Assembly: GCF_016862915.1 (NCBI RefSeq) | Contig: NZ_BONW01000028.1 | Location: forward strand, 1 to 64,000 | DNA: 64,000 nucleotides | Origin: Plantactinospora endophytica | GTDB lineage: Bacteria; Actinomycetota; Actinomycetes; Mycobacteriales; Micromonosporaceae | Reading direction: 5' to 3' | Shown here: positions 1-64,000 of the stretch, one piece after another | How positions within the stretch are numbered: position 1 is the first letter of the stretch | How the letters are laid out: each line of letters opens with the position of its first letter | The notes under the pieces: model-generated | Told to the model about the DNA's origin: nothing | The model's database searches: none | The model's input: the letters and a program-made list of their open reading frames with translations, nothing else | Program-made: the position numbers and the translations under genes

Positions 1-1
1 T

Positions 2-1890
2 GATCCGGACCAACTCGTCGGCCGACTCCCGCTCCTCGACGACACCCACCAGCACCAGGTGATCGAGGCGTGGAACGACACCGCCCGACCGACGACCTGG
101 CGCAGCATCCCCGACCGCTTCGCCGAGCAGGTGGCCGCCGCGCCGGAAACCACCGCCGTCCGGTACGGCGCCGAGTCGCTCAGCTACGCCGAACTTGGCG
201 CCGCCAGCAACCGGCTCGCCCGCCGGCTGCTCGGGTACGGCGTCGGACCCGAGTCGGTCGTCGCCGTCGCCCTGCCCCGCTCCCTCGACCAGGTGGTGGC
301 GGCCTGGGCGGTCATCGCCACCGGCGCCACCTACCTACCGGTCGACGTCGACCTGCCGGCGGCCCGGGTACGTCACCTGCTGGCCGCCGGGCAGCCGACG
401 GTGACCGTCAGCACCGAACGGTTCGCCGCCGAGCACCAGCTCGCCGACCGGCCGGTGCTGACGGTGGACGCCGAGGCCGACCGCGAGCTGACCGCCGGGC
501 AGTCGCCCGCGCCGCTCACCGACGCCGAACGCGGCACCGCACCCCGCCCCGAGCACGGGCTGTACCTGCTCTTCACCTCCGGCTCGACCGGCGAACCGAA
601 GCCCGTACTCGTGCCGGCGGTCACCATCACCAACCTGATCGACTGGCAGCGGGACCTGATCCGCCCGGAGGTCGGCGCGGTCACCGCAGCCTTCGCGCCG
701 ATCGGCTTCGACGTGTCGGTGCAGGAGATGCACGCGGCACTGCTGTCCGGGCAGACCCTGGCGATCTGCCCGGAGCCGGACCGGCGCGACCCGGAGCGGC
801 TGGTGAGCTGGCTGGCCGAGGCCGAGGTCGCGCACTGGTACGCGCCCAACCTGGTGATCGAGGCGGTCGCCGAGGCCGCGGTGACGGCCGGGGTACGGCT
901 GCCCGCGTTGCGGCACATCGTGCAGGCCGGCGAGGCGCTGCGGCCCACCGCCGCCGTCCGGGACTTCGTCGCGGCGGTACCCGGCCGACGGCTGCACAAC
1001 CAGTACGGTCCGACCGAGTCCCATGTGATCACCGGTACCGTGCTGCCCGCCGATCCGCAGGACTGGGCCGGTACCCCAGACATCGGCACCCCGGTCGCCA
1101 ACATGCGGGTCTACGTGTTGGACCCGGCGCTGCGCCCGGTGCCGCCGGGCGTGGTCGGTGAGCTGTACCTCGCCGGCAGCGGGCTCGCCCGGGGCTACGC
1201 CGGCCGGCCGGGTGCCACCGCCGACCGCTTCGTGGCCTGCCCGTTCGGCACCGGCGACCGGATGTACCGCACCGGTGACCTGGGAAGCTGGCAGCCCGAC
1301 GGCACCCTGGCGTACGCCGGGCGGGCCGACAGCCAGGTCAAGATCCGTGGGTACCGGGTGGAGCCGGGCGAGGTCGAGGCGGTGCTCGCCGCCCACGACG
1401 AGATCGCCCAGGCGGCCGTGGTCGCCGAACGGACCCCGGCCGGCGCCACCCGGCTCGTCGGATACGTGGTACCCGCGCACGGCCGCACCGTCGACCCGGC
1501 GGCGCTGACCCGACAACTCGCCACCCGGCTGCCCGACTACCTGGTGCCGGCCGCCCTCGTCCCGCTGCCCGCGCTGCCGCTGACCCGCAACGGCAAGCTG
1601 GACCGCCGGGCGCTGCCGGCGGTCGAGCCGCAGCCGTCCCGGGCCCCGCGCGACGCCCGGGACGAGGCACTCTGCGCGCTCGCCGCCGAGGTGCTCGGCG
1701 TCGAACGGGTCGGCATCGACGACGATCTGTTCGAGCTGGGCGCCAACTCGCTGACCGTCAGCCGGTTGGCCGGGCGGATCCGCAGCGCGCTGGAACTCGA
1801 CGTGCAGCCCCGGCAGATCTTCGAGAAGCCGACCGTGGCCGGGCTCGCCGACAAGCTGGCCGACGCGGCGGCCCGGCAGTCCGCGCCGAT
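2..1890 (+). other. NRPS module 1 (A1-T1; C domain mostly off-window), Pro-like pocket
   Basis: A1 spans about 110-1620 and T1 about 1640-1850, with the phosphopantetheine serine at 1748 in LGANS rather than the usual LGGHS. Aligning the core with GrsA-PheA by eye gives pocket residues D V Q W V A Q V I (K assumed). This belongs to the family whose best-known members read DVQxxAHVV and load proline, but Q replaces the usual H and W is unusual. Substrate therefore open: proline-like imino acid or something new. A7 in the second NRPS has a closely related pocket. No epimerase. Confidence 0.6.
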
Positions 1891-4800
1891 GCCCCGCCCG
1901 CAGCGGATTCCGCTCTCCCTCGCCCAGCGTCGACTGTGGTTCCTCAACCGGCTGGAGGGCAGCAGCGCCACCTACAACATCCCGAGCGCGCTGCGCCTGA
2001 CCGGCCGGCTCGACCAGACTGCCCTGTGGCAGGCGCTGGCCGACGTCGTACGCCGGCACGAGGCGCTGCGCACCGTCTTCGCCGAGGACGCCGACGGGCC
2101 GTACCAGACGGTTCGGGACGAGCTGCCGATGGCCGGCGAGGCGGTGGTGGTGACCGAGGCGGAGTTGCTGCCCCGGCTGACCGAGGCGGCCCGGTACCGG
2201 TTCGACCTGGCCGTCGAGCCGGCGCTCCGGGTCACCCTCTTCGAGGTGTCCCCGACCGAGCACGCCCTGCTGCTGGTCGCACACCACATCGTCACCGACG
2301 GCTGGTCGATGGAGGTGATCTCGCGGGACCTGGCCGAGGCGTACCAGGCCCGCCGGGGTGGCCAGGCACCCGACTGGCCCGATCTGCCGGTGCAGTACGT
2401 CGACCACGCGCTGGCCCAGGAGCAGCGGCTCGGCTCGACCGACGATCCCGACTCCACCCTGAGCCGCCAGCTCGACTACTGGACCGAGACCCTGGCCGGG
2501 CTGCCCGAGGAACTCGACCTGCCCACCGACCGGCCGCGCCCGGCCCGGGCGTCGTACCGGGGCGACCGGATCGGTTTCGAGGTCCCCGCCCCGCTGCACG
2601 CCGCGATGACCAAGCTGGCCCGGATCCACTCCGTCAGCGTCTTCATGGTGATGCAGGCGGCGCTGGCCACCCTGCTCAGCCGGCTGACCGGCGGCACCGA
2701 CATCCCGATCGGCACCCCGGTCGCCGGCCGCGCCGACGAGGCGACCGAACGTCTGGTCGGACTCTTCATCAACACCCTCGTGCTGCGTACCGACACCGGG
2801 CGGGATCCGTCCTTCGCCGAACTGCTCGGCCGGGTCCGCCGGACCAACCTCGGGGCGTACGGGCACCAGGACGTCCCGTTCGAGCGGGTGGTGGAGGCGG
2901 TCAACCCGGTCCGGTCGCTGGCCCGGCACCCGCTGTTCCAGGTGCTGCTGGCCGCCTCCGCCGGCAGCTCCGGCGCGCCGCGCCCCGAACTCGACGGGCT
3001 GACCGTCAGCCCGTACCTGCTCGGCACCGGCACCTCCCGGTTCGACCTGTACTTCTCCATGGTGGAGCGGCGCGACCAGCACGGTGAGCCGACCGGCATC
3101 CGGGGCGGTCTGGAGTTCAGCACCGACCTGTTCGACAGGGCCACCGCCGAGTCGATGGTGGCCCGGCTCGTGCACGTCCTCGGCGCCGTCGTCGCCGAGC
3201 CGGACCGTCCGATCCGCGACGTCGACCTGCTCGTCGGCGACGAACGCGAACTGCTGCTGCACGCCTGGAACGACACCACCGTCCCGGTGCCGGCCGGTCC
3301 GCTCACCCGGATGATCGAGGAGAGCGCCGGGCGGCGGCCGGATGCGGTGGCCGTCCGGTACGCCGACCGCGACCTGACGTACCGCGAACTCGACGCCGAC
3401 GCCAACCGGCTGGCCCGACACCTGCTCCGGCACGGCGCCGGCCCCGGCGAGCTGGTCGCGGTCGCGCTGCCCCGCTCCGAGCGGCTCGTCGTCGCCCTGC
3501 TGGCGGTACTCAAGACCGGCGCCGGTTACCTGCCGGTCGACCTGGACTATCCCGCCGAGCGGGTCGGCTACATGCTCGACGACGCCCGGCCGGCGATCCT
3601 GCTCGGCACCCCCGAACTGCCCGCCGACTGGGACACGGTCGGCGGCCGGCGGATCCTGCTCGGCGACCCGGCCACCGAGGCCGACCTGGCGGCGCTGCCC
3701 GGCGACCCGCTGCCGGACAGCGGCGAGTTCTCGCCCGACCAGCCCGGCTACGTCATCTACACCTCCGGCTCCACCGGCCGGCCCAAGGGCGTCGTGGTGA
3801 CCCGGGGCGGCCTGGTGAACTTCCTGCACTCGATGACCTCGACGGTGCCGCTGACCGGGGACGAGCGGCTGCTCGCGGTCACCACGGTCGGCTTCGACAT
3901 CGCCGGCCTGGAACTGTTCGGGCCGCTGCTGACCGGCGGCACCGTGGTACTCGCCGACCGCGACCTGGTCCGCGACCCGGACGCGCTGGGCGCGGCACTG
4001 GTACGCGAGCGGATCACCGTCATGCAGGCGACGCCGAGCCTCTGGCGTGCCGTGTCGGAGTCGACTGTCGACCACGACCTCGGCAGGGTACGGGTGCTGA
4101 TCGGTGGCGAGGCGCTCCCCGCCGACCTGGCCCGGACGCTGCGTCGGCGTACCCGATCGGTGCTGAACCTCTACGGTCCGACCGAGACCACCGTCTGGTC
4201 CACCGGAGCCGAGGTGACCGACGATCCGGGCCCGGCCTCGGTGATCGGCCGGCCGATCGCCAACACCGCCGTCTACGTGCTGGACCGCGCGCTGCGGCCG
4301 GTGCCGCCGCTGGTGGCCGGCGAACTCTACATCGCCGGGGACGGCCTCGCGCTCGGCTACCTGCACCGGGCCGGCCTCTCCGCCGAGCGGTTCGTCGCCG
4401 CGCCGTTCGGCCCGCCCGGCGCCCGGATGTACCGCACCGGTGACCGGGCCCGGTGGACCCGGGACGGCCGGCTGGAGTTCCTGGGCCGGGTCGACCACCA
4501 GGTCAAGCTGCGTGGCTTCCGGATCGAACTCGGCGAGGTGGAGTCCGCGCTGACCGCCTGCCCCGGGGTGGCCCGGGCCACCGTGCTGGTCCGGGAGGAC
4601 CGGCCCGGCGACCGCCGGCTGGTCGGCTACCTGGTACCGGTCGACGGGTCGGCGCCGGACCCGGCCGAACTGCGCGTCGCGCTCGGCCGCACCCTGCCGG
4701 ACTACATGGTCCCGTCGGCGTTCGTCGTCCTCGACGCGCTGCCGCTGACCCCGAACGGCAAGCTGGACCGGGCCGCGCTGCCGGCCCCGGCCCAGGACCC

Positions 4801-7800
4801 GGCCGGGGTGGGCCGGCCGCCGAGGGACGCCCAGGAGGAGATCCTCGCGACGATCTTCGCCGAGGTGCTGAACCTGCCCGCGATCGGCGTCGACGACAAC
4901 TTCTTCGACCGGGGTGGCCACTCGCTGCTGGTCACCCGGCTCGCCGGCCGGATCCGGGCGACCCTGGACGTCGAGGTGAGCATCCGGGACCTCTTCGAGG
5001 CGCCCACCGTCGCCGGGGTACGCCGGCTGCTCGACGCCGCCGCCCCGGCCCGGCCCGGCATCACCGCCGGGGACCGGCCGGAGCGGGTACCGCTGTCCTT
5101 CGCCCAGCAGCGGCTCTGGTTCCTGAACAGGTTCGAGGGGCCGAGCGCGACCTACAACATGCCGCTGTCGCTGCGGCTGACCGGCCCGCTCGACGTGGCC
5201 GCGATGCGGGCGGCCCTGGCCGACGTGGTCGCTCGGCACGAGTCGCTGCGTACCCTGTTCACCGAGCACGACGACGGGCCCTACCAGCAGATCCTGGACG
5301 CCGACACGGCCCGCCCCGAACTGGAGCTGGTGCACAGCACCGCCGGGACGGTCGACGACGACCTGGCCCGGGCCGCCCGGCACACCTTCGACCTGGCCGC
5401 CGAGCTGCCGGTGCGGGCCTGGCTGTTCCGGGTGACCGAGCAGAGCCACGCCCTGCTGGTCCTGGTGCACCACATCGCCGGCGACGGCTGGTCGATCCCG
5501 GTGCTGGCCCGGGACTTCGCCACCGCGTATCGGGCCCGGGTGGCCGGCACCGCACCGGACTGGCCCGCCCTGCCGGTGCAGTACGCCGACTACACCGTCT
5601 GGCAGCAGCGGCTCTTCGGCACCGAGGACGATCCCGGGTCGCTGATCGGCCGCCAGCTCGACTACTGGGCGGAGCGGCTGCGCGGGCTGCCGACCGAGAT
5701 CGAGCTGCCGACCGACCGGCCCCGTCCGGCGGTCGCCTCCGAACGCGGCGACCGGGCCGAGTTCGCGCTTCCGGCCGAGCTGCACGAGCGGCTGTCGGCG
5801 TACTGCCGGGACCGGGGCGCCACGCCGTTCATGGTGTTGCAGGCGGCCTGGGCGGCGGTCTTCTCCCGGCTCGGCGCCGGCACCGACGTGGCGATCGGTA
5901 CCCCGGTCGCCGGCCGGGTGGACCGGGACCTGGAGCAGTTGATCGGCTTCTTCGTCAACACCCTCGTGCTGCGCACCGACCTCTCCGGCAACCCGAGCTT
6001 CGACACGCTGGTCGAACGGGTCCGGGAGACCGCGCTCGGCGCGTACGCCCATCAGGACGTGCCGTTCGAGCGGCTGGTCGAGCGGCTGAACCCGGAACGG
6101 TCCAGTGCCCGGCATCCGCTCTGCCAGGTGGTGCTGGTGGTGAACAGTGCCGACCCGGAGCGGGCGGTGGCCAGCCTGCCGGGGCTGGCGGTGTCGCCGA
6201 ACCGGGTCGACACCGGTACCGCCCGGTTCGACCTGCGGATCTCGCTGGACGAGCACCGGACCTCCGACGGCGGGCCGGCCGGACTGCGTGGCGTCATCGC
6301 GTTCCGGACCGACCTCTACGACCACGCCACGGTCGCGGCGATGGCGGACCGGTTCGTCCGGCTGCTCGACGCGGCGCTGGCCGTACCGGCCCGGCCGGTC
6401 CGGGAGCTGCCGCTGCTCGGGGACGCGGAACGGAACCTGGTGCTGCGGGACTGGCAGGGCGAGATCCGCCCCGCCCCGGAGGTCTTCTTCCTGGACCTGT
6501 TCGCCGACCGGGTACGGGCGGTGCCGGACGCGCCGGCCGTACAGCACGGTGCCGACGTCCTCTCGTACGCCGAGTTGGACGCCCGGTCGGCCCGGCTGGC
6601 CCGGACACTGCGGGCGTACGGCGTCGGGCCGGAGGCGCTGGTCGCGGTGGTGCTGCCCCGGTCGGTGGACGCGGTGGTGGCGCTGCTGGCGGTGCTGAGG
6701 GCCGGCGGCGCGTACGTGCCGGTCGACCCCACCCAGCCCCGGGACCGGCTCGCCTTCATGGTCGCCGACGCCGCCCCGACGGCAGTGCTGACCTCCGCCG
6801 ACTGCGCCGAACTGCTGCCCGAGCTGACGGTGCCGGTGATCGAGGTCGGGTCGACGGAGTCCCCGCTCGACGGGCCGGAGCAGGACGGGCCGGAGCAGGA
6901 CGGATCGGCCCGGCCCGTCCGGCTCCACCCGGACAACCCGGCGTACGTCATCTACACGTCGGGTTCCACCGGCCGCCCGAAGGGCGTGACGATCACCCAC
7001 CGTACCCTCGGCGGTTACGTCGCCCGGTCGGCCCGGGTCTACGGGCCGGCCGCCGCGCAGGTGGCCTGGCTGCACACCCCGATCTCCTTCGACATGACGG
7101 TGACCTCGCTCTACACCGCGCTCGCCTGCGGCGGTCGGGTCGTGCTCGGCGAGCTGAACGAACTGGCCGAGTCCGGCGCACCCCGCCCGGCGCTGCTGAA
7201 GGTGACCCCGTCGCACCTGGAACTGCTGGACGGCCTGCCGGCCGAGGCGTCCCCGTCCGGGATGCTGGTGCTCGGCGGCGAACTGCTCACCGGCGCCGCG
7301 CTGGGCCGGTGGCGGGACCGGAACCCGGGCGCCACCGTCTTCGCCGCCTACGGGCAGACCGAGACCACCGTCAACTGCGCGGAACTGCGCCTGCCGCCCG
7401 GGGCGCCGACCCCGGCCGGCGCGGTGCCGGCCGGCCGCCCGTTCGAGAACACCCGGGTCTACGTCCTCGACGCGGCGCTGCGTCCGGTGCCGCCGGGCGT
7501 CACCGGCGAGCTGTACGTGGCCGGCGCCGGCATGGCCCGGGGGTACTGGAACAGGTTCGGCCTGACCGCCGAACGGTTCGTCGCCGACCCGTTCGCCGCC
7601 GACGGGTCCCGGATGTACCGCTCCGGCGACCTGGGGCGGTGGACCGCCGACGGCGAGTTGCAGATCGCCGGCCGGACCGACGACCAGGTCAAGGTGCGGG
7701 GCTTCCGGATCGAGCTGGGCGAGATCGAGAACGTCGTCGCCGCGCACCCGGCCGTGGCCCGCTGCGCCGTGGTGGTCCGCGAGGACCAGCCCGGTGATCG

Positions 7801-10800
7801 GCGACTGGTCGGTTACGTGGTGCCGGCCGGTACGGTCGGCGAGCCGGACCTGCGCGACCACGCCGCCCGTGCGCTGCCCGACTACATGGTGCCGGCCGCC
7901 TTCGTGCTCCTCGACGAGCTGCCGCTGACGGTCAACGGCAAGCTCGACCGGCGTGCCCTGCCGGCACCCGACTACGGCGCCGCCGCCGGTGGACGCGAGC
8001 CGCGTACCCCGCGCGAGGAGATCCTCTGCGGTCTGTTCGCCGAGGTGCTGGGCGTGGACCGGGTCGGCATCGACGGCGACTTCTTCGCCCTCGGCGGTCA
8101 CTCGCTGCTGGCGACCCGGCTGGCCAGCCGGATCCGCAACACCTTCGACGTCGAGATGTCGGTGCGGCAGGTCTTCGAGACGCCGACGGTGGCGACCCTC
8201 GGTGCGGCGCTGGACGGCGCCGGCCGGCCGGTGCAGGGGGTCCAGCCGGTCCGGCCGAGGCCCGCCCGCGTCCCGCTCTCCTACGCGCAGCGCCGGCTCT
8301 GGTTCATGTACCGGCTGGAGGGCCCGAGCAGCACCTACAACATCACGATGGCGATGCAGCTCACCGGCCGGCTGGACGTGTCGGCGCTGCGGGCCGCGCT
8401 GGCCGACGTGGTGACCCGGCACGAGTCGCTGCGCACCGTGTACGCGGAGGACGAGGCGGGTCCGCACCAGGTGGTGGTGGCCGCCGAGGTGGCCCGGCCG
8501 GAACTGGTACCGGTGCCGTCGTCGGCGTCGACGGTGGACGCCGACGTGGCGGGTGCGGCGCGGTACGCCTTCGACCTGTCCGTGGAGCTGCCGGTGCGGG
8601 CCTGGCTGTTCGAGGTGGCGCCGGACGAGCACGTGCTGCTGCTCGTCCTGCACCACATCGCCGGGGACGGCTGGTCGAACCCGATCCTCGCCCAGGACCT
8701 GAGCCAGGCGTACGCGGCCCGGTCCCGAGGGGAAACACCCCGGCTGGCGCCGCTGCCGGTGCAGTACCCCGACTTCGCGCTCTGGCAGCCGGAGTGGCTC
8801 GGTGCCGAGGACGACCCGAGCAGCCTGCTCGGCAGGCAGCTCGCGTTCTGGAAGCAGACCCTGGCCGGCCTGCCGGAGGAACTGGTGCTGCCGACCGACC
8901 GGCCCCGCCCGCCGGTGCCGTCGCACGAGGGCGGCCGGGTGCCGGTGGAGATCCCGGAGGAGCTGTACCGGGAGCTGCTGGCCCTGGCCCGCTCGTCCGG
9001 CGCGACGCTGTTCATGGTGTTGCAGTCGGCGCTGGCGGTGCTGCTGTCCCGGCTCGGCGCGGGTACCGACATCCCGATCGGCACCTCGATCGCGGGTCGT
9101 ACCGACGACGCGTTGTCGGGGCTGGTCGGGTTCTTCGTGAACACGTTGGTGTTGCGCACGGACGTGTCGGGGCGGCCGTCGTTCGTGGAGCTGCTGCGGC
9201 GGGTGCGGGAGGCGGACCTGGCCGCGTACGCGCACCAGGACGTGCCGTTCGAGCGGTTGGTGGAGGTGTTGAACCCGGAGCGGTCGCTGGCCCGGCATCC
9301 GCTGTTCCAGACGATGCTGTCGCTGGACAACACCGACCTGTCCAGCACCGTCGACGTGGTACGCCTGCCCGAACTCGAGGTCCGTGGCCGGCCGGTACGC
9401 CGGACCGTGGCCCGTGGCGACCTCGGTTTCACCCTGCGGGAATGGCACGACGCCGACGGTGTCGCCTCGCTGCGCGGCATCCTGGAGTTCAACGCCGACC
9501 TGTTCGACCAGGAGTCGGCCGAGCTGTTGGCCACCCGGTTCGTCCGGTTGCTGGCGGCGGTGGTCGCCGAGCCGGCAACAGGAATCGACCGGCTCCCGGT
9601 GCTGTCCGGCGCCGAGCGGACCTCGCTGGTGGCGGGCCTGAACCAGACGACTCGCACCGTTCCGGCCCTGACCCTCGGGGAGTTGTTCGAGGCGCAGGCG
9701 ACGCGGTCCCCGGACGCGCCGGCCGTGGAGTGTGCCGGTGAGGTGGTGTCGTTCGCCGAGCTGGACGCCCGGGCGAACCGGCTGGCCCGGTACCTGCTGG
9801 CCTCCGGGGTGCGGCCGGGTGACGTGGTCGGGATGATGCTGCCGCGTTCCGTGTCGTGGGTGGTCGCGATGCTGGCGGTGGCGAAGACGGGTGCGGCGTA
9901 CTGCCCGATCGACGCCGGCCTGCCGGCCCACCGGCTCGGTTTCGTGCTGGCCGACGCGGCACCGTCGGCGGTACTCGCGGTGTCGGCGTCGGCGTCGGTG
10001 GTGTCCGGGCTGGCGGACGGCCCGGTGCTGCTGCTGGACGACCCGGCCGTGCTGGCGGCGGTGGAGTCGCTGCCGGACGGCGACCTGTCGGTGCCGGAGC
10101 GCGGCGGTCGGCCGTCGCTGGACGGACTGGCGTACGTGATCTACACGTCGGGCTCGACCGGCCAGCCGAAGGGCGTCGCCGTCACCCATCGTGGCATCGC
10201 GTCGTTCGCCGCCCACCTGATCGAGATGCTCGACGTCACCCCGGACGACCGGGTGTTGCAGAACGTCTCGCTGAACTTCGACTCCTCCCTCTCCGACCTG
10301 CTCACGGCGTTCTGCTCCGGAGCCCGCCTGGTGCTCAACCCGGCGGACCAGGCGGTCACCGACGCGGACCTCACCGCGCTGGTCAACCGGCACGGCATCA
10401 CCCAGCTCACCGCCAGCCCGACCATGCTGCGGACGCTGGCCAGCGCCGAGGTGCCGACGCTGCGCGGTGTCCACCTCGGCGGCGAGCCGCTCTCCGCCGA
10501 ACTCGCCGACCTCTGGGCCCGCGCCGGGGTCCGGGTGGTGCAGGGGTACGGGCCGACGGAGTCGACGGTGGCGGTGACGACGTCCGCGCCGTTGGCGGTC
10601 GGCGAGCCGCCGCACATCGGCGGTCCGGTGGCCAACTCGCAGGTCTACGTACTCGACGGCGGCCTGTCCCCGGTGCCGGTCGGCGCGGTCGGCGAGCTGT
10701 ACGTGGCCGGCGCCGGGCTGGCCCGGGGTTACGTGGGTCGACCGGGCCTGACGGCGGAACGCTTCGTGGCCTGCCCGTTCGGTGCGGCCGGTTCGCGGAT

Positions 10801-13800
10801 GTACCGCACCGGCGACCGGGTGCGGTGGACCCGGCGCGGCGGGCTGGAGTTCGTGGGTCGGCTGGACGACCAGGTGAAGATCCGCGGGTTCCGGGTCGAA
10901 CTCGGCGAGGTCGAGGCGACGGTGGCGGCGCACCCCTCGGTCGACGGGGCGGTGGTGATCGTCCGAGAGGACCAGCCGGGTGACCGGCGCCTGGTGGCGT
11001 ACGTGGTGGGGCTGCCGGACGTGGTGGTGGACCCGGCCGAGGTGCGGACGTTCGTCTCCGGGGTGCTGCCGGGGTACATGGTGCCGTCGGCGGTGGTGGT
11101 GCTGGACGCGTTCCCGAGGTCGGCGAGTACGAAGGTGGACCGCCGGGCCCTGCCGGCACCGGACTACGGCGCCGCCGCCGGGGGCCGGGAGGCGCGTACC
11201 CCGCGCGAGGAGATCCTCTGCGGCCTGTTCGCCGAGGTGCTGGGCGTGGACCGGGTCGGCATCGACGACAACTTCTTCAACCTCGGTGGCCACTCGCTGC
11301 TGGCGACCCGGCTGGCCAGCCGGATCCGTACCGTGCTGAGCCAGGACATGCCGGTCCGGCAGCTCTTCGAGCACCCGACCGTGGCCGAACTCGCCCCGGC
11401 GCTCGACGGCGCACCGACCCGGCGTGCCCTGGCCCCGGTCCGCCCCCGGCCGGCCCGCGTCCCGCTCTCCTTCGGACAGCGCCGGCTCTGGTTCCTCAAC
11501 CGGTTCGAGGGGGCCACTGCCACCTACAACATGCCGCTGGCGCTGCGGCTCTCCGGCCGGCTCGACACGGCGGCGCTGACCGCGGCGCTGGCCGACCTGG
11601 TGACCCGGCACGAGTCGCTGCGGACGGTGTTCGCCGAGGACGAGCAGGGCGTACACCAGGTGGTGGTGGCCGCCGAGGTGGCCCGACCGGAGCTGGTGCG
11701 GGTGCGGTCGACCCCGTCCGGTGTGGCGGCCGAGGTGGCCGAGGCGGCCCGGTACGCCTTCGACCTGTCGGTCGAGCTGCCGATGCGGGCCTGGCTGTTC
11801 GAGGTGGCCGAGGACGACCACGTCCTGCTGCTGGTGGTGCACCACGTCGCCGCCGACGGCTGGTCCGCGCCCCGGCTGATGGCCGATCTCGGCACCGCCT
11901 ACCGGGAGCGCCGGGACGGCACGGCGCCGGTCTGGCCGCCGCATCCGGTGAGCTACCTCGACTACAGCCTGTGGCAGCACGAGCTGCTCGGCTCCGAGGA
12001 CGACCCGGACAGCGGCATCAGCCGACAACTGGCGTACTGGACCGAGACCCTGGCCGGGCTGCCGGACGAGTTGCTGCTGCCGACCGACCGGCCGCGCCCG
12101 GTGGCGCCGTCGTACGCGGGCGGCCGGGTGCCGGTGGAGATCCCGGACGAGCTGTACCAGGGCCTGCTGGAGCTGGCCCGGTCGTCGGGCGCGACGGTGT
12201 TCATGGTGTTGCAGTCGGCGCTGGCGGTGCTGCTGTCCCGGTTGGGTGCCGGTGCCGACGTGCCGATCGGCACACCGATCGCGGGTCGTACCGACGACGC
12301 GTTGTCGGGGCTGGTCGGGTTCTTCGTGAACACGTTGGTGTTGCGCACGGACGTGTCGGGTCGGCCGTCGTTCGTGGAGTTGCTGCGGCGGGTGCGGGAG
12401 GCGGACCTGGCCGCGTACGCGCACCAGGACGTGCCGTTCGAGCGGCTGGTGGAGGTGCTGAACCCGGAGCGGTCGCTGGCCCGGCACCCGCTGTTCCAGG
12501 TGCTGCTCTCGCTCAACAACAACGACCAGGCGCCGGCCGGGAGCGCCATCGCGCTGCCGGAACTCTCCGTCTCGACCCAGCCGCTCGGTGGTGGCGTCAG
12601 CAAGTTCGACCTGCTGTTCGGCTTCAGCGAGTTGCAGCGCTCCGGTGCGACGGCGACCGCCCTGCACGGGGTGCTGGACTACAGCGCCGACCTGTTCGAC
12701 GAGGAGTCGGCGGAGCTGTTGGCCGCCCGGTTCGTACGGTTGCTGACGGCGCTGGTGGCCGACCCGGAGTCCCGGGTGGACCAGGTGGAGGTGCTGGAGC
12801 CGGCCGAGCGCGAGTCGCTGGTGGTCGGCCTGAACCAGACGACCCGGACCGTTCCGGCCCTGACGTTGGGGGAGCTGTTCGAGGCGCAGGTACTGCGGTC
12901 GCCGGAGGCGCCGGCACTGGAGTACGTCGGAGAACAACTCTCGTTCGCGGAGCTGAACGCGCGGGCGAACCGGCTGGCGCGCTATCTGCTGCGGAACGGC
13001 GTGCGGCCGGGTGACGTCGTCGGGGTGGTGTTGCCGCGCTCGGCGTCCTGGGTGGTGGCGATGCTGGCGGTGGTCAAGGCCGGTGCGACGTACTGCCCGA
13101 TCGACGCCAACCTGCCGGCGCACCGGCTGGACTTCCTGCTCTCCGACGCGGCACCGTCGCTGCTGCTGACGGTGGCGTCGACGGCCCCGGTGCTGGCCGG
13201 TACGGCGGCCGACCGCCTGCTGGTGCTGGACGATCCGGCGGTGGCGGTGGCGGTGTCGTCGTCCCCGGCGGACGATCTGACGACCGAGGAGCGGGGTCGC
13301 CGGCTGCTGCTGGACGACGTCGCCTACGTCATCTACACCTCGGGTTCGACCGGCCAGCCGAAGGGCGTCGCCGTCACCCACCGGGGTCTGGCCAGCATGA
13401 TCCTCGAACACGTCGAGCGGATGCAGATCGGCCCCGGCGACCGGCTGCTCCAGATCGTCTCGCCGAGCTTCGACGTCAGCATGGCCGAGATCGGCCACAC
13501 GCTGTGCGGCGGAGCCACCCTGGTGATCGCGCCGGCCGGCCACGAGACCGGCGGCGACGAACTCGCCGGAGTGCTTGCCGCGCACGCCATCACGCACACC
13601 ATCCTGCCGGCCGCGCTGCTGGCGACGGTGCCGGACGGCGTCGCCACCACGCTGCGGACGATCTGCACCGGCGGCGAGGCGCTGTCGGTGGACCTCGCCT
13701 CCCGCTGGGCCGCCTCCGGGGTACGGCTGGTCAACGCGTACGGGCCGACGGAGTCGACGGTGGCGGTGACCATGTCGGCGCCGCTGGCCGAGGGCGAGGT

Positions 13801-16111
13801 GCCGCACATCGGTGTGCCGGTCGCCAACTCCCGGGTCTTCGTGCTGGACGGCTCGCTGCGTCCGGTGCCCGTCGGCGCGGTGGGCGAGCTGTACGTGACG
13901 GGTCCGGGCCTGGCCCGTGGCTACGTCCGCCGGGCCGGGTTGACGGCGGAACGCTTCGTGGCCTGCCCGTTCGGCCCGGACGGAGCCCGGATGTACCGCA
14001 CCGGCGACCGGGTGCGGTGGTCCCGGCGCGGGGTGCTGGAGTTCGTCGGCCGCGCCGACGACCAGGTGAAGATCCGCGGCTTCCGGGTCGAACTGGGCGA
14101 GGTCGAGGCGGCGGTACGGTCGTACGCCTCGGTGGACCAGGCGGTGGTGATGGTCCGGGAGGACCGGCCGGGCGACCGGCGCCTGGTGGCGTACGTGGTG
14201 CCGGTGGCCGGCCAGGACGGCGACCCGGCAGGTGTACGTACCCACGTCGCGGGACTGCTGCCGGCTTACATGGTGCCGTCGGCGGTGGTGGTGCTGGACG
14301 CGTTCCCGAGGTCGGGGACCACAAAGGTGGACCGGCGGGCGTTGCCGGCGCCGGACTACTCGGCGGAGTCCCAGGGCCGGGAGCCGCGCAACCCGCGCGA
14401 GAAGGTCCTGTGCGACCTCTTCGCCGAGGTGCTCGGCCTCGACCAGGTGGGCATCGACGACAACTTCTTCACCCTCGGCGGCGACAGCATCATCTCGATC
14501 CAGTTGGCCAGCCGGTCCCGGCGGGCCGGGCTGGCGGTCTCCGCCCGACACGTCTTCGAGCACCAGACGGTCGCCGAACTCGCCGAGGTCGTCCAGGCAG
14601 TGGTGGACGAGCGCACCGAGGAGGCCGGGGCCGGCGTCGGCGAGGTGGCCGTCACCCCGATCGTCGGTTGGCTGGCCGAACTCGGCGGGCCGGTCGCCGG
14701 GTTCCACCAGTCCCGCTTCCTGCGGGTACCGGCCGGCGCGACCTACCAGCAGCTCACCGACGTACTCCAGGCGTTGCTGGACCACCACGACGCGCTGCGG
14801 CTGCGCGCCGACGGCGCCCCGGACGGCGGATGGAGCCTCACCGCCGCACCGCCCGGCGCGGTCCGGGCCGGCGACTGCCTGCGGCACGTCGACCTGAGCG
14901 GCGCGGACGAGGCCGGTTACGTCGACCGGGTCCGGGCCGAGGCGACCGCCGCCCGGGACCGGCTGCGCGTCGACGGCGCTCTGGTGCAGGCGGTGTGGTT
15001 CGACCGGGGCGTCGGGCGCTCCGGTCGACTCCTGCTCCTCGTGCACCACCTCGCGGTGGACGCCGTCTCCTGGCGGATCCTGCTGCCCGACCTGGTCGAG
15101 GCGTGGGACGCGGTGGCGGCCGGGCAGCCGGTCCGGCTGGCTCCGGTCGGCACCTCGCTGCGGACCTGGGCGCGTCGGCTCACCGAGTGGGGCCGGCAAC
15201 CGCAGCGCCAGGCCGAGCTGGCGCACTGGACCGGGGAACTGGGCGAACCGGAGGCACCGCTGGGCGCCCGGCCGCTCGATCCGGCCGCCGACGTGGTGGC
15301 CTCGGCCACCGGCGTCACCATGCGGCTGCCCGCCGACGTCACCGAGGCGGTACTGACCGAGGTGCCGGCCACCTACCACGCCGACGTGACCGAGGTGCTG
15401 CTGGCGGGTCTGGCCGTCGCGTTCCGTACCGCCGGGCTGGCCGGCTCGCGGGGCGTCCTGGTCGACCTGGAGAGTCACGGCCGCGCCGAGGACGTGATCG
15501 ACGGCGTGGACCTGTCCCGCACCGTCGGCTGGTTCACCGCCTCGTACCCGGTCCGGCTCGACCCGGGTCCGGCGGACCTCTCCGAGTTGCGTGCCGGCGG
15601 GCCGGCCGTCGGCGACGCCCTCAAGCGGGTCAAGGAGCACGTGCGTGCCGCGTCCGGCCGTGGTCTCGGGTACGGGGCGCTCCGGCACCTCGACCGGCGC
15701 AGCGCGGCCGTCCTCGCCCGGCTGGCCCGGCCGCAGGTGGGCCTCAACTACCTGGGCCGGGCGCCGGCCGCGCCGACCGGCCCGGGCGCCGACTGGTCGG
15801 TCGCCACGGACGTGCCGGGCGTGGTCGGCCAGGACCCGGCGATGCGGCTGCCGCACGCCCTGGAGATCGTCGCGATCGTCCGGGACGCCGGCTCCGGGCC
15901 GTGTCTCGAAACCACCTGGGTGTGGCCCGCCGAGCTGTTCACCGAAGACCGGGTCCGGGAGACCGTCCAGGCCTGGTTCGACGCGCTCACCGCGCTGGTC
16001 TGGCAGAGCCGCTCGGCGGGCGGCGGGCTGACCCCGTCGGACGTGTCGCTGGCCGGCCTGGACCAAGCCGAGATCGACCTTCTCGAAGCCGAATGGGAGA
16101 CAGACGAATGA
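2..16111 (+). CDS. Non-ribosomal peptide synthetase, five A domains, 5' end outside window
   Basis: Multimodular NRPS that activates amino acids and links them on carrier domains in the cytoplasm. The frame is open to the left edge and begins in the tail of a condensation domain (residues reading [18 protein letters not shown]), so the true start lies upstream. Visible order: (C)-A1-T1, C-A2-T2, C-A3-T3, C-A4-T4, C-A5-T5-E. All four internal C domains carry HHxxxDGWS and begin with the LCL-type SxxQRRLWFL pattern. The last carrier reads GGDS instead of GGHS, as is usual before an epimerase. The protein ends in a [16 protein letters not shown] tail typical of E-terminated subunits that dock to a partner. 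The stop overlaps the start of the next NRPS (ATGA), so translation is coupled and the chain passes directly to it. Substrates are discussed per module. Confidence 0.97.
1900..5060 (+). other. NRPS module 2 (C-A2-T2), predicted glycine
   Basis: The C domain active site HHIVTDG lies at 2282. A2 spans about 3300-4775 and the T2 serine is at 4922 (GGHSLLV). Pocket residues read by eye are D I L Q L G L V W. This differs by one conservative change from the established glycine code DILQLGLIW, so glycine is a confident assignment from known NRPS specificity rules. Confidence 0.82.
5080..8230 (+). other. NRPS module 3 (C-A3-T3), predicted Asp or 3-methyl-Asp
   Basis: The C domain active site is at 5468 (HHIAGDG). 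A3 spans about 6480-7960 and the T3 serine is at 8102. Pocket residues are D M T K V G A V N, close to the Asp/Asn family pattern DLTKxGxVx, where the lysine pairs with the side-chain carboxylate. A glutamate mutase encoded at 32,989-34,804 makes 3-methylaspartate, so this is its natural consumer (inference). The A3 motif region has GQTE where GPTE is usual. A 15-bp in-frame tandem repeat (6869-6903) lengthens a loop ahead of the nucleotide-binding motif. Confidence 0.65.
8260..11410 (+). other. NRPS module 4 (C-A4-T4), substrate not assigned
   Basis: The C domain active site is at 8651 (HHIAGDG). A4 spans about 9660-11160 and the T4 serine is at 11294. Pocket residues read by eye are D S S T H G G V A, which I cannot match to a known code. 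Histidine in the pocket and several small residues suggest a polar or bulky side chain. No epimerase, so an L-residue is expected. Parts of the C domain and the start of A4 are nearly identical in DNA to module 5. Confidence 0.5.
9092..9310 (+). repeat. Near-identical intragenic repeat, copy in C domain of module 4
   Basis: This 219-nt stretch of the C domain recurs at 12281-12499, 3,189 nt downstream (exactly 1,063 codons). I count about five differences, all at synonymous third or first positions. A looser copy is present near 20,165-20,385. Conservation at silent positions points to recent module duplication or gene conversion. Confidence 0.9.
11440..16050 (+). other. NRPS module 5 (C-A5-T5-E), D-configured residue
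   Basis: The C domain active site is at 11840 (HHVAADG). A5 spans about 12860-14345, the T5 serine is at 14486 (GGDS) and the E domain runs about 14650-16000. E carries HHLAVDAVS at 15044, the ESHGR motif and [10 protein letters not shown], so it should be active. Pocket residues are D V A I C G A V A. From memory this shares most positions with some tryptophan codes (DVAxxGAVx), but the match is weak. The epimerase plus the DCL-type C domain that opens the next protein make a D-residue here likely. Confidence 0.6.
12281..12499 (+). repeat. Near-identical intragenic repeat, copy in C domain of module 5
   Basis: Second copy of the 219-nt C-domain repeat described at 9092-9310. Flanking conserved blocks (8,011 versus 11,213, and 9,639 versus 12,831) keep a similar 3.2-kb offset, so the duplicated unit is about one module long. 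Confidence 0.9.
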
Positions 16112-19100
16112 CCCTTCTTCAACCCGGACAGCGCGGTGCGGACACCCCGACCTCTCCCTCCGGCCGGCACGGGTCGCGGGGGAGGGTGGAGAACGGTGCC
16201 ACGGGCCGGGCCAAACTCGACGACATCCTGCCGCTCACCCCGTTGCAGGAGGGCATGCTCTTCCACAACCAGTTCGACGAGTCCACCCTCGACGTGTACG
16301 CGGCCCAGCTCGTCGTCGACCTGGCCGGTCCGCTCGACGAGGCGGCGCTGCGCGCGGCCGGGGAGGCGTTGCTGGCCCGGCACCCCAGCCTGCGCGCCGG
16401 TTTCCGGCACAAGGGACTCAGCAAGCCGGTGCAGGTCATCCCGCAGTCGGTCCGGCTCCCGTTCACCGTGCACGACCTGACCGGCACCCCCGGGCCGGAG
16501 CAGGACGAGGCCGTCCGACGGATCGCGGCGACCGACCGGACCACCCGGTTCCAGCTCGGCCGGCCGCCGCTGCTGCGGTTCGCCCTCGTCCGGCTGGCCC
16601 CGGAGGCGCACCGGCTGGTGCTGACCATGCACCACATCCTCGCCGACGGCTGGTCCACCGCCGTGGTCTGGCGTGACCTGCTCGCCCTCTACCACGGTCG
16701 GGGGCACGCGCCCGAGCTGCCGCCGGTGCCGCCGTACCGCCGCTATCTGGCCTGGCTCGCCGAGCAGGACTCGGAGGCGGCCCGGGGCGCCTGGCGGGAG
16801 TACCTCGCCGAACTCGACGGTGCCACCCTCGTCGCGCCCCGGGCCGGCGACGAGGCGGAGCTGCCGCAACAGCAGCGGCGTACCCTGTCGCCGTCGGTCA
16901 CCGAGGCGCTGACCGGGTGGTGCCGGGCCCGGGGAGTGACGCTGAGCACGGCGGTACAGGCCGCCTGGGTGCTCGTCCTCGGCCATCTCACCGGCCGCAC
17001 CGACGTGGTCACCGGGATCACGGTCTCCGGCCGTCCGCCGGAGCTGCCGGGCGTGGAGACGATGGTCGGCCTGTTCATCAACACCGTGCCGCTGCGGGTA
17101 CGCCTGCGACACGGCGAGACCCTCGGCGGCCTGGTCGAGCGGATGCAGGCGGAGGGCCTGCGGATGCTGCCGTACCAGCACCTCGGGCTGGCGGAGATCC
17201 AGGGCGTGACCGGCCTGCCCAAGCTCTTCGACGCGCCGACCGTCTTCGAGAACTACCCGACCACCGGTCGGGCGGGCGGCAGCGACGGACCATCCACTTC
17301 GGACGAGCTTCGGGTCACCCGGGTGCACGGTCAGGACGGCACCCACTACCCGCTCACCCTGGCCGCCGCACCCGGCTCCGAACTGGTGCTGCGGGTCGAC
17401 CACCGGCCCTCGGTGTTCGGTCCCGAGTTCGGCCGTCGGGTGCTGGACCGGGTCGCCCTGGTACTCGAACGGCTCGCGTCCGCGCCGGACAGCGTGCTGG
17501 ACCGGCTCGACCTGCTATTGCCCGGCGAGCGCGAAGACCTGCTCACCTGGTCGACCGGCGCCGAACCGCCGGCCCCGGCCACCCTGCCGGCGCTGTTCGA
17601 GCAGCGGGTGCGGACGACCCCGGACGCCGTGGCGGTGGTCGACGACGACGAGTCGGTGACCTTCGCCGAGCTGAACCGGCGGGCCAACCGGTGGGCGCAC
17701 CGGCTGCTCGCCCAGGGGATCGGCCCGGAGCAGGTGGTCGCCGTCGCGGCGCGACGCGGCGTGCACCTGCCGACCGCTCTGCTGGCGGTCGCCAAGGCCG
17801 GCGCCGCCTATCTGCCGCTGGACCCGGCCTATCCGGCCGACCGGCTCGCCGCGCTGCTGGCCGACGCCGCGCCGGCCTGCCTGCTCAGCACCACGGCGGT
17901 GGCCGCGGAGCTGGCCGTGCCCGCCGGGCTGCCGGTGCTGGCCATGGACGCCGTCGACGTCGAGCCGGCGCCGGAGCACGACCCGACCGACGCCGACCGG
18001 TCCGCGCCGCTGACCACGGCGCAGGCGGCCTACCGGATCTACACGTCCGGCTCGACCGGCCGCCCGAAGGGCGTCGTGGTCAGCCACCACGGACTGGCCG
18101 CGCTCGTCGCCGGCCAGGCCCGGGTCTTCCGGGTACGTCCCGGCGACCGGGTACTCCAGTTCGCCGCCCTCGGCTTCGACGCCACCGTCTCCGAGTTCTG
18201 GGTGACCCTGGTCTCCGGCGCCACCCTGGTGCTCACCGCGACCGACCGGATGCTGCCCGGACAGCCGCTCGCGGAGCTGATCGCCGACCGTGGGGTCACC
18301 TCCGTCACCCTGCCGCCGACCGCGCTCGCCGCGATGCCCCCGGACGCCCTGCCGCCCGGTGGCACGCTGGTGGTCGCCGGTGAGGCGTGCCCGCCCGCAC
18401 TGGTCAGCCGGTGGGCCCCGGACCGGCGCATGATCAACGCCTATGGGCCGACCGAGAACACCGTCTGCGCCACGATGAGCGACCCGCTGCCCGACGGCGA
18501 GCTGCCACCCATCGGGCGGCCGATCGACGGTACCCGGGTCTACCTGCTCGACCAGCGGCTCGCGTTGACGCCGCTGGAGGGTATCGGCGAGCTGTACCTG
18601 GCGGGTGACGGGCTGGCTCGGGGCTACGCCGGCCGGCCGGGGCTGACCGCCGAGCGGTTCGTCGCCGACCCGTACGGGCCGCCCGGGGCGCGGATGTACC
18701 GCACCGGTGACCGGGCGCGTCGGCGGTCCGACGGCAACCTGGAGTACCTCGGCCGCACCGACACCCAGGTCAAGATCCGTGGCTTCCGGATCGAGCCGGG
18801 CGAGATCGAGGCGGCCCTCGGCGAACATCCGGCGGTGGCCCAGGCGATCGTGGTGGCCGGCGCCGACCACGAGGGCCAGCCGCGCCTGGTCGGGTACGTG
18901 GTGCTGCGGTCCGGCGGCGACGCGCCCGACCTGCGGGCGTACCTGGCCGACCGGCTGCCCGACCACATGGTGCCGGCGGCGGTGGTGGTGCTGCCGGCGA
19001 TGCCGATCACGCCGAACGGCAAGGTCGACACCCGGGCCCTGCCCGACCCGGAACTCGACGGTGCGGCCGGCGGCCGGCCACCGCGCAACCCCCGCGAGGA

Positions 19101-22100
19101 GATCCTCTGCGAGATCTTCGCCGAGCTGCTCGGGGTGGCCCGGGTCGGCATCGACGACAACTTCTTCGACCTGGGCGGGCACTCGCTGCTCGCCACCAAG
19201 CTGATCGGCCGGATCCGGGCCATCCTCGACGCCGAGGTGCCGGTGAAGCGGCTGTTCGACGCGCCGACCGTCGCCGGGCTGGCCGAGGTGCTGGACGAGA
19301 GGGAGGGGCGACGGCCACCGGTCGAACCCGTGCTGCCCCGGCCCGACCGGGTACCGCTGTCGGCCGCGCAACGCCGGCTCTGGTTCCTCAACCGGGTGGA
19401 GGGGCCGAGCCCCACCTACAACATCCCGATGCCGATGCGGCTCCGTGGCGACCTGGACGTGGACGCGCTGCGGGCGGCGCTCGGCGACGTGGTGCAGCGG
19501 CACGAGGTGCTGCGAACCGTCTTCGGCGAGGACGAGACCGGCCCGTACCAGAGCGTCCGGGAAGGTGGCGAACCCGACTTCGCCGTCCTGCCGGTGACCC
19601 CTGACGAGGTACCGGCGCAGATCGCCGCCGTGGCCGGCCACCGGTTCGACCTCGCGGCCGGCGAGCCACCGTTGCGGGTACGGCTGCTCGCCGTGGCCGA
19701 GCAGGAGTACGTGCTGGTCGTGGTGGTACACCACGTGGCCGGGGACGGCTGGTCGATGCCGCTGCTCGCCGCCGACCTGACCCGGGCGTACGCGGCCCGT
19801 TCCGTCGGGACGACCCCGGACCTGCCCCCGCTGCCGGTGTCGTACGCCGACTACGCCCTCTGGCAGCAGCGGGTGCTCGGGGACGAGGAGAACCCGGGTT
19901 CGCTGCTCAGCCGGCAGTTGGCGTTCTGGCGGGAGCGGTTGGCGGACCTGCCGCAGGAGCTGGCGCTGCCCGCCGACCGCCCGCGCCCGGTGGTGGGTAC
20001 GCAGCGCGGCGCCGAGGTGGGCTTCGACGTGCCGGCGGAGCTGCACGACGGCCTGGTGCGGCTGGCCCGGGGCGGCCGGGCGACGCTGTTCATGGTGCTG
20101 CACAGCGCGGTGGTGGGTCTGCTGTCCCGGCTGGGCGCCGGCACCGACATCCCGGTCGGTACCCCGGTCGCGGGGCGGTCCGACGCCGGGCTGGAGGGGC
20201 TGGTCGGGTTCTTCGTCAACTCGCTGGTGCTGCGGGCCGACGCCGGTGACGACCCGTCGTTCCGTGAACTGCTCCGCCGGGTACGCGAGGCGGACCTGGC
20301 GGCGTTCGCGCACCAGGACGTGCCGTTCGAGCGACTGGTCGAGGTGTTGAACCCGGAGCGGTCGCTGGCCCGGCACCCGCTGTTCCAGGTGATGCTCTCG
20401 CTGAACAACACCGAACCGGCCCCGGGGGAGGGCGCGTCCACCGGACTGCGCGTCGAACGGGAACGGGTCGAGGTGCGGACCGCAAAGTTCGACCTGCTGT
20501 TCTCCTTCGCCGAACGGCAGGAGGCGGACGGCCGGCCGGGCGGCATCCAGGGCTCGGTGCAGTACAGCACCGACCTGTTCGACCCGCAGACCGCGCAGGA
20601 GTTCGCCGACCGGCTGGTACGGCTGCTCACCGCCGCCGTGGCGGATCCGACCGTGCGGCTCAGCCGGCTGGAGATCCTCGACCGCGTCGAGCGCACGTCG
20701 GTGGTCAAGACCTGGAACGCCACGGACCGGCCCGCGCCGGACCGGCTCCTGGCGGACCGGCTCGCCGACCAGGCGCGGGCCACCCCGGACGGCTGTGCGG
20801 TCCGGTACGGCAGCACGTCGTTGACCTACCGCGAACTGGACGAGGCGGCGAACCGGCTGGCCCGGCTGCTGCTGGCCCGGGGCGCCGGGCCGGAACGGGT
20901 GGTCGGATTCGCCCTGCACCGGTCGGTGGAGCAGGTGGTGGCACTCGTCGCGGCGGTCAGGATCGGTGCGACCTGCCTGCCGCTGGACGTCGGCCTGCCG
21001 GACGAGCGGGTGGCGGCGGTGCTCCGGGACGCCGATCCGGTAGTGCTGCTGACCGCCGGTGAGGTCGCCGACCGGAGCTGGGCCCGGCAGCCGTACGCGG
21101 TCCGCCTGGACTCCGACGACGTCCGTACCGACCTCGCCGGTCGGGCGGCGACGGCGGTGACCGACGCGGAACGCGGCCGGCCGCTGCGCCGGGACCAGGG
21201 CCTCTACCTGCTCTACACCTCGGGCTCGACCGGCACGCCGAAGGGTGTGCTGATGCCGGTCCGGTCGATCGAGAACCTGATCGAGTGGCAGCGGGACAGC
21301 CTCCCCGGCGGTCCCGGCACCGTGACCGCACAGTTCGCGCCGATCGGCTTCGACGTCGCGATCCAGGAGGTGTGCTTCGCCCTGACCACCGGCCGGACCC
21401 TGGCGATCTGCCCGGAGGACGTCCGTCGGGACGGCCGGCGGCTGGTGCACTGGCTGGCGGAGCAGCAGGTGGCCGAGCTGTTCGCACCCACGCTGGTGGT
21501 CGAGGCGGTCGCCGAGTCGGCCGCCGAGCAGGGGGTACGGCTGCCCGCGCTCACCGACGTGGTCCAGGCCGGCGAGGCGCTGCGGCTGACCGCCGCCACC
21601 CGGGACTTCTTCGCCGCCGAGCCGGGCCGCCGGCTGCACAACCAGTACGGGCCGACGGAGTCGCACGTGGTCACCGGCACCGTGCTGCCGACGGACCCCG
21701 AGCGGTGGCCGGTGCTGCCGGACATCGGCGGCCCGGTCGACAACGCCCGGGTGTACGTGCTGGACGCCACCCTGCGTCCGGTGGCGCCCGGCGTCGTCGG
21801 CGAGCTGTACCTGGCCGGTGAGTGCCTGGCGCGCGGTTACAGCGGGCGGCCGGACCTGACCGCCGAACGCTTCGTCGCCTGCCCGGTCGGTGCGTCGGGG
21901 CGGCGCATGTACCGCACCGGTGACCTCGTCCGCTGGACCCGGGACGGCCGGATCGCCTTCGTCGGCCGGGTGGACACCCAGGTGAAGATCCGTGGGTTCC
22001 GGGTGGAACCGGGGGAGGTCGAGACCGTCCTCGCCGGGCACCCCGGAGTCGGCCAGGCCGCCGTGGTGGCGCAGTCCGGCACCACCGGAGGCAAGCTGCT

Positions 22101-23361
22101 GGCCGCGTACGTGGTGCCGGCGCCGGACGCCGCCGTCGAGCCGGAGGACCTCGCCGAGTACCTGCGCCGCCGGCTGCCGGACTACATGGTCCCGTCGGCG
22201 TTCGTGGTACTCGCCGAGCTGCCGCGCAACCGCAACGGCAAGCTGGACCGGGCCGCCCTGCCGGCGGTGGACGCCGGTGACCGGGCGGGCAGCACGCCGA
22301 GGACCCCCGAGGAGAAGGTGCTCAGCGAGGTCTTCGGCGAGCTGCTCAACCGGGCTCCGGTCGGCATCGACGAGGACTTCTTCGCCCTCGGCGGTCACTC
22401 GTTCCTGGCCACCAAGCTGGTGCAGCAGATCCGTTCGCGGTTCGGTGTCGAGTTGTCGGTGCGCAGCGTCTTCGAGGCGCCGACCGTCGCCGGCCTGGCC
22501 CGCGAGCTGGGGTCGAACCCGGAGCGCGACCCGTTCGCGGTGATCCTGCCGCTGCGCCGGCACGGCGACCGTACGCCGCTGTTCTGCCTGCACCCGGCCT
22601 CCGGCACGAGCTGGAGCTACGCCGGTCTGCTGGCACACCTGCCGGCCGAGTACCCGATCTACGGGGTGCAGGCCCGGGGGCTGGGTGAGCCGGCGGCGCT
22701 GCCCGGCTCGATCGAGGAGATGGCCGAGGACTACGCCGAGCAGATCCGGGCCACGTACCCGTCCGGGCCGTACCGGCTGCTCGGCTGGTCGTTCGGCGGG
22801 CTGCTGGCGCACGCCGTGGCGACCCGGTTGCAGCAGTCCGGCGCCGAGGTGGCGGACCTGTTCATCGTGGACGCGTACCCGAACCCGGAGGTCAGTGTGC
22901 CGGACCGGGCGGACCACGAGATCATCGCCTCGCTGCTGGCCCGTGACTTCGCCGTCGACCAGGCGGAACTGGCCACCGACCTCGACGGGGTGCTGAGCCG
23001 GTACGCCGAGTACCTGCGGGAGACCGACCACCGGCTCGCCGCCCTCGGCGAGCAGGGCCTGAAGGACAGCATGCGGGTGTACGTCAACTGCGCGCGGATC
23101 ATGACCGAATACCAGCCGCAGGTGTTCGACGGCGACCTGACGTTTTTCACCGCCACGTTGAAGTCCGAGGGCATCGCCAGTTCTCCGGAATTGCGTGACC
23201 ATTTCACCGCCGAAGCGTGGTCCCCGCTCATTAAGGGCGGAATTAATAACCATGATATCGAAGACATCCACGGTATGCTGTTCAGCAATCCTTCTTCCGT
23301 GGCGGCGATCGGGCGTGCGGTGGCCTCGACGTTCGCGCAGGCGGAAAAGGCATCCAGGTGA
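16108..23361 (+). CDS. Terminal NRPS, two modules plus thioesterase (C-A-T-C-A-T-TE)
   Basis: Finishes and releases the peptide. The ATG overlaps the stop of the upstream NRPS (ATGA) and is preceded by GGGAGA at 16095-16100, which fixes the start. It has 2,417 residues. An opening linker of about 36 residues is followed by a DCL-type C domain ([20 protein letters not shown] near residue 175) that accepts a D-terminated chain from the upstream epimerase. Then come A6 (about 490-980), T6 (Ser near 1026), an LCL C domain (HHVAGDG near 1208), A7 (about 1545-2050), T7 (Ser near 2098) and a type I thioesterase (about 2140-2410). The TE has GWSFG with Ser2228, an aspartate in IVDAYPN and a histidine in NNHDIED or the following DIHGM. 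One TE at the end implies release here by cyclisation or hydrolysis. MbtH-1 follows immediately. Confidence 0.97.
16216..19310 (+). other. NRPS module 6 (DCL C-A6-T6), predicted Tyr or beta-hydroxy-Tyr
   Basis: The C domain active site is at 16630 and the T6 serine at 19183. Pocket residues of A6 read by eye are D A S T V A A V C. This matches the code I recall for tyrosine/beta-hydroxytyrosine in glycopeptide synthetases and is close to the Phe/Trp code DAWTVAAVC. An aromatic residue is therefore likely. The P450 at 24,939 is of the class that hydroxylates carrier-bound residues at C-beta and may act here (inference). Confidence 0.7.
19330..22510 (+). other. NRPS module 7 (C-A7-T7), Pro-like pocket, last residue
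   Basis: The C domain active site is at 19729 and the T7 serine at 22399. Pocket residues of A7 are D V Q L V A Q V V. This differs from the known proline code DVQLIAHVV at two positions, one of them H to Q. The surrounding sequence ([25 protein letters not shown]) is shared with A1, so modules 1 and 7 probably load the same or related monomer. Confidence 0.6.
22530..23352 (+). other. Type I thioesterase domain
   Basis: C-terminal alpha/beta-hydrolase fold. GWSFG carries the nucleophile codon at 22789 (Ser2228). It is the only chain-release domain in view and marks the end of the assembly line. GC content drops in its last 150 nt. Confidence 0.93.
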
Positions 23362-23374
23362 GGGAGATGAGCGC

Positions 23375-23602
23375 GTGAGCACCAATCCTTTCGAGGACCC
23401 GGACGGCAAATACCTGGTCCTGGTCAACGACGAGGGCCAGCACTCGCTGTGGCCGTCGTTCGTCGAGACACCGGCCGGCTGGAAGGTGGCGCTGCCCGAG
23501 ACGGACCGGCAGTCGGCGCTGGACTACGTGAACGAGAACTGGACCGACATGCGGCCGAAGAGCCTGGTCGCAGCGATGGACGCGGACGTCGCGGCGTCCT
23601 GA
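23375..23602 (+). CDS. MbtH-like protein 1
   Basis: 75-residue MbtH family chaperone that binds NRPS A domains and is often needed for their solubility and activity. The family signature is clear: NPFED, then HSLWPSF, PAGW and NWTDMRP. The GTG start at 23375 is chosen because AGGGAGA lies just upstream (23361-23367) and the protein then begins at the expected residue. It lies 13 nt after the NRPS stop, so it is in the same transcript. It is 68/75 identical to MbtH-2 (26,312) and nearly identical in DNA, including silent sites. Confidence 0.97.
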   Translation: MSTNPFEDPDGKYLVLVNDEGQHSLWPSFVETPAGWKVALPETDRQSALDYVNENWTDMRPKSLVAAMDADVAAS

Positions 23603-23628
23603 GCCCGCGCGGGGCACGAGATCCGACA

Positions 23629-23679
23629 GGTCGACCGGCGCCGGTTGTCGCACCCCGACAGCCCGGCCGCCGGTCGACC
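23629..23679 (+). terminator. Long intercistronic hairpin between mbtH-1 and GT1
   Basis: Perfect 11-bp outer arms (23629-23639 and 23669-23679), with an inner stem of gccgg/ccggc and tgtcg/cgaca around a caccc loop. There is no U-tract. It could be an attenuating terminator or an mRNA processing/stability element that sets lower expression of the tailoring genes than of the NRPS. Confidence 0.5.
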
Positions 23680-23744
23680 CGGGCGCCGAGCACGCCTCGA
23701 TCCGACACATTCCCAAGGCCCGGCGACGTTCCGGAGGTTCTCCC

Positions 23745-24902
23745 GTGGCGCGGTATCTGTTCGTTCCGTACCCGATGCATGGGCACGTCAATCCGATGGT
23801 TCCGGTCGCCGCCGAGCTGGTCGCCCGTGGGGAGACGGTGAACGTCGCAGTGGCGGCGCCGTTCGCCGACGTGTTCCGGGAGGTCGGCTGCGACGTCACG
23901 GAAATCGTCACCACGGTGGTGACGGACTGGCCGGAGAATCCGACGAAGGAACAGCGCCGACGCAACCGACAGGCGGCGTTGCGGATGTTCCGCGAGCGGC
24001 GTGGCGTGGTGCGTCGGCTGCGGGCGGGCTGGCCACAGTGGCGGCCGGACGTGGTGGTGTCGGACCTGGCCGCGCGGTGGGGCCAACTCGCCGCGCTGCG
24101 CGAGCGCACCCCGCTCGCGTCGTTCAGCGTGACCTACACGGTGAGCGAGGAGATGGTCGTCGGCAACCTCCGCCGGCAGCGGGGCGACCGTTACGTGCGG
24201 ACGATCCGCCGGCTCGGGCTGCTGCACCAGTTCCACCCCGCGCTGCGGGACCGGGCCGAGTTGGCGCTGGTCAACGCCACCCCGCACCTGCAACCGCGCT
24301 GGGAGACGTTCGGCGACCGGTACCACTTCGTCGGGCCGTTGCTGCGGGACACCAGCGGGTACGGCGACACCGACCTGCCGTGGGAGCGGATCGAGCGGGG
24401 GCCGACGCTGTTCTTCTCGCCCGGCACCGTCTTCGGCTGCGGGCCGCAGTTCTTCCGGGCGCTGGCGGACGCCTTCGCCGACACGGAGTGGACGGTGGTG
24501 ATGGCGACGGCCGCGACCGACCCGGCCGAACTCGGCGACCTGCCGCCGAACGTGATCGCCCGGCGGTACGTACCGCAGTCCGCGGTGCTGTCCCGGTCCT
24601 CGGTCTTCCTGACCCGGGCGAGCATGAACTCCGTGCTGGAGGCGGTCCGGCACGAGGTGCCGATGATCGCGGTGCCGCGCGCGTACGACCAGCGCGGGGT
24701 GGCCGCCCGGCTCCAGGAGCTGGGTGTCGCCGTGGTACTCGACCAGAAGGCGCCCGGTGCCACGTTCGTGGAGACGGCTGACCGACTGCGCTCCGATCCG
24801 GACGTGGCGTCGGCGTTGGAGCGGATGGCCGAACCGATGCGCGAGGCCGCCCCGGTGGCCGCGGCGGCGGACGCGTTGCAGAAGTTCACCCAGAATCGTT
24901 GA
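23745..24902 (+). CDS. MGT/GT1-family glycosyltransferase with altered donor motif (GT1)
   Basis: 385-residue GT-B fold enzyme of the macrolide/UGT-like GT1 family, which normally moves a sugar from a nucleotide donor to a natural-product aglycone. The GTG start follows GGAGG at 23733-23737. The N-terminal acceptor-side motif YPMHGHVNP with its catalytic-type histidine is intact. The C-terminal donor motif reads LTRASMNSV where the paralogue GT2 has LTHAGMNSV. The diphosphate-binding His is Arg291 and the following Gly is Ser. A second donor-domain loop reads SPGTVFG rather than SSGTVYQ. It may be inactive, a helper subunit, or changed in donor. It sits between mbtH-1 and the P450, probably in one operon with the NRPS. 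Confidence 0.88.
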   Translation: MARYLFVPYPMHGHVNPMVPVAAELVARGETVNVAVAAPFADVFREVGCDVTEIVTTVVTDWPENPTKEQRRRNRQAALRMFRERRGVVRRLRAGWPQWRPDVVVSDLAARWGQLAALRERTPLASFSVTYTVSEEMVVGNLRRQRGDRYVRTIRRLGLLHQFHPALRDRAELALVNATPHLQPRWETFGDRYHFVGPLLRDTSGYGDTDLPWERIERGPTLFFSPGTVFGCGPQFFRALADAFADTEWTVVMATAATDPAELGDLPPNVIARRYVPQSAVLSRSSVFLTRASMNSVLEAVRHEVPMIAVPRAYDQRGVAARLQELGVAVVLDQKAPGATFVETADRLRSDPDVASALERMAEPMREAAPVAAAADALQKFTQNR

Positions 24903-24938
24903 GCGTGGTCCGCTGCGCCACGGCTAAGGAGTTTCCCC

Positions 24939-26117
24939 ATGGATCTCGGTGATCCCGGCCTCTACCTCGACATCGACCGGTACGCGTTCTGGGACGAGCA
25001 GATCGCCGACGGCCGGGTGGTGTGGAGCGACCCCGGAAGCTCACCCAACGGCTTCTGGTCGGTCTTCTCCTACGACGCCGTACGCCAGGTCCTCGCTCCG
25101 AACGGGCCGTTCAGCTCCGAGTACGGCATGATGATCGGCTTCGACACGACCCGGCCGGACCGGTCCGGCGGCCAGATGCTGGTGGTGACCGACGGAACGC
25201 ACCACGAGCGGCTGCGCAAGCTCGCCGGCACCCTGCTGTCCCGCCGGACGGCGACCGCGCTCACCGACTTCGTCGAACAGGAGGTCAGGGACCTCCTGGT
25301 GAAGTCCCGGGAGACCGCCGAGACCGACGTCACCGTCGACCTCGGGCCGCACATCCCGGCCTCCGTGGTCTGCGAGATCATGGGCGTGCCGCCCGCCGAC
25401 CGGGACCACCTGCTCACCCTGACGAACCACGCGTTCGGCGGCTCGGACGACAGTTTCTCGAAGATGACGCCCGCCGAGGCACACACCGAGATCCTGCTGT
25501 ACTTCGACAGCCTGATCGAGACCCGGAAACGCCGTCCCGGCGACGACCTGGTGAGCGTCTTCCTCGCCGACCCCGAGCTGTCCGACACCGACGTGCTGAT
25601 GAACTGCGACAACGTCCTGATCGGCGGGAACGAGACGACCCGGCACGCGGTGACCGCCACCTTCAACGCGCTGAGCAGCACACCGGGCGCGCTGGACGCG
25701 CTGCGCGCCGATCCCGCCCTCAACCCGCTGATGGTCGAGGAGATCATCCGGTGGTCCTCGCCGGCCATGCACGTACTGCGGGTCGCCACCGACGACGTGG
25801 TCATCAACGACCAGCCGATCCGGCGTAACGAGCCGGTCGTCGCCTGGCTGCCGGCCGCCAACCGGGACTACCGCGAGTTCGCCGACCCGCACGTCTTCCG
25901 CCCCGACCGCCGGCCCAACAAGCACCTGGCGCTCGGCCACGGCCCGCACCACTGCCTGGGCGCCGCGCTGGCCCGGATGGAACTCTCCGCGCTGCTCCGG
26001 GTCCTCGCCGACGAGGTCCGGTCGGTCGAGGTCACCGACGGGCCGATCTGGCAACGGAGCGTCCTGGTGCAGGGCTACCGCCGGCTGGCGGTCGGCTTCG
26101 AATGGCAGGACGGCTGA
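24939..26117 (+). CDS. Cytochrome P450, probable beta-hydroxylase of a carrier-bound residue
   Basis: 392-residue P450. The start follows AAGGAG at 24926-24931. The haem-binding loop reads LGHGPHHCLG with ligand Cys339, where the first residue is Leu instead of the usual Phe. The I-helix motif is GGNETT and the ExxR motif is EIIR. The N-terminal stretch FWSVFSYDAV followed by FSSEYGMMIGFD resembles, as I recall it, the NRPS-associated P450s that beta-hydroxylate aminoacyl carrier proteins (P450sky, NovI, NikQ group). Likely target: the aromatic residue of module 6 (inference from its pocket code). It needs ferredoxin and reductase supplied elsewhere, as none is encoded nearby. Confidence 0.9.
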   Translation: MDLGDPGLYLDIDRYAFWDEQIADGRVVWSDPGSSPNGFWSVFSYDAVRQVLAPNGPFSSEYGMMIGFDTTRPDRSGGQMLVVTDGTHHERLRKLAGTLLSRRTATALTDFVEQEVRDLLVKSRETAETDVTVDLGPHIPASVVCEIMGVPPADRDHLLTLTNHAFGGSDDSFSKMTPAEAHTEILLYFDSLIETRKRRPGDDLVSVFLADPELSDTDVLMNCDNVLIGGNETTRHAVTATFNALSSTPGALDALRADPALNPLMVEEIIRWSSPAMHVLRVATDDVVINDQPIRRNEPVVAWLPAANRDYREFADPHVFRPDRRPNKHLALGHGPHHCLGAALARMELSALLRVLADEVRSVEVTDGPIWQRSVLVQGYRRLAVGFEWQDG

Positions 26118-26185
26118 CGGCCCGGACGCCGGCAGGACCCCGACGCGCAGACCCGGCAGGAGCCGGACGCCCGGCACATGGCAGT

Positions 26186-26302
26186 GCCCGTGACCTCCGC
26201 CCAGACGAGACAGACCGAGTGAAGGAGGCCGGCGATCCCGGCCGGCACCGCACCGATCACGCCCGTGACCCCCGCCCAGACCGAACAGACCGAGTGAAGG
26301 AG
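26186..26302 (+). repeat. 42-bp imperfect direct repeat carrying a Shine-Dalgarno site, two copies
   Basis: Copies at 26186-26227 and 26261-26302 match at 39 of 42 positions with a 75-nt period. Each ends in gagtgaaggag, so the ribosome-binding site of mbtH-2 exists twice. Only the second copy is correctly spaced from the GTG at 26312. The first may be a relic of a partial tandem duplication. Confidence 0.85.
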
Positions 26303-26311
26303 ATGACCGCG

Positions 26312-26539
26312 GTGAGCACCAATCCGTTCGAGGACCCCGAGGGCAGATACCTGGTCCTGGTCAACGACGAGGGCCAGCACTCGCTGTGGCCGTCGTTCGT
26401 CGAGACACCGGCCGGCTGGAAGGTGGCGCTGCCCGAGACCGACCGGCAGTCGGCGTTGGACCACGTGAACGAGAACTGGACCGACATGCGGCCGAAGAGC
26501 CTGGTCGCCGCGATGGCGACGGACGCCACCGCGTCCTGA
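26312..26539 (+). CDS. MbtH-like protein 2
   Basis: 75-residue MbtH chaperone for NRPS adenylation domains, with the same length and signature residues (NPFED, HSLWPSF, NWTDMRP) as MbtH-1. GTG at 26312 is preferred over the in-frame ATG at 26303 because AAGGAG at 26297-26302 directly abuts the ATG but is well spaced from the GTG. It differs from MbtH-1 at seven residues, four of them in the last ten. Silent sites are almost all conserved, which indicates recent duplication or gene conversion. It may serve a different subset of A domains or act as a backup. Confidence 0.96.
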   Translation: MSTNPFEDPEGRYLVLVNDEGQHSLWPSFVETPAGWKVALPETDRQSALDHVNENWTDMRPKSLVAAMATDATAS

Positions 26540-26617
26540 CCACCCGACCGTCCGTACCCCGCCGGTGCGGGGCACTGTTGCCCCGACCGTCCAGCCCGAC
26601 AAGGAAGGCAGGCTCCG

Positions 26618-29056
26618 TTGACCCGCCCAGTCCGTTCCCGCAACCGCCGCCTGGTCGCCGCCGCGACCGTGGCGCTACTGGCCGCCGCGACAGCGGCGGC
26701 GCCGTACGCCCCGGCCGGTGCCGCGGCCGGAGGAAGCGGGTTCCGCTCGGTGATCCGGTACACCGAGTACGGCATCCCGCACATCGTCGCCGCCGACTTC
26801 CGAGGCCTGGGGTACGGCTACGGTTACGCCGTCGCCAAGGACAACATCTGTGCGCTGGCCGACGGGTACCTGACCGTCGACGGGCAGCGTTCGCGGTTCC
26901 ACGACAGCCGGCAGCCGATCGACTCCGGCTTCGGCCGGGCGTCGGCCACGGTCAACAGCGACCTGTACTTCCAGGACATCAAGGACCGGCAGGTGGTGGA
27001 GCGACTGGTCCGACAGCCGGCGCCGCTCGGCCCGACCCGCGAGGTCGCCGAGATGGTCCGGGGCTACGCGGCCGGCTACAACCGCTACCTGCGGGACACC
27101 GGGGTCGCCAACATCGCCGACCCGGCCTGCCGGGGCGCCGGCTGGGTACGCCCGATCACCGAGCTGGACGTCTACCGGTACGTCTACGGCTTCACCGTCA
27201 GCGCCGGCAGCGGCAGCGTGATCGACGGCCTGGTCAGCGCCCAGCCCCCGGCACCGGGCGGAACGGCCACCCCGGCCTCCGCCCCGGCGGCGGCCGGCCC
27301 GGGCAGCATCTGGGCCGGGCAGGCCCGCAACGACCTCGGCAGCAACGGCATCGCGATCGGCTCGGCCGGCACCGCCGGTGCGGCCCGCAGCGTACTGCTC
27401 GGCAACCCGCACTATCCGTGGCAGGGCATCCGCCGGTTCTGGCAGAGCCAGCTCACCATCCCGGGCCGGTTCGACGTCTCCGGCGCCGGCCTGCTCGGCT
27501 TTCCGGCCGTGATGATCGGGCACAACCGCGACGTCGCCTGGACGCACACCGTCGCCGTGCCCGCCACGTTCGGTCTCTTCGAACTTCCGGTCGACCCGAC
27601 CGACCCCACCCGCTACCTGGTGGACGGCGTGGCCGAGCCGATGACCTCGCGACAGGTGACCGTGCAGGTACGGCAGGCCGACGGCAGCCTCGCTCCGGTG
27701 ACCCGGACCCTCTGGTCCACCCGGCTCGGGCCGGTGCTCAGCGGCGTACCCGGCCGGCCGTTGCCGTGGGGCGCCACCGTGCACACCTTCCGGGACGCCA
27801 ACGCCGGCAACCTGCGGGCGCTGAACACCTGGTTCGGCCTCGGTACGGCGCGCAGCACCGGGGACGTGGACCGGACGCTGTCCCGCACCCAGGGCATCCC
27901 GTGGCTCAACACGCTGGCCACCGACCGGGGTGGACGGGCCTACTTCGGAGACATCCAGGTGGTGCCGCACGTCACCGACGAGCACTTCGCCGCCTGCGCC
28001 ACCGCGCTCGGCCGGCAGATCTTCCCGGTGAACGGCATCCCGATCCTCGACGGCGGTCGGTCGGCCTGTGCCTGGGGCACCGACGCCGACGCGGTGCAGG
28101 AAGGGCTGTTCGGCCCGGCCCGGCTGCCCCGGCTGACCCGGTCCGACTACGTCACGAACGCCAACGACAGCGCCTGGCTGACCCACCCCGACGCCCCGTT
28201 GACCGGCTTCCCGGCCGTACTCGGGCCGGCCGGCACGGCCCGCTCGGCGCGTACCCAGCAGAGCATCGTCGCGGTGCAGCGGCGGCTCGACGGCACCGAC
28301 GGGCTGCCGGGCCGGGGCTTCACCGCCGACACCCTGCGCCAGGTGCTCTTCGCCGACCAGAGCCGGGTGGCCGAGTTGACCGTCGACGACGCCGTGGCGA
28401 TGTGTACGTCCTTCCCGGACGGTGCCGCCGCCGGTACCGCCGGACCGGTGGACGTCTCAGCCGCCTGCCCGGTGCTGGCCGGCTGGGACCGCAGTTACTC
28501 GCTGGACAGCCGGGGTTCGCTGCTGTTCGCCCGCTTCGTGCAGCGGCTCGGCGCCACCGCGGTGCCCGGCGGCCCGTGGGCGGTACCCTTCGACGCCGCC
28601 GACCCGGTGAACACGCCGCGCGGCCTGGCCACCGGCAAGGCCGAGGTGCGGCGGGTCTTCGCCGACGCCGTCGCGGAACTCGTGGCCGCCGGCATCCCGG
28701 TCGACGCCCCGCTCGCCGACCACCAGTCGGTCACCCGTAACGGCGACCGCCTGCCGGTGCACGGTGCGCCGCACGCGCTCGGTGTGCTCAACGTGATCAC
28801 CCCGACCTGGCAGGCCGGCGCCGGCAACGTCGAGGTGGTGCACGGGTCGAGCTTCGTCCAGGTCGTGGAGTTCCCGGCGGCCGGCGGCCCCCGGGCGGCG
28901 ACCCTGCTGACCTACGCGCAGTCCAGCGATCCCACGTCCGCGCACTTCGCCGACCAGACGGCGCTGTTCTCGGCCGGGCGTTGGGTGCCGGCCCGGTTCT
29001 CCGAGCGGGAGATCGCGGCGTCACCCGTGCTGCGCCTGAAGACCCTGTCCGAGTGA
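26618..29056 (+). CDS. Secreted Ntn-hydrolase acylase (aculeacin A acylase/penicillin amidase family)
   Basis: 812-residue precursor that cleaves amides, typically removing a fatty acyl chain from a lipopeptide or homoserine lactone. It starts at TTG 26618 (rare), preceded by AAGGAAGG. Residues 1-37 form an Arg-rich start plus a hydrophobic, Ala-rich secretion signal. The alpha chain is followed by the beta-chain N-terminus at Ser242 in LGSNG, the autocatalytic and catalytic nucleophile. His265 in NPHYPW (beta position 24) and Asn514 in TNANDS match the usual PvdQ/aculeacin acylase framework. It is encoded in the NRPS operon, 78 nt after mbtH-2. Likely role: extracytoplasmic deacylation of a lipidated precursor or resistance; which of these is unproven. 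Confidence 0.92.
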   Translation: MTRPVRSRNRRLVAAATVALLAAATAAAPYAPAGAAAGGSGFRSVIRYTEYGIPHIVAADFRGLGYGYGYAVAKDNICALADGYLTVDGQRSRFHDSRQPIDSGFGRASATVNSDLYFQDIKDRQVVERLVRQPAPLGPTREVAEMVRGYAAGYNRYLRDTGVANIADPACRGAGWVRPITELDVYRYVYGFTVSAGSGSVIDGLVSAQPPAPGGTATPASAPAAAGPGSIWAGQARNDLGSNGIAIGSAGTAGAARSVLLGNPHYPWQGIRRFWQSQLTIPGRFDVSGAGLLGFPAVMIGHNRDVAWTHTVAVPATFGLFELPVDPTDPTRYLVDGVAEPMTSRQVTVQVRQADGSLAPVTRTLWSTRLGPVLSGVPGRPLPWGATVHTFRDANAGNLRALNTWFGLGTARSTGDVDRTLSRTQGIPWLNTLATDRGGRAYFGDIQVVPHVTDEHFAACATALGRQIFPVNGIPILDGGRSACAWGTDADAVQEGLFGPARLPRLTRSDYVTNANDSAWLTHPDAPLTGFPAVLGPAGTARSARTQQSIVAVQRRLDGTDGLPGRGFTADTLRQVLFADQSRVAELTVDDAVAMCTSFPDGAAAGTAGPVDVSAACPVLAGWDRSYSLDSRGSLLFARFVQRLGATAVPGGPWAVPFDAADPVNTPRGLATGKAEVRRVFADAVAELVAAGIPVDAPLADHQSVTRNGDRLPVHGAPHALGVLNVITPTWQAGAGNVEVVHGSSFVQVVEFPAAGGPRAATLLTYAQSSDPTSAHFADQTALFSAGRWVPARFSEREIAASPVLRLKTLSE

Positions 29057-29090
29057 GAGCCGGGCGAACCGCCACGGTGAGGAGAGAACG

Positions 29091-29897
29091 ATGTCGGTAA
29101 TGACCTTCGGTGACGTCCGGGTCTCGTACGAGCTGCGGGGCGCCGGTGATCCGATAATCATGATCATGGGCTCGGCAGCGGGTGGCCAGGCGTGGCACAT
29201 GCACCAGGTGCCGGCCCTCGTCGACGCCGGATACCAGGTGGTGACCTTCGACAACCGGGGGATCGGCGCCAACGCCACGGCCGAGCCGTTCACCATCGAC
29301 GACCTGGTCGCGGACACCGCCGGCCTGATCGAACACCTCGACCTCGGCCCGTGCCGGGTGGTCGGCACCTCGATGGGTGGCTACGTGGCGCAGGAACTCG
29401 CCCTCGCCCGGCCCGAGCTGGTGCGCCAGGCGGTGTTCATGGCCAGCCGGGCCCGCAAGGACGCGATCCGCAACGCCCTGTCCCGGGCCGAGGCGGAACT
29501 CTACGACTCCGGCATCGAGCTGCCGGTGAGCTACCGGGCGGCGGTACGGGCGATGCAGACGCTCAGCCCGCGTACCCTCGACGACGACCGGGCCGTCCGC
29601 GACTGGCTCGACCTGTTCGAGCTGTCGTCGGCGCCGGGGCCCGGCATCCGGCACCAGATGGCCCTGGAGGCGATGCCGGACCGGCGGCCCGCGTACGCGA
29701 AGATCAGCGTGCCCTGCCACGTGGTCTCGTTCGCCGACGACCTGATCACCCCGCCGACCCAGGGCCGCGACCTGGCCGACGCCATTCCCGGGGCGACCTA
29801 CGAGGTGATCGCCGACGCCGGCCACTACGGCTACCTGGAGCGGCCCGAGGCGGTCAACAGCAGCCTGCTCACCTTCTTCGGCACCGCCGGCGGCTGA
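29091..29897 (+). CDS. Alpha/beta hydrolase
   Basis: 268-residue cytoplasmic alpha/beta hydrolase with no signal peptide. GTSMGG holds the nucleophilic serine, ADDLITPP offers the acid and DAGHYGYLERP the histidine, so the triad appears complete. The start follows GAGGAGAGA. The sequence is of the esterase/haloperoxidase-like class rather than a typical type II thioesterase, so an editing role is possible but unsupported. It is the last gene of the plus-strand operon, 34 nt after the acylase stop and just before a strong hairpin. Confidence 0.85.
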   Translation: MSVMTFGDVRVSYELRGAGDPIIMIMGSAAGGQAWHMHQVPALVDAGYQVVTFDNRGIGANATAEPFTIDDLVADTAGLIEHLDLGPCRVVGTSMGGYVAQELALARPELVRQAVFMASRARKDAIRNALSRAEAELYDSGIELPVSYRAAVRAMQTLSPRTLDDDRAVRDWLDLFELSSAPGPGIRHQMALEAMPDRRPAYAKISVPCHVVSFADDLITPPTQGRDLADAIPGATYEVIADAGHYGYLERPEAVNSSLLTFFGTAGG

Positions 29898-29920
29898 CCA
29901 GGGCCCGTTCCCCGCACCAC

Positions 29921-29980
29921 CCACGACGTCGACCGCGGTCGGTCGCCGGAACACCGGCGAGCCGACCGCGGTCTTCGTGG
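29921..29980 (+). terminator. Strong hairpin ending the NRPS operon
   Basis: Arms gaccgcggtcgg and cgccgg (29931-29949) pair with ccggcg and ccgaccgcggtc (29954-29973) around an AACA loop, with one small bulge. An outer ccacga/ttcgtgg extension reaches 29921 and 29980. It lies 24 nt after the hydrolase stop in a convergent gap and could work in both directions. Confidence 0.85.
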
Positions 29981-30139
29981 TGTCCCACCGACCGCCTCGA
30001 CCGCGCCGGCAAGGGCAGCTCGATCACCACGTCGGACCGGAGCAGCGCCAGCCGGACCGCCACGGAGCTGGAGTCGGTGGCCCCGCCGTACCGCCACTAC
30101 CGGTTGGACCGCGACGCGACCGGCCGGCACGACGACAAA

Positions 30140-30177
30140 CGCCGCCCGGCCCGGGGAAAACCCCGGAGCGGGCGGCG
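30140..30177 (-). terminator. Hairpin ending the P450-glutamate mutase-VioB-like operon
   Basis: Arms cgccgcccg..ccgggg and ccccgg..cgggcggcg around an AAAA loop, with a two-base internal mismatch. It starts 13 nt beyond the stop of the minus-strand gene ending at 30191. Together with the previous hairpin it fills the convergent gap 29,898-30,190. Confidence 0.8.
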
Positions 30178-30190
30178 TCGGCGGTTCTGC

Positions 30191-32938
30191 TCAGGTCTGC
30201 GGGGACTGGAACGCCGGCCCCAGCACCGTGGACGCGCCGTCGGCGGACGGGATGTCGAAGAGACGCTTGGCCTGGATCTGGAGCTGGCCCATCAACGCCA
30301 CCGCGTTGTCCATCTCCTCCGGGTGGCCGTTGAAGACCCGGTGCAGGCTGGTCAGCATGTTCGTGTACGACTCGTCGCAGCGCAGCGACTCGCGCCGCCC
30401 GACCGAGCCGTCCGCCAGCCGGTACGAGTCGGCGTCGTCGACCACCGGGTACACGCCCTCGGGGTCGAACGGGATCTCCGGACCCTCGTACGCCCACTTG
30501 CCCCGGGAGTTCCGGATGAGCTGCCGGCCGTGCACGATCTCGGCGAACCGGTAGTAGTGGCCGAGCTCCTCGGGGTCGCCGAGGTTGTCCCCGTCGACGT
30601 CGTGCGGGCTGCCCTCGCCCTGCTCGATGATCTGGAGGATGCCGAGCAGCGCGGAGCGGCGGTCGGTGACCTGGAAGAGCGTGCCCGGGGCGTCCGGCCA
30701 GCCGACCTGCTTGGCCGGGTCACCGGTGAACAGCTTGCCGTCGTCGAACCGGATGATCGCCCTGGCGATCTGGTTGTAGTACCAGCCGATCGTCATCGGC
30801 TTGTACTCCGCCTTCGTGAAGAACTCCTCCATCTGCCGCATCGCGGTCGCGTCGGCCTGCTGCACCCGGCCGGCCTTGTCGGTCTGCACGCTGTCCTTGC
30901 CGATCACCGCGCCGTGGAACGCCTTGCCGTCCACCGTCGGGTGCTCGGGCTGCTCGATCGCCATGAACACGTCCTTGACGTGCTGGATGGAGAGCCGCCG
31001 GAGCCGCACGTTCACGTCGGGCATCACCGGGCCGGGCAGCCGGCCGGGGTACGTCGGCACCAGGCCGGGCCGGCCGATCTGCGGGGTACCGCCGATCGCG
31101 TTGAGGATGTTGCAGACCTGCGCCATGTGCTGCATCTCCTCCAGCAGCACGCCCCGGATCAGTTCACGGATGGCGTTGTTGAACCCGGGCTTGATGGAGA
31201 AGAGCGCCGCACTGTACGGCGGGATCGTCGCCTGCTCGATCAGCAGCGCCTGTTGCAGCACCGCCTTCAGCTCTTCCCGGGAGGTGATCTCCATGACGGG
31301 CGGGACCGGCTTGGTGTCCAACCATTTCACGATCATGTCTCGCTTTCCAGGTGAGAGGTCCCGAGTGACGGGCATGTGGGTCGGTGAGTCCACCGGGGCC
31401 AGCAGGGTGCGCTTGACGTACGTCTTCTGCTCCACCACATGCCGGTAGTTGCCGAGGTCGAACAGGTCCCGCATCACCGGGTAGAGGTTGGCGTACTGCT
31501 GGAAGATCGGCCAGACGTCCCGGTTCCAGGTGGGGCGTTCCGGCGCCTCGTGCTTGTTGAAGACGAGTACGGCGACCCGGGCGTCCGGCTGGTTGGGCCG
31601 CTCCGGAGTGTTCAGCAGCACCGCGCTGGTGACACCGTCGATGAAGGTCTCGGTCGGCGGCTCCTTGGCGGTCAGCTTCAGGTCGACCCGACCCCGGGCG
31701 TCGGTGGTGAGGGTGCTCGGGAACTCGATGGTGCTCGTCGGGCTAACCGGGTTCACCTTCACCTCGACCCCGGCCGCCGGCCGGCCGAACCTGGTCACGT
31801 GCACGGTGGTGGTCGCGACGTCGTACGGCCTCGCCGGATAGAGCCGGTGCACGATCTCGTCGGGGTGCAGCCAGATCCCGTCCGGGCTCTCGGCGAGCAG
31901 CACCTGCGGCGGTTCGGCCGCGTTGACCAGCGCGAGTTGCCGGTCGGCGATGCCGGCGAACTGTTCGGCGGTGAGCTGGACGGCGGTGATCCCGCCCCGG
32001 CCCTCCAGGAACGTCGAGTCGATGCCGGGCAGCGGGGCGAGCCGTCGGGGAGTGCCGTCGGGGTCGAGCACCGCCAGGCTGACCACGCCGAGGTCGGTCA
32101 GCGGGCCGCCCTTGCTGCTGGTCGGCCAACTGTTCGACAGGTCCAGGTAGACCCGCCGGGTCTGCTCCTCGGTGCGTACCGGGGCGTCCCACATCGACGT
32201 GCCGGCGACCCGGCGCAGCCGTCGGCCGGCGACGAACCGGCGCGGCTCCCCGGACCGGTACGGGCCGATGCTGCCGACCAGCCGGCCGTAGGTGTGCGAC
32301 CCGCCGTTCTCGATCAGTTCGACGCTGTAGCCGTCCAGCACGAACCGGATCGACAGCATCTCCTCCTCAGCGGCGTCGCGCAGGTCGCGCAGCAGCGCGG
32401 AGGTGACGTTGTCGGCCCACTGGAGGTTCTTCAGCACTGAGGTGAACCCGGCGGCGGCGTTGGTGCCGGCAGGCTGCGGCAGTCCCGGCCCGCGTCGCCA
32501 CAGGTCCTCGATCCAGGACGGCTCCAGGTCGGCCCGGAACTGCTCGGCTCCGGTGGTGTCGACGATCCGCATCCGCATGCCGTAGATGCCGGGTACGGTC
32601 TGGTCGCGCTGGTCGATGTCGACCATCTTGGCGTTGACCCGCAGGTTGTCGTCCCGGATCTGGCCGCCGACCACCGGATCGTCGCCGGGGTTCAGCAGGG
32701 TGCCGTCCGGGCGCAGCCCGCTGCGTACGGTCAGCCCGGAGAGCCGGAACGTGCCGGTGCCCTTGGGGTTGAACAGGCCGTTCTCGTCGATGACGCCTTT
32801 GTCCGTGAAGTAGGCGAGGCGCTGGAAGCGCGGCTCGAAGGCGTTGTTGTTGTAGTAGCGAAGGGCATTGTTGATGGTTGATATGTCCGCCTGGAACTGT
32901 CCGGCGAAGTTCAGGCGTGGGTACCCCAGATAGCTCAC
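30191..32938 (-). CDS. VioB/RebD-like protein with C-terminal ferritin-like domain
   Basis: 915 residues. GTG at 32938 is preceded by a near-perfect AAGGAGGT. The N-terminus YLGYPRLNFAGQ resembles the start of VioB (LDFPRIHFRG), and residues about 548-800 form a helical ferritin-like domain. Candidate metal ligands are Glu in LLIEQATIPPY, Glu/His in LLEEMQHM (near 600) and Glu/His in PEELGHYYRF (near 790). Known relatives VioB, RebD and StaD couple two indole-3-pyruvate imines during bisindole synthesis. They need a tryptophan oxidase, and none is encoded in this window. Here the gene is last in an operon with P450-2 and glutamate mutase, beside an NRPS. Similarity is limited, so a different oxidative or coupling reaction on an amino acid or peptide is more likely than bisindole formation. 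Function unknown. Confidence 0.75.
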   Translation of the reverse strand: MSYLGYPRLNFAGQFQADISTINNALRYYNNNAFEPRFQRLAYFTDKGVIDENGLFNPKGTGTFRLSGLTVRSGLRPDGTLLNPGDDPVVGGQIRDDNLRVNAKMVDIDQRDQTVPGIYGMRMRIVDTTGAEQFRADLEPSWIEDLWRRGPGLPQPAGTNAAAGFTSVLKNLQWADNVTSALLRDLRDAAEEEMLSIRFVLDGYSVELIENGGSHTYGRLVGSIGPYRSGEPRRFVAGRRLRRVAGTSMWDAPVRTEEQTRRVYLDLSNSWPTSSKGGPLTDLGVVSLAVLDPDGTPRRLAPLPGIDSTFLEGRGGITAVQLTAEQFAGIADRQLALVNAAEPPQVLLAESPDGIWLHPDEIVHRLYPARPYDVATTTVHVTRFGRPAAGVEVKVNPVSPTSTIEFPSTLTTDARGRVDLKLTAKEPPTETFIDGVTSAVLLNTPERPNQPDARVAVLVFNKHEAPERPTWNRDVWPIFQQYANLYPVMRDLFDLGNYRHVVEQKTYVKRTLLAPVDSPTHMPVTRDLSPGKRDMIVKWLDTKPVPPVMEITSREELKAVLQQALLIEQATIPPYSAALFSIKPGFNNAIRELIRGVLLEEMQHMAQVCNILNAIGGTPQIGRPGLVPTYPGRLPGPVMPDVNVRLRRLSIQHVKDVFMAIEQPEHPTVDGKAFHGAVIGKDSVQTDKAGRVQQADATAMRQMEEFFTKAEYKPMTIGWYYNQIARAIIRFDDGKLFTGDPAKQVGWPDAPGTLFQVTDRRSALLGILQIIEQGEGSPHDVDGDNLGDPEELGHYYRFAEIVHGRQLIRNSRGKWAYEGPEIPFDPEGVYPVVDDADSYRLADGSVGRRESLRCDESYTNMLTSLHRVFNGHPEEMDNAVALMGQLQIQAKRLFDIPSADGASTVLGPAFQSPQT

Positions 32939-32988
32939 GGTACCTCCTTAATGTCGGACTCGGATGTCGGCTCGGCAGGGGTGTGCCG

Positions 32989-34360
<1,372 letters not shown>

Positions 34361-34368
<8 letters not shown>

Positions 34369-34804
34369 GTTGCGGTGCCGGTTGGCGGGCCGCGTGCAGG
34401 GTGTCCAGCAGCGGCAGCAGCTCGGACAGCCCGGTCACGATGTGGTCGACGCCGAGCGCGGTGAGCCGGTCGAGGTCGGCCGACCGCTTGTGCGCGCCGA
34501 CCGACAGGTTGCCGCCGAGCACCACCGGCCGGTCGAGCCGGCCCTGGCGGCGCAGCTCCGGCAGGTCCCGCAGGTCCGCGTACGCGTGGCCGTTGACGCT
34601 GCCGATCAGGATCGCCTCGGCGGCCGGCTCGGCGTCGAGCGCGTCCGCGAACTCGTGCAGCGGGGTGCAGACCCCGAGGTTGACGACGTGGAAGCCGTGT
34701 GCCCGCAACAGCCGGCAGATGAGCTGGTTGGCGACCGCGTGGGCGTCGCTGGCCGCCACGCCGAGGATGACGGTACGCGGCTGGTCGGTCGGGAGAGGGG
34801 TCAC
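34361..34804 (-). CDS. mutS: Glutamate mutase sigma (B12-binding) subunit with altered DxHxxG
   Basis: 147-residue Rossmann-like cobalamin-binding subunit that pairs with the epsilon subunit. The cobalt-ligating motif, normally DxHxxG, reads Asp20-Ala-His22-Ala-Val-Ala25. The ligand His is kept but the last Gly is Ala. Downstream GSVNGHAYAD replaces the usual SSLYG-type loop and VLGGN is normal. The GTG start overlaps the P450 stop by 4 nt (GTGA). Identification is secure because of the partner gene. Whether the Ala change lowers cobalamin binding is unknown. Confidence 0.94.
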
Positions 34805-36024
34805 GGTGCTACCTCCGGGTCTCGTGGGTCGAAGTGGAGGGGGAGTCCGCGGAGGAAGCGGAAGTTGATGCTGTCCAGCCAGCCGAGTTCGCCGTCGACC
34901 CGCCAGTTGGTGGTCCGCTGCACCAGCCGGCGCATGGCGATCTCGATCTCCGTCTGGGCGAGTACCGCACCGAGGCAGTAGTGGATGCCGTGGCCGAAGG
35001 AGAGGTGGTCGGACGCCTTGCGGGTCAGGTCCAGCCGGTCCGGGTCGGGATAGCGCAGCGGGTCACGGTTGCCGGCGCCGAGCACCAGGGCCACGGACTC
35101 GCCGGCCCGGATCACCTTGCCGGCCACCTCCACGTCGGACAGGGCGATCCGGGTGGTGAACTGCACCGAACTGTCGTACCGGAGGAACTCGTGCGCGGCG
35201 TTCGCCGCGAGATCCGGCTGCCGGCGCAGCAGCTCCGCCTGGTCGGGATGCTCCAGCAGGGCGAGGGCGGCGTTGCCGATCAGGTTCGTGGTGGTTGCCT
35301 GCCCGGCGTCGATGAGCAGCAGGAAGTTCGCGAAGACCTCGTCGTCGGTGTAGTCGCCTTGGCGCAACTGCCCGGCGACCATCTGGGTGAACAGGTCGTC
35401 GCCGATCCCGGCCCGGCGCTCCTCGGCGTTCTCGTCGAAGACCTCGCGCAGCTTCGTCAGCCGGGGCATCTCGGCGTCGGACTGGGAGAAGAACTCCGGC
35501 AGCAGCCCGCGCCACTGTTCCAGCAGGTGCTCGGCGTGCGGCGGGACGCCGGCCAGCATCGCGATGACGCCCCGGGTCAGCGGCTCGGAGAAGTCGTGGA
35601 TCACGTCCAGCCGGCCGGTCGGCACCACCCGGTCCAGCAGGTCGTCGGTGAGCTGCTCGATCGTCGACCGGATGTTCCGGATGAACCGCGTCGACAGGTT
35701 CGCCCGGATCAGTTTGCGCAGCCGGGTGTGCTCCGGCGGCTCGGTGAACAGCATCATCTTCTTGAGAATCGCGGCGAGTGGCGCCATCGCCCGCTGCGAC
35801 TCCGCCGGGAGCTGGGCGTGGAATTCGTCGATGCGGGCGCCGGACAGCCGGTTGTCCTTCGACAACTCGGCCACCTCGGCGTGGGTCAGCACGACCCAGG
35901 TCCGCATCAGGTCGTCCCAATAAACCGGGTGTTGCTCCCGTAGCCGGGAATACAATTCGTAGGGACGCGCGATCCATTCGGACTCGAACAGGTCGAGCAG
36001 ACTGTTGGCTCTCGTCACCGTCAC
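34801..36024 (-). CDS. Cytochrome P450, first gene of the glutamate mutase operon
   Basis: 407-residue soluble P450. The haem loop is FGHGIHYCLG, the I-helix motif is DAGQATTT and ExxR is EFLR, all canonical. GTG at 36024 is preceded by GGAAGGA. It heads a four-gene operon (P450, mutS, mutE, VioB-like) with 4- and 8-nt overlaps, so it probably acts on the same building block or on the peptide that carries it. It is not a close match to the carrier-linked P450 at 24,939. The substrate cannot be read from sequence. The presence of a VioB/RebD-like partner recalls RebP/StaP, but no other bisindole gene supports that. Confidence 0.93.
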   Translation of the reverse strand: MTVTRANSLLDLFESEWIARPYELYSRLREQHPVYWDDLMRTWVVLTHAEVAELSKDNRLSGARIDEFHAQLPAESQRAMAPLAAILKKMMLFTEPPEHTRLRKLIRANLSTRFIRNIRSTIEQLTDDLLDRVVPTGRLDVIHDFSEPLTRGVIAMLAGVPPHAEHLLEQWRGLLPEFFSQSDAEMPRLTKLREVFDENAEERRAGIGDDLFTQMVAGQLRQGDYTDDEVFANFLLLIDAGQATTTNLIGNAALALLEHPDQAELLRRQPDLAANAAHEFLRYDSSVQFTTRIALSDVEVAGKVIRAGESVALVLGAGNRDPLRYPDPDRLDLTRKASDHLSFGHGIHYCLGAVLAQTEIEIAMRRLVQRTTNWRVDGELGWLDSINFRFLRGLPLHFDPRDPEVAP

Positions 36025-36069
36025 CGCACGATCCTTCCCCCGTTGTGCCCGCAGCGGAGCGACAGCGCA

Positions 36070-36098
36070 TGTATACCGCCCGGCCGGGGTGCTGTCTA
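36070..36098 (-). promoter_or_regulatory. Sigma70-type promoter for the P450-mutSE-VioB-like operon
   Basis: On the minus strand TAGACA (36093-36098) is followed by 17 nt and TATACA (36070-36075), close to the housekeeping consensus. A start near 36063 gives a leader of about 40 nt before the GTG at 36024. Confidence 0.65.
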
Positions 36099-36116
36099 CT
36101 GTGGGTGGGCAGTTAG
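36096..36116. promoter_or_regulatory. Imperfect inverted repeat over the -35 region
   Basis: CTACTG and CAGTTAG flank an 8-nt centre and overlap the -35 box of the minus-strand promoter. It is a candidate operator in the divergent gap between P450-2 and GT2. No regulator is tied to it by evidence. Confidence 0.3.
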
Positions 36117-36168
36117 TATGGCATTCTCCGGACCCCGGCCCTCCTCATTCACGTACCGCTTAAGGAGG

Positions 36169-36197
36169 GTGACGTGGTAGATCGTCGGTGCTAGCGT
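36169..36197 (+). promoter_or_regulatory. Possible promoter for GT2
   Basis: GTGACG (36169-36174), 17-nt spacer and TAGCGT (36192-36197) fit the actinomycete -35/-10 pattern. A start near 36204 would leave about 90 nt before GT2. Confidence 0.4.
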
Positions 36198-36296
36198 GGC
36201 CGTGCCGTACCGGTGATGTGCGCCGTGGGAAATCAATTCTGCCGTCGTCTTGCCGGATGATTGCTGCGCTTGGTGGCGGACGGTCCGGGAGCTGTA

Positions 36297-37484
36297 ATGA
36301 CGCGCTATCTTTTCGTTCCCTTTCCGATGCACGGGCACGTGAATCCGATGATTCCGGTCGTCGCGGAACTCCTGGCCCGGGAATCGGTTGTCGACGTGGC
36401 GGTGGACCCGGAGTTCGCCTCCGCGTTCGCCGCCGAGGGTGCCCGGGTGCACGAGATCGAGACCCCGATTCTCGGGTCGGTGCCGGCGAGCCTCGGCCGG
36501 CGCGACCGCGCGGCGCGGCGTCGGGTCAACGCGGGCATCCGGAAACGGCGGGCCCGGCTCGTCGACGAATTCGTCGGGCGCTGGCCGGACTGGCGACCCG
36601 ACGTGGTGGTGACCGACCTCTACGCGGAGTGGGGCGGTGCCGCAGCCCGGCGTACCCGGACTCCGTTGGCCTCCTTCACCGGCACGTTCGCGATGAACCG
36701 GCGGATGGGGATCGACGGCATCCGCCGGTCCGCCGGCCCGCTCGTCGCGGCGTTGCTGATCGGTACCGGGCTGATCCGGATCGTCCATCCGGCGATGCGG
36801 GACCGCGCCGCGCTCGCCCTGGTGAACACGACCGACGAGTTGCAGCCGGACCGGGCCAGCTTCGACGACGACCGGTACCGTTTCGTCGGGCCGCTGCTGC
36901 GGGCCGACGAGGCGCATCCCGACGTCGACCTGCCCTGGGACCGGCTCGCCGCCGGCCCGGTCATCTACGTCTCCTCCGGCACCGTCTACCAGCGCGGCAC
37001 CGACTTCTACCGGCAGGTCGCCGAGGCGTTCCGGGACACCGAGTGGACGGTGGTGATGGCCACCGCCCGCACCGATCCCGCCGAACTCGGCGACCTGCCG
37101 CCCAACGTGCACGCCCGGCAGTACGTGCCGCAGCACGCCGTGCTGCGGCACAGCGACGTCTTCCTGACCCATGCCGGGATGAACTCGGTGCTCGACGCGG
37201 TGCGGTGCGGCGTGCCGATGCTGACCGCGCCCTTCTCGCTGGACCAGAAGGGCACCGCCGCGCACCTGGAGGAACTCGGCGTCGGCTTCGTGCTCGGCCG
37301 GACGGTACCGCTCGACGGGATCCTCGACGCCGCCCGCCGGCTCGCCGGAGACGACGAGATCAAGGCGAAGCTGGCCCGGCTGGCCGCGCCGATGGCCACC
37401 GCCGACCCGCCCGGTGCCCGGGCCGCGGACGCCCTGGCGGAGTTCGCCGCTGCCCGACGGCCGCACGCCGCAGCCCGCACCTGA
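36297..37484 (+). CDS. MGT/GT1-family glycosyltransferase with intact donor motif (GT2)
   Basis: 395-residue GT-B glycosyltransferase, a paralogue of GT1 at 23,745. ATG 36297 is chosen over upstream in-frame starts because GGGA sits 6 nt before it and the protein then begins TRYLFVPFPMHGHVNP, as in GT1. Both functional motifs are canonical: HGHVNP at the N-terminus and LTHAGMNSV with His292 in the donor domain, plus SSGTVY. It probably transfers the (deoxy)sugar made through the dTDP-glucose dehydratase at 41,553. Its C-terminus (DALAEFAAARRPHAAART) differs from GT1, yet the GT1-type tail is found out of frame just downstream (37,498-37,563). Confidence 0.92.
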   Translation: MTRYLFVPFPMHGHVNPMIPVVAELLARESVVDVAVDPEFASAFAAEGARVHEIETPILGSVPASLGRRDRAARRRVNAGIRKRRARLVDEFVGRWPDWRPDVVVTDLYAEWGGAAARRTRTPLASFTGTFAMNRRMGIDGIRRSAGPLVAALLIGTGLIRIVHPAMRDRAALALVNTTDELQPDRASFDDDRYRFVGPLLRADEAHPDVDLPWDRLAAGPVIYVSSGTVYQRGTDFYRQVAEAFRDTEWTVVMATARTDPAELGDLPPNVHARQYVPQHAVLRHSDVFLTHAGMNSVLDAVRCGVPMLTAPFSLDQKGTAAHLEELGVGFVLGRTVPLDGILDAARRLAGDDEIKAKLARLAAPMATADPPGARAADALAEFAAARRPHAAART

Positions 37485-37497
37485 ACCGCGACGCCGT

Positions 37498-37563
37498 ACG
37501 CCGGCTGCGGCGGCACTGGCCGTGGTCGCGGACGCCCTGCAGAAGTTCCATCAGAATCGCTGA
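37498..37563 (+). pseudogene. Remnant of a glycosyltransferase C-terminus
   Basis: In a frame different from GT2, this stretch reads a small Ala-rich run, then VADALQKFHQNR and a stop. GT1 ends ADALQKFTQNR. Ten of eleven tail residues match. It is either the fossil end of a third GT1-like gene deleted by recombination, or the original GT2 end displaced by frameshift. It lies between GT2 and the next gene, with no start of its own. Confidence 0.65.
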
Positions 37564-37600
37564 CCGGGGACGGCCGGCGGGGCCGTGAGGAGACTATTTG

Positions 37601-39613
37601 ATGTCAGGTATTGAGAGACGCCAGTTCCTTCGTGGGCTGGCCGTCGCCGGGTTCGCCGCCGCCGGTGGCGCCCGGCTCTTCGACAGTGGCCCGGCGTGGG
37701 CGTCCAGCGGCGCGGCGGCGGATCCGCACGAGACCGTGGTGCGGGACGCCACGATGCTCTGGACCCGCCCGCCGACCGGTTGGTGGAACGCGCCGTTCCT
37801 CGGCGACGGATCACTGACCGCCCAGGTGTACGCCGCCGCGCGGGGCACCGGGTTGACCTTCGCGATCGGCGCGGCGGGAACGGCCTGGCACACGCCGACG
37901 GCCCGGTTCACCCTGCCGCTGGCCGGTACCCTCACCGGGGCGCGCTGGCAACTCGACCCGTGGAACGCGGAACTGACCGGCACGGTCAGCACCACCCGAG
38001 GCAGCCTGAAGTTCACCGTCGCGGTGCCGCGCGGCAGCGGTGTGCTGCTGGCCGGGTTCACTCCCGGCGGCGGTGAGCGGGCGGCCGGCCGGCTGACCGG
38101 CGCCACGGACGAGCTGGGCTGGCGCGACCGGTGGACCGGCAGCCGTCGCTGGGTGGCGATCGGCGATCCCGCGACCGGGGTCCGCGAGTTGCTGGCCAAG
38201 GATCCGGAGCAGGTGCTCGCCGCCCACCGCCGGTGGTGGCACGACCACTACTCGGGCAGCTTCGTCTCGGTACCCGACAAGACGTTGCAGCGGTTCCACT
38301 GGTTGCAGGTCTACGCGGCGGCCAGTACCGCGCGCAGCGACCCGGCCGGTGGCCTGGACACCCCGAGCACGCTCGCCTCGACCAACCACCTCGAACTGCA
38401 CCCGGCGGCTGCCGCGGCGGCCGGCGGCGACTGGCCGCAGAGCTTCGACCACCTGGTGTTCGCCACGCCGGGGGCGGGGCTGAAGTCCGGGGACGCGGAG
38501 AACCCGGTGCTCGCCTGGAACCTTCCGGAGGTCTGGGACAGCTACCGGTACGGCGGCGACGCGCGGATCCTGAGCGGGGTGCTCCAGCCGATGCTGCGCA
38601 GCGCCGTCGGCTACTACGCCAACTTCCTGCTGGAGGGTGCGGACGGTCGGCTGCACCTGCCGTCCACCTACTCGCCCGGTTACGGGGACGTCGAGGACAG
38701 CACCCACGACCTCTCGCTGCTGCGCTGGGCCGCCGGCCGGCTGGTGGAGTCGGCCCGGCCCGGCGATCCGGCGTACGCCGAACTCGACCGGTGGCGCGGG
38801 CTGCTCGACCGGCTGGTGCCGTACCACACCGACGAGACCGGTGTGCTGCTCGGCGCGGGTGTCCGGCTGACGATCTCGCAGGCCCAGCCCGCACACCTGC
38901 TCTGGATGCATCCGCTGGGGGAGAAGGCGTGGCGGCGCGACGGTGACCGGGACCTGATGCGGCGCAGTCTGGACCACTGGTCCGGGATGCCGGAGGCGTG
39001 GACCGGCCGGTCGTACCTCTCGGCCGCGACGATGGCGGTCGGGGTGCGGGCGCCGGAGCTGGCGCTGCGGCACCTCGGACAGGTCGTTGCGGGCGGCGAG
39101 CACGCCGGTTCGCGGCTGGGCTCCAGCACGCTCTACCGGGACGGCCGGGTGCCGCAGCCGGGTGCGTCGTTCGAGGCGGCCCAGGTGATGATGCGGATGC
39201 TGGTCTCCGGCGACGACGACAACGTGGTCGAGGTCTTCCCGGGCCTGCCGGGCGCCTGGCGGGACGCCTCGATCGGCGGGCTGCGTGCGCCGGGCGCGTT
39301 CGTGCTGGACGCGTCGCGCAGCGACGGCCGCACCGACTGGATCCGGGTACGCAGCGAGGCCGGCCGCCCGCTGCTGTTGCAGCACGGGATCGCCGGTGCG
39401 GTCGAGGTGCGGGACGAGTCGGGTCGGCTGCTTCCGGCCGAGCAGGCCGGGCCGGGAGTGCTCCGGCTCCAGCCGGCGGCGGGCGCGACGGTCGAGGTAC
39501 GCGCCAGCGGCCCGGTTCGGCAGTCGGGCCTGCGGGACGTGCCGGCGCTGGGTACCGGCCGGCAGTGGGGGTACACCGGGGCCGCCCAGGACGAGCTGCC
39601 CGCCGTGCGCTGA
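37601..39613 (+). CDS. Tat-exported GH95-like six-hairpin glycosidase
   Basis: 670-residue secreted enzyme. ATG 37601 follows GAGGAG at 37587-37592. The N-terminus ERRQFLRG plus a hydrophobic stretch is a clear twin-arginine signal. The body resembles GH95-like (alpha/alpha)6 proteins: the N-terminal sandwich carries NAPFLGDGSL, then come NLPEVWDSYRYGGD and a VEDSTHDLSLLRWAAGRL segment typical of the barrel. Relatives are alpha-L-fucosidases and related enzymes, usually somewhat longer. It sits directly after GT2 on the same strand, within the peptide cluster. It could trim a sugar from the exported product (a protective glycoside) or be a general saccharide hydrolase. The substrate is not predictable. 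Confidence 0.75.
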   Translation: MSGIERRQFLRGLAVAGFAAAGGARLFDSGPAWASSGAAADPHETVVRDATMLWTRPPTGWWNAPFLGDGSLTAQVYAAARGTGLTFAIGAAGTAWHTPTARFTLPLAGTLTGARWQLDPWNAELTGTVSTTRGSLKFTVAVPRGSGVLLAGFTPGGGERAAGRLTGATDELGWRDRWTGSRRWVAIGDPATGVRELLAKDPEQVLAAHRRWWHDHYSGSFVSVPDKTLQRFHWLQVYAAASTARSDPAGGLDTPSTLASTNHLELHPAAAAAAGGDWPQSFDHLVFATPGAGLKSGDAENPVLAWNLPEVWDSYRYGGDARILSGVLQPMLRSAVGYYANFLLEGADGRLHLPSTYSPGYGDVEDSTHDLSLLRWAAGRLVESARPGDPAYAELDRWRGLLDRLVPYHTDETGVLLGAGVRLTISQAQPAHLLWMHPLGEKAWRRDGDRDLMRRSLDHWSGMPEAWTGRSYLSAATMAVGVRAPELALRHLGQVVAGGEHAGSRLGSSTLYRDGRVPQPGASFEAAQVMMRMLVSGDDDNVVEVFPGLPGAWRDASIGGLRAPGAFVLDASRSDGRTDWIRVRSEAGRPLLLQHGIAGAVEVRDESGRLLPAEQAGPGVLRLQPAAGATVEVRASGPVRQSGLRDVPALGTGRQWGYTGAAQDELPAVR

Positions 39614-39629
39614 CCGTCGACGGTTGCCC

Positions 39630-39663
39630 GACGGCGCCGGCCCCGCAGGGGGCCGGCGCCGTC
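39630..39663 (+). terminator. Perfect 15-bp hairpin after the glycosidase
   Basis: gacggcgccggcccc (39630-39644) pairs perfectly with ggggccggcgccgtc (39649-39663) around GCAG, 17 nt after the stop. Confidence 0.85.
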
Positions 39664-39697
39664 GTCGTTCCGGCCCGGTGTTCGTCGGGCGCGTGGT

Positions 39698-39730
39698 CGG
39701 CCCGGTGCCAGGTTGGCTGGCACCGGGCCG
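39698..39730 (-). terminator. Perfect 13-bp hairpin after the ArsR-type regulator
   Basis: cggcccggtgcca (39698-39710) pairs with tggcaccgggccg (39718-39730) around a 7-nt loop. It is downstream of the minus-strand gene that ends at 39802 and forms a back-to-back terminator pair with 39630-39663. Confidence 0.8.
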
Positions 39731-39801
39731 GAGGCGCGGGTCGGGTCCGCCGGGGCTGACCGGGACCGGGAGGGCGGGTCAGCGACGTCCGGCTGGGTGG
39801 C

Positions 39802-40776
39802 TCAGGAGGCTTTCACCAGGTCGTTCTGCGGCTGCGTGGTGGGCGTGGTGGCCGGTCCCGCATTGGTGGCACCCGGTCGACCGGCCGTCTCCAGACGGTT
39901 GACGAGGGCGACGCCCAGTGGGGTGAGGCTGTGCCGGACGGTGTTCTGTCGCCGGTGGGTGGTGATCAGGCCGGCCTCGCGGAGTACTCCGGTGTGCTGG
40001 CTGACCGACGCGGCGGAGACGCCGAGCCGGCGCCCCAGCTCGGTCGTGGTGGAGCTGCCGGACAGCGCGCCCAGGAGCTTGCTGCGGGTACGGCCGACGA
40101 GCGCCGCCAGCGCCCGCTCCTTGTGCTCGTCGCGGTTCCAGAGGCGGTTCGCCGCCTCGACGGTGATCGGTGGGGTGTAGACCAGCACCGGCGGGCTGGC
40201 CTCGTCGTTGTGGGGTGCGAAGACGTCCGGACGGTCGAAGTAGAACAGCGACGGCGAGAAGAGGAGTCCCCGGTCGTCGATGAGTACGGTCCGGTCCGAC
40301 CCGTTGCTGACCTCCAGGACCGGCGGCTCCCACGAGATCAGCGGATGCAGGCTGCGCAGGAAGCCGTCGACGCCGTGGCCGAGCATGATGTTGCCCCGGG
40401 ACGCCCGGTCGGCTTCCAGGAAGTTGGAGACCGCCTGCCGGTACGGCGCGACCCCGCTGTCGTGGAACCGGCGCAGGATGGCGCTGACGCTCGCCGCCGG
40501 TTTGCCCGGCAGGTAGCTGGCCGCCATCTCCGGGTCGAACGCGGAGACGGGCGTGCGGAACATCTCGGCCGACGGTTGCAGAGCGTGTGCGACCGACTCG
40601 ATCGCCGGTGCCCGGTGCCCGACCTGCATCCGTACGCCACGACGCCATCCGTCGAACAGGGCGGCGCCGGCGCTCCGACTGAAAAGACGTGCCGCGAATA
40701 GTGTTTCGGAGATTGGACAATAGCTTGATAGTAAGCGAACGCGCGCAAGCCCTTCAGTTGAGAAAACAACCCTCAT
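39802..40776 (-). CDS. ArsR-type winged-helix transcriptional regulator
   Basis: 324 residues. The C-terminal third holds a winged helix-turn-helix (about residues 240-300: TTTELGRRLGVSAASVSQHTGVLREAGL), followed by the hairpin wing. The N-terminal 230 residues are a larger, uncharacterised region common in actinobacterial members of this family. No metal-binding CxC motif is seen, so it is not a classical metal sensor. ATG is preceded by GGGGGA. It is the only transcription factor gene in the cluster part of the window, so it is a candidate cluster regulator, possibly of the neighbouring glycosidase or exporters (inference). Confidence 0.88.
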   Translation of the reverse strand: MRVVFSTEGLARVRLLSSYCPISETLFAARLFSRSAGAALFDGWRRGVRMQVGHRAPAIESVAHALQPSAEMFRTPVSAFDPEMAASYLPGKPAASVSAILRRFHDSGVAPYRQAVSNFLEADRASRGNIMLGHGVDGFLRSLHPLISWEPPVLEVSNGSDRTVLIDDRGLLFSPSLFYFDRPDVFAPHNDEASPPVLVYTPPITVEAANRLWNRDEHKERALAALVGRTRSKLLGALSGSSTTTELGRRLGVSAASVSQHTGVLREAGLITTHRRQNTVRHSLTPLGVALVNRLETAGRPGATNAGPATTPTTQPQNDLVKAS

Positions 40777-40811
40777 GACATCCCCCGAGTTCGATATGCT
40801 CTCTGGCAGGC

Positions 40812-40840
40812 ACCATACCCACCGAACCTTTCGTTGGCTA
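40812..40840 (-). promoter_or_regulatory. Promoter for the ArsR-type regulator
   Basis: On the minus strand TAGCCA (40835-40840), 17 nt, TATGGT (40812-40817). The predicted start near 40805 gives a leader of about 30 nt. Confidence 0.5.
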
Positions 40841-41518
40841 GCCTGCTCGGGAGGGTGGCACGCGCCGGTCGCTGCCGGGAAGCACCCGCTCCGGCGACCA
40901 TTCTGAACTCAGGCTGCGACTTTAAATTATCGTGAAAGTCGTCAAATTCAGCCCCTGGCTCAAGTCGATGCTCCGCGCGCCAGCAGGGACCGTCGACCGT
41001 CGACCGCGCGGCGTTCTGCCCGCTTTGATCCCGGAAACAACTAGATCTGCTTGGCGGATGGCGCGGCTCCGCCACCTGACCCGACCGTCGGCAACGCGCG
41101 CCGGCCCACCTGCCGCCGAAGCCCGGCTGACCCCTCGTCCGGCGGGACCGCCCCGTTTCCGGTGGCCGACCAAGCCATTTCGAACTCTTGATGAATGGGT
41201 GCCGGACGATATTCGGAAAATATTCCAATAATATTGGCGGAGCGTGTTCGGGCGACCTGGAGGAGGTGGCCGGGGGCCGTCGGAGGCAACGTTTGCTGTC
41301 GGTGCCGGAAGCCTTGCTCCGGGTGATCCCGCTGCGGAGTCGGCGGCTGCGAGAATTCGCGGCGACGGCCGGTTGTCCGCGCGTGGCGGAGGGTGGGCGC
41401 CAACGGTGACCGACCGAGCGTCGGTAATCGCCCCGCGTCAATGTGGCCGGCGATGCTGGGTGGAACGCACCATGGATGCGCTCCCACGGAGGGTGACATC
41501 GGGCCGGACGGTGGTGCT
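40841..41518. other. Gene-poor gap between regulator and dTDP-glucose dehydratase
   Basis: About 680 nt without a convincing gene. Open frames exist (for example 40,932-41,231 plus strand) but lack a ribosome-binding site and coding bias. Two AT-rich patches stand out in otherwise GC-rich DNA, near 40,920-40,950 and 41,205-41,240. The second holds the phased repeats listed separately. It could be a control region or a decayed gene. Confidence 0.6.
41209..41236. promoter_or_regulatory. Three phased ATATT(C/G) direct repeats, 11-bp period
   Basis: ATATTC at 41209, ATATTC at 41220 and ATATTG at 41231 are spaced exactly 11 bp apart, one helical turn, in an AT-rich island. Direct repeats with this spacing are the hallmark of SARP activator and PhoP sites, though the unit itself is not one I recognise. 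A small inverted repeat ccaat/attgg (41225-41237) overlaps. Confidence 0.45.
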
Positions 41519-41547
41519 CGGGGCGGCCGTTTAGCCCGGCCGCCCCG
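41519..41547 (-). terminator. Hairpin after dTDP-glucose 4,6-dehydratase
   Basis: Perfect 11-bp arms cggggcggccg (41519-41529) and cggccgccccg (41537-41547) with a 7-nt loop, starting 5 nt beyond the minus-strand stop. Confidence 0.8.
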
Positions 41548-41552
41548 ACGGG

Positions 41553-42608
<1,056 letters not shown>

Positions 42609-42715
42609 CTAAAATCACCTGTTCAAGGCTCCAATGAAAGAGCTCTCAGCATTGTCTTTAATGCACTCCGGAATGACATGGCAGTACTCTGTACCGGCTG
42701 GTTAGGCTCGCCGGC

Positions 42716-42775
42716 ATGACCGATCTCGGCCGCTTCGCGTCGCCGCATCCCGCCCCGACCGGCGCCGGGTGCTGA
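42716..42775 (+). CDS. Possible leaderless 19-residue leader peptide before the ABC exporter
   Basis: ATG at 42716 opens the peptide MTDLGRFASPHPAPTGAGC and stops at 42773-42775, overlapping the GTG start of the exporter gene (42769). TAGGCT (42703-42708) sits 7 nt before the ATG, the spacing typical of leaderless actinobacterial transcripts, but no -35 box is evident. It could couple translation to the exporter. The peptide itself resembles nothing known. Confidence 0.35.
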   Translation: MTDLGRFASPHPAPTGAGC

Positions 42776-44613
42776 CCCGGCTGCTGCGGCGGTCGCTGCG
42801 GCCGTACCGCAAACTGCTCGGTCTTGTCATCCTGCTCCAGGTCGCCGCGACCACGGCGGCGCTCAACCTGCCGCGCTTCAACGCGGAGATGATCGACCAG
42901 GGCATCGCCCGGGGCGACACCGGCACGATCATCCGCTCCGGGTCGCTGATGCTGGTGGTGACCCTGGCGCAGATCCTCTGCTCCAGCGCGGCCGTCCGGT
43001 TCAGCGCCGACGCGGCGATGAGCATGGGCCGGGACCTGCGGGCCGAGGTCTTCCGCCGGGTCGGCTCGTTCACCGGCACCGAGATGCGCAGGTTCGGCGT
43101 GCCGAGCCTGGTCAACCGGACCGTCGGCGACGTCTACCAGGTGCAGTTCCTCGTCGTGATCGGCTGCACGGTGCTGGTCGCGGCGCCGATCATGTGCGTC
43201 GGCGGCGTCCTGATGGCATACCGGGAGGACCCGGGACTGAGCTGGCTGCTGCTGGTCGCCGTACCGGTGATCGCCCTGGCGGTCGGGCTGGTCATCCGGC
43301 TGATGGTGCCGCACTTCCGGCTGATGAGGCTCCGGGTCGACGCGCTCGCCTCGGTGCTGCGCGACCAGTTGGGCGGCGTCCGGGTGGTCCGGGCGTTCGC
43401 CCAGGAGCCCCGGGAACGGGAACGCTTCGGCCGGGTGAACGCGGACCTGACCGCCACCACCCTGCGGGCGGCGAAGCTCCAGATCATGCTGCTGCCCGTC
43501 GTCGTGCTGGCCTTCAACGTTTCCAGCATCGCCGTGCTGTGGTTCGGCGCCGCCCAGGTGGAGTCCGGCGCCCTCCAGGTCGGCGCGCTGATCGCGTTCC
43601 TCCAGTACCTGGTGCAGATCCTGATGTCGGTGATGATGGCCACCTTCATGGTCATCTCGGTGCCCGGCGCCGCCGTCTCCGCCGAACGGATCACGGAGGT
43701 GCTGGACACCCGACCGTCGATGACGACGGACCCGGCCGCCGGCACGACGGCACCCGGGGCAGCGGTGGCCGACGGTACGCCCGCGTCGAACGGCGCGGCG
43801 CCACACGGCTCGGCGAGGCCGGCGGCACCGAGGTCGGCTACCGGGGCGGCGGGTCCGAACTCCGCCGGTGGCAGCGGTGTCGAGCTGCGCGGCGTCTCCT
43901 TCCAGTACCCCGGCGCAGAGGCCCCAGCGCTGCGGGACGTCACGTTCCGGGCCGAGCCAGGGCAGGTCACCGCCGTGGTGGGCAGTACCGGGGCCGGCAA
44001 GTCGACCCTGCTGGCACTGATCCTCCGACTGCTCGACGCGAGCGACGGCGCGGTACTGGTGGACGGCGTCGACGTCCGGCGCTGGAACCCCGACGAGCTG
44101 CGCGACCGGATCGGCGTCGTACCGCAACGGCCGTACCTCTTCGCCGGCACCGTCGCCAGCAACCTCCGGTTCGGCAACCCGGACGCCTCCGACGAGGAGC
44201 TGTGGCACTGCCTGGAGGTCGCGCAGGCCCGCGAGTTCGTGGCGGCGATGCCGGGCGGGCTGGACGCCACCATCCGGCCCGGTGGGACGAACGTCTCCGG
44301 TGGGCAGCGGCAGCGGTTGACCATCGCCCGCGCCCTGGTGCGCCGCCCTGCGGTGTACCTCTTCGACGACTCCTTCTCCGCGCTGGACCTGCCGACCGAC
44401 GCGCGACTGCGGGACGCGCTCCGGCCGTTCACCTCGGGCGCGGCGGTCATCGTCGTCGCCCAGCGGATCACGACCATCGCGGACGCGGACCGGATCGTCG
44501 TACTCGACGACGGTGCGGTGGCCGACGTCGGCCGACACGAGGAGTTGCTCGGACGATGCCCGACCTACGGCGAGATCATGGCGTCCCAACAGGCGGAGGT
44601 TCCCGCGGCGTGA
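42769..44613 (+). CDS. Heterodimeric ABC exporter half, degenerate ATPase site
   Basis: 614-residue half-transporter: six transmembrane helices (about residues 1-310), an Ala/Gly/Pro-rich linker (about 320-365) and a nucleotide-binding domain. Walker A is GSTGAGKST and the signature is VSGGQRQR. The Walker B end reads LFDDS, so the catalytic Glu is replaced by Asp, and the switch-loop His is Gln in VVAQRIT. This is the pattern of the non-hydrolytic subunit in asymmetric exporters such as TM287/288. The GTG start is defined by homology to MLxRLLRxxLRPY N-termini. It probably exports the peptide or gives self-resistance (inference from context). Confidence 0.93.
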   Translation: MLTRLLRRSLRPYRKLLGLVILLQVAATTAALNLPRFNAEMIDQGIARGDTGTIIRSGSLMLVVTLAQILCSSAAVRFSADAAMSMGRDLRAEVFRRVGSFTGTEMRRFGVPSLVNRTVGDVYQVQFLVVIGCTVLVAAPIMCVGGVLMAYREDPGLSWLLLVAVPVIALAVGLVIRLMVPHFRLMRLRVDALASVLRDQLGGVRVVRAFAQEPRERERFGRVNADLTATTLRAAKLQIMLLPVVVLAFNVSSIAVLWFGAAQVESGALQVGALIAFLQYLVQILMSVMMATFMVISVPGAAVSAERITEVLDTRPSMTTDPAAGTTAPGAAVADGTPASNGAAPHGSARPAAPRSATGAAGPNSAGGSGVELRGVSFQYPGAEAPALRDVTFRAEPGQVTAVVGSTGAGKSTLLALILRLLDASDGAVLVDGVDVRRWNPDELRDRIGVVPQRPYLFAGTVASNLRFGNPDASDEELWHCLEVAQAREFVAAMPGGLDATIRPGGTNVSGGQRQRLTIARALVRRPAVYLFDDSFSALDLPTDARLRDALRPFTSGAAVIVVAQRITTIADADRIVVLDDGAVADVGRHEELLGRCPTYGEIMASQQAEVPAA

Positions 44614-46592
44614 ACGGCGGTGCCGGGCGTACGCCGGGCAACCGCAACGGCCGCCGGAGCGTCGCCACCCCCGTCGAACGCTCGATCAGCTTCGGACCCA
44701 CGGCGCGGCGGCTGCTCCGTGGGCTGCGCCCGTACCGGCTGCGACTGCTGGTCGTACTCGGCTTCGGCGTGGCCGGCGTGGTCTGCGCCGTCGTCCTGCC
44801 GACCCTGCTGGGCCGGGCCACCGACGTCGTCTTCTCGGGCGCGGTCGGCGCGAGTCTTCCCGCCGGCCAGACCGAGGCGGAGGCGGTGGCGGCGCTGCGG
44901 GCGTCGGGTGCGGAGAACCGGGCCGCCATGCTCGAACGGATGGACGTGCTGCCGGGCGCGGGCATCGACTTCGCCGAGCTGGGCCGGGTACTCGCGCTGG
45001 CGGTCGTCGTCGCCCTGCTGGCCGGCCTCTTCCAGTGGGGGCAGGTCCGGGTGCTGACCGGGGTGGTCAACCGGCACGTCCGGCTGCTGCGTTCCGAGGT
45101 GGCGGAGAAGCTGCACCGGATACCGCTGGGCTACCTCGACCAGCATCGCCGGGGCGACCTGCTGAGTCGGGCCACCAACGACGTGGAGAACGTCGCGCAG
45201 ACGCTGCAACAGGCGCTCGGCCAACTGCTCACCGCAGTCCTCACCCTGGTCGGCGTGGTCGCCGCGATGCTGCTGCTCTCGCCGCTGCTGGCGGTCGTCG
45301 CGCTGCTCGCGGTGCCGCTGTCGCTGCTGGTCACCCGTCAGATCGCCAAGCGGTCGCAACGGCAGTTCGCCGCACAGTGGGCGGTGACCGGGAGCCTGAA
45401 CGCGCACGTCGAGGAGGCGTACACCGGGCACGAGCTGGTGACCGCGTTCGGGCGGCGGCACGAGATGGCCGAGACCTTCGCCACCCACAACGACGGCCTG
45501 TACCGGGCCTCGTTCCGGGCCCAGTTCATGTCCAGCATGATCGTGCCGGCCACGATGTTCATCGGGAACCTCGGCTACGTGGCGGTCGCGGTCGTCGGCG
45601 GGTTCCGGATCCTCTCCGGCGCGATGACCCTCGGCGACGTGCAGGCGTTCGTCCACTACTGCCGGCAGTTCACCCAGCCGCTGAGCCAGGTGGCGTCGAT
45701 CGCCAACCTGGTGCAGTCCGGAGTGGCGTCCGCGGAGCGGGTCTTCGCGCTGCTGGACGCACCGGAGCAGGAGCCCGAGCCGGACGCCCCGCCGCCCGCC
45801 CCGTTCCGGGGCCGGGTGACCTTCGAACAGGTGTCGTTCCGGTACCAGCCGGACGAGCCGTTGATCGAGGACCTCTCCCTGGACGTCGCGCCGGGCTCGA
45901 CCGTCGCCGTGGTGGGTCACAGCGGCGCCGGCAAGACCACCCTGGTCAACCTGCTGATGCGGTTCTACGAGGTGGACTCCGGACGGATCCGGCTGGACGG
46001 CGTCGACCTGACGACGATGCGCCGGGCCGACCTGCGCAGCCGGATCGGCATGGTGCTCCAGGACGCCTGGCTGTTCGACGGGACGATCCGGGACAACATC
46101 CGGTACGCCCGCCCGCACGCGACCGACCAGGAGGTCCGGGCGGCGGCCCGGGCGGCCCGGGTCGACCGGTTCGTGCACTCGCTACCGGCCGGCTACGACA
46201 CCGTGATCGACGTCGACAACGGTACGGTCAGCGCCGGGCAACGGCAGCTCATAACGATCGCCCGGGCCTTTCTCGCCGATCCGCAACTGCTGATTCTCGA
46301 CGAGGCGACCAGTTCGGTGGACTCCCGGACCGAAATGCTGGTGCAGGAGGCGATGGCCGAGCTGCGGGCCGGTCGGACCAGCTTCGTCATCGCACACCGC
46401 CTCTCCACCATCCGCGACGCCGACCTCATCGTGGTGATAGCGCACGGGCGGATCGTGGAGCAGGGCGACCACGCCACTCTGCTGGCGGCCGGCGGCCCGT
46501 ACCGGGAGCTCTACGACGCCCAGTTCGCCCGGCCCGTCGTCGACCTCGGCGACGTACCGGCTGACGGGCCGGCACGTATGACCCAGGTATGA
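44610..46592 (+). CDS. Heterodimeric ABC exporter half, canonical ATPase residues
   Basis: 660-residue partner. GTG overlaps the stop of the previous gene (GTGA) and follows GGAGG at 44595-44599. Six transmembrane helices come after an N-terminal extension of about 25 residues. The region between the first two helices is long (about 60 residues, with SGAVGAS and the ENRAAMLERMD run). Walker A GHSGAGKTT, Walker B LLILDEATSS and switch IAHRLST are canonical, but the signature reads VSAGQ instead of SGGQ. Together with the partner this makes one competent and one degenerate ATP site. Confidence 0.95.
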   Translation: MNGGAGRTPGNRNGRRSVATPVERSISFGPTARRLLRGLRPYRLRLLVVLGFGVAGVVCAVVLPTLLGRATDVVFSGAVGASLPAGQTEAEAVAALRASGAENRAAMLERMDVLPGAGIDFAELGRVLALAVVVALLAGLFQWGQVRVLTGVVNRHVRLLRSEVAEKLHRIPLGYLDQHRRGDLLSRATNDVENVAQTLQQALGQLLTAVLTLVGVVAAMLLLSPLLAVVALLAVPLSLLVTRQIAKRSQRQFAAQWAVTGSLNAHVEEAYTGHELVTAFGRRHEMAETFATHNDGLYRASFRAQFMSSMIVPATMFIGNLGYVAVAVVGGFRILSGAMTLGDVQAFVHYCRQFTQPLSQVASIANLVQSGVASAERVFALLDAPEQEPEPDAPPPAPFRGRVTFEQVSFRYQPDEPLIEDLSLDVAPGSTVAVVGHSGAGKTTLVNLLMRFYEVDSGRIRLDGVDLTTMRRADLRSRIGMVLQDAWLFDGTIRDNIRYARPHATDQEVRAAARAARVDRFVHSLPAGYDTVIDVDNGTVSAGQRQLITIARAFLADPQLLILDEATSSVDSRTEMLVQEAMAELRAGRTSFVIAHRLSTIRDADLIVVIAHGRIVEQGDHATLLAAGGPYRELYDAQFARPVVDLGDVPADGPARMTQV

Positions 46593-46651
46593 CATGGAAT
46601 TCTGACCATGGCCAGACGCGCGGGACACCCCACTCCTGAAACCATTTACCT

Positions 46652-47566
46652 ATGATCGTGGTGAAGGAGTTGACCAAGCGGTACGGCTCGACGCTGGCAC
46701 TCGACAATCTGTCGTTCGAAGTCCGCCCGGGTGTGGTGACCGGCTTTCTCGGCCCGAACGGGGCGGGTAAGTCCACCACCCTCCGAATCATTCTCGGTTT
46801 GCACGAGGCGACCTCCGGCGAGGCGCTGATCGGCAACCGCCGGTACGACCGGATCCGCCGCCCGCTGCACGAGGTGGGCGCCGTGCTCGACGCCGATGCC
46901 GCGCACCCCGGCCGTACCGCCTTCCAGCACCTCGCCTGCCTGGCCCGGAGCAACGGCATCGGCAAGTCCCGGGTGACCGCGGTGCTCGAACAGGTCGGCC
47001 TGGCGAGCGTGGTGCACAAGCGGGTCGGCGGGTTCTCCCTCGGCATGCGGCAGCGCCTCGGCATCGCCGGCGCGCTGCTCGGCGACCCGGCCGTGATCCT
47101 GCTCGACGAGCCGGTCAACGGGCTGGACGCGGTCGGCATCCGGTGGATCCGGGGCACCCTCCGGGCCCTGGCCGCGGAGGGCCGTACGGTGCTGCTCTCC
47201 AGCCACCTGATGAGCGAGATGGCGCTCACCGTCGACCACGTGCTGATCGTCGGGCGGGGCCGGCTGCTGGAGGAGACCTCCATGACGGCGATGCGCGACC
47301 GGTTCGAACGTGACGTGCTGGTGCGCTCGCCCCGGGCCGACGAACTCGCCCCCATCCTGACCGGCCTCGGCGCCACCGTCACCCGTACCGAGGACGACGG
47401 GCTCGTGGCGGTCGGGGTGGACGCCCCCACCATCGGCGACGCCGCCGCTGCGGCGTCGATCCCCATCCACGGACTGACGCCGCGCAGCGCCTCGCTCGAG
47501 GACGTCTACCTGGAGATGACCAGCGACGCGGTCGAGTACCGGGCCGCCACGGAGAGGACGGCATGA
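46652..47566 (+). CDS. ABC transporter ATP-binding protein, ABC-2/DrrA type
   Basis: 304-residue cytoplasmic ATPase: Walker A GPNGAGKST, signature FSLGMRQRLG, Walker B VILLDEPVNGLD and switch SSHLMSE. The C-terminal 80-residue extension is typical of DrrA/YhaQ-like members that pair with ABC-2 permeases. Its stop overlaps the permease start (ATGA). It probably powers drug efflux or lipid-linked export. It follows the exporter pair by 59 nt. Confidence 0.95.
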   Translation: MIVVKELTKRYGSTLALDNLSFEVRPGVVTGFLGPNGAGKSTTLRIILGLHEATSGEALIGNRRYDRIRRPLHEVGAVLDADAAHPGRTAFQHLACLARSNGIGKSRVTAVLEQVGLASVVHKRVGGFSLGMRQRLGIAGALLGDPAVILLDEPVNGLDAVGIRWIRGTLRALAAEGRTVLLSSHLMSEMALTVDHVLIVGRGRLLEETSMTAMRDRFERDVLVRSPRADELAPILTGLGATVTRTEDDGLVAVGVDAPTIGDAAAAASIPIHGLTPRSASLEDVYLEMTSDAVEYRAATERTA

Positions 47567-48417
47567 CCATGACCACCCTGCAGACCCGTCCGGACACGAC
47601 GGAGACCGCCGCTGCCGCGGTCCCGAGTGTGTCGGCTGGACAGGTGTTCCGGGACGCGGTGGCGTCCGAGTGGATGAAGGTCCGGACGCTCCGGTCGACG
47701 TACGCGTTCTTCATCGCCGGAGTGGGCGCGTTCCTGCTCGGGATGTTCATCCTGTTCATGCTGATCCAGTCCTTCGACGCGGCCCCGCCGGAGAACCAGT
47801 CGAACTACGAGACCGCCGACCCGACCGTGGTGGTCATGCCGTTCGTGATGTTCTTCATCGGCGCGATCGGCGGCATGCTGATCACGAGCGAGTTCACCAC
47901 CCGCTCGATCGGCCCGGGCCTGCTGGCCGTGCCGCAGCGCCGGACCCTGCTGGCGGCCAAGGCGACGGTGGTCGGTGCGATCGGTCTCTTCGGCGGGCTG
48001 CTCTTCGCGCTGCTGTCCTTCAGCGGCGCGACCCTGCTGCTGGGCGACCGCCCCGCACCGCTCAACCCCTGGCCCAACCCGACGGACGCCCTGCCGACGG
48101 TGTTCTGCGCGGCGGCGCTCGTGATGATCACCTGCATCGTGACGCTGGGCCTGGGCACCGTGCTCCGCTCGACGGCGTCGACGCTGACCACCCTGGGCGG
48201 CCTCGTCCTGGTGGCGCCGGTCTTCGCGCACTTCCTGCCGACGACGTGGCAGCTCCGGTTCGGCTCGATCCTGCTGCCGAACCTGACGCCGCAGATCGTG
48301 GGCGCCAACCACCCGTGGATGCTCTCCCAGGCCGGCGCGGTCGCCGTGGCGATCGGGTACGCGGTCGTCGCACTCGGAGTCGCCGCGTTCGCCTTCAAGC
48401 GCCGCGACGCGTCCTGA
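47563..48417 (+). CDS. ABC-2 type membrane permease
   Basis: 284 residues with an N-terminal cytoplasmic stretch and about six transmembrane segments (starting near residues 50, 88, 130, 180, 215 and 260). The GGMLITSEFTTRSIG segment is typical of actinobacterial ABC-2 permeases that work with a DrrA-like ATPase. It overlaps the ATPase gene by 4 nt. Substrate unknown. Confidence 0.93.
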   Translation: MTMTTLQTRPDTTETAAAAVPSVSAGQVFRDAVASEWMKVRTLRSTYAFFIAGVGAFLLGMFILFMLIQSFDAAPPENQSNYETADPTVVVMPFVMFFIGAIGGMLITSEFTTRSIGPGLLAVPQRRTLLAAKATVVGAIGLFGGLLFALLSFSGATLLLGDRPAPLNPWPNPTDALPTVFCAAALVMITCIVTLGLGTVLRSTASTLTTLGGLVLVAPVFAHFLPTTWQLRFGSILLPNLTPQIVGANHPWMLSQAGAVAVAIGYAVVALGVAAFAFKRRDAS

Positions 48418-48471
48418 CCCGATCCCATCCTCGAACACCCTGACCAGCCTCGTAGCGAAGGAGACGGTGAA

Positions 48472-48741
48472 ATGTCGTACGTCGACAGCAACAGCCTCGT
48501 GATCGCCGCCGCGGACACCGGGACGACGATCGCCGGGATCCTCTTCTGGGTCGTCCTGGTGGCCGCCTACACCGCCCTGATCCTCTTCACCCTGTGGAAG
48601 GTCATCCACTCGGGGTTGGAAGACCGCGCCCGTACCCTCTGGGTCTGGCTGGTCGTCCTCGCCCCACTGGTCGGCATCATCGCCTGGTTCACGGTCGGCC
48701 GGCCGTCGCCCCAGGCACACCCGAACACCGACCACACGTAG
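48472..48741 (+). CDS. Small two-helix membrane protein, PLDc_N-like
   Basis: 89 residues with two transmembrane helices (about 20-43 and 57-76), separated by KVIHSGLEDRARTL. This arrangement resembles the PLD-nuclease N-terminal (PLDc_N) small proteins common in actinobacteria. It is preceded by GAAGGAGA. It lies 54 nt after the permease and may be co-transcribed. Function unknown. Confidence 0.75.
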   Translation: MSYVDSNSLVIAAADTGTTIAGILFWVVLVAAYTALILFTLWKVIHSGLEDRARTLWVWLVVLAPLVGIIAWFTVGRPSPQAHPNTDHT

Positions 48742-48769
48742 GCCCCCCGGCCGACGTGTCAGGTCTCGC

Positions 48770-48837
48770 CTTCCCGACCCCGAGCCCCCGTAGGAGGTCG
48801 GGAAGCCGCGGGGGCCCGCCGAAAGGCGCGGCCCCCG
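48770..48837 (+). terminator. Two consecutive hairpins after the transporter run
   Basis: First stem cttcccgacc (48770-48779) with ggtcgggaag (48796-48805). Second stem cgggggcc-cgcc (48809-48820) with ggcg-c-ggcccccg (48825-48837) around GAAA, with one bulge. They form a strong stop for the plus-strand transporter operon. Confidence 0.75.
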
Positions 48838-49016
48838 TCGGCATGTCCGGGGTACGGCGCCCACTAACGGACGGGTGTACCCCGCCGTGGTACGCCCGGC
48901 CACGGTGCGAACCCCGGTCGCAGCGGCGACGGCGAGCCCGGTCGCGGCACTCCGTCGTGTATGCGTCGCTGCTACGGTGCCGCAACGGATCGGCCGACTG
49001 CCGAGGAGGAACTTCA

Positions 49017-49283
49017 ATGGTGATCCAGTACTGGCACCTGGTGGTGATCGTCACCCTCGTCGCCCTGGCCGGGTGGGGTCTCCGGGTGGCACGGCAGCGG
49101 ACGCTGCTCGGCCTGGCCGCCACTCTGCTGCTCGTCAGCGGCTTCCTGCTCTACACGTTGGTCATCGAGGAGTCGGCTGTCGAGAACGGCGTGGACGACC
49201 TGGCCCTGATCGGGATTCCCGCCGTCCTCGGGGTCGGCCTCGGCCTGCTCGCGGTCAAGCACGCCAAAGCCCGACGAGCCTGA
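49017..49283 (+). CDS. Hypothetical small membrane protein
   Basis: 88 residues with three hydrophobic segments (about 5-22, 30-48 and 63-79) and short charged loops; the C-terminus is basic (KHAKARRA). ATG is preceded by an excellent GAGGAGGA at 49002-49009, so it is probably real although I do not recognise a family. It is separated from the transporter genes by a double hairpin and therefore likely has its own promoter. Confidence 0.7.
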   Translation: MVIQYWHLVVIVTLVALAGWGLRVARQRTLLGLAATLLLVSGFLLYTLVIEESAVENGVDDLALIGIPAVLGVGLGLLAVKHAKARRA

Positions 49284-49412
49284 CCGATACGAACGGTGCG
49301 GTCCGGGAAGCCGACCCCCGGAGACAGACGACAGCGAGACCCTGACGAAGCGGGCCTTGGACGCGCATCGAGCCTCGTACTCCCGCCGCCAGCAGCGGCC
49401 GACGTACTGAGG

Positions 49413-50645
49413 CTAGGCGCGTAGGTCGGTGGTCGTCATGCGCTCGACCGCGAGCTGCGTACCGTCACGGCGGACGACGGCGGCGACGGATCGGGCCCGC
49501 TCGGCGACGTCCGGCTGGAGGGCGCACTTGAGCGCGCTCGTCAGCGAGTCGGCGGTCGGTACGCCGGGCGCGTGCGCGACCCCGATGCCGAGCTGTTCGA
49601 CCCGTCCCGCCCAGTAGTGCTGGTCGTAGATCTGTGGGACGACGACGTGCGGCGCACCGGCCAGCGCGGTGGAGGTGGTGGTACCCGAGCCGCCGTGGTG
49701 GACGACCGCGGCGACCCGCCGGAACAGCGCCTGCTCGTTGACCTCGCCGACGGCGATGCAGTCGGATCCGTCGTCCGGCAGGGTCAGCTCGGCCCAGCCC
49801 CGGGCGACGACGGCACGGCGGCCGAGCGCACGAGCCGTCTCCACCATCACCTGTCCGAGGTCGTGCTGCACCCGGATGCTGCCGAAGCCGAAGTAGACCG
49901 GCGGTTCGCCGCTGTCGAGGAACGCCTCCAGTTCGGGCGAGAGTGGCCGCTCGTCGGGCAGGATCCAGGCGCCGGACTGGAAGACGTGCCGGTGGAAGAC
50001 CTGCTGGTCGGCGGGCTCGGGCCAGGGGCCCAACGTCGGGTCGGCGTGCAGCCACGGCCGGTCGGTGAAGACGTGGCCGCGTACGTCGTCGAGCGCGGCC
50101 AGGCCGACGGAGGCCCGCTGGGCGTTGAGCGCGGCCCGGAACATGGTGTTCGTCTTCTCCGCGTCCCGGGCCCACAGCTCGCGGTGGTCGGCCCCGGGCG
50201 GCGCCGGGAGCTGGCCCGGCAGCGGCATCGGCGGCGGTGCGTGGTGCGGCGACGGCAGCATGTTGGGGCTGTACACGGCGAAGACGTAGCCGATTCCACG
50301 CATCTGCGCCACCGAACGGGCGGTCAGCAGCAGCGGGCTCGCCGCGACGATGACGTCGCAGCCGTCGGCCGCCGCCGCGATCTTGTCGAACTGGGCGGCG
50401 ACCTGCGCCTCGGCCATTCCGCGTAACTGTTCCGGGGTGTAGGAGGTCCGTGGGCTGCTGCCGAGGACCTTCCGCATCGCGGCGCCGATCGGCGTGACCT
50501 CGATGCCGAGCCCGCCGATCCAGTCCTGGAAGTCGGGGGGTACGCACATTCGGGGCTGGTGGCCGGCGGCCTTCAACCGCACCGCCAGCGCCAGCAGCGG
50601 CTGGACGTCGCCTCGCGACCCGACTGTCGTCAGCAACACGCGCAC
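49413..50645 (-). CDS. GtfA/GtfB-like GT1 glycosyltransferase with intact motifs (GT3)
   Basis: 410-residue GT-B enzyme of the class that glycosylates glycopeptides and polyketides. GTG at 50645 is preferred because it gives the family-typical MRVLLTTVGSRGD start and is preceded by GGGGAG; an in-frame ATG at 50678 lacks a Shine-Dalgarno. Donor motif VVHHGGSGTT and the PQIYDQHYWAGR loop are canonical, so it should bind nucleotide sugar. It is a close paralogue of GT4 (52,386), suggesting a duplication around the methyltransferase. Expected acceptor: the NRPS product. Confidence 0.93.
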   Translation of the reverse strand: MRVLLTTVGSRGDVQPLLALAVRLKAAGHQPRMCVPPDFQDWIGGLGIEVTPIGAAMRKVLGSSPRTSYTPEQLRGMAEAQVAAQFDKIAAAADGCDVIVAASPLLLTARSVAQMRGIGYVFAVYSPNMLPSPHHAPPPMPLPGQLPAPPGADHRELWARDAEKTNTMFRAALNAQRASVGLAALDDVRGHVFTDRPWLHADPTLGPWPEPADQQVFHRHVFQSGAWILPDERPLSPELEAFLDSGEPPVYFGFGSIRVQHDLGQVMVETARALGRRAVVARGWAELTLPDDGSDCIAVGEVNEQALFRRVAAVVHHGGSGTTTSTALAGAPHVVVPQIYDQHYWAGRVEQLGIGVAHAPGVPTADSLTSALKCALQPDVAERARSVAAVVRRDGTQLAVERMTTTDLRA

Positions 50646-50704
50646 GCGGAACTCCCCGTTGGTAGCGGCCGTGGTCATCGGTAGGTTGGCCGGCCGAGAC
50701 GATG

Positions 50705-50740
50705 AACCGGCATGCGCTCGTCGTCGACCGCATGCCGGTT
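50705..50740 (-). terminator. Perfect 12-bp hairpin after the methyltransferase
   Basis: aaccggcatgcg (50705-50716) and cgcatgccggtt (50729-50740) with a 12-nt loop. It lies between the methyltransferase stop and the GT3 start on the minus strand, so GT3 probably has its own promoter or depends on read-through. Confidence 0.75.
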
Positions 50741-50815
50741 CGCTTGCACGACGAGGTTTCCGACGGGCAGAGGACTCGCCGCAGGTCCCCGCCCGGAGGT
50801 GTGTCGGCGCCGAAC

Positions 50816-51715
50816 TCAGTCGGCCGGCAGGTGCGCGACCACGATGATCATTCCCTGCACCTGCTCCTTGGTCAGCAGGCGTCGCCATCCCTGCACGAGC
50901 TGCTCGTCGGTGAGACCCGGCGCGCCCTCCGTACCGTTGAGCAGCGGTCCGAAGACACCGAGGATCTTGTCCACCTCGGGCGGCACCGGGTTCTCCCGCG
51001 CGTACCGCCGCAGTTCGAGGTACGTCCACATGCCGGTGTACTTCACGTTGTCGGTGATGTCGGTGATCTCGTCGAGCACCAGTCCGGCCTGTGGCACGAA
51101 CGCCTCGTACTCCTCGGCCTTGACCGGCGCGGCGCTGTGCCAGGAGTCGTACACGTTGACCACGGTCTGGTCGGCGCCGCCCTCCGGGCCCTCCCGGACC
51201 GTGAAGTCGGTCAGCGCGATCCGTCCACCGGGGCGGACCACCCGGGCGATCTCCCGCAGCGCCGCCACCCGGTCCTGCACGTGGACGATCGACTCGAAGG
51301 CCATCGCGTGGTCGAACGAGTTGTCGGGGAACGGCAGCGCGAGCATGTTGGCCTGCTCGAAGCGCACCCGGTCCGACACCCCCTCGGCGCGGGCCCGCTC
51401 GTTGGCCAGGCGCACGTCCTGCTCGCTGACCGAGATGCCGACGAGTTCGGCACCGCTGGACTTGGCCAGCCGTACGCCCGGTCGGCCGGGACCGCAGCCC
51501 ACGTCGAGTACCCGCTGGCCCGGTCGCGCGTCGATCCGCTCGATCATCATGTCGGTGAACCGGTCGCTGGCCGTCTCGAAGTCGCTGTCGTCGTCGGGGC
51601 CGGTCCAGTAGCCGTAGTGCATGGCCCCGCCCTGGACCTTGGCGACGATCGCGTTCACCTGGTCGTAGAACGCCCCGACCGCCTCGGGCGTCGGAACCTT
51701 GTAGTCAACACTCAT
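50816..51715 (-). CDS. SAM-dependent O-methyltransferase, RebM-like
   Basis: 299-residue class I methyltransferase. ATG 51715 follows GGGA and gives a start typical of the family (VGAFYDQVN, then MHYGYWTGP). The SAM-binding motif is VLDVGCGPGRPG, followed by ANMLALPFPDNSFD and PGGRIALTDF. The arrangement resembles RebM and related sugar or small-molecule methyltransferases. Lying between GT3 and GT4, it may methylate the transferred sugar (inference). It has 299 residues versus the usual about 280 because of a C-terminal extension. Confidence 0.9.
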   Translation of the reverse strand: MSVDYKVPTPEAVGAFYDQVNAIVAKVQGGAMHYGYWTGPDDDSDFETASDRFTDMMIERIDARPGQRVLDVGCGPGRPGVRLAKSSGAELVGISVSEQDVRLANERARAEGVSDRVRFEQANMLALPFPDNSFDHAMAFESIVHVQDRVAALREIARVVRPGGRIALTDFTVREGPEGGADQTVVNVYDSWHSAAPVKAEEYEAFVPQAGLVLDEITDITDNVKYTGMWTYLELRRYARENPVPPEVDKILGVFGPLLNGTEGAPGLTDEQLVQGWRRLLTKEQVQGMIIVVAHLPAD

Positions 51716-52385
51716 CGCTGTTCCCGGCTCTCTGCTCGTCGAGGATTCACGGTGTTCCGCCGGATGGCCGACGGAGCTGGTCGAAAACGGCCGCGCGCCG
51801 GCCCCGGCGACCGGCGCTGTTCCCGCCGGAAGTTCCAGGACGACGCGCACGTGTGTCATCGCCTGCGGAACCGGGCAGGCTTGTCGTCACCACGGGCGAC
51901 GGAGGTCCGCCTCTTTCCAACCCGACTGTCGTCCGCCTCTCATGTTCGCTCACTTTCGTCGCGCTGCTCCGTCGTTTTCCCGGGATTCCGTGCAACAGCC
52001 GGACTGCGACTGTTCGGGTAACCGTGACGATGCGGGGTGGATGCGTCGTCGGTCTAGTTCGAATGATGCGGTTCGGTGCCCGGGTGACGATGTCCATAAC
52101 ATTCACGGCGAGCAAAGTCGCTCGCCAGCTCCAGGACCGTAACACCAGCCCAGGGCGGTCGGCATCCCTTTTCAGTGCTGCCCAAAAGACAGAGAAGAAT
52201 TCTCCGGCGCCGACCGGTCGACCAGCACGGATGCGGGGGTGTCCAATGCGGTTTCCGCTCGTCGCTTGACCCTGTGAATAGCTGTCGTTACGGTAGCGCT
52301 GCCGATCGTCGATGAATCGATTGCCGGACGCCGCGACGTCGGTTGGGTGCGGGCCGACCATGGCTGATGGATGGGGGATCTGCGC
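51716..52385. other. Divergent gap between methyltransferase and GT4
   Basis: 670 nt. Open frames here have no ribosome-binding site or codon bias and are judged spurious. Composition is less GC-rich than the flanks. A promoter for GT4 is visible (52266-52294); I found no clear promoter for the methyltransferase. Confidence 0.6.
52266..52294 (+). promoter_or_regulatory. Sigma70-type promoter for GT4
   Basis: TTGACC (52266-52271), 17-nt spacer, TACGGT (52289-52294). The predicted start near 52301 leaves about 85 nt before GTG 52386. Confidence 0.6.
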
Positions 52386-53654
52386 GTGCGTGTGTTGTTG
52401 ACGACCGTCGGCTCGCGGGGCGACGTACAGCCGCTGCTGGCGCTGGCGATGCGGTTGCGGGCCACCGGTCACGAGGTCCGGATGTGCGTGCCGCCCGACT
52501 TCCAGGACTGGATCGGCGGGCTCGGCATTCCGGTCACGCCGATCGGTCCCGTGATGCGCCAGGCCCTGGCCAGCAGCCCGCCGGCCTCGCTTCCGGCCGA
52601 GCAGCTCCGGCTGATGGCCGAGGCGCAGGTGGCTGCCCAGTTCGACCGGATTCCGCCGGTCGCCGACGGCTGCGACGTCGTCGTCTCGACCACTCCCGGG
52701 CTGACCGCGGTGCACTCGGTGGCGGAGATGCTGGGCATCGGCTACGTCTTCGCCGTGTACAGCCCGAACCAACTGCCGTCGCCGCACCACGCGCCGCCGC
52801 CGGTGCCGCTGCTGGGCCGGGAACTGGCGCCGGCCGGGGCCGACCACCGGGAGTTGTGGGCGCGGGACGCGGAGAACGTCAACGAGAGGTTCGGTCCGCC
52901 GCTGAACCGGCACCGGGCGGCGGTGGGGCTGCCCGCACTCGACGACGTACGCGGGCACGTCTTCACCGACCGGCCGTGGCTGGCCGCCGATCCGACGCTC
53001 GGACCCTGGCCCGAGCCCGCCGACCAGCAGGTCTTCCAGCCCGGCGCCTGGATCCTGCCCGACGAGCGGCCACTCTCGCCGGAGCTGGAGGCGTTCCTCG
53101 ACGACGGCGAGCCGCCGATCTACTTCGGCTTCAGCAGTATGGTCCGGATGCAGGACGACCTCGGCCCGGTGCTGGTCGAGACGGCTCGGGCGCTCGGTCG
53201 CCGCGCCGTCATCTCGCGGGGCTGGGCCGACGTGGCGCTGCCGGACGACGGGTCCGACTGCATCGCCGTCGGCGAGGTCAACCTACAGGCGCTGTTCCGA
53301 CGGGTCGCGGCGGTCGTCCATCCCAGTAGCGCGGGTACCACCGCACTGGTCGCGATGGCCGGCGCGCCGCACGTCGTCGTCCCGCAGATGTACGACCAGC
53401 ACTACTGGGCGGAACGCGTCGAACAGCTCGGCATCGGAACGCCGCACCTGTCCGACACGGTGACCGCCGAATCGCTGACGAGCGCGCTCGACCTCGCCCT
53501 GAGACCGGAGGTGGTCGCCCGGGCCCGGTCCGTCGCCACCGCCGTCCGGCGCGACGGTGTCCAGCTCAGCGCCGAGCGCCTGACCAGCGACGTCCGCACG
53601 TTGACCGCATCGGGCCCGGTCGCCTCGCCGGCCGGCAGCCCGGGCCGGAGCTGA
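52386..53654 (+). CDS. GtfA/GtfB-like glycosyltransferase with degenerate donor motif (GT4)
   Basis: 422-residue paralogue of GT3. GTG 52386 gives the MRVLLTTVGSRGD start and follows GGGGGA; an ATG at 52371 is the alternative. The N-terminal domain is well kept (GSRGDVQPLLALA, VPPDFQDWIGGLG). The donor-binding motif reads HPSSAGTT from His312 where GT3 has HHGGSGTT, and the FHRHVFQSG stretch of GT3 is shortened by five residues. The strand loop is GFSSMVRM rather than GFGSIRV. It may be inactive, have changed donor choice, or act as a non-catalytic partner of GT3. Confidence 0.88.
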   Translation: MRVLLTTVGSRGDVQPLLALAMRLRATGHEVRMCVPPDFQDWIGGLGIPVTPIGPVMRQALASSPPASLPAEQLRLMAEAQVAAQFDRIPPVADGCDVVVSTTPGLTAVHSVAEMLGIGYVFAVYSPNQLPSPHHAPPPVPLLGRELAPAGADHRELWARDAENVNERFGPPLNRHRAAVGLPALDDVRGHVFTDRPWLAADPTLGPWPEPADQQVFQPGAWILPDERPLSPELEAFLDDGEPPIYFGFSSMVRMQDDLGPVLVETARALGRRAVISRGWADVALPDDGSDCIAVGEVNLQALFRRVAAVVHPSSAGTTALVAMAGAPHVVVPQMYDQHYWAERVEQLGIGTPHLSDTVTAESLTSALDLALRPEVVARARSVATAVRRDGVQLSAERLTSDVRTLTASGPVASPAGSPGRS

Positions 53655-53778
53655 CGGTCGGCCCGATCGGCGGCGCCGACGGATAGCCGACCACCCGTCG
53701 ACTGCCCCGCGCACCCGTCGTCGGTGGCCGCCGTCCAGGCCGTCCGCTACCCGCCGGTGCGGGCATCGTCGTACCCTG

Positions 53779-53819
53779 CCCGGCGGTGCGGTACCCGGTT
53801 CCGGGCACGCACCGCCGGG
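53779..53819. terminator. 12-bp hairpin in the convergent gap after GT4
   Basis: cccggcggtgcg (53779-53790) pairs perfectly with cgcaccgccggg (53808-53819) around a 17-nt loop. It can serve both GT4 and the minus-strand glucanase, and it probably marks the right edge of the biosynthetic cluster. Confidence 0.75.
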
Positions 53820-53827
53820 TCACCGGC

Positions 53828-56773
53828 TCAGCCGGAGAGGGTGAACGGGATGGTGACGGTCGACTGCGGGCTCTGGGCGGCGGTCGCGTCGACCCGCAGC
53901 GTGGTCGGCGCCGAGCCGATCGCGTTCCAGACCTCCAGGCGTACGCAGCCGCCGGTCATCGCGGCGAAGCTGCCGGACGTGCTGCGTACTCCGGCGGCCT
54001 GGGTGTAGGACTCGGTGCCGGGTACCGGGTCGGTGGCGAAGTAGGCGTACGTCTCCACCCGTCCGTAGCTGCCGGAGCCGGTGAAGTCGTACGAGATCCG
54101 TGCCTGGACCCCGGCCCCGACGGCGGTTCCCGCGTCGACGTGCAGGGCGAACGTCGTCGCCCCGCCGCCCTGGTAGGACCCGGTCAGCCCGCAGACCCGG
54201 TGCGTGACCGGGTTGTTCGGGGTGCCGTCGTGGTTGCCGTTCGCCGCCGGCAGGGTGACGGTGCCCGCCCCGCCGCCCGGCGTGCCGGACAGCGCCCCGC
54301 CGGAGCGGACGTAGAGCCGGTTGCTGGTGGTCGGCGGGCCGGTCGGGGTCGGCGTCGGACTCGCCGTCGGCGTCGGACCAGCCGTGGGAGTCGGTGACGG
54401 CGTCGGGTTCGACGTCCCGCCCCCGGCGTTCCCGCCGCTCCAGGTGTACGCCCCGGTGGTGGCGGTACGCCCGGCCGGCACGGTCAGGGTCCGGCCGTCG
54501 GAGAAGGTCACCGTGACCGGGCTGCCGGTGATGTTCGACGCCACGTAGGTGCGGGCCCCGCCCCGGGTGAAGACGGCGTAGAGCGGGGTGTTGGCGGTGA
54601 CCGTGGTGTCGACCTGGCCGAGTGCGGCGAGGTTGCGCAGCCAGTGGAAGGTGTGCGCCCGGCTCTCGCCCTCCTCCGGCGGATAGTTGGGATTGGCCCG
54701 GAAGCTGGCCAGCGCGGCGTCCGGGCTGGCCAACGCCTGGAACGACCAGAGGACGTCCTGCCAGACCGTCGGTGGCCCGCCGTTGTTGGTGACCAGTTCG
54801 TTCCAGTTCGCCGTGACGTAGGCCGGGCGGTAGCCGAGGTAGAGCGAGCCGCCGGTGATCGGCAGCATGTTGATGCCCTGGATCATCTCCGGTTCGCCGC
54901 TGAACCAGGTGGCGTACGCCCCACCGTCGCCCCAGACCATCCCGACCGTGCGGTGCCCGAACGCGGCCGGGAAGTTCTGGTCGGCGGAGTCGAACCAGTA
55001 CTCCTGGATCGCCTGCGCCTGGGTGGTGTAGATGAACAGCCCGGCGTCGCGTACGGCGGTGTTGCCGGTGGCGAGTCCCCACTGGATCAGCGCGCTGGCG
55101 AAGTTCATCCCCTCCGAGGAGGACTCCTGGTTGTTGCCGGCGCCGAACGAGCCGTGCCCGGAGGCCCAGTCGTGCCCGGCGAAGATGTCGAAGTCCCGCA
55201 GGAACGGGAACATCGAATCGGCCCGGTCGACGCCGTTGGCGTCCCGGATCAGCAGGTTGACCATTCCGCCGTACCGGTCGGCGCGGGCCCAGGTCGGGTC
55301 GAACTTGGCCAGCGTGGCGGCGGCGGCGATGTAGTAGCCGTAGTGGAAGTGGTGGTCGTTGAGTTCCTGGTCGGACCCGTAGGATGCCGGATAGCCGACC
55401 AGCGTTCCCCAGGCCCGGTCGTAGTGGAACACCCGCCCGGTCTCGCCCGGCGAGGCGGTGAACCAGTCGGTCAGCCGGGTGCGGATCGCGTTCAGCAGCA
55501 GGTCCCGCTGGGCGGTCCGGCCCAACTGGTCGGCGATCTCGGCGAGCCGGGCGGCCCGGCCGAGCGCCTTGCCGGTCCAGTAGGTGTCGTTGCCGAAGCC
55601 GGCCAGCGGGTCACCGGTGGCGACCTGGTCCAGGTAGCCGCCGAGGGTGGCCAGGTCCGCGCCGCTGGAGGTCGCCACGGCGGGCAACTCGGGCAGCACG
55701 CCGGAGTAGCGGATGGCGGTGCCGAACGACCCGACCCCGACCAGGGTACGCAGCGCGCCGCGCGGCGAGACGTACGTCTGGGAGATCGGGGTACCCGAGG
55801 AGAGGTTCTTCCACTGGTGCGGATAGAGCGAGACGACGGTGTTCCGCTCGGTGCCCTCCCGGGCGGTGGTGGCAAGCGCGTAGGTGGCGTGCACCGTGCT
55901 GGTCGCCTGGTCGAACCGCCAGTCGACCCGGGTGCCGGTGACGTGCGCGTGGGCGTACCGGCCGTAACTGTCGGCCAGCGCGGCCCGGTCGGCGGCCGGG
56001 GTGCCCGAGGTGGTGGGCAGCAGGGCGACGGAGAAGTAGCCCCGACCGGCCAGCGTGGAGCTGACGGTGTTGCCGGCGACGGTCCAGGTCGCCCCGGTCG
56101 GCGCGTACGCGACGTAGTCGTGGCCGCGTACGGTGAAGCCGATCCGGGCGCCGCTGTTGCTCCACACCGTCGGCGTCGCCCCGAAGGCGAGCTGGGCGTT
56201 GCCGCCGGTGACCTGGGCGTAGACGAACGGCAGTCCGTGCCCGACGGTGGCCCGCAGGGTCCGGGTGCCGTCCGACCAGTACGGCGTGACGGTCCAGTCG
56301 GTCCAGCCGTCCACCTTGACGTCCGGCGAGTTGAGCCCGGTCACCCCGAGGGTGAACTCGGTGCTGTACGGGTAGTGGTATTCGCCGACCGTGGTGGGGG
56401 TGCCGGAGACGGTGGGGGTGGTGGTGTAGCCGACGCCGAGCCCGCCGGCCGCCGGCTGGAAGGCGAGCGGGTGGGCGTGCAGCGGCACCGAGTAGGCGCA
56501 TTCGGTGCGCTTGAACAGCAGTGACGACCACCAGTCGTTGGTCGGCACGGCCCCGGCCGGGGCGTTGGCGGTGACCCACCGCCGGGGGTTGGTGGCGATG
56601 TCGGCGCAGCCGGAGGGTCCGGCGGCGCCCGCCGGGCGGGTGGTGGTGTAGCTGCCGGCACCGATCGGATCGGCCCCGGCGCCGGTCGGCACGGCCAGGG
56701 CGACCGCGCCGATGGCGGCCAGCGCGGCGGCGAGGGCGAACAGGCGGCGGCCTGGTCGGGTGGAACGGTTCAT
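53828..56773 (-). CDS. Secreted GH81 endo-beta-1,3-glucanase with C-terminal binding module
   Basis: 981 residues. It hydrolyses beta-1,3-glucans such as fungal cell-wall glucan and laminarin. Residues 1-35 are a signal peptide (Arg-rich start, hydrophobic Ala run, cleavage near GADP). The GH81 catalytic part has TNDWWSS, DHHFHYGYY and NNQESSSEGMN with the expected acidic residues. A Pro/Thr linker (near 790-825) leads to a C-terminal beta-rich module of about 150 residues, possibly a beta-1,3-glucan-binding domain (CBM56-like, tentative). ATG is preceded by GGAGG. It is not obviously part of the peptide cluster. Confidence 0.93.
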   Translation of the reverse strand: MNRSTRPGRRLFALAAALAAIGAVALAVPTGAGADPIGAGSYTTTRPAGAAGPSGCADIATNPRRWVTANAPAGAVPTNDWWSSLLFKRTECAYSVPLHAHPLAFQPAAGGLGVGYTTTPTVSGTPTTVGEYHYPYSTEFTLGVTGLNSPDVKVDGWTDWTVTPYWSDGTRTLRATVGHGLPFVYAQVTGGNAQLAFGATPTVWSNSGARIGFTVRGHDYVAYAPTGATWTVAGNTVSSTLAGRGYFSVALLPTTSGTPAADRAALADSYGRYAHAHVTGTRVDWRFDQATSTVHATYALATTAREGTERNTVVSLYPHQWKNLSSGTPISQTYVSPRGALRTLVGVGSFGTAIRYSGVLPELPAVATSSGADLATLGGYLDQVATGDPLAGFGNDTYWTGKALGRAARLAEIADQLGRTAQRDLLLNAIRTRLTDWFTASPGETGRVFHYDRAWGTLVGYPASYGSDQELNDHHFHYGYYIAAAATLAKFDPTWARADRYGGMVNLLIRDANGVDRADSMFPFLRDFDIFAGHDWASGHGSFGAGNNQESSSEGMNFASALIQWGLATGNTAVRDAGLFIYTTQAQAIQEYWFDSADQNFPAAFGHRTVGMVWGDGGAYATWFSGEPEMIQGINMLPITGGSLYLGYRPAYVTANWNELVTNNGGPPTVWQDVLWSFQALASPDAALASFRANPNYPPEEGESRAHTFHWLRNLAALGQVDTTVTANTPLYAVFTRGGARTYVASNITGSPVTVTFSDGRTLTVPAGRTATTGAYTWSGGNAGGGTSNPTPSPTPTAGPTPTASPTPTPTGPPTTSNRLYVRSGGALSGTPGGGAGTVTLPAANGNHDGTPNNPVTHRVCGLTGSYQGGGATTFALHVDAGTAVGAGVQARISYDFTGSGSYGRVETYAYFATDPVPGTESYTQAAGVRSTSGSFAAMTGGCVRLEVWNAIGSAPTTLRVDATAAQSPQSTVTIPFTLSG

Positions 56774-56799
56774 GATGCCTCCGTGGTGGGGATGGCACG

Positions 56800-56819
56800 C
56801 CCGGGAGCAATTTCCCGGG
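56800..56819. promoter_or_regulatory. Inverted repeat upstream of the glucanase
   Basis: cccggga (56800-56806) and tcccggg (56813-56819) flank a 6-nt AT-rich centre, 27 nt before the glucanase start. The size and symmetry suit a LacI-family operator of the kind that controls polysaccharide genes, but the sequence is not a known box. Confidence 0.35.
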
Positions 56820-57145
56820 TATTACTGACATGTTGCCGAAAGGTGATCAAATCCACGGACGGCTGTCAATATGCTCGGCCGATTTTCGGATTCGGACAAT
56901 CTCCCTTCAGGGCCGTCGAGGCTCCCTTCAGGACGTCGCGGGCTCCCTCCGGGACGTGGCGGACCCGTTCGGCGCGGCGTGACGATGCGGGTGCCGGCCG
57001 TCGGATCGCCCTGGGTCCTCCTCTGTGGTGCCGGTCGCGGCAGAGCGCGCGGGCGGTCGTGGGGGATCGACCGTGCGCCGGCGTGAGCCGGGGACCGACC
57101 TGGGGACGCCACGGTACCCTGCCGCCGCCTCGCACCCCGAAATCA

Positions 57146-57178
57146 TTAGTAAGGTTTCCAAACAGAACGTGTTACGGT
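57146..57178 (+). promoter_or_regulatory. Pseudo-palindrome and -10 box upstream of the chitinase
   Basis: The 17-bp imperfect palindrome TTAGTAAGGTTTCCAAA (57146-57162) sits where a -35 box would be, followed by TACGGT (57173-57178) as -10. The lack of a good -35 suggests activator or repressor control at the palindrome. No DasR-type dre site is seen. Confidence 0.35.
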
Positions 57179-57234
57179 CACTTCCGTCGATGCGCGCCAG
57201 CCATCGGCTTCGATGCATCCAGGAAGGAGTGACC

Positions 57235-58314
57235 ATGTCGAGACTGCGCGCCCTGGTCGCGCTCACGGCGCTGGCTGTCGCCAGTGGACTCATGGTGATC
57301 ATCCCGACGACCCCGGCATCGGCGGCGGCCTGCGCGGCGCCGTGGCAGGCCTCGGCGGTCTACTGGGGCGGCGACCAGGCGTCCCGCAACGGGCGCAACT
57401 ACCAGGCGAAGTGGTGGACCCAGAACGAGGCCCCGCCGGGTACCACCGGCGTCTGGCAGGACCTCGGCGCCTGCGACGGCGGCGGCACCACGCCGCCGCC
57501 CAGCGGAAGCTGCAACCACCCGAACTGGGTCGCCGGCACCTGGTACCCCGCCGGCAGCATCGTGCGGTACAGCAACGGCCAGTACTACATCGCCGAGCAC
57601 GACAATCCCGGCTACGACCCCATCGTCAGCACCTGGTACTGGGAGCCGTACACCTGCGGGAGCCAGCCGCCGACCAACCCGCCCACCAATCCCGGCAGCT
57701 TCGTGGTGAGCGAGGCCCAGTTCAACCAGATGTTCCCGGGCCGCAACTCGTTCTACACGTACTCCGGGCTCGTCGCCGCGCTCAGCGCGTACCCGGCGTT
57801 CAGCAAGACCGGCAGCGCCACCGTGCAGCGGCAGGAGGCGGCGGCCTTCCTGGCGAACGTCTACCACGAGACCGGCGGGCTCGTGCACATCGTGGAGCAG
57901 AACACCGCCAACTACCCGCACTACTGCGACCCCGGCCAGTCCTTCGGCTGTCCCGCCGGACAGGCCGCGTACTACGGGCGCGGGCCGATCCAGCTCAGTT
58001 GGAACTTCAACTACAACGCCGCCGGGAACGCCCTCGGGCTGCCCCTGCTGACCAACCCGTGGCTGGTGCAGAACGACGCCGCGGTGGCCTGGAAGACCGC
58101 CATCTGGTACTGGATGACCCAGAACGGCCCGGGCACCATGACCGCGCACAACGCCATGGTCACCGGTGCCGGGTTCGGCCAGACCATCCGCAGCATCAAC
58201 GGCTCGATCGAGTGCAACGGCGGCAACCCCGCGCAGGTGCAGAGCCGCGTCACCAGGTACCAGCAGTTCGTCGGCATCCTCGGCGTGTCGGCCGGAGCCA
58301 ACCTCTACTGCTGA
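57235..58314 (+). CDS. Secreted GH19 chitinase with two chitin-binding domains
   Basis: 359 residues. It cleaves chitin outside the cell. ATG 57235 follows AGGAAGGAG and opens a signal peptide ending near SAAA (about 32). Two CBM5/12-type domains follow: WQASAVYWGGD with WWTQNE (about 33-75) and WVAGTWYPAGS with STWYWEPYTC (about 95-145). After a Pro/Asn linker the GH19 domain carries the HETGG motif with the catalytic acid and YYGRGPIQLSWNFNY, as in Streptomyces ChiC. Two binding domains rather than one is a slight variation. It is divergent from the glucanase, so the pair could act together on fungal walls. Confidence 0.96.
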   Translation: MSRLRALVALTALAVASGLMVIIPTTPASAAACAAPWQASAVYWGGDQASRNGRNYQAKWWTQNEAPPGTTGVWQDLGACDGGGTTPPPSGSCNHPNWVAGTWYPAGSIVRYSNGQYYIAEHDNPGYDPIVSTWYWEPYTCGSQPPTNPPTNPGSFVVSEAQFNQMFPGRNSFYTYSGLVAALSAYPAFSKTGSATVQRQEAAAFLANVYHETGGLVHIVEQNTANYPHYCDPGQSFGCPAGQAAYYGRGPIQLSWNFNYNAAGNALGLPLLTNPWLVQNDAAVAWKTAIWYWMTQNGPGTMTAHNAMVTGAGFGQTIRSINGSIECNGGNPAQVQSRVTRYQQFVGILGVSAGANLYC

Positions 58315-58321
58315 CCGGCGT

Positions 58322-58361
58322 CCGGGCCTCGGCACCCACGGCGGAGGGTGCCGGGGCCCGG
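58322..58361. terminator. 16-bp hairpin between chitinase and GH15 gene
   Basis: ccgggcctcggcaccc (58322-58337) pairs with gggtgccggggcccgg (58346-58361) with one T-G wobble, 8 nt after the chitinase stop in a convergent gap. Confidence 0.85.
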
Positions 58362-58401
58362 CAGGTGGACGGACCCGACGGGGGATCCTGTCGGGCGGTA
58401 C

Positions 58402-60174
58402 TCAGCCGAAGTCGGGTCTGGTGAGCCGCCAGGCGGCGCCGATCAGCCCGACGTGGGAGAGTGCCAGCGGAGTGTTGCCGAGATGGGCGCCGGTACGAGG
58501 GTCGATCTGCTCGGCGAACAGCCCGAGGTCGTTCGCGCGCGCGGCGGTGCGTTCGAACAGTGCCGCGGCCCGCTCGGTCTCGCCGGCCATGGCCAGGCAC
58601 TCGACGAGCCAGAACGTGCACGCCACGAAGCCGGCCGTCTCGTCCGGCCAGCGTCGGACCAGGCCGTCGGTCGACAGCTCCGTCGCGATGGCCTCGATGG
58701 TGGCCCGCATCCGTGGATCGGTGGCCGGCATCATCCCGGTGGCCGGCAGCACCAGCACGGACGCGTCCAGTTCCGCCGACCCGATCGCCCCGGTGTAGGC
58801 ACCGACGCGGTCGTTCCAACCGTCCCGCAGCACCGTTTCCCGGACCTCGTCGCGAGCGGCGGCCCACCGCTGCGGGTCGGCCCGGGCACCGAGCCTCGGC
58901 GCGAGCTTCACCGCACTGTCCAGCGCGCCCCAGCACAGTGCCTTCGACGCGAGGTAGTGCCGGCCGGGGCCGCGTTCCTCCCACATCCCGGCGTCCGGTT
59001 CCCGCCAGTGGGTGGCCTGCTCGGCCAGGCCGACGAGCAGCGCCTTCGACTCCTCCGACAGGTCACCGAGTTCGTCGCGGAGCAGGTGCGCGCCGATCAG
59101 TACGCCGGGCACGTCGTGCTGCCGCTGCCCCCAGGCGTCGTTGCCAACCCGGACCGGCCGGCTGTCGGCGTACCCGCGCAGGTGGTCGAGGGAGTACTCG
59201 GAGAGGTCGCGTTCCCCGGTCACCCCGTACATGATGGGCACCGGCTCGTCGCCGGAACGTCCGGCGGAGCGGGCCGCCCAGCCGAAGAGCTGTCCCGTCT
59301 CCTCCGGACACGTGGTCACCCAGAGCGCCCGCATGGTCAGGATGAAGTCCCGCAGCCAGGCGTACCGGTAGTCGTAGTTGTCGGTACCGCCGAGCCGCTC
59401 CGGCAGCGACGTGGTGGCGGCGGCGACCACCGCACCGCTGGGCCGGTAGGTCAGCCCCTGCACGACCAGCGCGCTGCGTCGGACGAGTTCGGGGTAGCGG
59501 CCGTGGTACGGGTGCAGGTCCCGGATCGTCCGCCACGCCTCGACGGTCTCGGCCAGTGCCGGTACCGGGTCCAGCCGCCGGGGCGGCGGGCCGTAGGCCG
59601 GTGCGGAGGCGAGGTCGAAGCCGAGCACCTGACCGGCGCCGACGTCGAACTCGGCGTACGCCCGTCCGTGCGTGCAGGTCAGCGGAACCGGGCTGTGCAG
59701 GGCCAGGATCAGCGGGCCGGCCTCGGCCATGATCTCGCCGTCGCGGCAGTGCAGGTACGGGACGATCAGCCCGTACTCCGGTCGGGGGAGGTATTCGCAG
59801 CGCATCCGTACCGTGCCGGCGAGTCCCTCGACGACCCGGGCCAGCACCATCTGCGAGTTCTGTCCCAGCTCGTGCCCGCGTGCCCCGGGCTCGGCCAGCA
59901 ACCCGTCGGTGACCGCGACCTCGCCGTCCCCGGTCCGGTGGACGGTCCGCAGCACCAGCGAGTCGTCGACGTACTCCCGCTCGGTCCGCCGGACCGACCC
60001 GGCCACCGGGCCGAGCAGCCAGTGTCCGGCCTCGGCGTCCAGCAGGCGGCCGAAGACCGACGGCGCGTCGAACCGGTCCGGGCACCACCAGTCGACCGAG
60101 CCGTTCCGGCTGACCAGCGCCGCCGAGGCGGAGTCGGACAGCAGGCCGTAGTCGGCGATCGGGGAGGCGGACAC
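58402..60174 (-). CDS. GH15-family glucoamylase/trehalase-like enzyme
   Basis: 590 residues, no signal peptide, so cytoplasmic. The N-terminal beta-sandwich starts with IADYGLLSDSASAALVSRNGSVDWWCPDRFD, the typical opening of GH15-like proteins in actinobacteria. The (alpha/alpha)6 barrel has the DYRYAWLRDF motif with the catalytic region and a WGQRQHDVPG segment. Mycobacterial homologues of this architecture hydrolyse trehalose, while others act on alpha-1,4-glucans or isomaltose, so the substrate is left open. GTG 60174 has only a weak ribosome-binding site. Likely housekeeping carbohydrate metabolism. Confidence 0.9.
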   Translation of the reverse strand: MSASPIADYGLLSDSASAALVSRNGSVDWWCPDRFDAPSVFGRLLDAEAGHWLLGPVAGSVRRTEREYVDDSLVLRTVHRTGDGEVAVTDGLLAEPGARGHELGQNSQMVLARVVEGLAGTVRMRCEYLPRPEYGLIVPYLHCRDGEIMAEAGPLILALHSPVPLTCTHGRAYAEFDVGAGQVLGFDLASAPAYGPPPRRLDPVPALAETVEAWRTIRDLHPYHGRYPELVRRSALVVQGLTYRPSGAVVAAATTSLPERLGGTDNYDYRYAWLRDFILTMRALWVTTCPEETGQLFGWAARSAGRSGDEPVPIMYGVTGERDLSEYSLDHLRGYADSRPVRVGNDAWGQRQHDVPGVLIGAHLLRDELGDLSEESKALLVGLAEQATHWREPDAGMWEERGPGRHYLASKALCWGALDSAVKLAPRLGARADPQRWAAARDEVRETVLRDGWNDRVGAYTGAIGSAELDASVLVLPATGMMPATDPRMRATIEAIATELSTDGLVRRWPDETAGFVACTFWLVECLAMAGETERAAALFERTAARANDLGLFAEQIDPRTGAHLGNTPLALSHVGLIGAAWRLTRPDFG

Positions 60175-60285
60175 CCGGCGCGATTACCCCGGTCCGCCCG
60201 GGCTAGTACTGCCGGCCCGGAAAGCCTCTGGATCTTGCACTTTTGTCCAGTGTTCCGAAAGTTAGAGCGACCGCGACGAAACATC

Positions 60286-60314
60286 TAGACATCCAAACGT
60301 AACGATCGTAGGGT
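60286..60314 (+). promoter_or_regulatory. Promoter for the PA14/DUF1080 gene
   Basis: TAGACA (60286-60291), 17 nt, TAGGGT (60309-60314). The predicted start near 60321 leaves a leader of about 140 nt before GTG 60462. Confidence 0.55.
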
Positions 60315-60461
60315 TTGCCTCGCCAGGCAACGGCGTGCCGGGCCAGCTACCTGACGTAACGGCGTCGTGTCGTCGTCCCGTCGGTCACCACGGCGCGCCG
60401 TCGAGCGGTCCGTCGTGCCCGTGGCGGCGCGGCGTCGTCCCGCTCACCCCTGGGAGGAAAC

Positions 60462-63400
60462 GTGTTCCGACCATCCCGACGAGCGCGTACGCCGATACTG
60501 GGCGTGGTCGTCACCGCGCTCGCCGTCTCGGCCGTCTGCCTGCCGGCCGGCGGCGCCACCGCCGCACCGCCGCCGCAGGAGCCCGGCGTCACCCTGCGGG
60601 TGTTCGACCTACAGGTGCCGCTGAACAACCTCTGCACCCTCAAGGCCGCGCAGACGCCCAACGTCGACAAGCTGATGCCGGTGGTCAACTGGACCAGCGC
60701 GGCCGACTTCGGCTTCGAGAACTACTTCCACGCCCAGGTCCTCGGCAACATCAACATAGCCCAGGCCGGCAGCTACACCTTCCGGCTGCTCAGCGACGAC
60801 GGCTCCCGGCTGCTGATCGACGACGCGGTCGTGGTCGACCACGACGGACTGCACGGACCGGACCCGAAGGACGGTACGGTCACGCTCACCACCGGCTACC
60901 ACTCGCTGCGGATCGAGCACTTCGAGCGCGACGGCGGCCAGCAGTTGACGCTCCAGTGGCGTACCCCCGGCTCGACGTCGTTCGTGACCGTGCCCAACTC
61001 GGTGCTCAGCACCGACGCCGGGGTCGTCCGGGTCACCGCACCCGGCCGCAAGGAGTGCGAGGCCAGCGGTGACGGGCCCGGTGACGGGCTGCCGCTGACC
61101 GCCGTACATCCCGACTACACGCTGACGAACCTGCGGCCCAGCGGCTTCGAGCCGCAGGTCACCGGCTTCGACTGGCTGCCGGACGGGCGCCTCGCGGTGC
61201 TCACCTGGGGCGGTACGCTGACCACCGCCGGCGAGGTCTGGCTGCTGGGCAACGTCACCGGCAGCACCAGCCCGGCCCAGGTCACCCGGACCCGGATCGC
61301 CACCGGCCTCCAGGAACCGATGGGCATCAAGTACGTCGACGGCAAGCTGTACGTGTCGGAGAAGCACCGGCTGACGGAACTGAACGACACCAACGGCGAC
61401 TGGGTCACCGACAACTACCGCACCGTCGCCACCTGGCCGTTCGGCCAGAACTTCCACGAGTTCGGCTTCGGGCTGCTCTACGCCGACGGGTTCTTCTACC
61501 TCAACCTCTCGGTGTCGATCAACTACGGCGGCAACACCACCAACCCGCAGCCGGCCGGCAACCGGGGCACCACCATCCGGGTCAACCGGACCACCGGCGC
61601 GGTGTCGTACGTCGCGGGCGGGCTGCGTACCCCGCACGGCATCGGCTGGGGGCCGGAGGGCGGCCTCTTCGTCACCGACAACCAGGGCGGCTACCAGCCG
61701 GCGTCCAAGCTGCTGCACATCAAGCAGGACCGGTTCTTCCACCACTACCTCAACCCGCCCGGGCCGTTCGACAACAACCCGGTGACCCAGCCTGTGCTCT
61801 GGTTCCCGCAGAACGAGATCGGCAACTCGCCGAGCACCCCGGTGATGATCACCCAGGGCACCTTCGCCGGGCAGATGGCGATCGGCGACGTGACGTACGG
61901 CGGGCTACAGCGGGCGTACCTGGAGAAGGTCAACGGGGAGTACCAGGGCGCGCTGTTCCGGATGACGCAGGGCCTCGAGGCCGGTGTCTCGGAGGTCACT
62001 GTCGGTCCGGACGGCGCCCTCTACACCGGTGGGCTGCACGGCGGCGGCAACTGGGGCCAGGAGGGCAAGCTCAGCCACGGTCTACAGAAGATCGCCACGA
62101 ACGGCAGCACCAACTTCGACATGCTGGCGATGCGGGCCCGGTCGGACGGGTTCGAGATCGAGTACACCAAGCCGCTCTCGGCGGCCACCGCGACCGCACT
62201 GGCCTCGAAGTACCGCGTCAAGCAGTGGCGGTACGTCCCGACCGCCGCGTACGGCGGGCCGAAGGTGGACGAGGAGACGTTGTCGGTCGCCTCGGCCACG
62301 CTCTCCGCCGACGGTAGGAAGGTCACCCTGGTCGTCAACGGGCTCAAGGCCGGCCGGGTCGTGCACGTCCGCTCGCCGCGCCCGTTCAGCGCGACCGACG
62401 GCCAGACACTGTGGAGCACCGAGGTCTGGTACACCCTCAACGCCATCCCCGGCCAGGTGCCGCCGGTCAACCTCGCCCTTGGCAAGCCGGCCACGGCCGA
62501 CAGCTCCTGCTCGGCGACCGAGAACCCGGCGAAGGCCGTCAACGGCACCACCACCTCGGGCAACCTCGACAAGTGGTGCTCGTCGGGCACCAACCGCTGG
62601 TTGCAGGTCGACCTCGGCTCGGCGCAGAGCGTGAACCGGGTCGTCGTCGCGCACGCCGGCGCCGGTGGGGAGAACACCGCCTGGAACACCCGGGACTTCA
62701 CCGTCCAGGTCAGCACCAACGGCACCGCGTGGAGTACGGTCGCGACCGTCACCGGCAACACCGCCAACACCACCACGCACCAGTTCACGGCGACCCAGGC
62801 CCGGTACGTCCGGCTCGCCGTCACCGCGCCGGGCGGCGACAACGCGGCCCGGATCTACGAGTTCGAGGTCTACGGCGGCACCGCACCGCCGTCGACCAAC
62901 CTCGCCCTGGGCCGACCGGCGACGGCGGACAGCTCCTGCTCCGCCAGCGAGGGACCGGCGCAGGCGGTCAACGGCAGCGTGACCGGCGGCAACAGCGACA
63001 AGTGGTGCTCGCTCGGCGGCAGCAAGTGGTTGCAGGTCGACCTCGGCACCACCCAGAGCGTGCAGCGGTTCGTGGTCCGGCACGCGGGCGCCGGTGGGGA
63101 GAACACCGCCTGGAACACCCGCGACTTCACCATCCAGGCCAGCACCAACGGCACCGCCTGGAGCACGGCCGCGACCGTCACCGGCAACACCGCGAACGTC
63201 ACCACCCACGACATCGCGGCCACCCAGGCCAGATACCTGCGGCTGAACGTGACCGCGCCGACCAGCACCACCGACAACGCGGCCCGGATCTACGAGTTCG
63301 AGGCGTACGGCTCCGCCGGCAACCCCGGCCGGATCACCCTCTTCGACGGCACCAACATGAACAACTTCCAGCAGGCCAACGGGGCCAACCCGACCTGGCC

Positions 63401-63914
63401 GCTGGGCAACGGCGGGGTGGAGGTGCTCGGCGGCGACATCCGGAGCCGGCAGAGCTTCGGCGACTTCCGGCTGCACATCGAGTTCTGGCTGCCGAACCTG
63501 CCGTCGGACGTCACCGGGCAGGCCCGGGCCAACAGCGGCATCTACCTCCAGGACCGGTACGAGTTGCAGGTGCTCGACTCGTACGGGGACACCACTCCGG
63601 CCACCAACGAGTGCGGCGCGATCTACGAGAAACTGGCGCCGAGGGTGAACGCGGCGACCGCACCGCAGACCTGGCAGACGTACCACGTGACGTTCCGGGC
63701 AGCCCGGTTCAACGCCTCCGGGGTCAAGACGGAGAACGCCCGCGTCACCGTCGTCTGGAACGGCGTCACCGTGCACGACAACGCCGAGATCAACGGGCCG
63801 ACCGGCGGCGGGGCGGCCGAGGGGCCGTCGGTGGGCCCGATCCGGCTCCAGGACCACGGCGACCCCGGACCCAACCTCTACTACCGCAACATCTGGGTCG
63901 AGCCGATCGGCTGA
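60462..63914 (+). CDS. Secreted PA14, beta-propeller, double CBM32, DUF1080 protein
   Basis: 1,150 residues. GTG 60462 follows GGGAGGAAA. A signal peptide (1-35, ending near ATAA) is followed by a PA14-like carbohydrate-binding domain (about 45-190: FGFENYFHAQV, LLSDDGSRLLIDD, HSLRIEHFERDGG). Next come a propeller resembling sugar dehydrogenase/PVC-type repeats (about 210-660: DWLPDGRLAV, PHGIGWGPEGGLFVTDNQGG), two tandem F5/8-type CBM32 domains (about 668-808 and 811-950, 143-residue period) and a 3-keto-disaccharide hydrolase (DUF1080) domain (about 954-1150: LFDGTNMNNF, SGIYLQDRYELQVLDS). Cys residues in DSSCSA and KWCS repeat in both CBM32 units. It is probably a glycoside-processing enzyme with several glycan-binding modules. 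Substrate unknown. Confidence 0.88.
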   Translation: MFRPSRRARTPILGVVVTALAVSAVCLPAGGATAAPPPQEPGVTLRVFDLQVPLNNLCTLKAAQTPNVDKLMPVVNWTSAADFGFENYFHAQVLGNINIAQAGSYTFRLLSDDGSRLLIDDAVVVDHDGLHGPDPKDGTVTLTTGYHSLRIEHFERDGGQQLTLQWRTPGSTSFVTVPNSVLSTDAGVVRVTAPGRKECEASGDGPGDGLPLTAVHPDYTLTNLRPSGFEPQVTGFDWLPDGRLAVLTWGGTLTTAGEVWLLGNVTGSTSPAQVTRTRIATGLQEPMGIKYVDGKLYVSEKHRLTELNDTNGDWVTDNYRTVATWPFGQNFHEFGFGLLYADGFFYLNLSVSINYGGNTTNPQPAGNRGTTIRVNRTTGAVSYVAGGLRTPHGIGWGPEGGLFVTDNQGGYQPASKLLHIKQDRFFHHYLNPPGPFDNNPVTQPVLWFPQNEIGNSPSTPVMITQGTFAGQMAIGDVTYGGLQRAYLEKVNGEYQGALFRMTQGLEAGVSEVTVGPDGALYTGGLHGGGNWGQEGKLSHGLQKIATNGSTNFDMLAMRARSDGFEIEYTKPLSAATATALASKYRVKQWRYVPTAAYGGPKVDEETLSVASATLSADGRKVTLVVNGLKAGRVVHVRSPRPFSATDGQTLWSTEVWYTLNAIPGQVPPVNLALGKPATADSSCSATENPAKAVNGTTTSGNLDKWCSSGTNRWLQVDLGSAQSVNRVVVAHAGAGGENTAWNTRDFTVQVSTNGTAWSTVATVTGNTANTTTHQFTATQARYVRLAVTAPGGDNAARIYEFEVYGGTAPPSTNLALGRPATADSSCSASEGPAQAVNGSVTGGNSDKWCSLGGSKWLQVDLGTTQSVQRFVVRHAGAGGENTAWNTRDFTIQASTNGTAWSTAATVTGNTANVTTHDIAATQARYLRLNVTAPTSTTDNAARIYEFEAYGSAGNPGRITLFDGTNMNNFQQANGANPTWPLGNGGVEVLGGDIRSRQSFGDFRLHIEFWLPNLPSDVTGQARANSGIYLQDRYELQVLDSYGDTTPATNECGAIYEKLAPRVNAATAPQTWQTYHVTFRAARFNASGVKTENARVTVVWNGVTVHDNAEINGPTGGGAAEGPSVGPIRLQDHGDPGPNLYYRNIWVEPIG

Positions 63915-63923
63915 CCGGTTCCC

Positions 63924-63979
63924 GGTGCACCGTCCGTCGTCCCGTGACGGGCGGTGCACCGTCCACCTGAGAGGTGGAC
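63924..63979 (+). terminator. Two hairpins after the last gene
   Basis: ggtgcaccgtccgtc (63924-63938) pairs with gacgggcggtgcacc (63946-63960) with one wobble. A second perfect stem gtccacct/aggtggac (63961-63979) follows around GAG. Both lie just after the stop at 63914. Confidence 0.8.
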
Positions 63980-64000
63980 ACCGCGGCAGGCGTTGGATGC

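What the first reader, a model, noticed from the sequence alone, without database searches (positions are those of the whole stretch)
30191..36024. Operon joining a P450, glutamate mutase and a VioB/RebD-like ferritin-fold protein inside an NRPS cluster
Seen: four minus-strand genes with 4-, 8- and 50-nt junctions, a near-consensus promoter and a strong terminator. Known: glutamate mutase makes 3-methyl-Asp; VioB-family proteins couple amino-acid imines and need an amino-acid oxidase partner, absent here. Inference: the ferritin-like protein performs a new step on the 3-methyl-Asp unit, another monomer or the finished peptide, perhaps with the P450. Its candidate metal ligands (EQATIPPY, EEMQH, EELGH) look retained, so it should be an active metalloprotein. 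I know of no described peptide pathway with this set.
Basis: partly seen in the sequence, partly recalled or inferred. Interest (0 to 1): 0.78.

Follow-up and report, generated by a model that had tools for sequence, protein, structure and literature searches.

The report
Ferritin-like enzyme of telomycin-type clusters
The odd metal-binding protein beside the glutamate mutase genes is a recurring gene of telomycin-like peptide-antibiotic clusters and a candidate for the unexplained step that puts a double bond into tryptophan; the glutamate mutase beside it is a separate local addition.

Summary
The four-gene minus-strand operon is real. The 915-aa protein carries Pfam Ferritin-like PF12902 with six expected di-metal ligands, but gives no match to the VioB model TIGR04492: a superfamily relative, not a VioB. 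Ten fused homologues of at least 54% identity were found, window included; 7 of 10 lie with NRPS genes on the fetched stretch, the other 3 lie at contig ends. Close glutamate mutase genes accompany only 3 of 10, so the protein does not belong to the 3-methyl-Asp branch. With an upstream contig the window's genome encodes 4+5+2 = 11 NRPS modules, as for telomycin; S. griseomycini, a relative, has both terminal-module codes of telomycin's Tem22. Tailoring enzymes tend to follow modules: AT-MT fusion with module 9, Tem29-type P450 with Pro7, P450a with a module-2 type, the ferritin-like gene with a Trp8-lineage module (5 of 5 clusters whose modules 7-9 could be read). Telomycin's Z-dehydrotryptophan had no known enzyme in a 2023 review. 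I propose that this protein is the peptidyl-Trp desaturase. This is inferred: the telomycin cluster itself was not readable, and the window's residues 8/9 may not be Trp.

The parts
30191..32938 (-). 915-aa protein: N-terminal beta-rich part (about 1-540) fused to a C-terminal PF12902 ferritin-like domain (about 550-910); proposed di-metal oxidase of a Trp-type residue
   Evidence: Pfam 3e-53; 10 fused homologues with the window; E568, E601, H604, E772, E791, H794 in 10 of 10; AlphaFold2 mean pLDDT 67.6; Foldseek best hit 3hl1
32989..34368 (-). MutE, glutamate mutase large subunit (3-methyl-Asp supply)
   Evidence: PF06368 5e-109; below TIGR01503 cut-off
34361..34804 (-). MutS, glutamate mutase B12-binding subunit
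   Evidence: PF02310 6e-12; best NCBIfam NF002612 9e-27, below cut-off
34801..36024 (-). P450a; proposed to follow NRPS module 2 rather than the ferritin-like protein
   Evidence: PF00067; orthologues at 58-75% in 6 of the 9 other clusters
30138..30179 (-). operon-end hairpin, terminator-like
   Evidence: z -4.5, -47 kcal/mol
2..16111 (+). NRPS with 5 A domains: DVQYVAQVI (Pro), DILQLGLVW (Gly), DMTKVGAVN (Asp/MeAsp?), DSSTHGGVA, DVAICGAVA; runs off the contig start
   Evidence: Pfam, codes, tree; residue names recalled
7088..7423 (+). specificity region of module 7, DMTKVGAVN, Asp clade: proposed 3-methyl-Asp module
10277..10621 (+). specificity region of module 8, DSSTHGGVA, in the Trp8 clade
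13469..13813 (+). specificity region of module 9, DVAICGAVA, in the Trp8 clade
16117..23361 (+). terminal NRPS dimodule Tyr(DASTVAAVC)-Pro(DVQFVAQVV)-TE (start codon approximate); counterpart of Tem22
   Evidence: Pfam incl. Thioesterase, codes
24939..26117 (+). second P450, in the position of Tem23
   Evidence: PF00067; 34% to the S. griseomycini enzyme in that position
26318..26539 (+). MbtH-like protein (start approximate)
   Evidence: PF03621
26618..29056 (+). penicillin-amidase-type acylase, counterpart of telomycin acylase Tem25
   Evidence: PF01804 4e-116; 58-70% in 4 other clusters
29091..29897 (+). alpha/beta hydrolase next to the acylase
   Evidence: conserved order
37598..39613 (+). 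GH95-like protein with a twin-arginine-type N-terminus; 39-66% homologue in 7 of the 9 other clusters, plus a fragment at the contig edge in A. rhizosphaerae
   Evidence: N-terminus read from the sequence

Best explanation
The window is part of a telomycin-type cyclic depsipeptide pathway: 11 NRPS modules, a presumed fatty-acyl starter, and N-deacylation by a penicillin-amidase-type acylase. The 915-aa protein is a di-metal ferritin-like oxidase that removes two hydrogens (C-alpha and C-beta) from the residue made by the Trp8-type module, giving the Z-dehydro-Trp of telomycin and a corresponding dehydro-aromatic residue at position 8 or 9 here. MutS/MutE are a local insertion that supplies 3-methyl-Asp for module 7. 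The P450 acts elsewhere, most likely on residue 2. Shown: operon, domain, ligands, NRPS association, telomycin-like module count and layout, independence from glutamate mutase. Inferred: that the telomycin cluster itself carries the gene, that the substrate is Trp8, that the reaction is desaturation, and the fatty-acyl start.
For: Ten fused homologues, close glutamate mutase with only 3. Terminal-dimodule codes of S. griseomycini (DAYLTGLMN, DVQFVSQVM) equal the first nine letters printed for Tem22 of S. canus; G025 shares the first; the window's last code DVQFVAQVV equals that printed for S. formicae (PMC9113097 passages). Three telomycin hydroxylations are assigned (Tem23 Leu; Tem29 and Tem32 Pro; PMC8471579 passages), while formation of Z-dehydro-Trp 'has remained unanswered' (PMC10880069 passages). 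S. griseomycini has a P450, MbtH, acylase, hydrolase, AT-MT fusion, the ferritin-like gene, a P450 homologue, an ABC transporter gene and an Asp/Asn-type hydroxylase in that order. A Trp8-clade A domain is present in 5 of 5 readable clusters (window, G025, S. hirsuta, S. griseomycini, LUP47B), support 97/87. Enzyme-module tracking: AT-MT fusion and DAGxLGVVL module 9 together in 4 of 4, neither in the window; Tem29-type P450 only where module 7 is Pro (2 of 2). The gene is not needed for beta-methyl amino acid supply as such: full-length AT-MT fusions also occur in 2 Streptomyces (G387, G693) without it. Six ligands in 10 of 10. 4 further modules on contig C42.
Against: The S. canus telomycin cluster could not be read; its carrying this gene is inferred from S. 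griseomycini, whose first modules do not match telomycin throughout. The window's module 8/9 codes are not assigned to Trp by any test here. S. griseomycini also has an FMN-dependent dehydrogenase gene that could make dehydro-Trp, though no homologue was found in the other clusters. Telomycin-type NRPSs without the gene were not searched for successfully. A ferritin-like enzyme doing peptidyl desaturation is not known to me; chromopyrrolic acid synthases are described as heme-containing (PMC10851217 passages), so the cofactor could be heme. The 3-D model is moderate and poor near the site (residues 777-791 below pLDDT 50).
Confidence: 0.45

Rival explanations
1. The ferritin-like protein makes another oxidative change on the conserved aromatic pair (for example coupling of residues 8 and 9, or beta-hydroxylation), closer to the coupling chemistry of VioB/RebD, and dehydro-Trp comes from another enzyme.
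For: The VioB model TIGR04492 weakly hits the ferritin-like domain of two other Actinoplanes-family PF12902 proteins, so the domain is shared; chromopyrrolic acid synthase couples two Trp imines at C-beta (PMC10851217 passages); two adjacent modules of the Trp8/Trp9 lineages in all 5 readable clusters.
Against: No such cross-link is known in telomycin (recalled structure). No amino-acid oxidase partner among the 29 window Pfam queries. No match to TIGR04492.
Confidence: 0.2
2. One reading: the protein modifies the 3-methyl-Asp unit made by the glutamate mutase in the same operon.
For: Same operon order in the window, A. utahensis and Sciscionella.
Against: 7 of 10 homologues have no MutE or MutS in the fetched stretch; genome-wide, MutE is not found in 5 of those 7 and only at 35-37% identity on other contigs in 2. 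S. griseomycini and G025 have Pro at module 7.
Confidence: 0.05
3. It is not a tailoring enzyme but a protective or resistance protein (metal or oxidant handling, or work with the GH95-like gene) of the cluster.
For: The GH95-like gene is present in 8 of 10 clusters including the window, slightly steadier than P450a (7 of 10). Relatives elsewhere form a two-gene pair in clusters of unknown function. Ferritin-like genes beside lodA-like genes in fungi are reported (PMC4417212 passages).
Against: The six-ligand site is kept in 10 of 10 fused proteins but altered in 4 of 6 other relatives examined, one of these only E to D; the gene abuts an aminotransferase-methyltransferase fusion in three clusters.
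Confidence: 0.18

Closest known systems
Telomycin biosynthetic cluster (tem) of Streptomyces canus
   Same: 11 residues/modules ending in a dimodule plus TE with Pro last; P450, MbtH, penicillin-amidase-type acylase and alpha/beta hydrolase follow the terminal NRPS. S. griseomycini shares both Tem22 A-domain codes, G025 one, the window's last code equals that of S. formicae.
   Different: Window has Pro5, an Asp-type module 7 with MutS/MutE, two Trp8-lineage modules and no DAGxLGVVL module 9, Tyr at 10, glycosyltransferases, and in the 100 kb examined no AT-MT fusion and no Tem29- or Tem32-type orthologue. The tem cluster itself was not read here.
VioB / RebD / StaD (imine-dimer, chromopyrrolic acid synthases)
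   Same: Ferritin-like domain within a large protein (recalled for VioB; supported by weak TIGR04492 hits to that domain in two other proteins).
   Different: No match to TIGR04492; no tryptophan oxidase partner found; NRPS setting. No VioB, RebD or StaD sequence was compared directly.
Friulimicin-type glutamate mutase (GlmA/GlmB) in lipopeptide clusters
   Same: Two-subunit glutamate mutase supplying 3-methyl-Asp within an NRPS cluster (PMC9113097 passages).
   Different: Here the genes sit between a P450 and the ferritin-like gene of a telomycin-type cluster.
AuAHLA acylase of Actinoplanes utahensis
   Same: The acylase in the A. utahensis copy of this cluster is 808 aa as called here, the length reported for AuAHLA, which is encoded in an NRPS cluster predicted '(nrp) + (tyr-pro)' (PMC4290995 whole text; PMC8388760 passages).
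   Different: Identity is inferred from length, codes and distance to a second cluster, not from an accession match; the papers used strain NRRL 12052, the locus here is NBRC 13244.

Membership tests
PF12902 Ferritin-like | Score above Pfam gathering cut-off | tested here: met
   181 bits against 22.3
PF12902 Ferritin-like | Six di-metal ligands E / ExxH / E / ExxH on four helices | tested here: met
   Residues invariant in 10 of 10 fused homologues; helices predicted with moderate confidence, geometry not examined
VioB (TIGR04492) | Full-length equivalog score (cut-off 1250 bits) | tested here: not met
   No match for the window protein at E 0.01 nor for the S. griseomycini orthologue at 1e-4
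VioB / RebD / StaD | Partner amino-acid (Trp) oxidase gene | tested here: not met
   None among 29 window queries given to Pfam
VioB / RebD / StaD | Heme cofactor, imine dimer formation | not testable with these tools
   Needs protein
Telomycin-type cluster | 11 modules with a C-A-T / C-A-T-TE dimodular end | tested here: met
   4 modules on contig C42, 5 and 2 modules with TE in the window; the two contigs were not joined by sequence, the order rests on G025 and relatives
Telomycin-type cluster | Fatty acyl-AMP ligase (FAAL) start | tested here: inconclusive
   An AMP-binding enzyme gene lies next to the C42 NRPS (L161:14666-16426); the FAAL label is inferred
Telomycin-type cluster | Gly6-Pro7-Trp8-Trp9-Leu10-Pro11 specificities | tested here: not met
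   Codes in G025 and S. griseomycini fit; window reads Gly, Asp type, Trp8 type, Trp8 type, Tyr, Pro. So telomycin-like, not telomycin
Telomycin-type cluster | Dedicated acylase of the penicillin-amidase family | tested here: met
   PF01804 4e-116
Glutamate mutase (MutS/MutE) | Equivalog scores TIGR01503, NF002612, TIGR01501 | tested here: not met
   318 of 390, 93 of 110, 76 of 136 bits; Pfam domains are met, so a divergent glutamate mutase

The most novel reading that the evidence does not exclude
A PF12902 ferritin-like protein is a new class of peptidyl-tryptophan alpha,beta-desaturase: a di-metal (or heme) enzyme that makes the Z-dehydro-Trp of telomycin-type antibiotics, and whose split two-gene relatives in other phyla, one of them near LodA/GoxA-type tryptophylquinone enzyme genes and several beside ebo-type genes, do similar chemistry on Trp-derived substrates.
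Probability: 0.35. Interest if true: 0.75.

Novelty: new variant of a known kind. Interest (0 to 1): 0.6.

Why it matters
The enzyme that makes dehydrotryptophan in telomycin was listed as unknown in a 2023 review (PMC10880069, passages). If this protein does it, one gene deletion answers the question, a large ferritin-like family annotated mostly by its domain gains a function, and a new catalyst for unsaturated residues in peptides becomes available. The window also shows how telomycin-type assembly lines swap residues together with the enzymes that modify them.

Tried and rejected
Glutamate mutase partnership: rejected by neighbourhoods and by a MutE search of the nine other homologues' genomes. 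Role in beta-methyl amino acid supply, because the gene abuts the AT-MT fusion in three clusters: rejected because the window, A. utahensis and Sciscionella have the gene without the fusion in the stretches read, and G387 and G693 have the fusion without the gene. P450a as obligatory partner: rejected (best P450 35-39% in three whole genomes; 13 kb away in G025). The alpha/beta hydrolase as marker for telomycin-type clusters without the ferritin-like gene failed: too common, 90 of 392 and 59 of 354 genomes, so the converse test (telomycin-type NRPS lacking the gene) was not done. G415 in Streptomyces has the two halves in two overlapping reading frames, outside an NRPS context in the 100 kb read. 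PF12902 proteins of Micromonosporaceae with wider flanks (five stretches, six) were looked at as possible RebD/StaD; the three with long open frames (997-1027 aa) have PF12902 near the C-terminus, and two of them, G098 and G031, sit beside GH15 and thiamine-pyrophosphate enzyme genes, not Trp oxidases, so no RebD/StaD yardstick was found. Foldseek on the whole model was informative only for the ferritin part (3hl1); the other hits match the beta-rich N-terminus loosely. Literature: 10 searches of the open PMC library listed no paper that I could see giving this protein a function; subscription papers, including the telomycin paper of Fu et al. 2015, were not readable and are cited from recall or through other papers. 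Residue names for A-domain codes (except those printed for Tem22), the full telomycin sequence and the DxHxxG motif are recalled.

Full report
1. Observation. The four minus-strand genes are present at the stated coordinates with junctions of -4, -8 and +50 nt. Pfam gives p450, B12-binding, Met_asp_mut_E and Ferritin-like PF12902 (3e-53, residues 561-802 of 915). A strong hairpin lies downstream at about 30138-30179 (-47 kcal/mol, z -4.5), with only a short U tail. The promoter is a 9-of-12 match that the stricter scan did not list. The surrounding genes include two NRPS genes with seven A domains and a TE, a second P450, MbtH, a penicillin-amidase-type acylase, an alpha/beta hydrolase, glycosyltransferases, a GH95-like protein and ABC transporters.

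2. The protein. Six residues expected of a ferritin-like di-metal site (E568; E601, H604; E772; E791, H794) are invariant in 10 of 10 fused homologues (alignments). In six other relatives (five separate ferritin-like proteins and the second half of the G415 copy) the set is complete in two (Gloeothece, Sinorhizobium) and altered in four, in Aureibacter only E to D. An AlphaFold2 model (nine sequences, mean pLDDT 67.6, pTM 0.54) shows a beta-rich N-terminal half and a helical C-terminal half. Foldseek's best PDB hit is 3hl1, a Caulobacter ferritin-like protein (E 7e-6), also the only PDB sequence hit (E 0.001). NCBIfam has a VioB model, TIGR04492; the window protein gives no match at E 0.01 and the S. 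griseomycini orthologue none at 1e-4. It is a PF12902 relative, not a VioB. In plasmid records the two halves can be two neighbouring genes, 'hypothetical protein' and 'ferritin-like protein': 8 of 166 matching records cover at least 80% of the query, and 4 of these 8 were opened; two further records with the ferritin part only were opened as well.

3. Distribution. Of 354 genomes of the window's family, 20 had a match at E 0.001; full-length ones only in the window's genome, G072 (75%) and G025 (55%). With the window and G025 this makes ten. Among 392 Streptomyces searched at E 1e-60, three had matches: S. griseomycini, LUP47B, and G415 with a two-frame copy outside an NRPS context.

4. Neighbours (ten stretches; two are short, 5.2 and 16.5 kb, and the TRM68367 contig ends just after the gene). 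NRPS genes on the same stretch: 7 of 10 (window, A. utahensis, Sciscionella, G025, S. hirsuta, S. griseomycini, LUP47B); of the other three, S. acidipaludis has an MbtH gene, A. rhizosphaerae an NRPS-like fragment (35%), and TRM68367 has LUP47B-like NRPS modules on other contigs. MutE and MutS: 3 of 10 (window, A. utahensis, Sciscionella); a genome-wide MutE search in the nine others found the two known ones, nothing in five, and 37% and 35% proteins on other contigs in TRM68367 and S. acidipaludis. P450a orthologue (58% or more): 7 of 10 including the window; in the whole genomes of the other three the best P450 is 35-39%. GH95-like: 8 of 10 including the window, plus a fragment in A. rhizosphaerae; none in 80 kb of S. 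hirsuta. Acylase and alpha/beta hydrolase: 5 of 10 including the window. AT-MT fusion: 4 of 10 (G025, S. hirsuta, S. griseomycini, LUP47B), directly after the ferritin-like gene in three and about 5.5 kb away in S. hirsuta.

5. What the pathway is. A-domain codes of S. griseomycini's last two modules, DAYLTGLMN and DVQFVSQVM, equal the first nine letters of the Tem22 codes printed for S. canus; G025 has DAYLTGLMN and DVQFISQVI; the window's last code, DVQFVAQVV, equals that printed for S. formicae (PMC9113097, passages). Gene order after that NRPS in S. griseomycini is P450, MbtH, acylase, alpha/beta hydrolase, AT-MT fusion, ferritin-like, P450, ABC transporter, Asp/Asn-type hydroxylase (the second P450, MbtH, acylase, hydrolase and ABC gene are named by homology to Pfam-tested proteins). 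Reported assignments are Tem23 P450 (Leu), Tem25 acylase, Tem29 P450 (trans-3-OH-Pro) and Tem32 2OG oxygenase (cis-3-OH-Pro) (PMC8471579, PMC9321520, PMC10587159, passages). By this numbering the ferritin-like gene would be tem28; that is inference, the deposit was not read. S. griseomycini's first modules are not those of telomycin throughout, so its product is a relative. For the window, four more modules are on contig C42: Asp type, DASTVAAVD, Thr, DVLKVGAVN, with an AMP-binding enzyme gene beside them that I take for the FAAL. With the window's Pro, Gly, DMTKVGAVN, DSSTHGGVA, DVAICGAVA and Tyr, Pro, TE this makes 11. A. utahensis (contig C125) and Sciscionella (C103) have the same four first codes to within one letter each. 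In Sciscionella the first module of the next gene reads Gly, so a position-5 module is not seen there; LUP47B has one module more than telomycin by my reading.

6. Which enzyme follows which module. An ML tree of 53 A domains puts the window's modules 8 and 9 in one clade with module 8 of S. hirsuta, G025, S. griseomycini and LUP47B (97/87), sister to the module-9 clade DAGxLGVVL, which has four rows and none from the window. The AT-MT fusion occurs in exactly these four clusters; TRM68367 also has the module (79% to LUP47B), with the fusion's expected place beyond its contig end. The Tem29-type P450 and the Tem32-type hydroxylase occur only in G025 and S. griseomycini, where module 7 is Pro. 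MutS/MutE occur with an Asp-type module 7 in the window, the only one of the three MutSE clusters whose module 7 could be read; S. hirsuta also has an Asp-type module 7 without them, so the code alone does not decide methylation. P450a occurs in the seven genomes where a DAST(V/I)AAV(D/E) module is seen and not in S. griseomycini, whose module 2 is Ser but whose assembly line is incomplete at the contig ends. The ferritin-like gene occurs with a Trp8-clade module in 5 of 5 clusters whose modules 7-9 could be read.

7. Reading. In telomycin three hydroxylations have enzymes and Z-dehydro-Trp does not (PMC10880069, passages). The ferritin-like gene is a conserved oxidative-type gene without a job and follows the Trp8 module; I propose it desaturates that residue. 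Against this: the tem cluster was not read; S. griseomycini also has an FMN-dependent dehydrogenase gene without a homologue found in the other clusters; the window's residues 8 and 9 are not proven to be Trp. As a test of the alternative that it serves beta-methyl amino acid supply, I looked for the AT-MT fusion in the same 392 Streptomyces: 10 have a match at E 1e-80; the full-length fusion is in four, two with the ferritin-like gene and two (G387, G693) without it and, in the 85-100 kb read, without a telomycin-type NRPS. The other six matches are partial; one, G385, has the two halves as separate genes next to a Trp halogenase.

8. Verdict. Observation confirmed; the 3-methyl-Asp idea is not supported; the cluster is a telomycin-type variant with an added glutamate mutase; the ferritin-like protein is a conserved member of that type with a testable proposed role.

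Noticed in passing
window 26618-29056; A. utahensis L027:9273-11699: The acylase of the A. utahensis copy is 808 aa, like AuAHLA, and lies in a Tyr-Pro-terminated NRPS cluster about 84 kb from a second alpha/beta hydrolase on the same contig, fitting the reported ahl-aac distance of 88 kb (PMC4290995). AuAHLA, studied as a quorum-quenching and penicillin acylase, is then probably this peptide's N-deacylase. The two papers disagree on which cluster number holds which acylase.
   Followed up: partly
L079, L080, L084 (plasmid records of Mycetohabitans, Gloeothece, Aureibacter): Split two-gene form of the protein lies beside ebo-type genes (clear in Mycetohabitans and Aureibacter, partial in Gloeothece); in Mycetohabitans also within a few kb of LodA/GoxA-type and Trp 7-halogenase genes. 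A 2015 paper (PMC4417212, passages) already noted PF12902 genes beside lodA-like genes in fungi.
   Followed up: partly
window 37598-39613, 23745-24902, 36261-37484: GH95-like protein with a twin-arginine-type signal plus MGT-type glycosyltransferases: looks like intracellular glycosylation and later removal, but the GH95-like gene also occurs in stretches without the GT_A homologue (G025, S. griseomycini).
   Followed up: no
L032:2982-5285 (G025), L045:5772-7481 (S. acidipaludis): Trp halogenase genes beside (G025) or about 2.5 kb from (S. acidipaludis) the ferritin-like gene, suggesting halogenated Trp in those products.
   Followed up: no
L076 (G415) 8502179-8505017: Streptomyces copy of the protein in two overlapping reading frames outside any NRPS cluster in the 100 kb read.
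   Followed up: no
window 39802-40776: 324-aa protein with a C-terminal winged-helix match and an N-terminal part without a Pfam match, conserved next to the GH95-like gene in A. utahensis, Sciscionella and G025.
   Followed up: no
window 34361-34804: MutS cobalamin motif reads DAHAVA where DxHxxG is usual (motif recalled).
   Followed up: no
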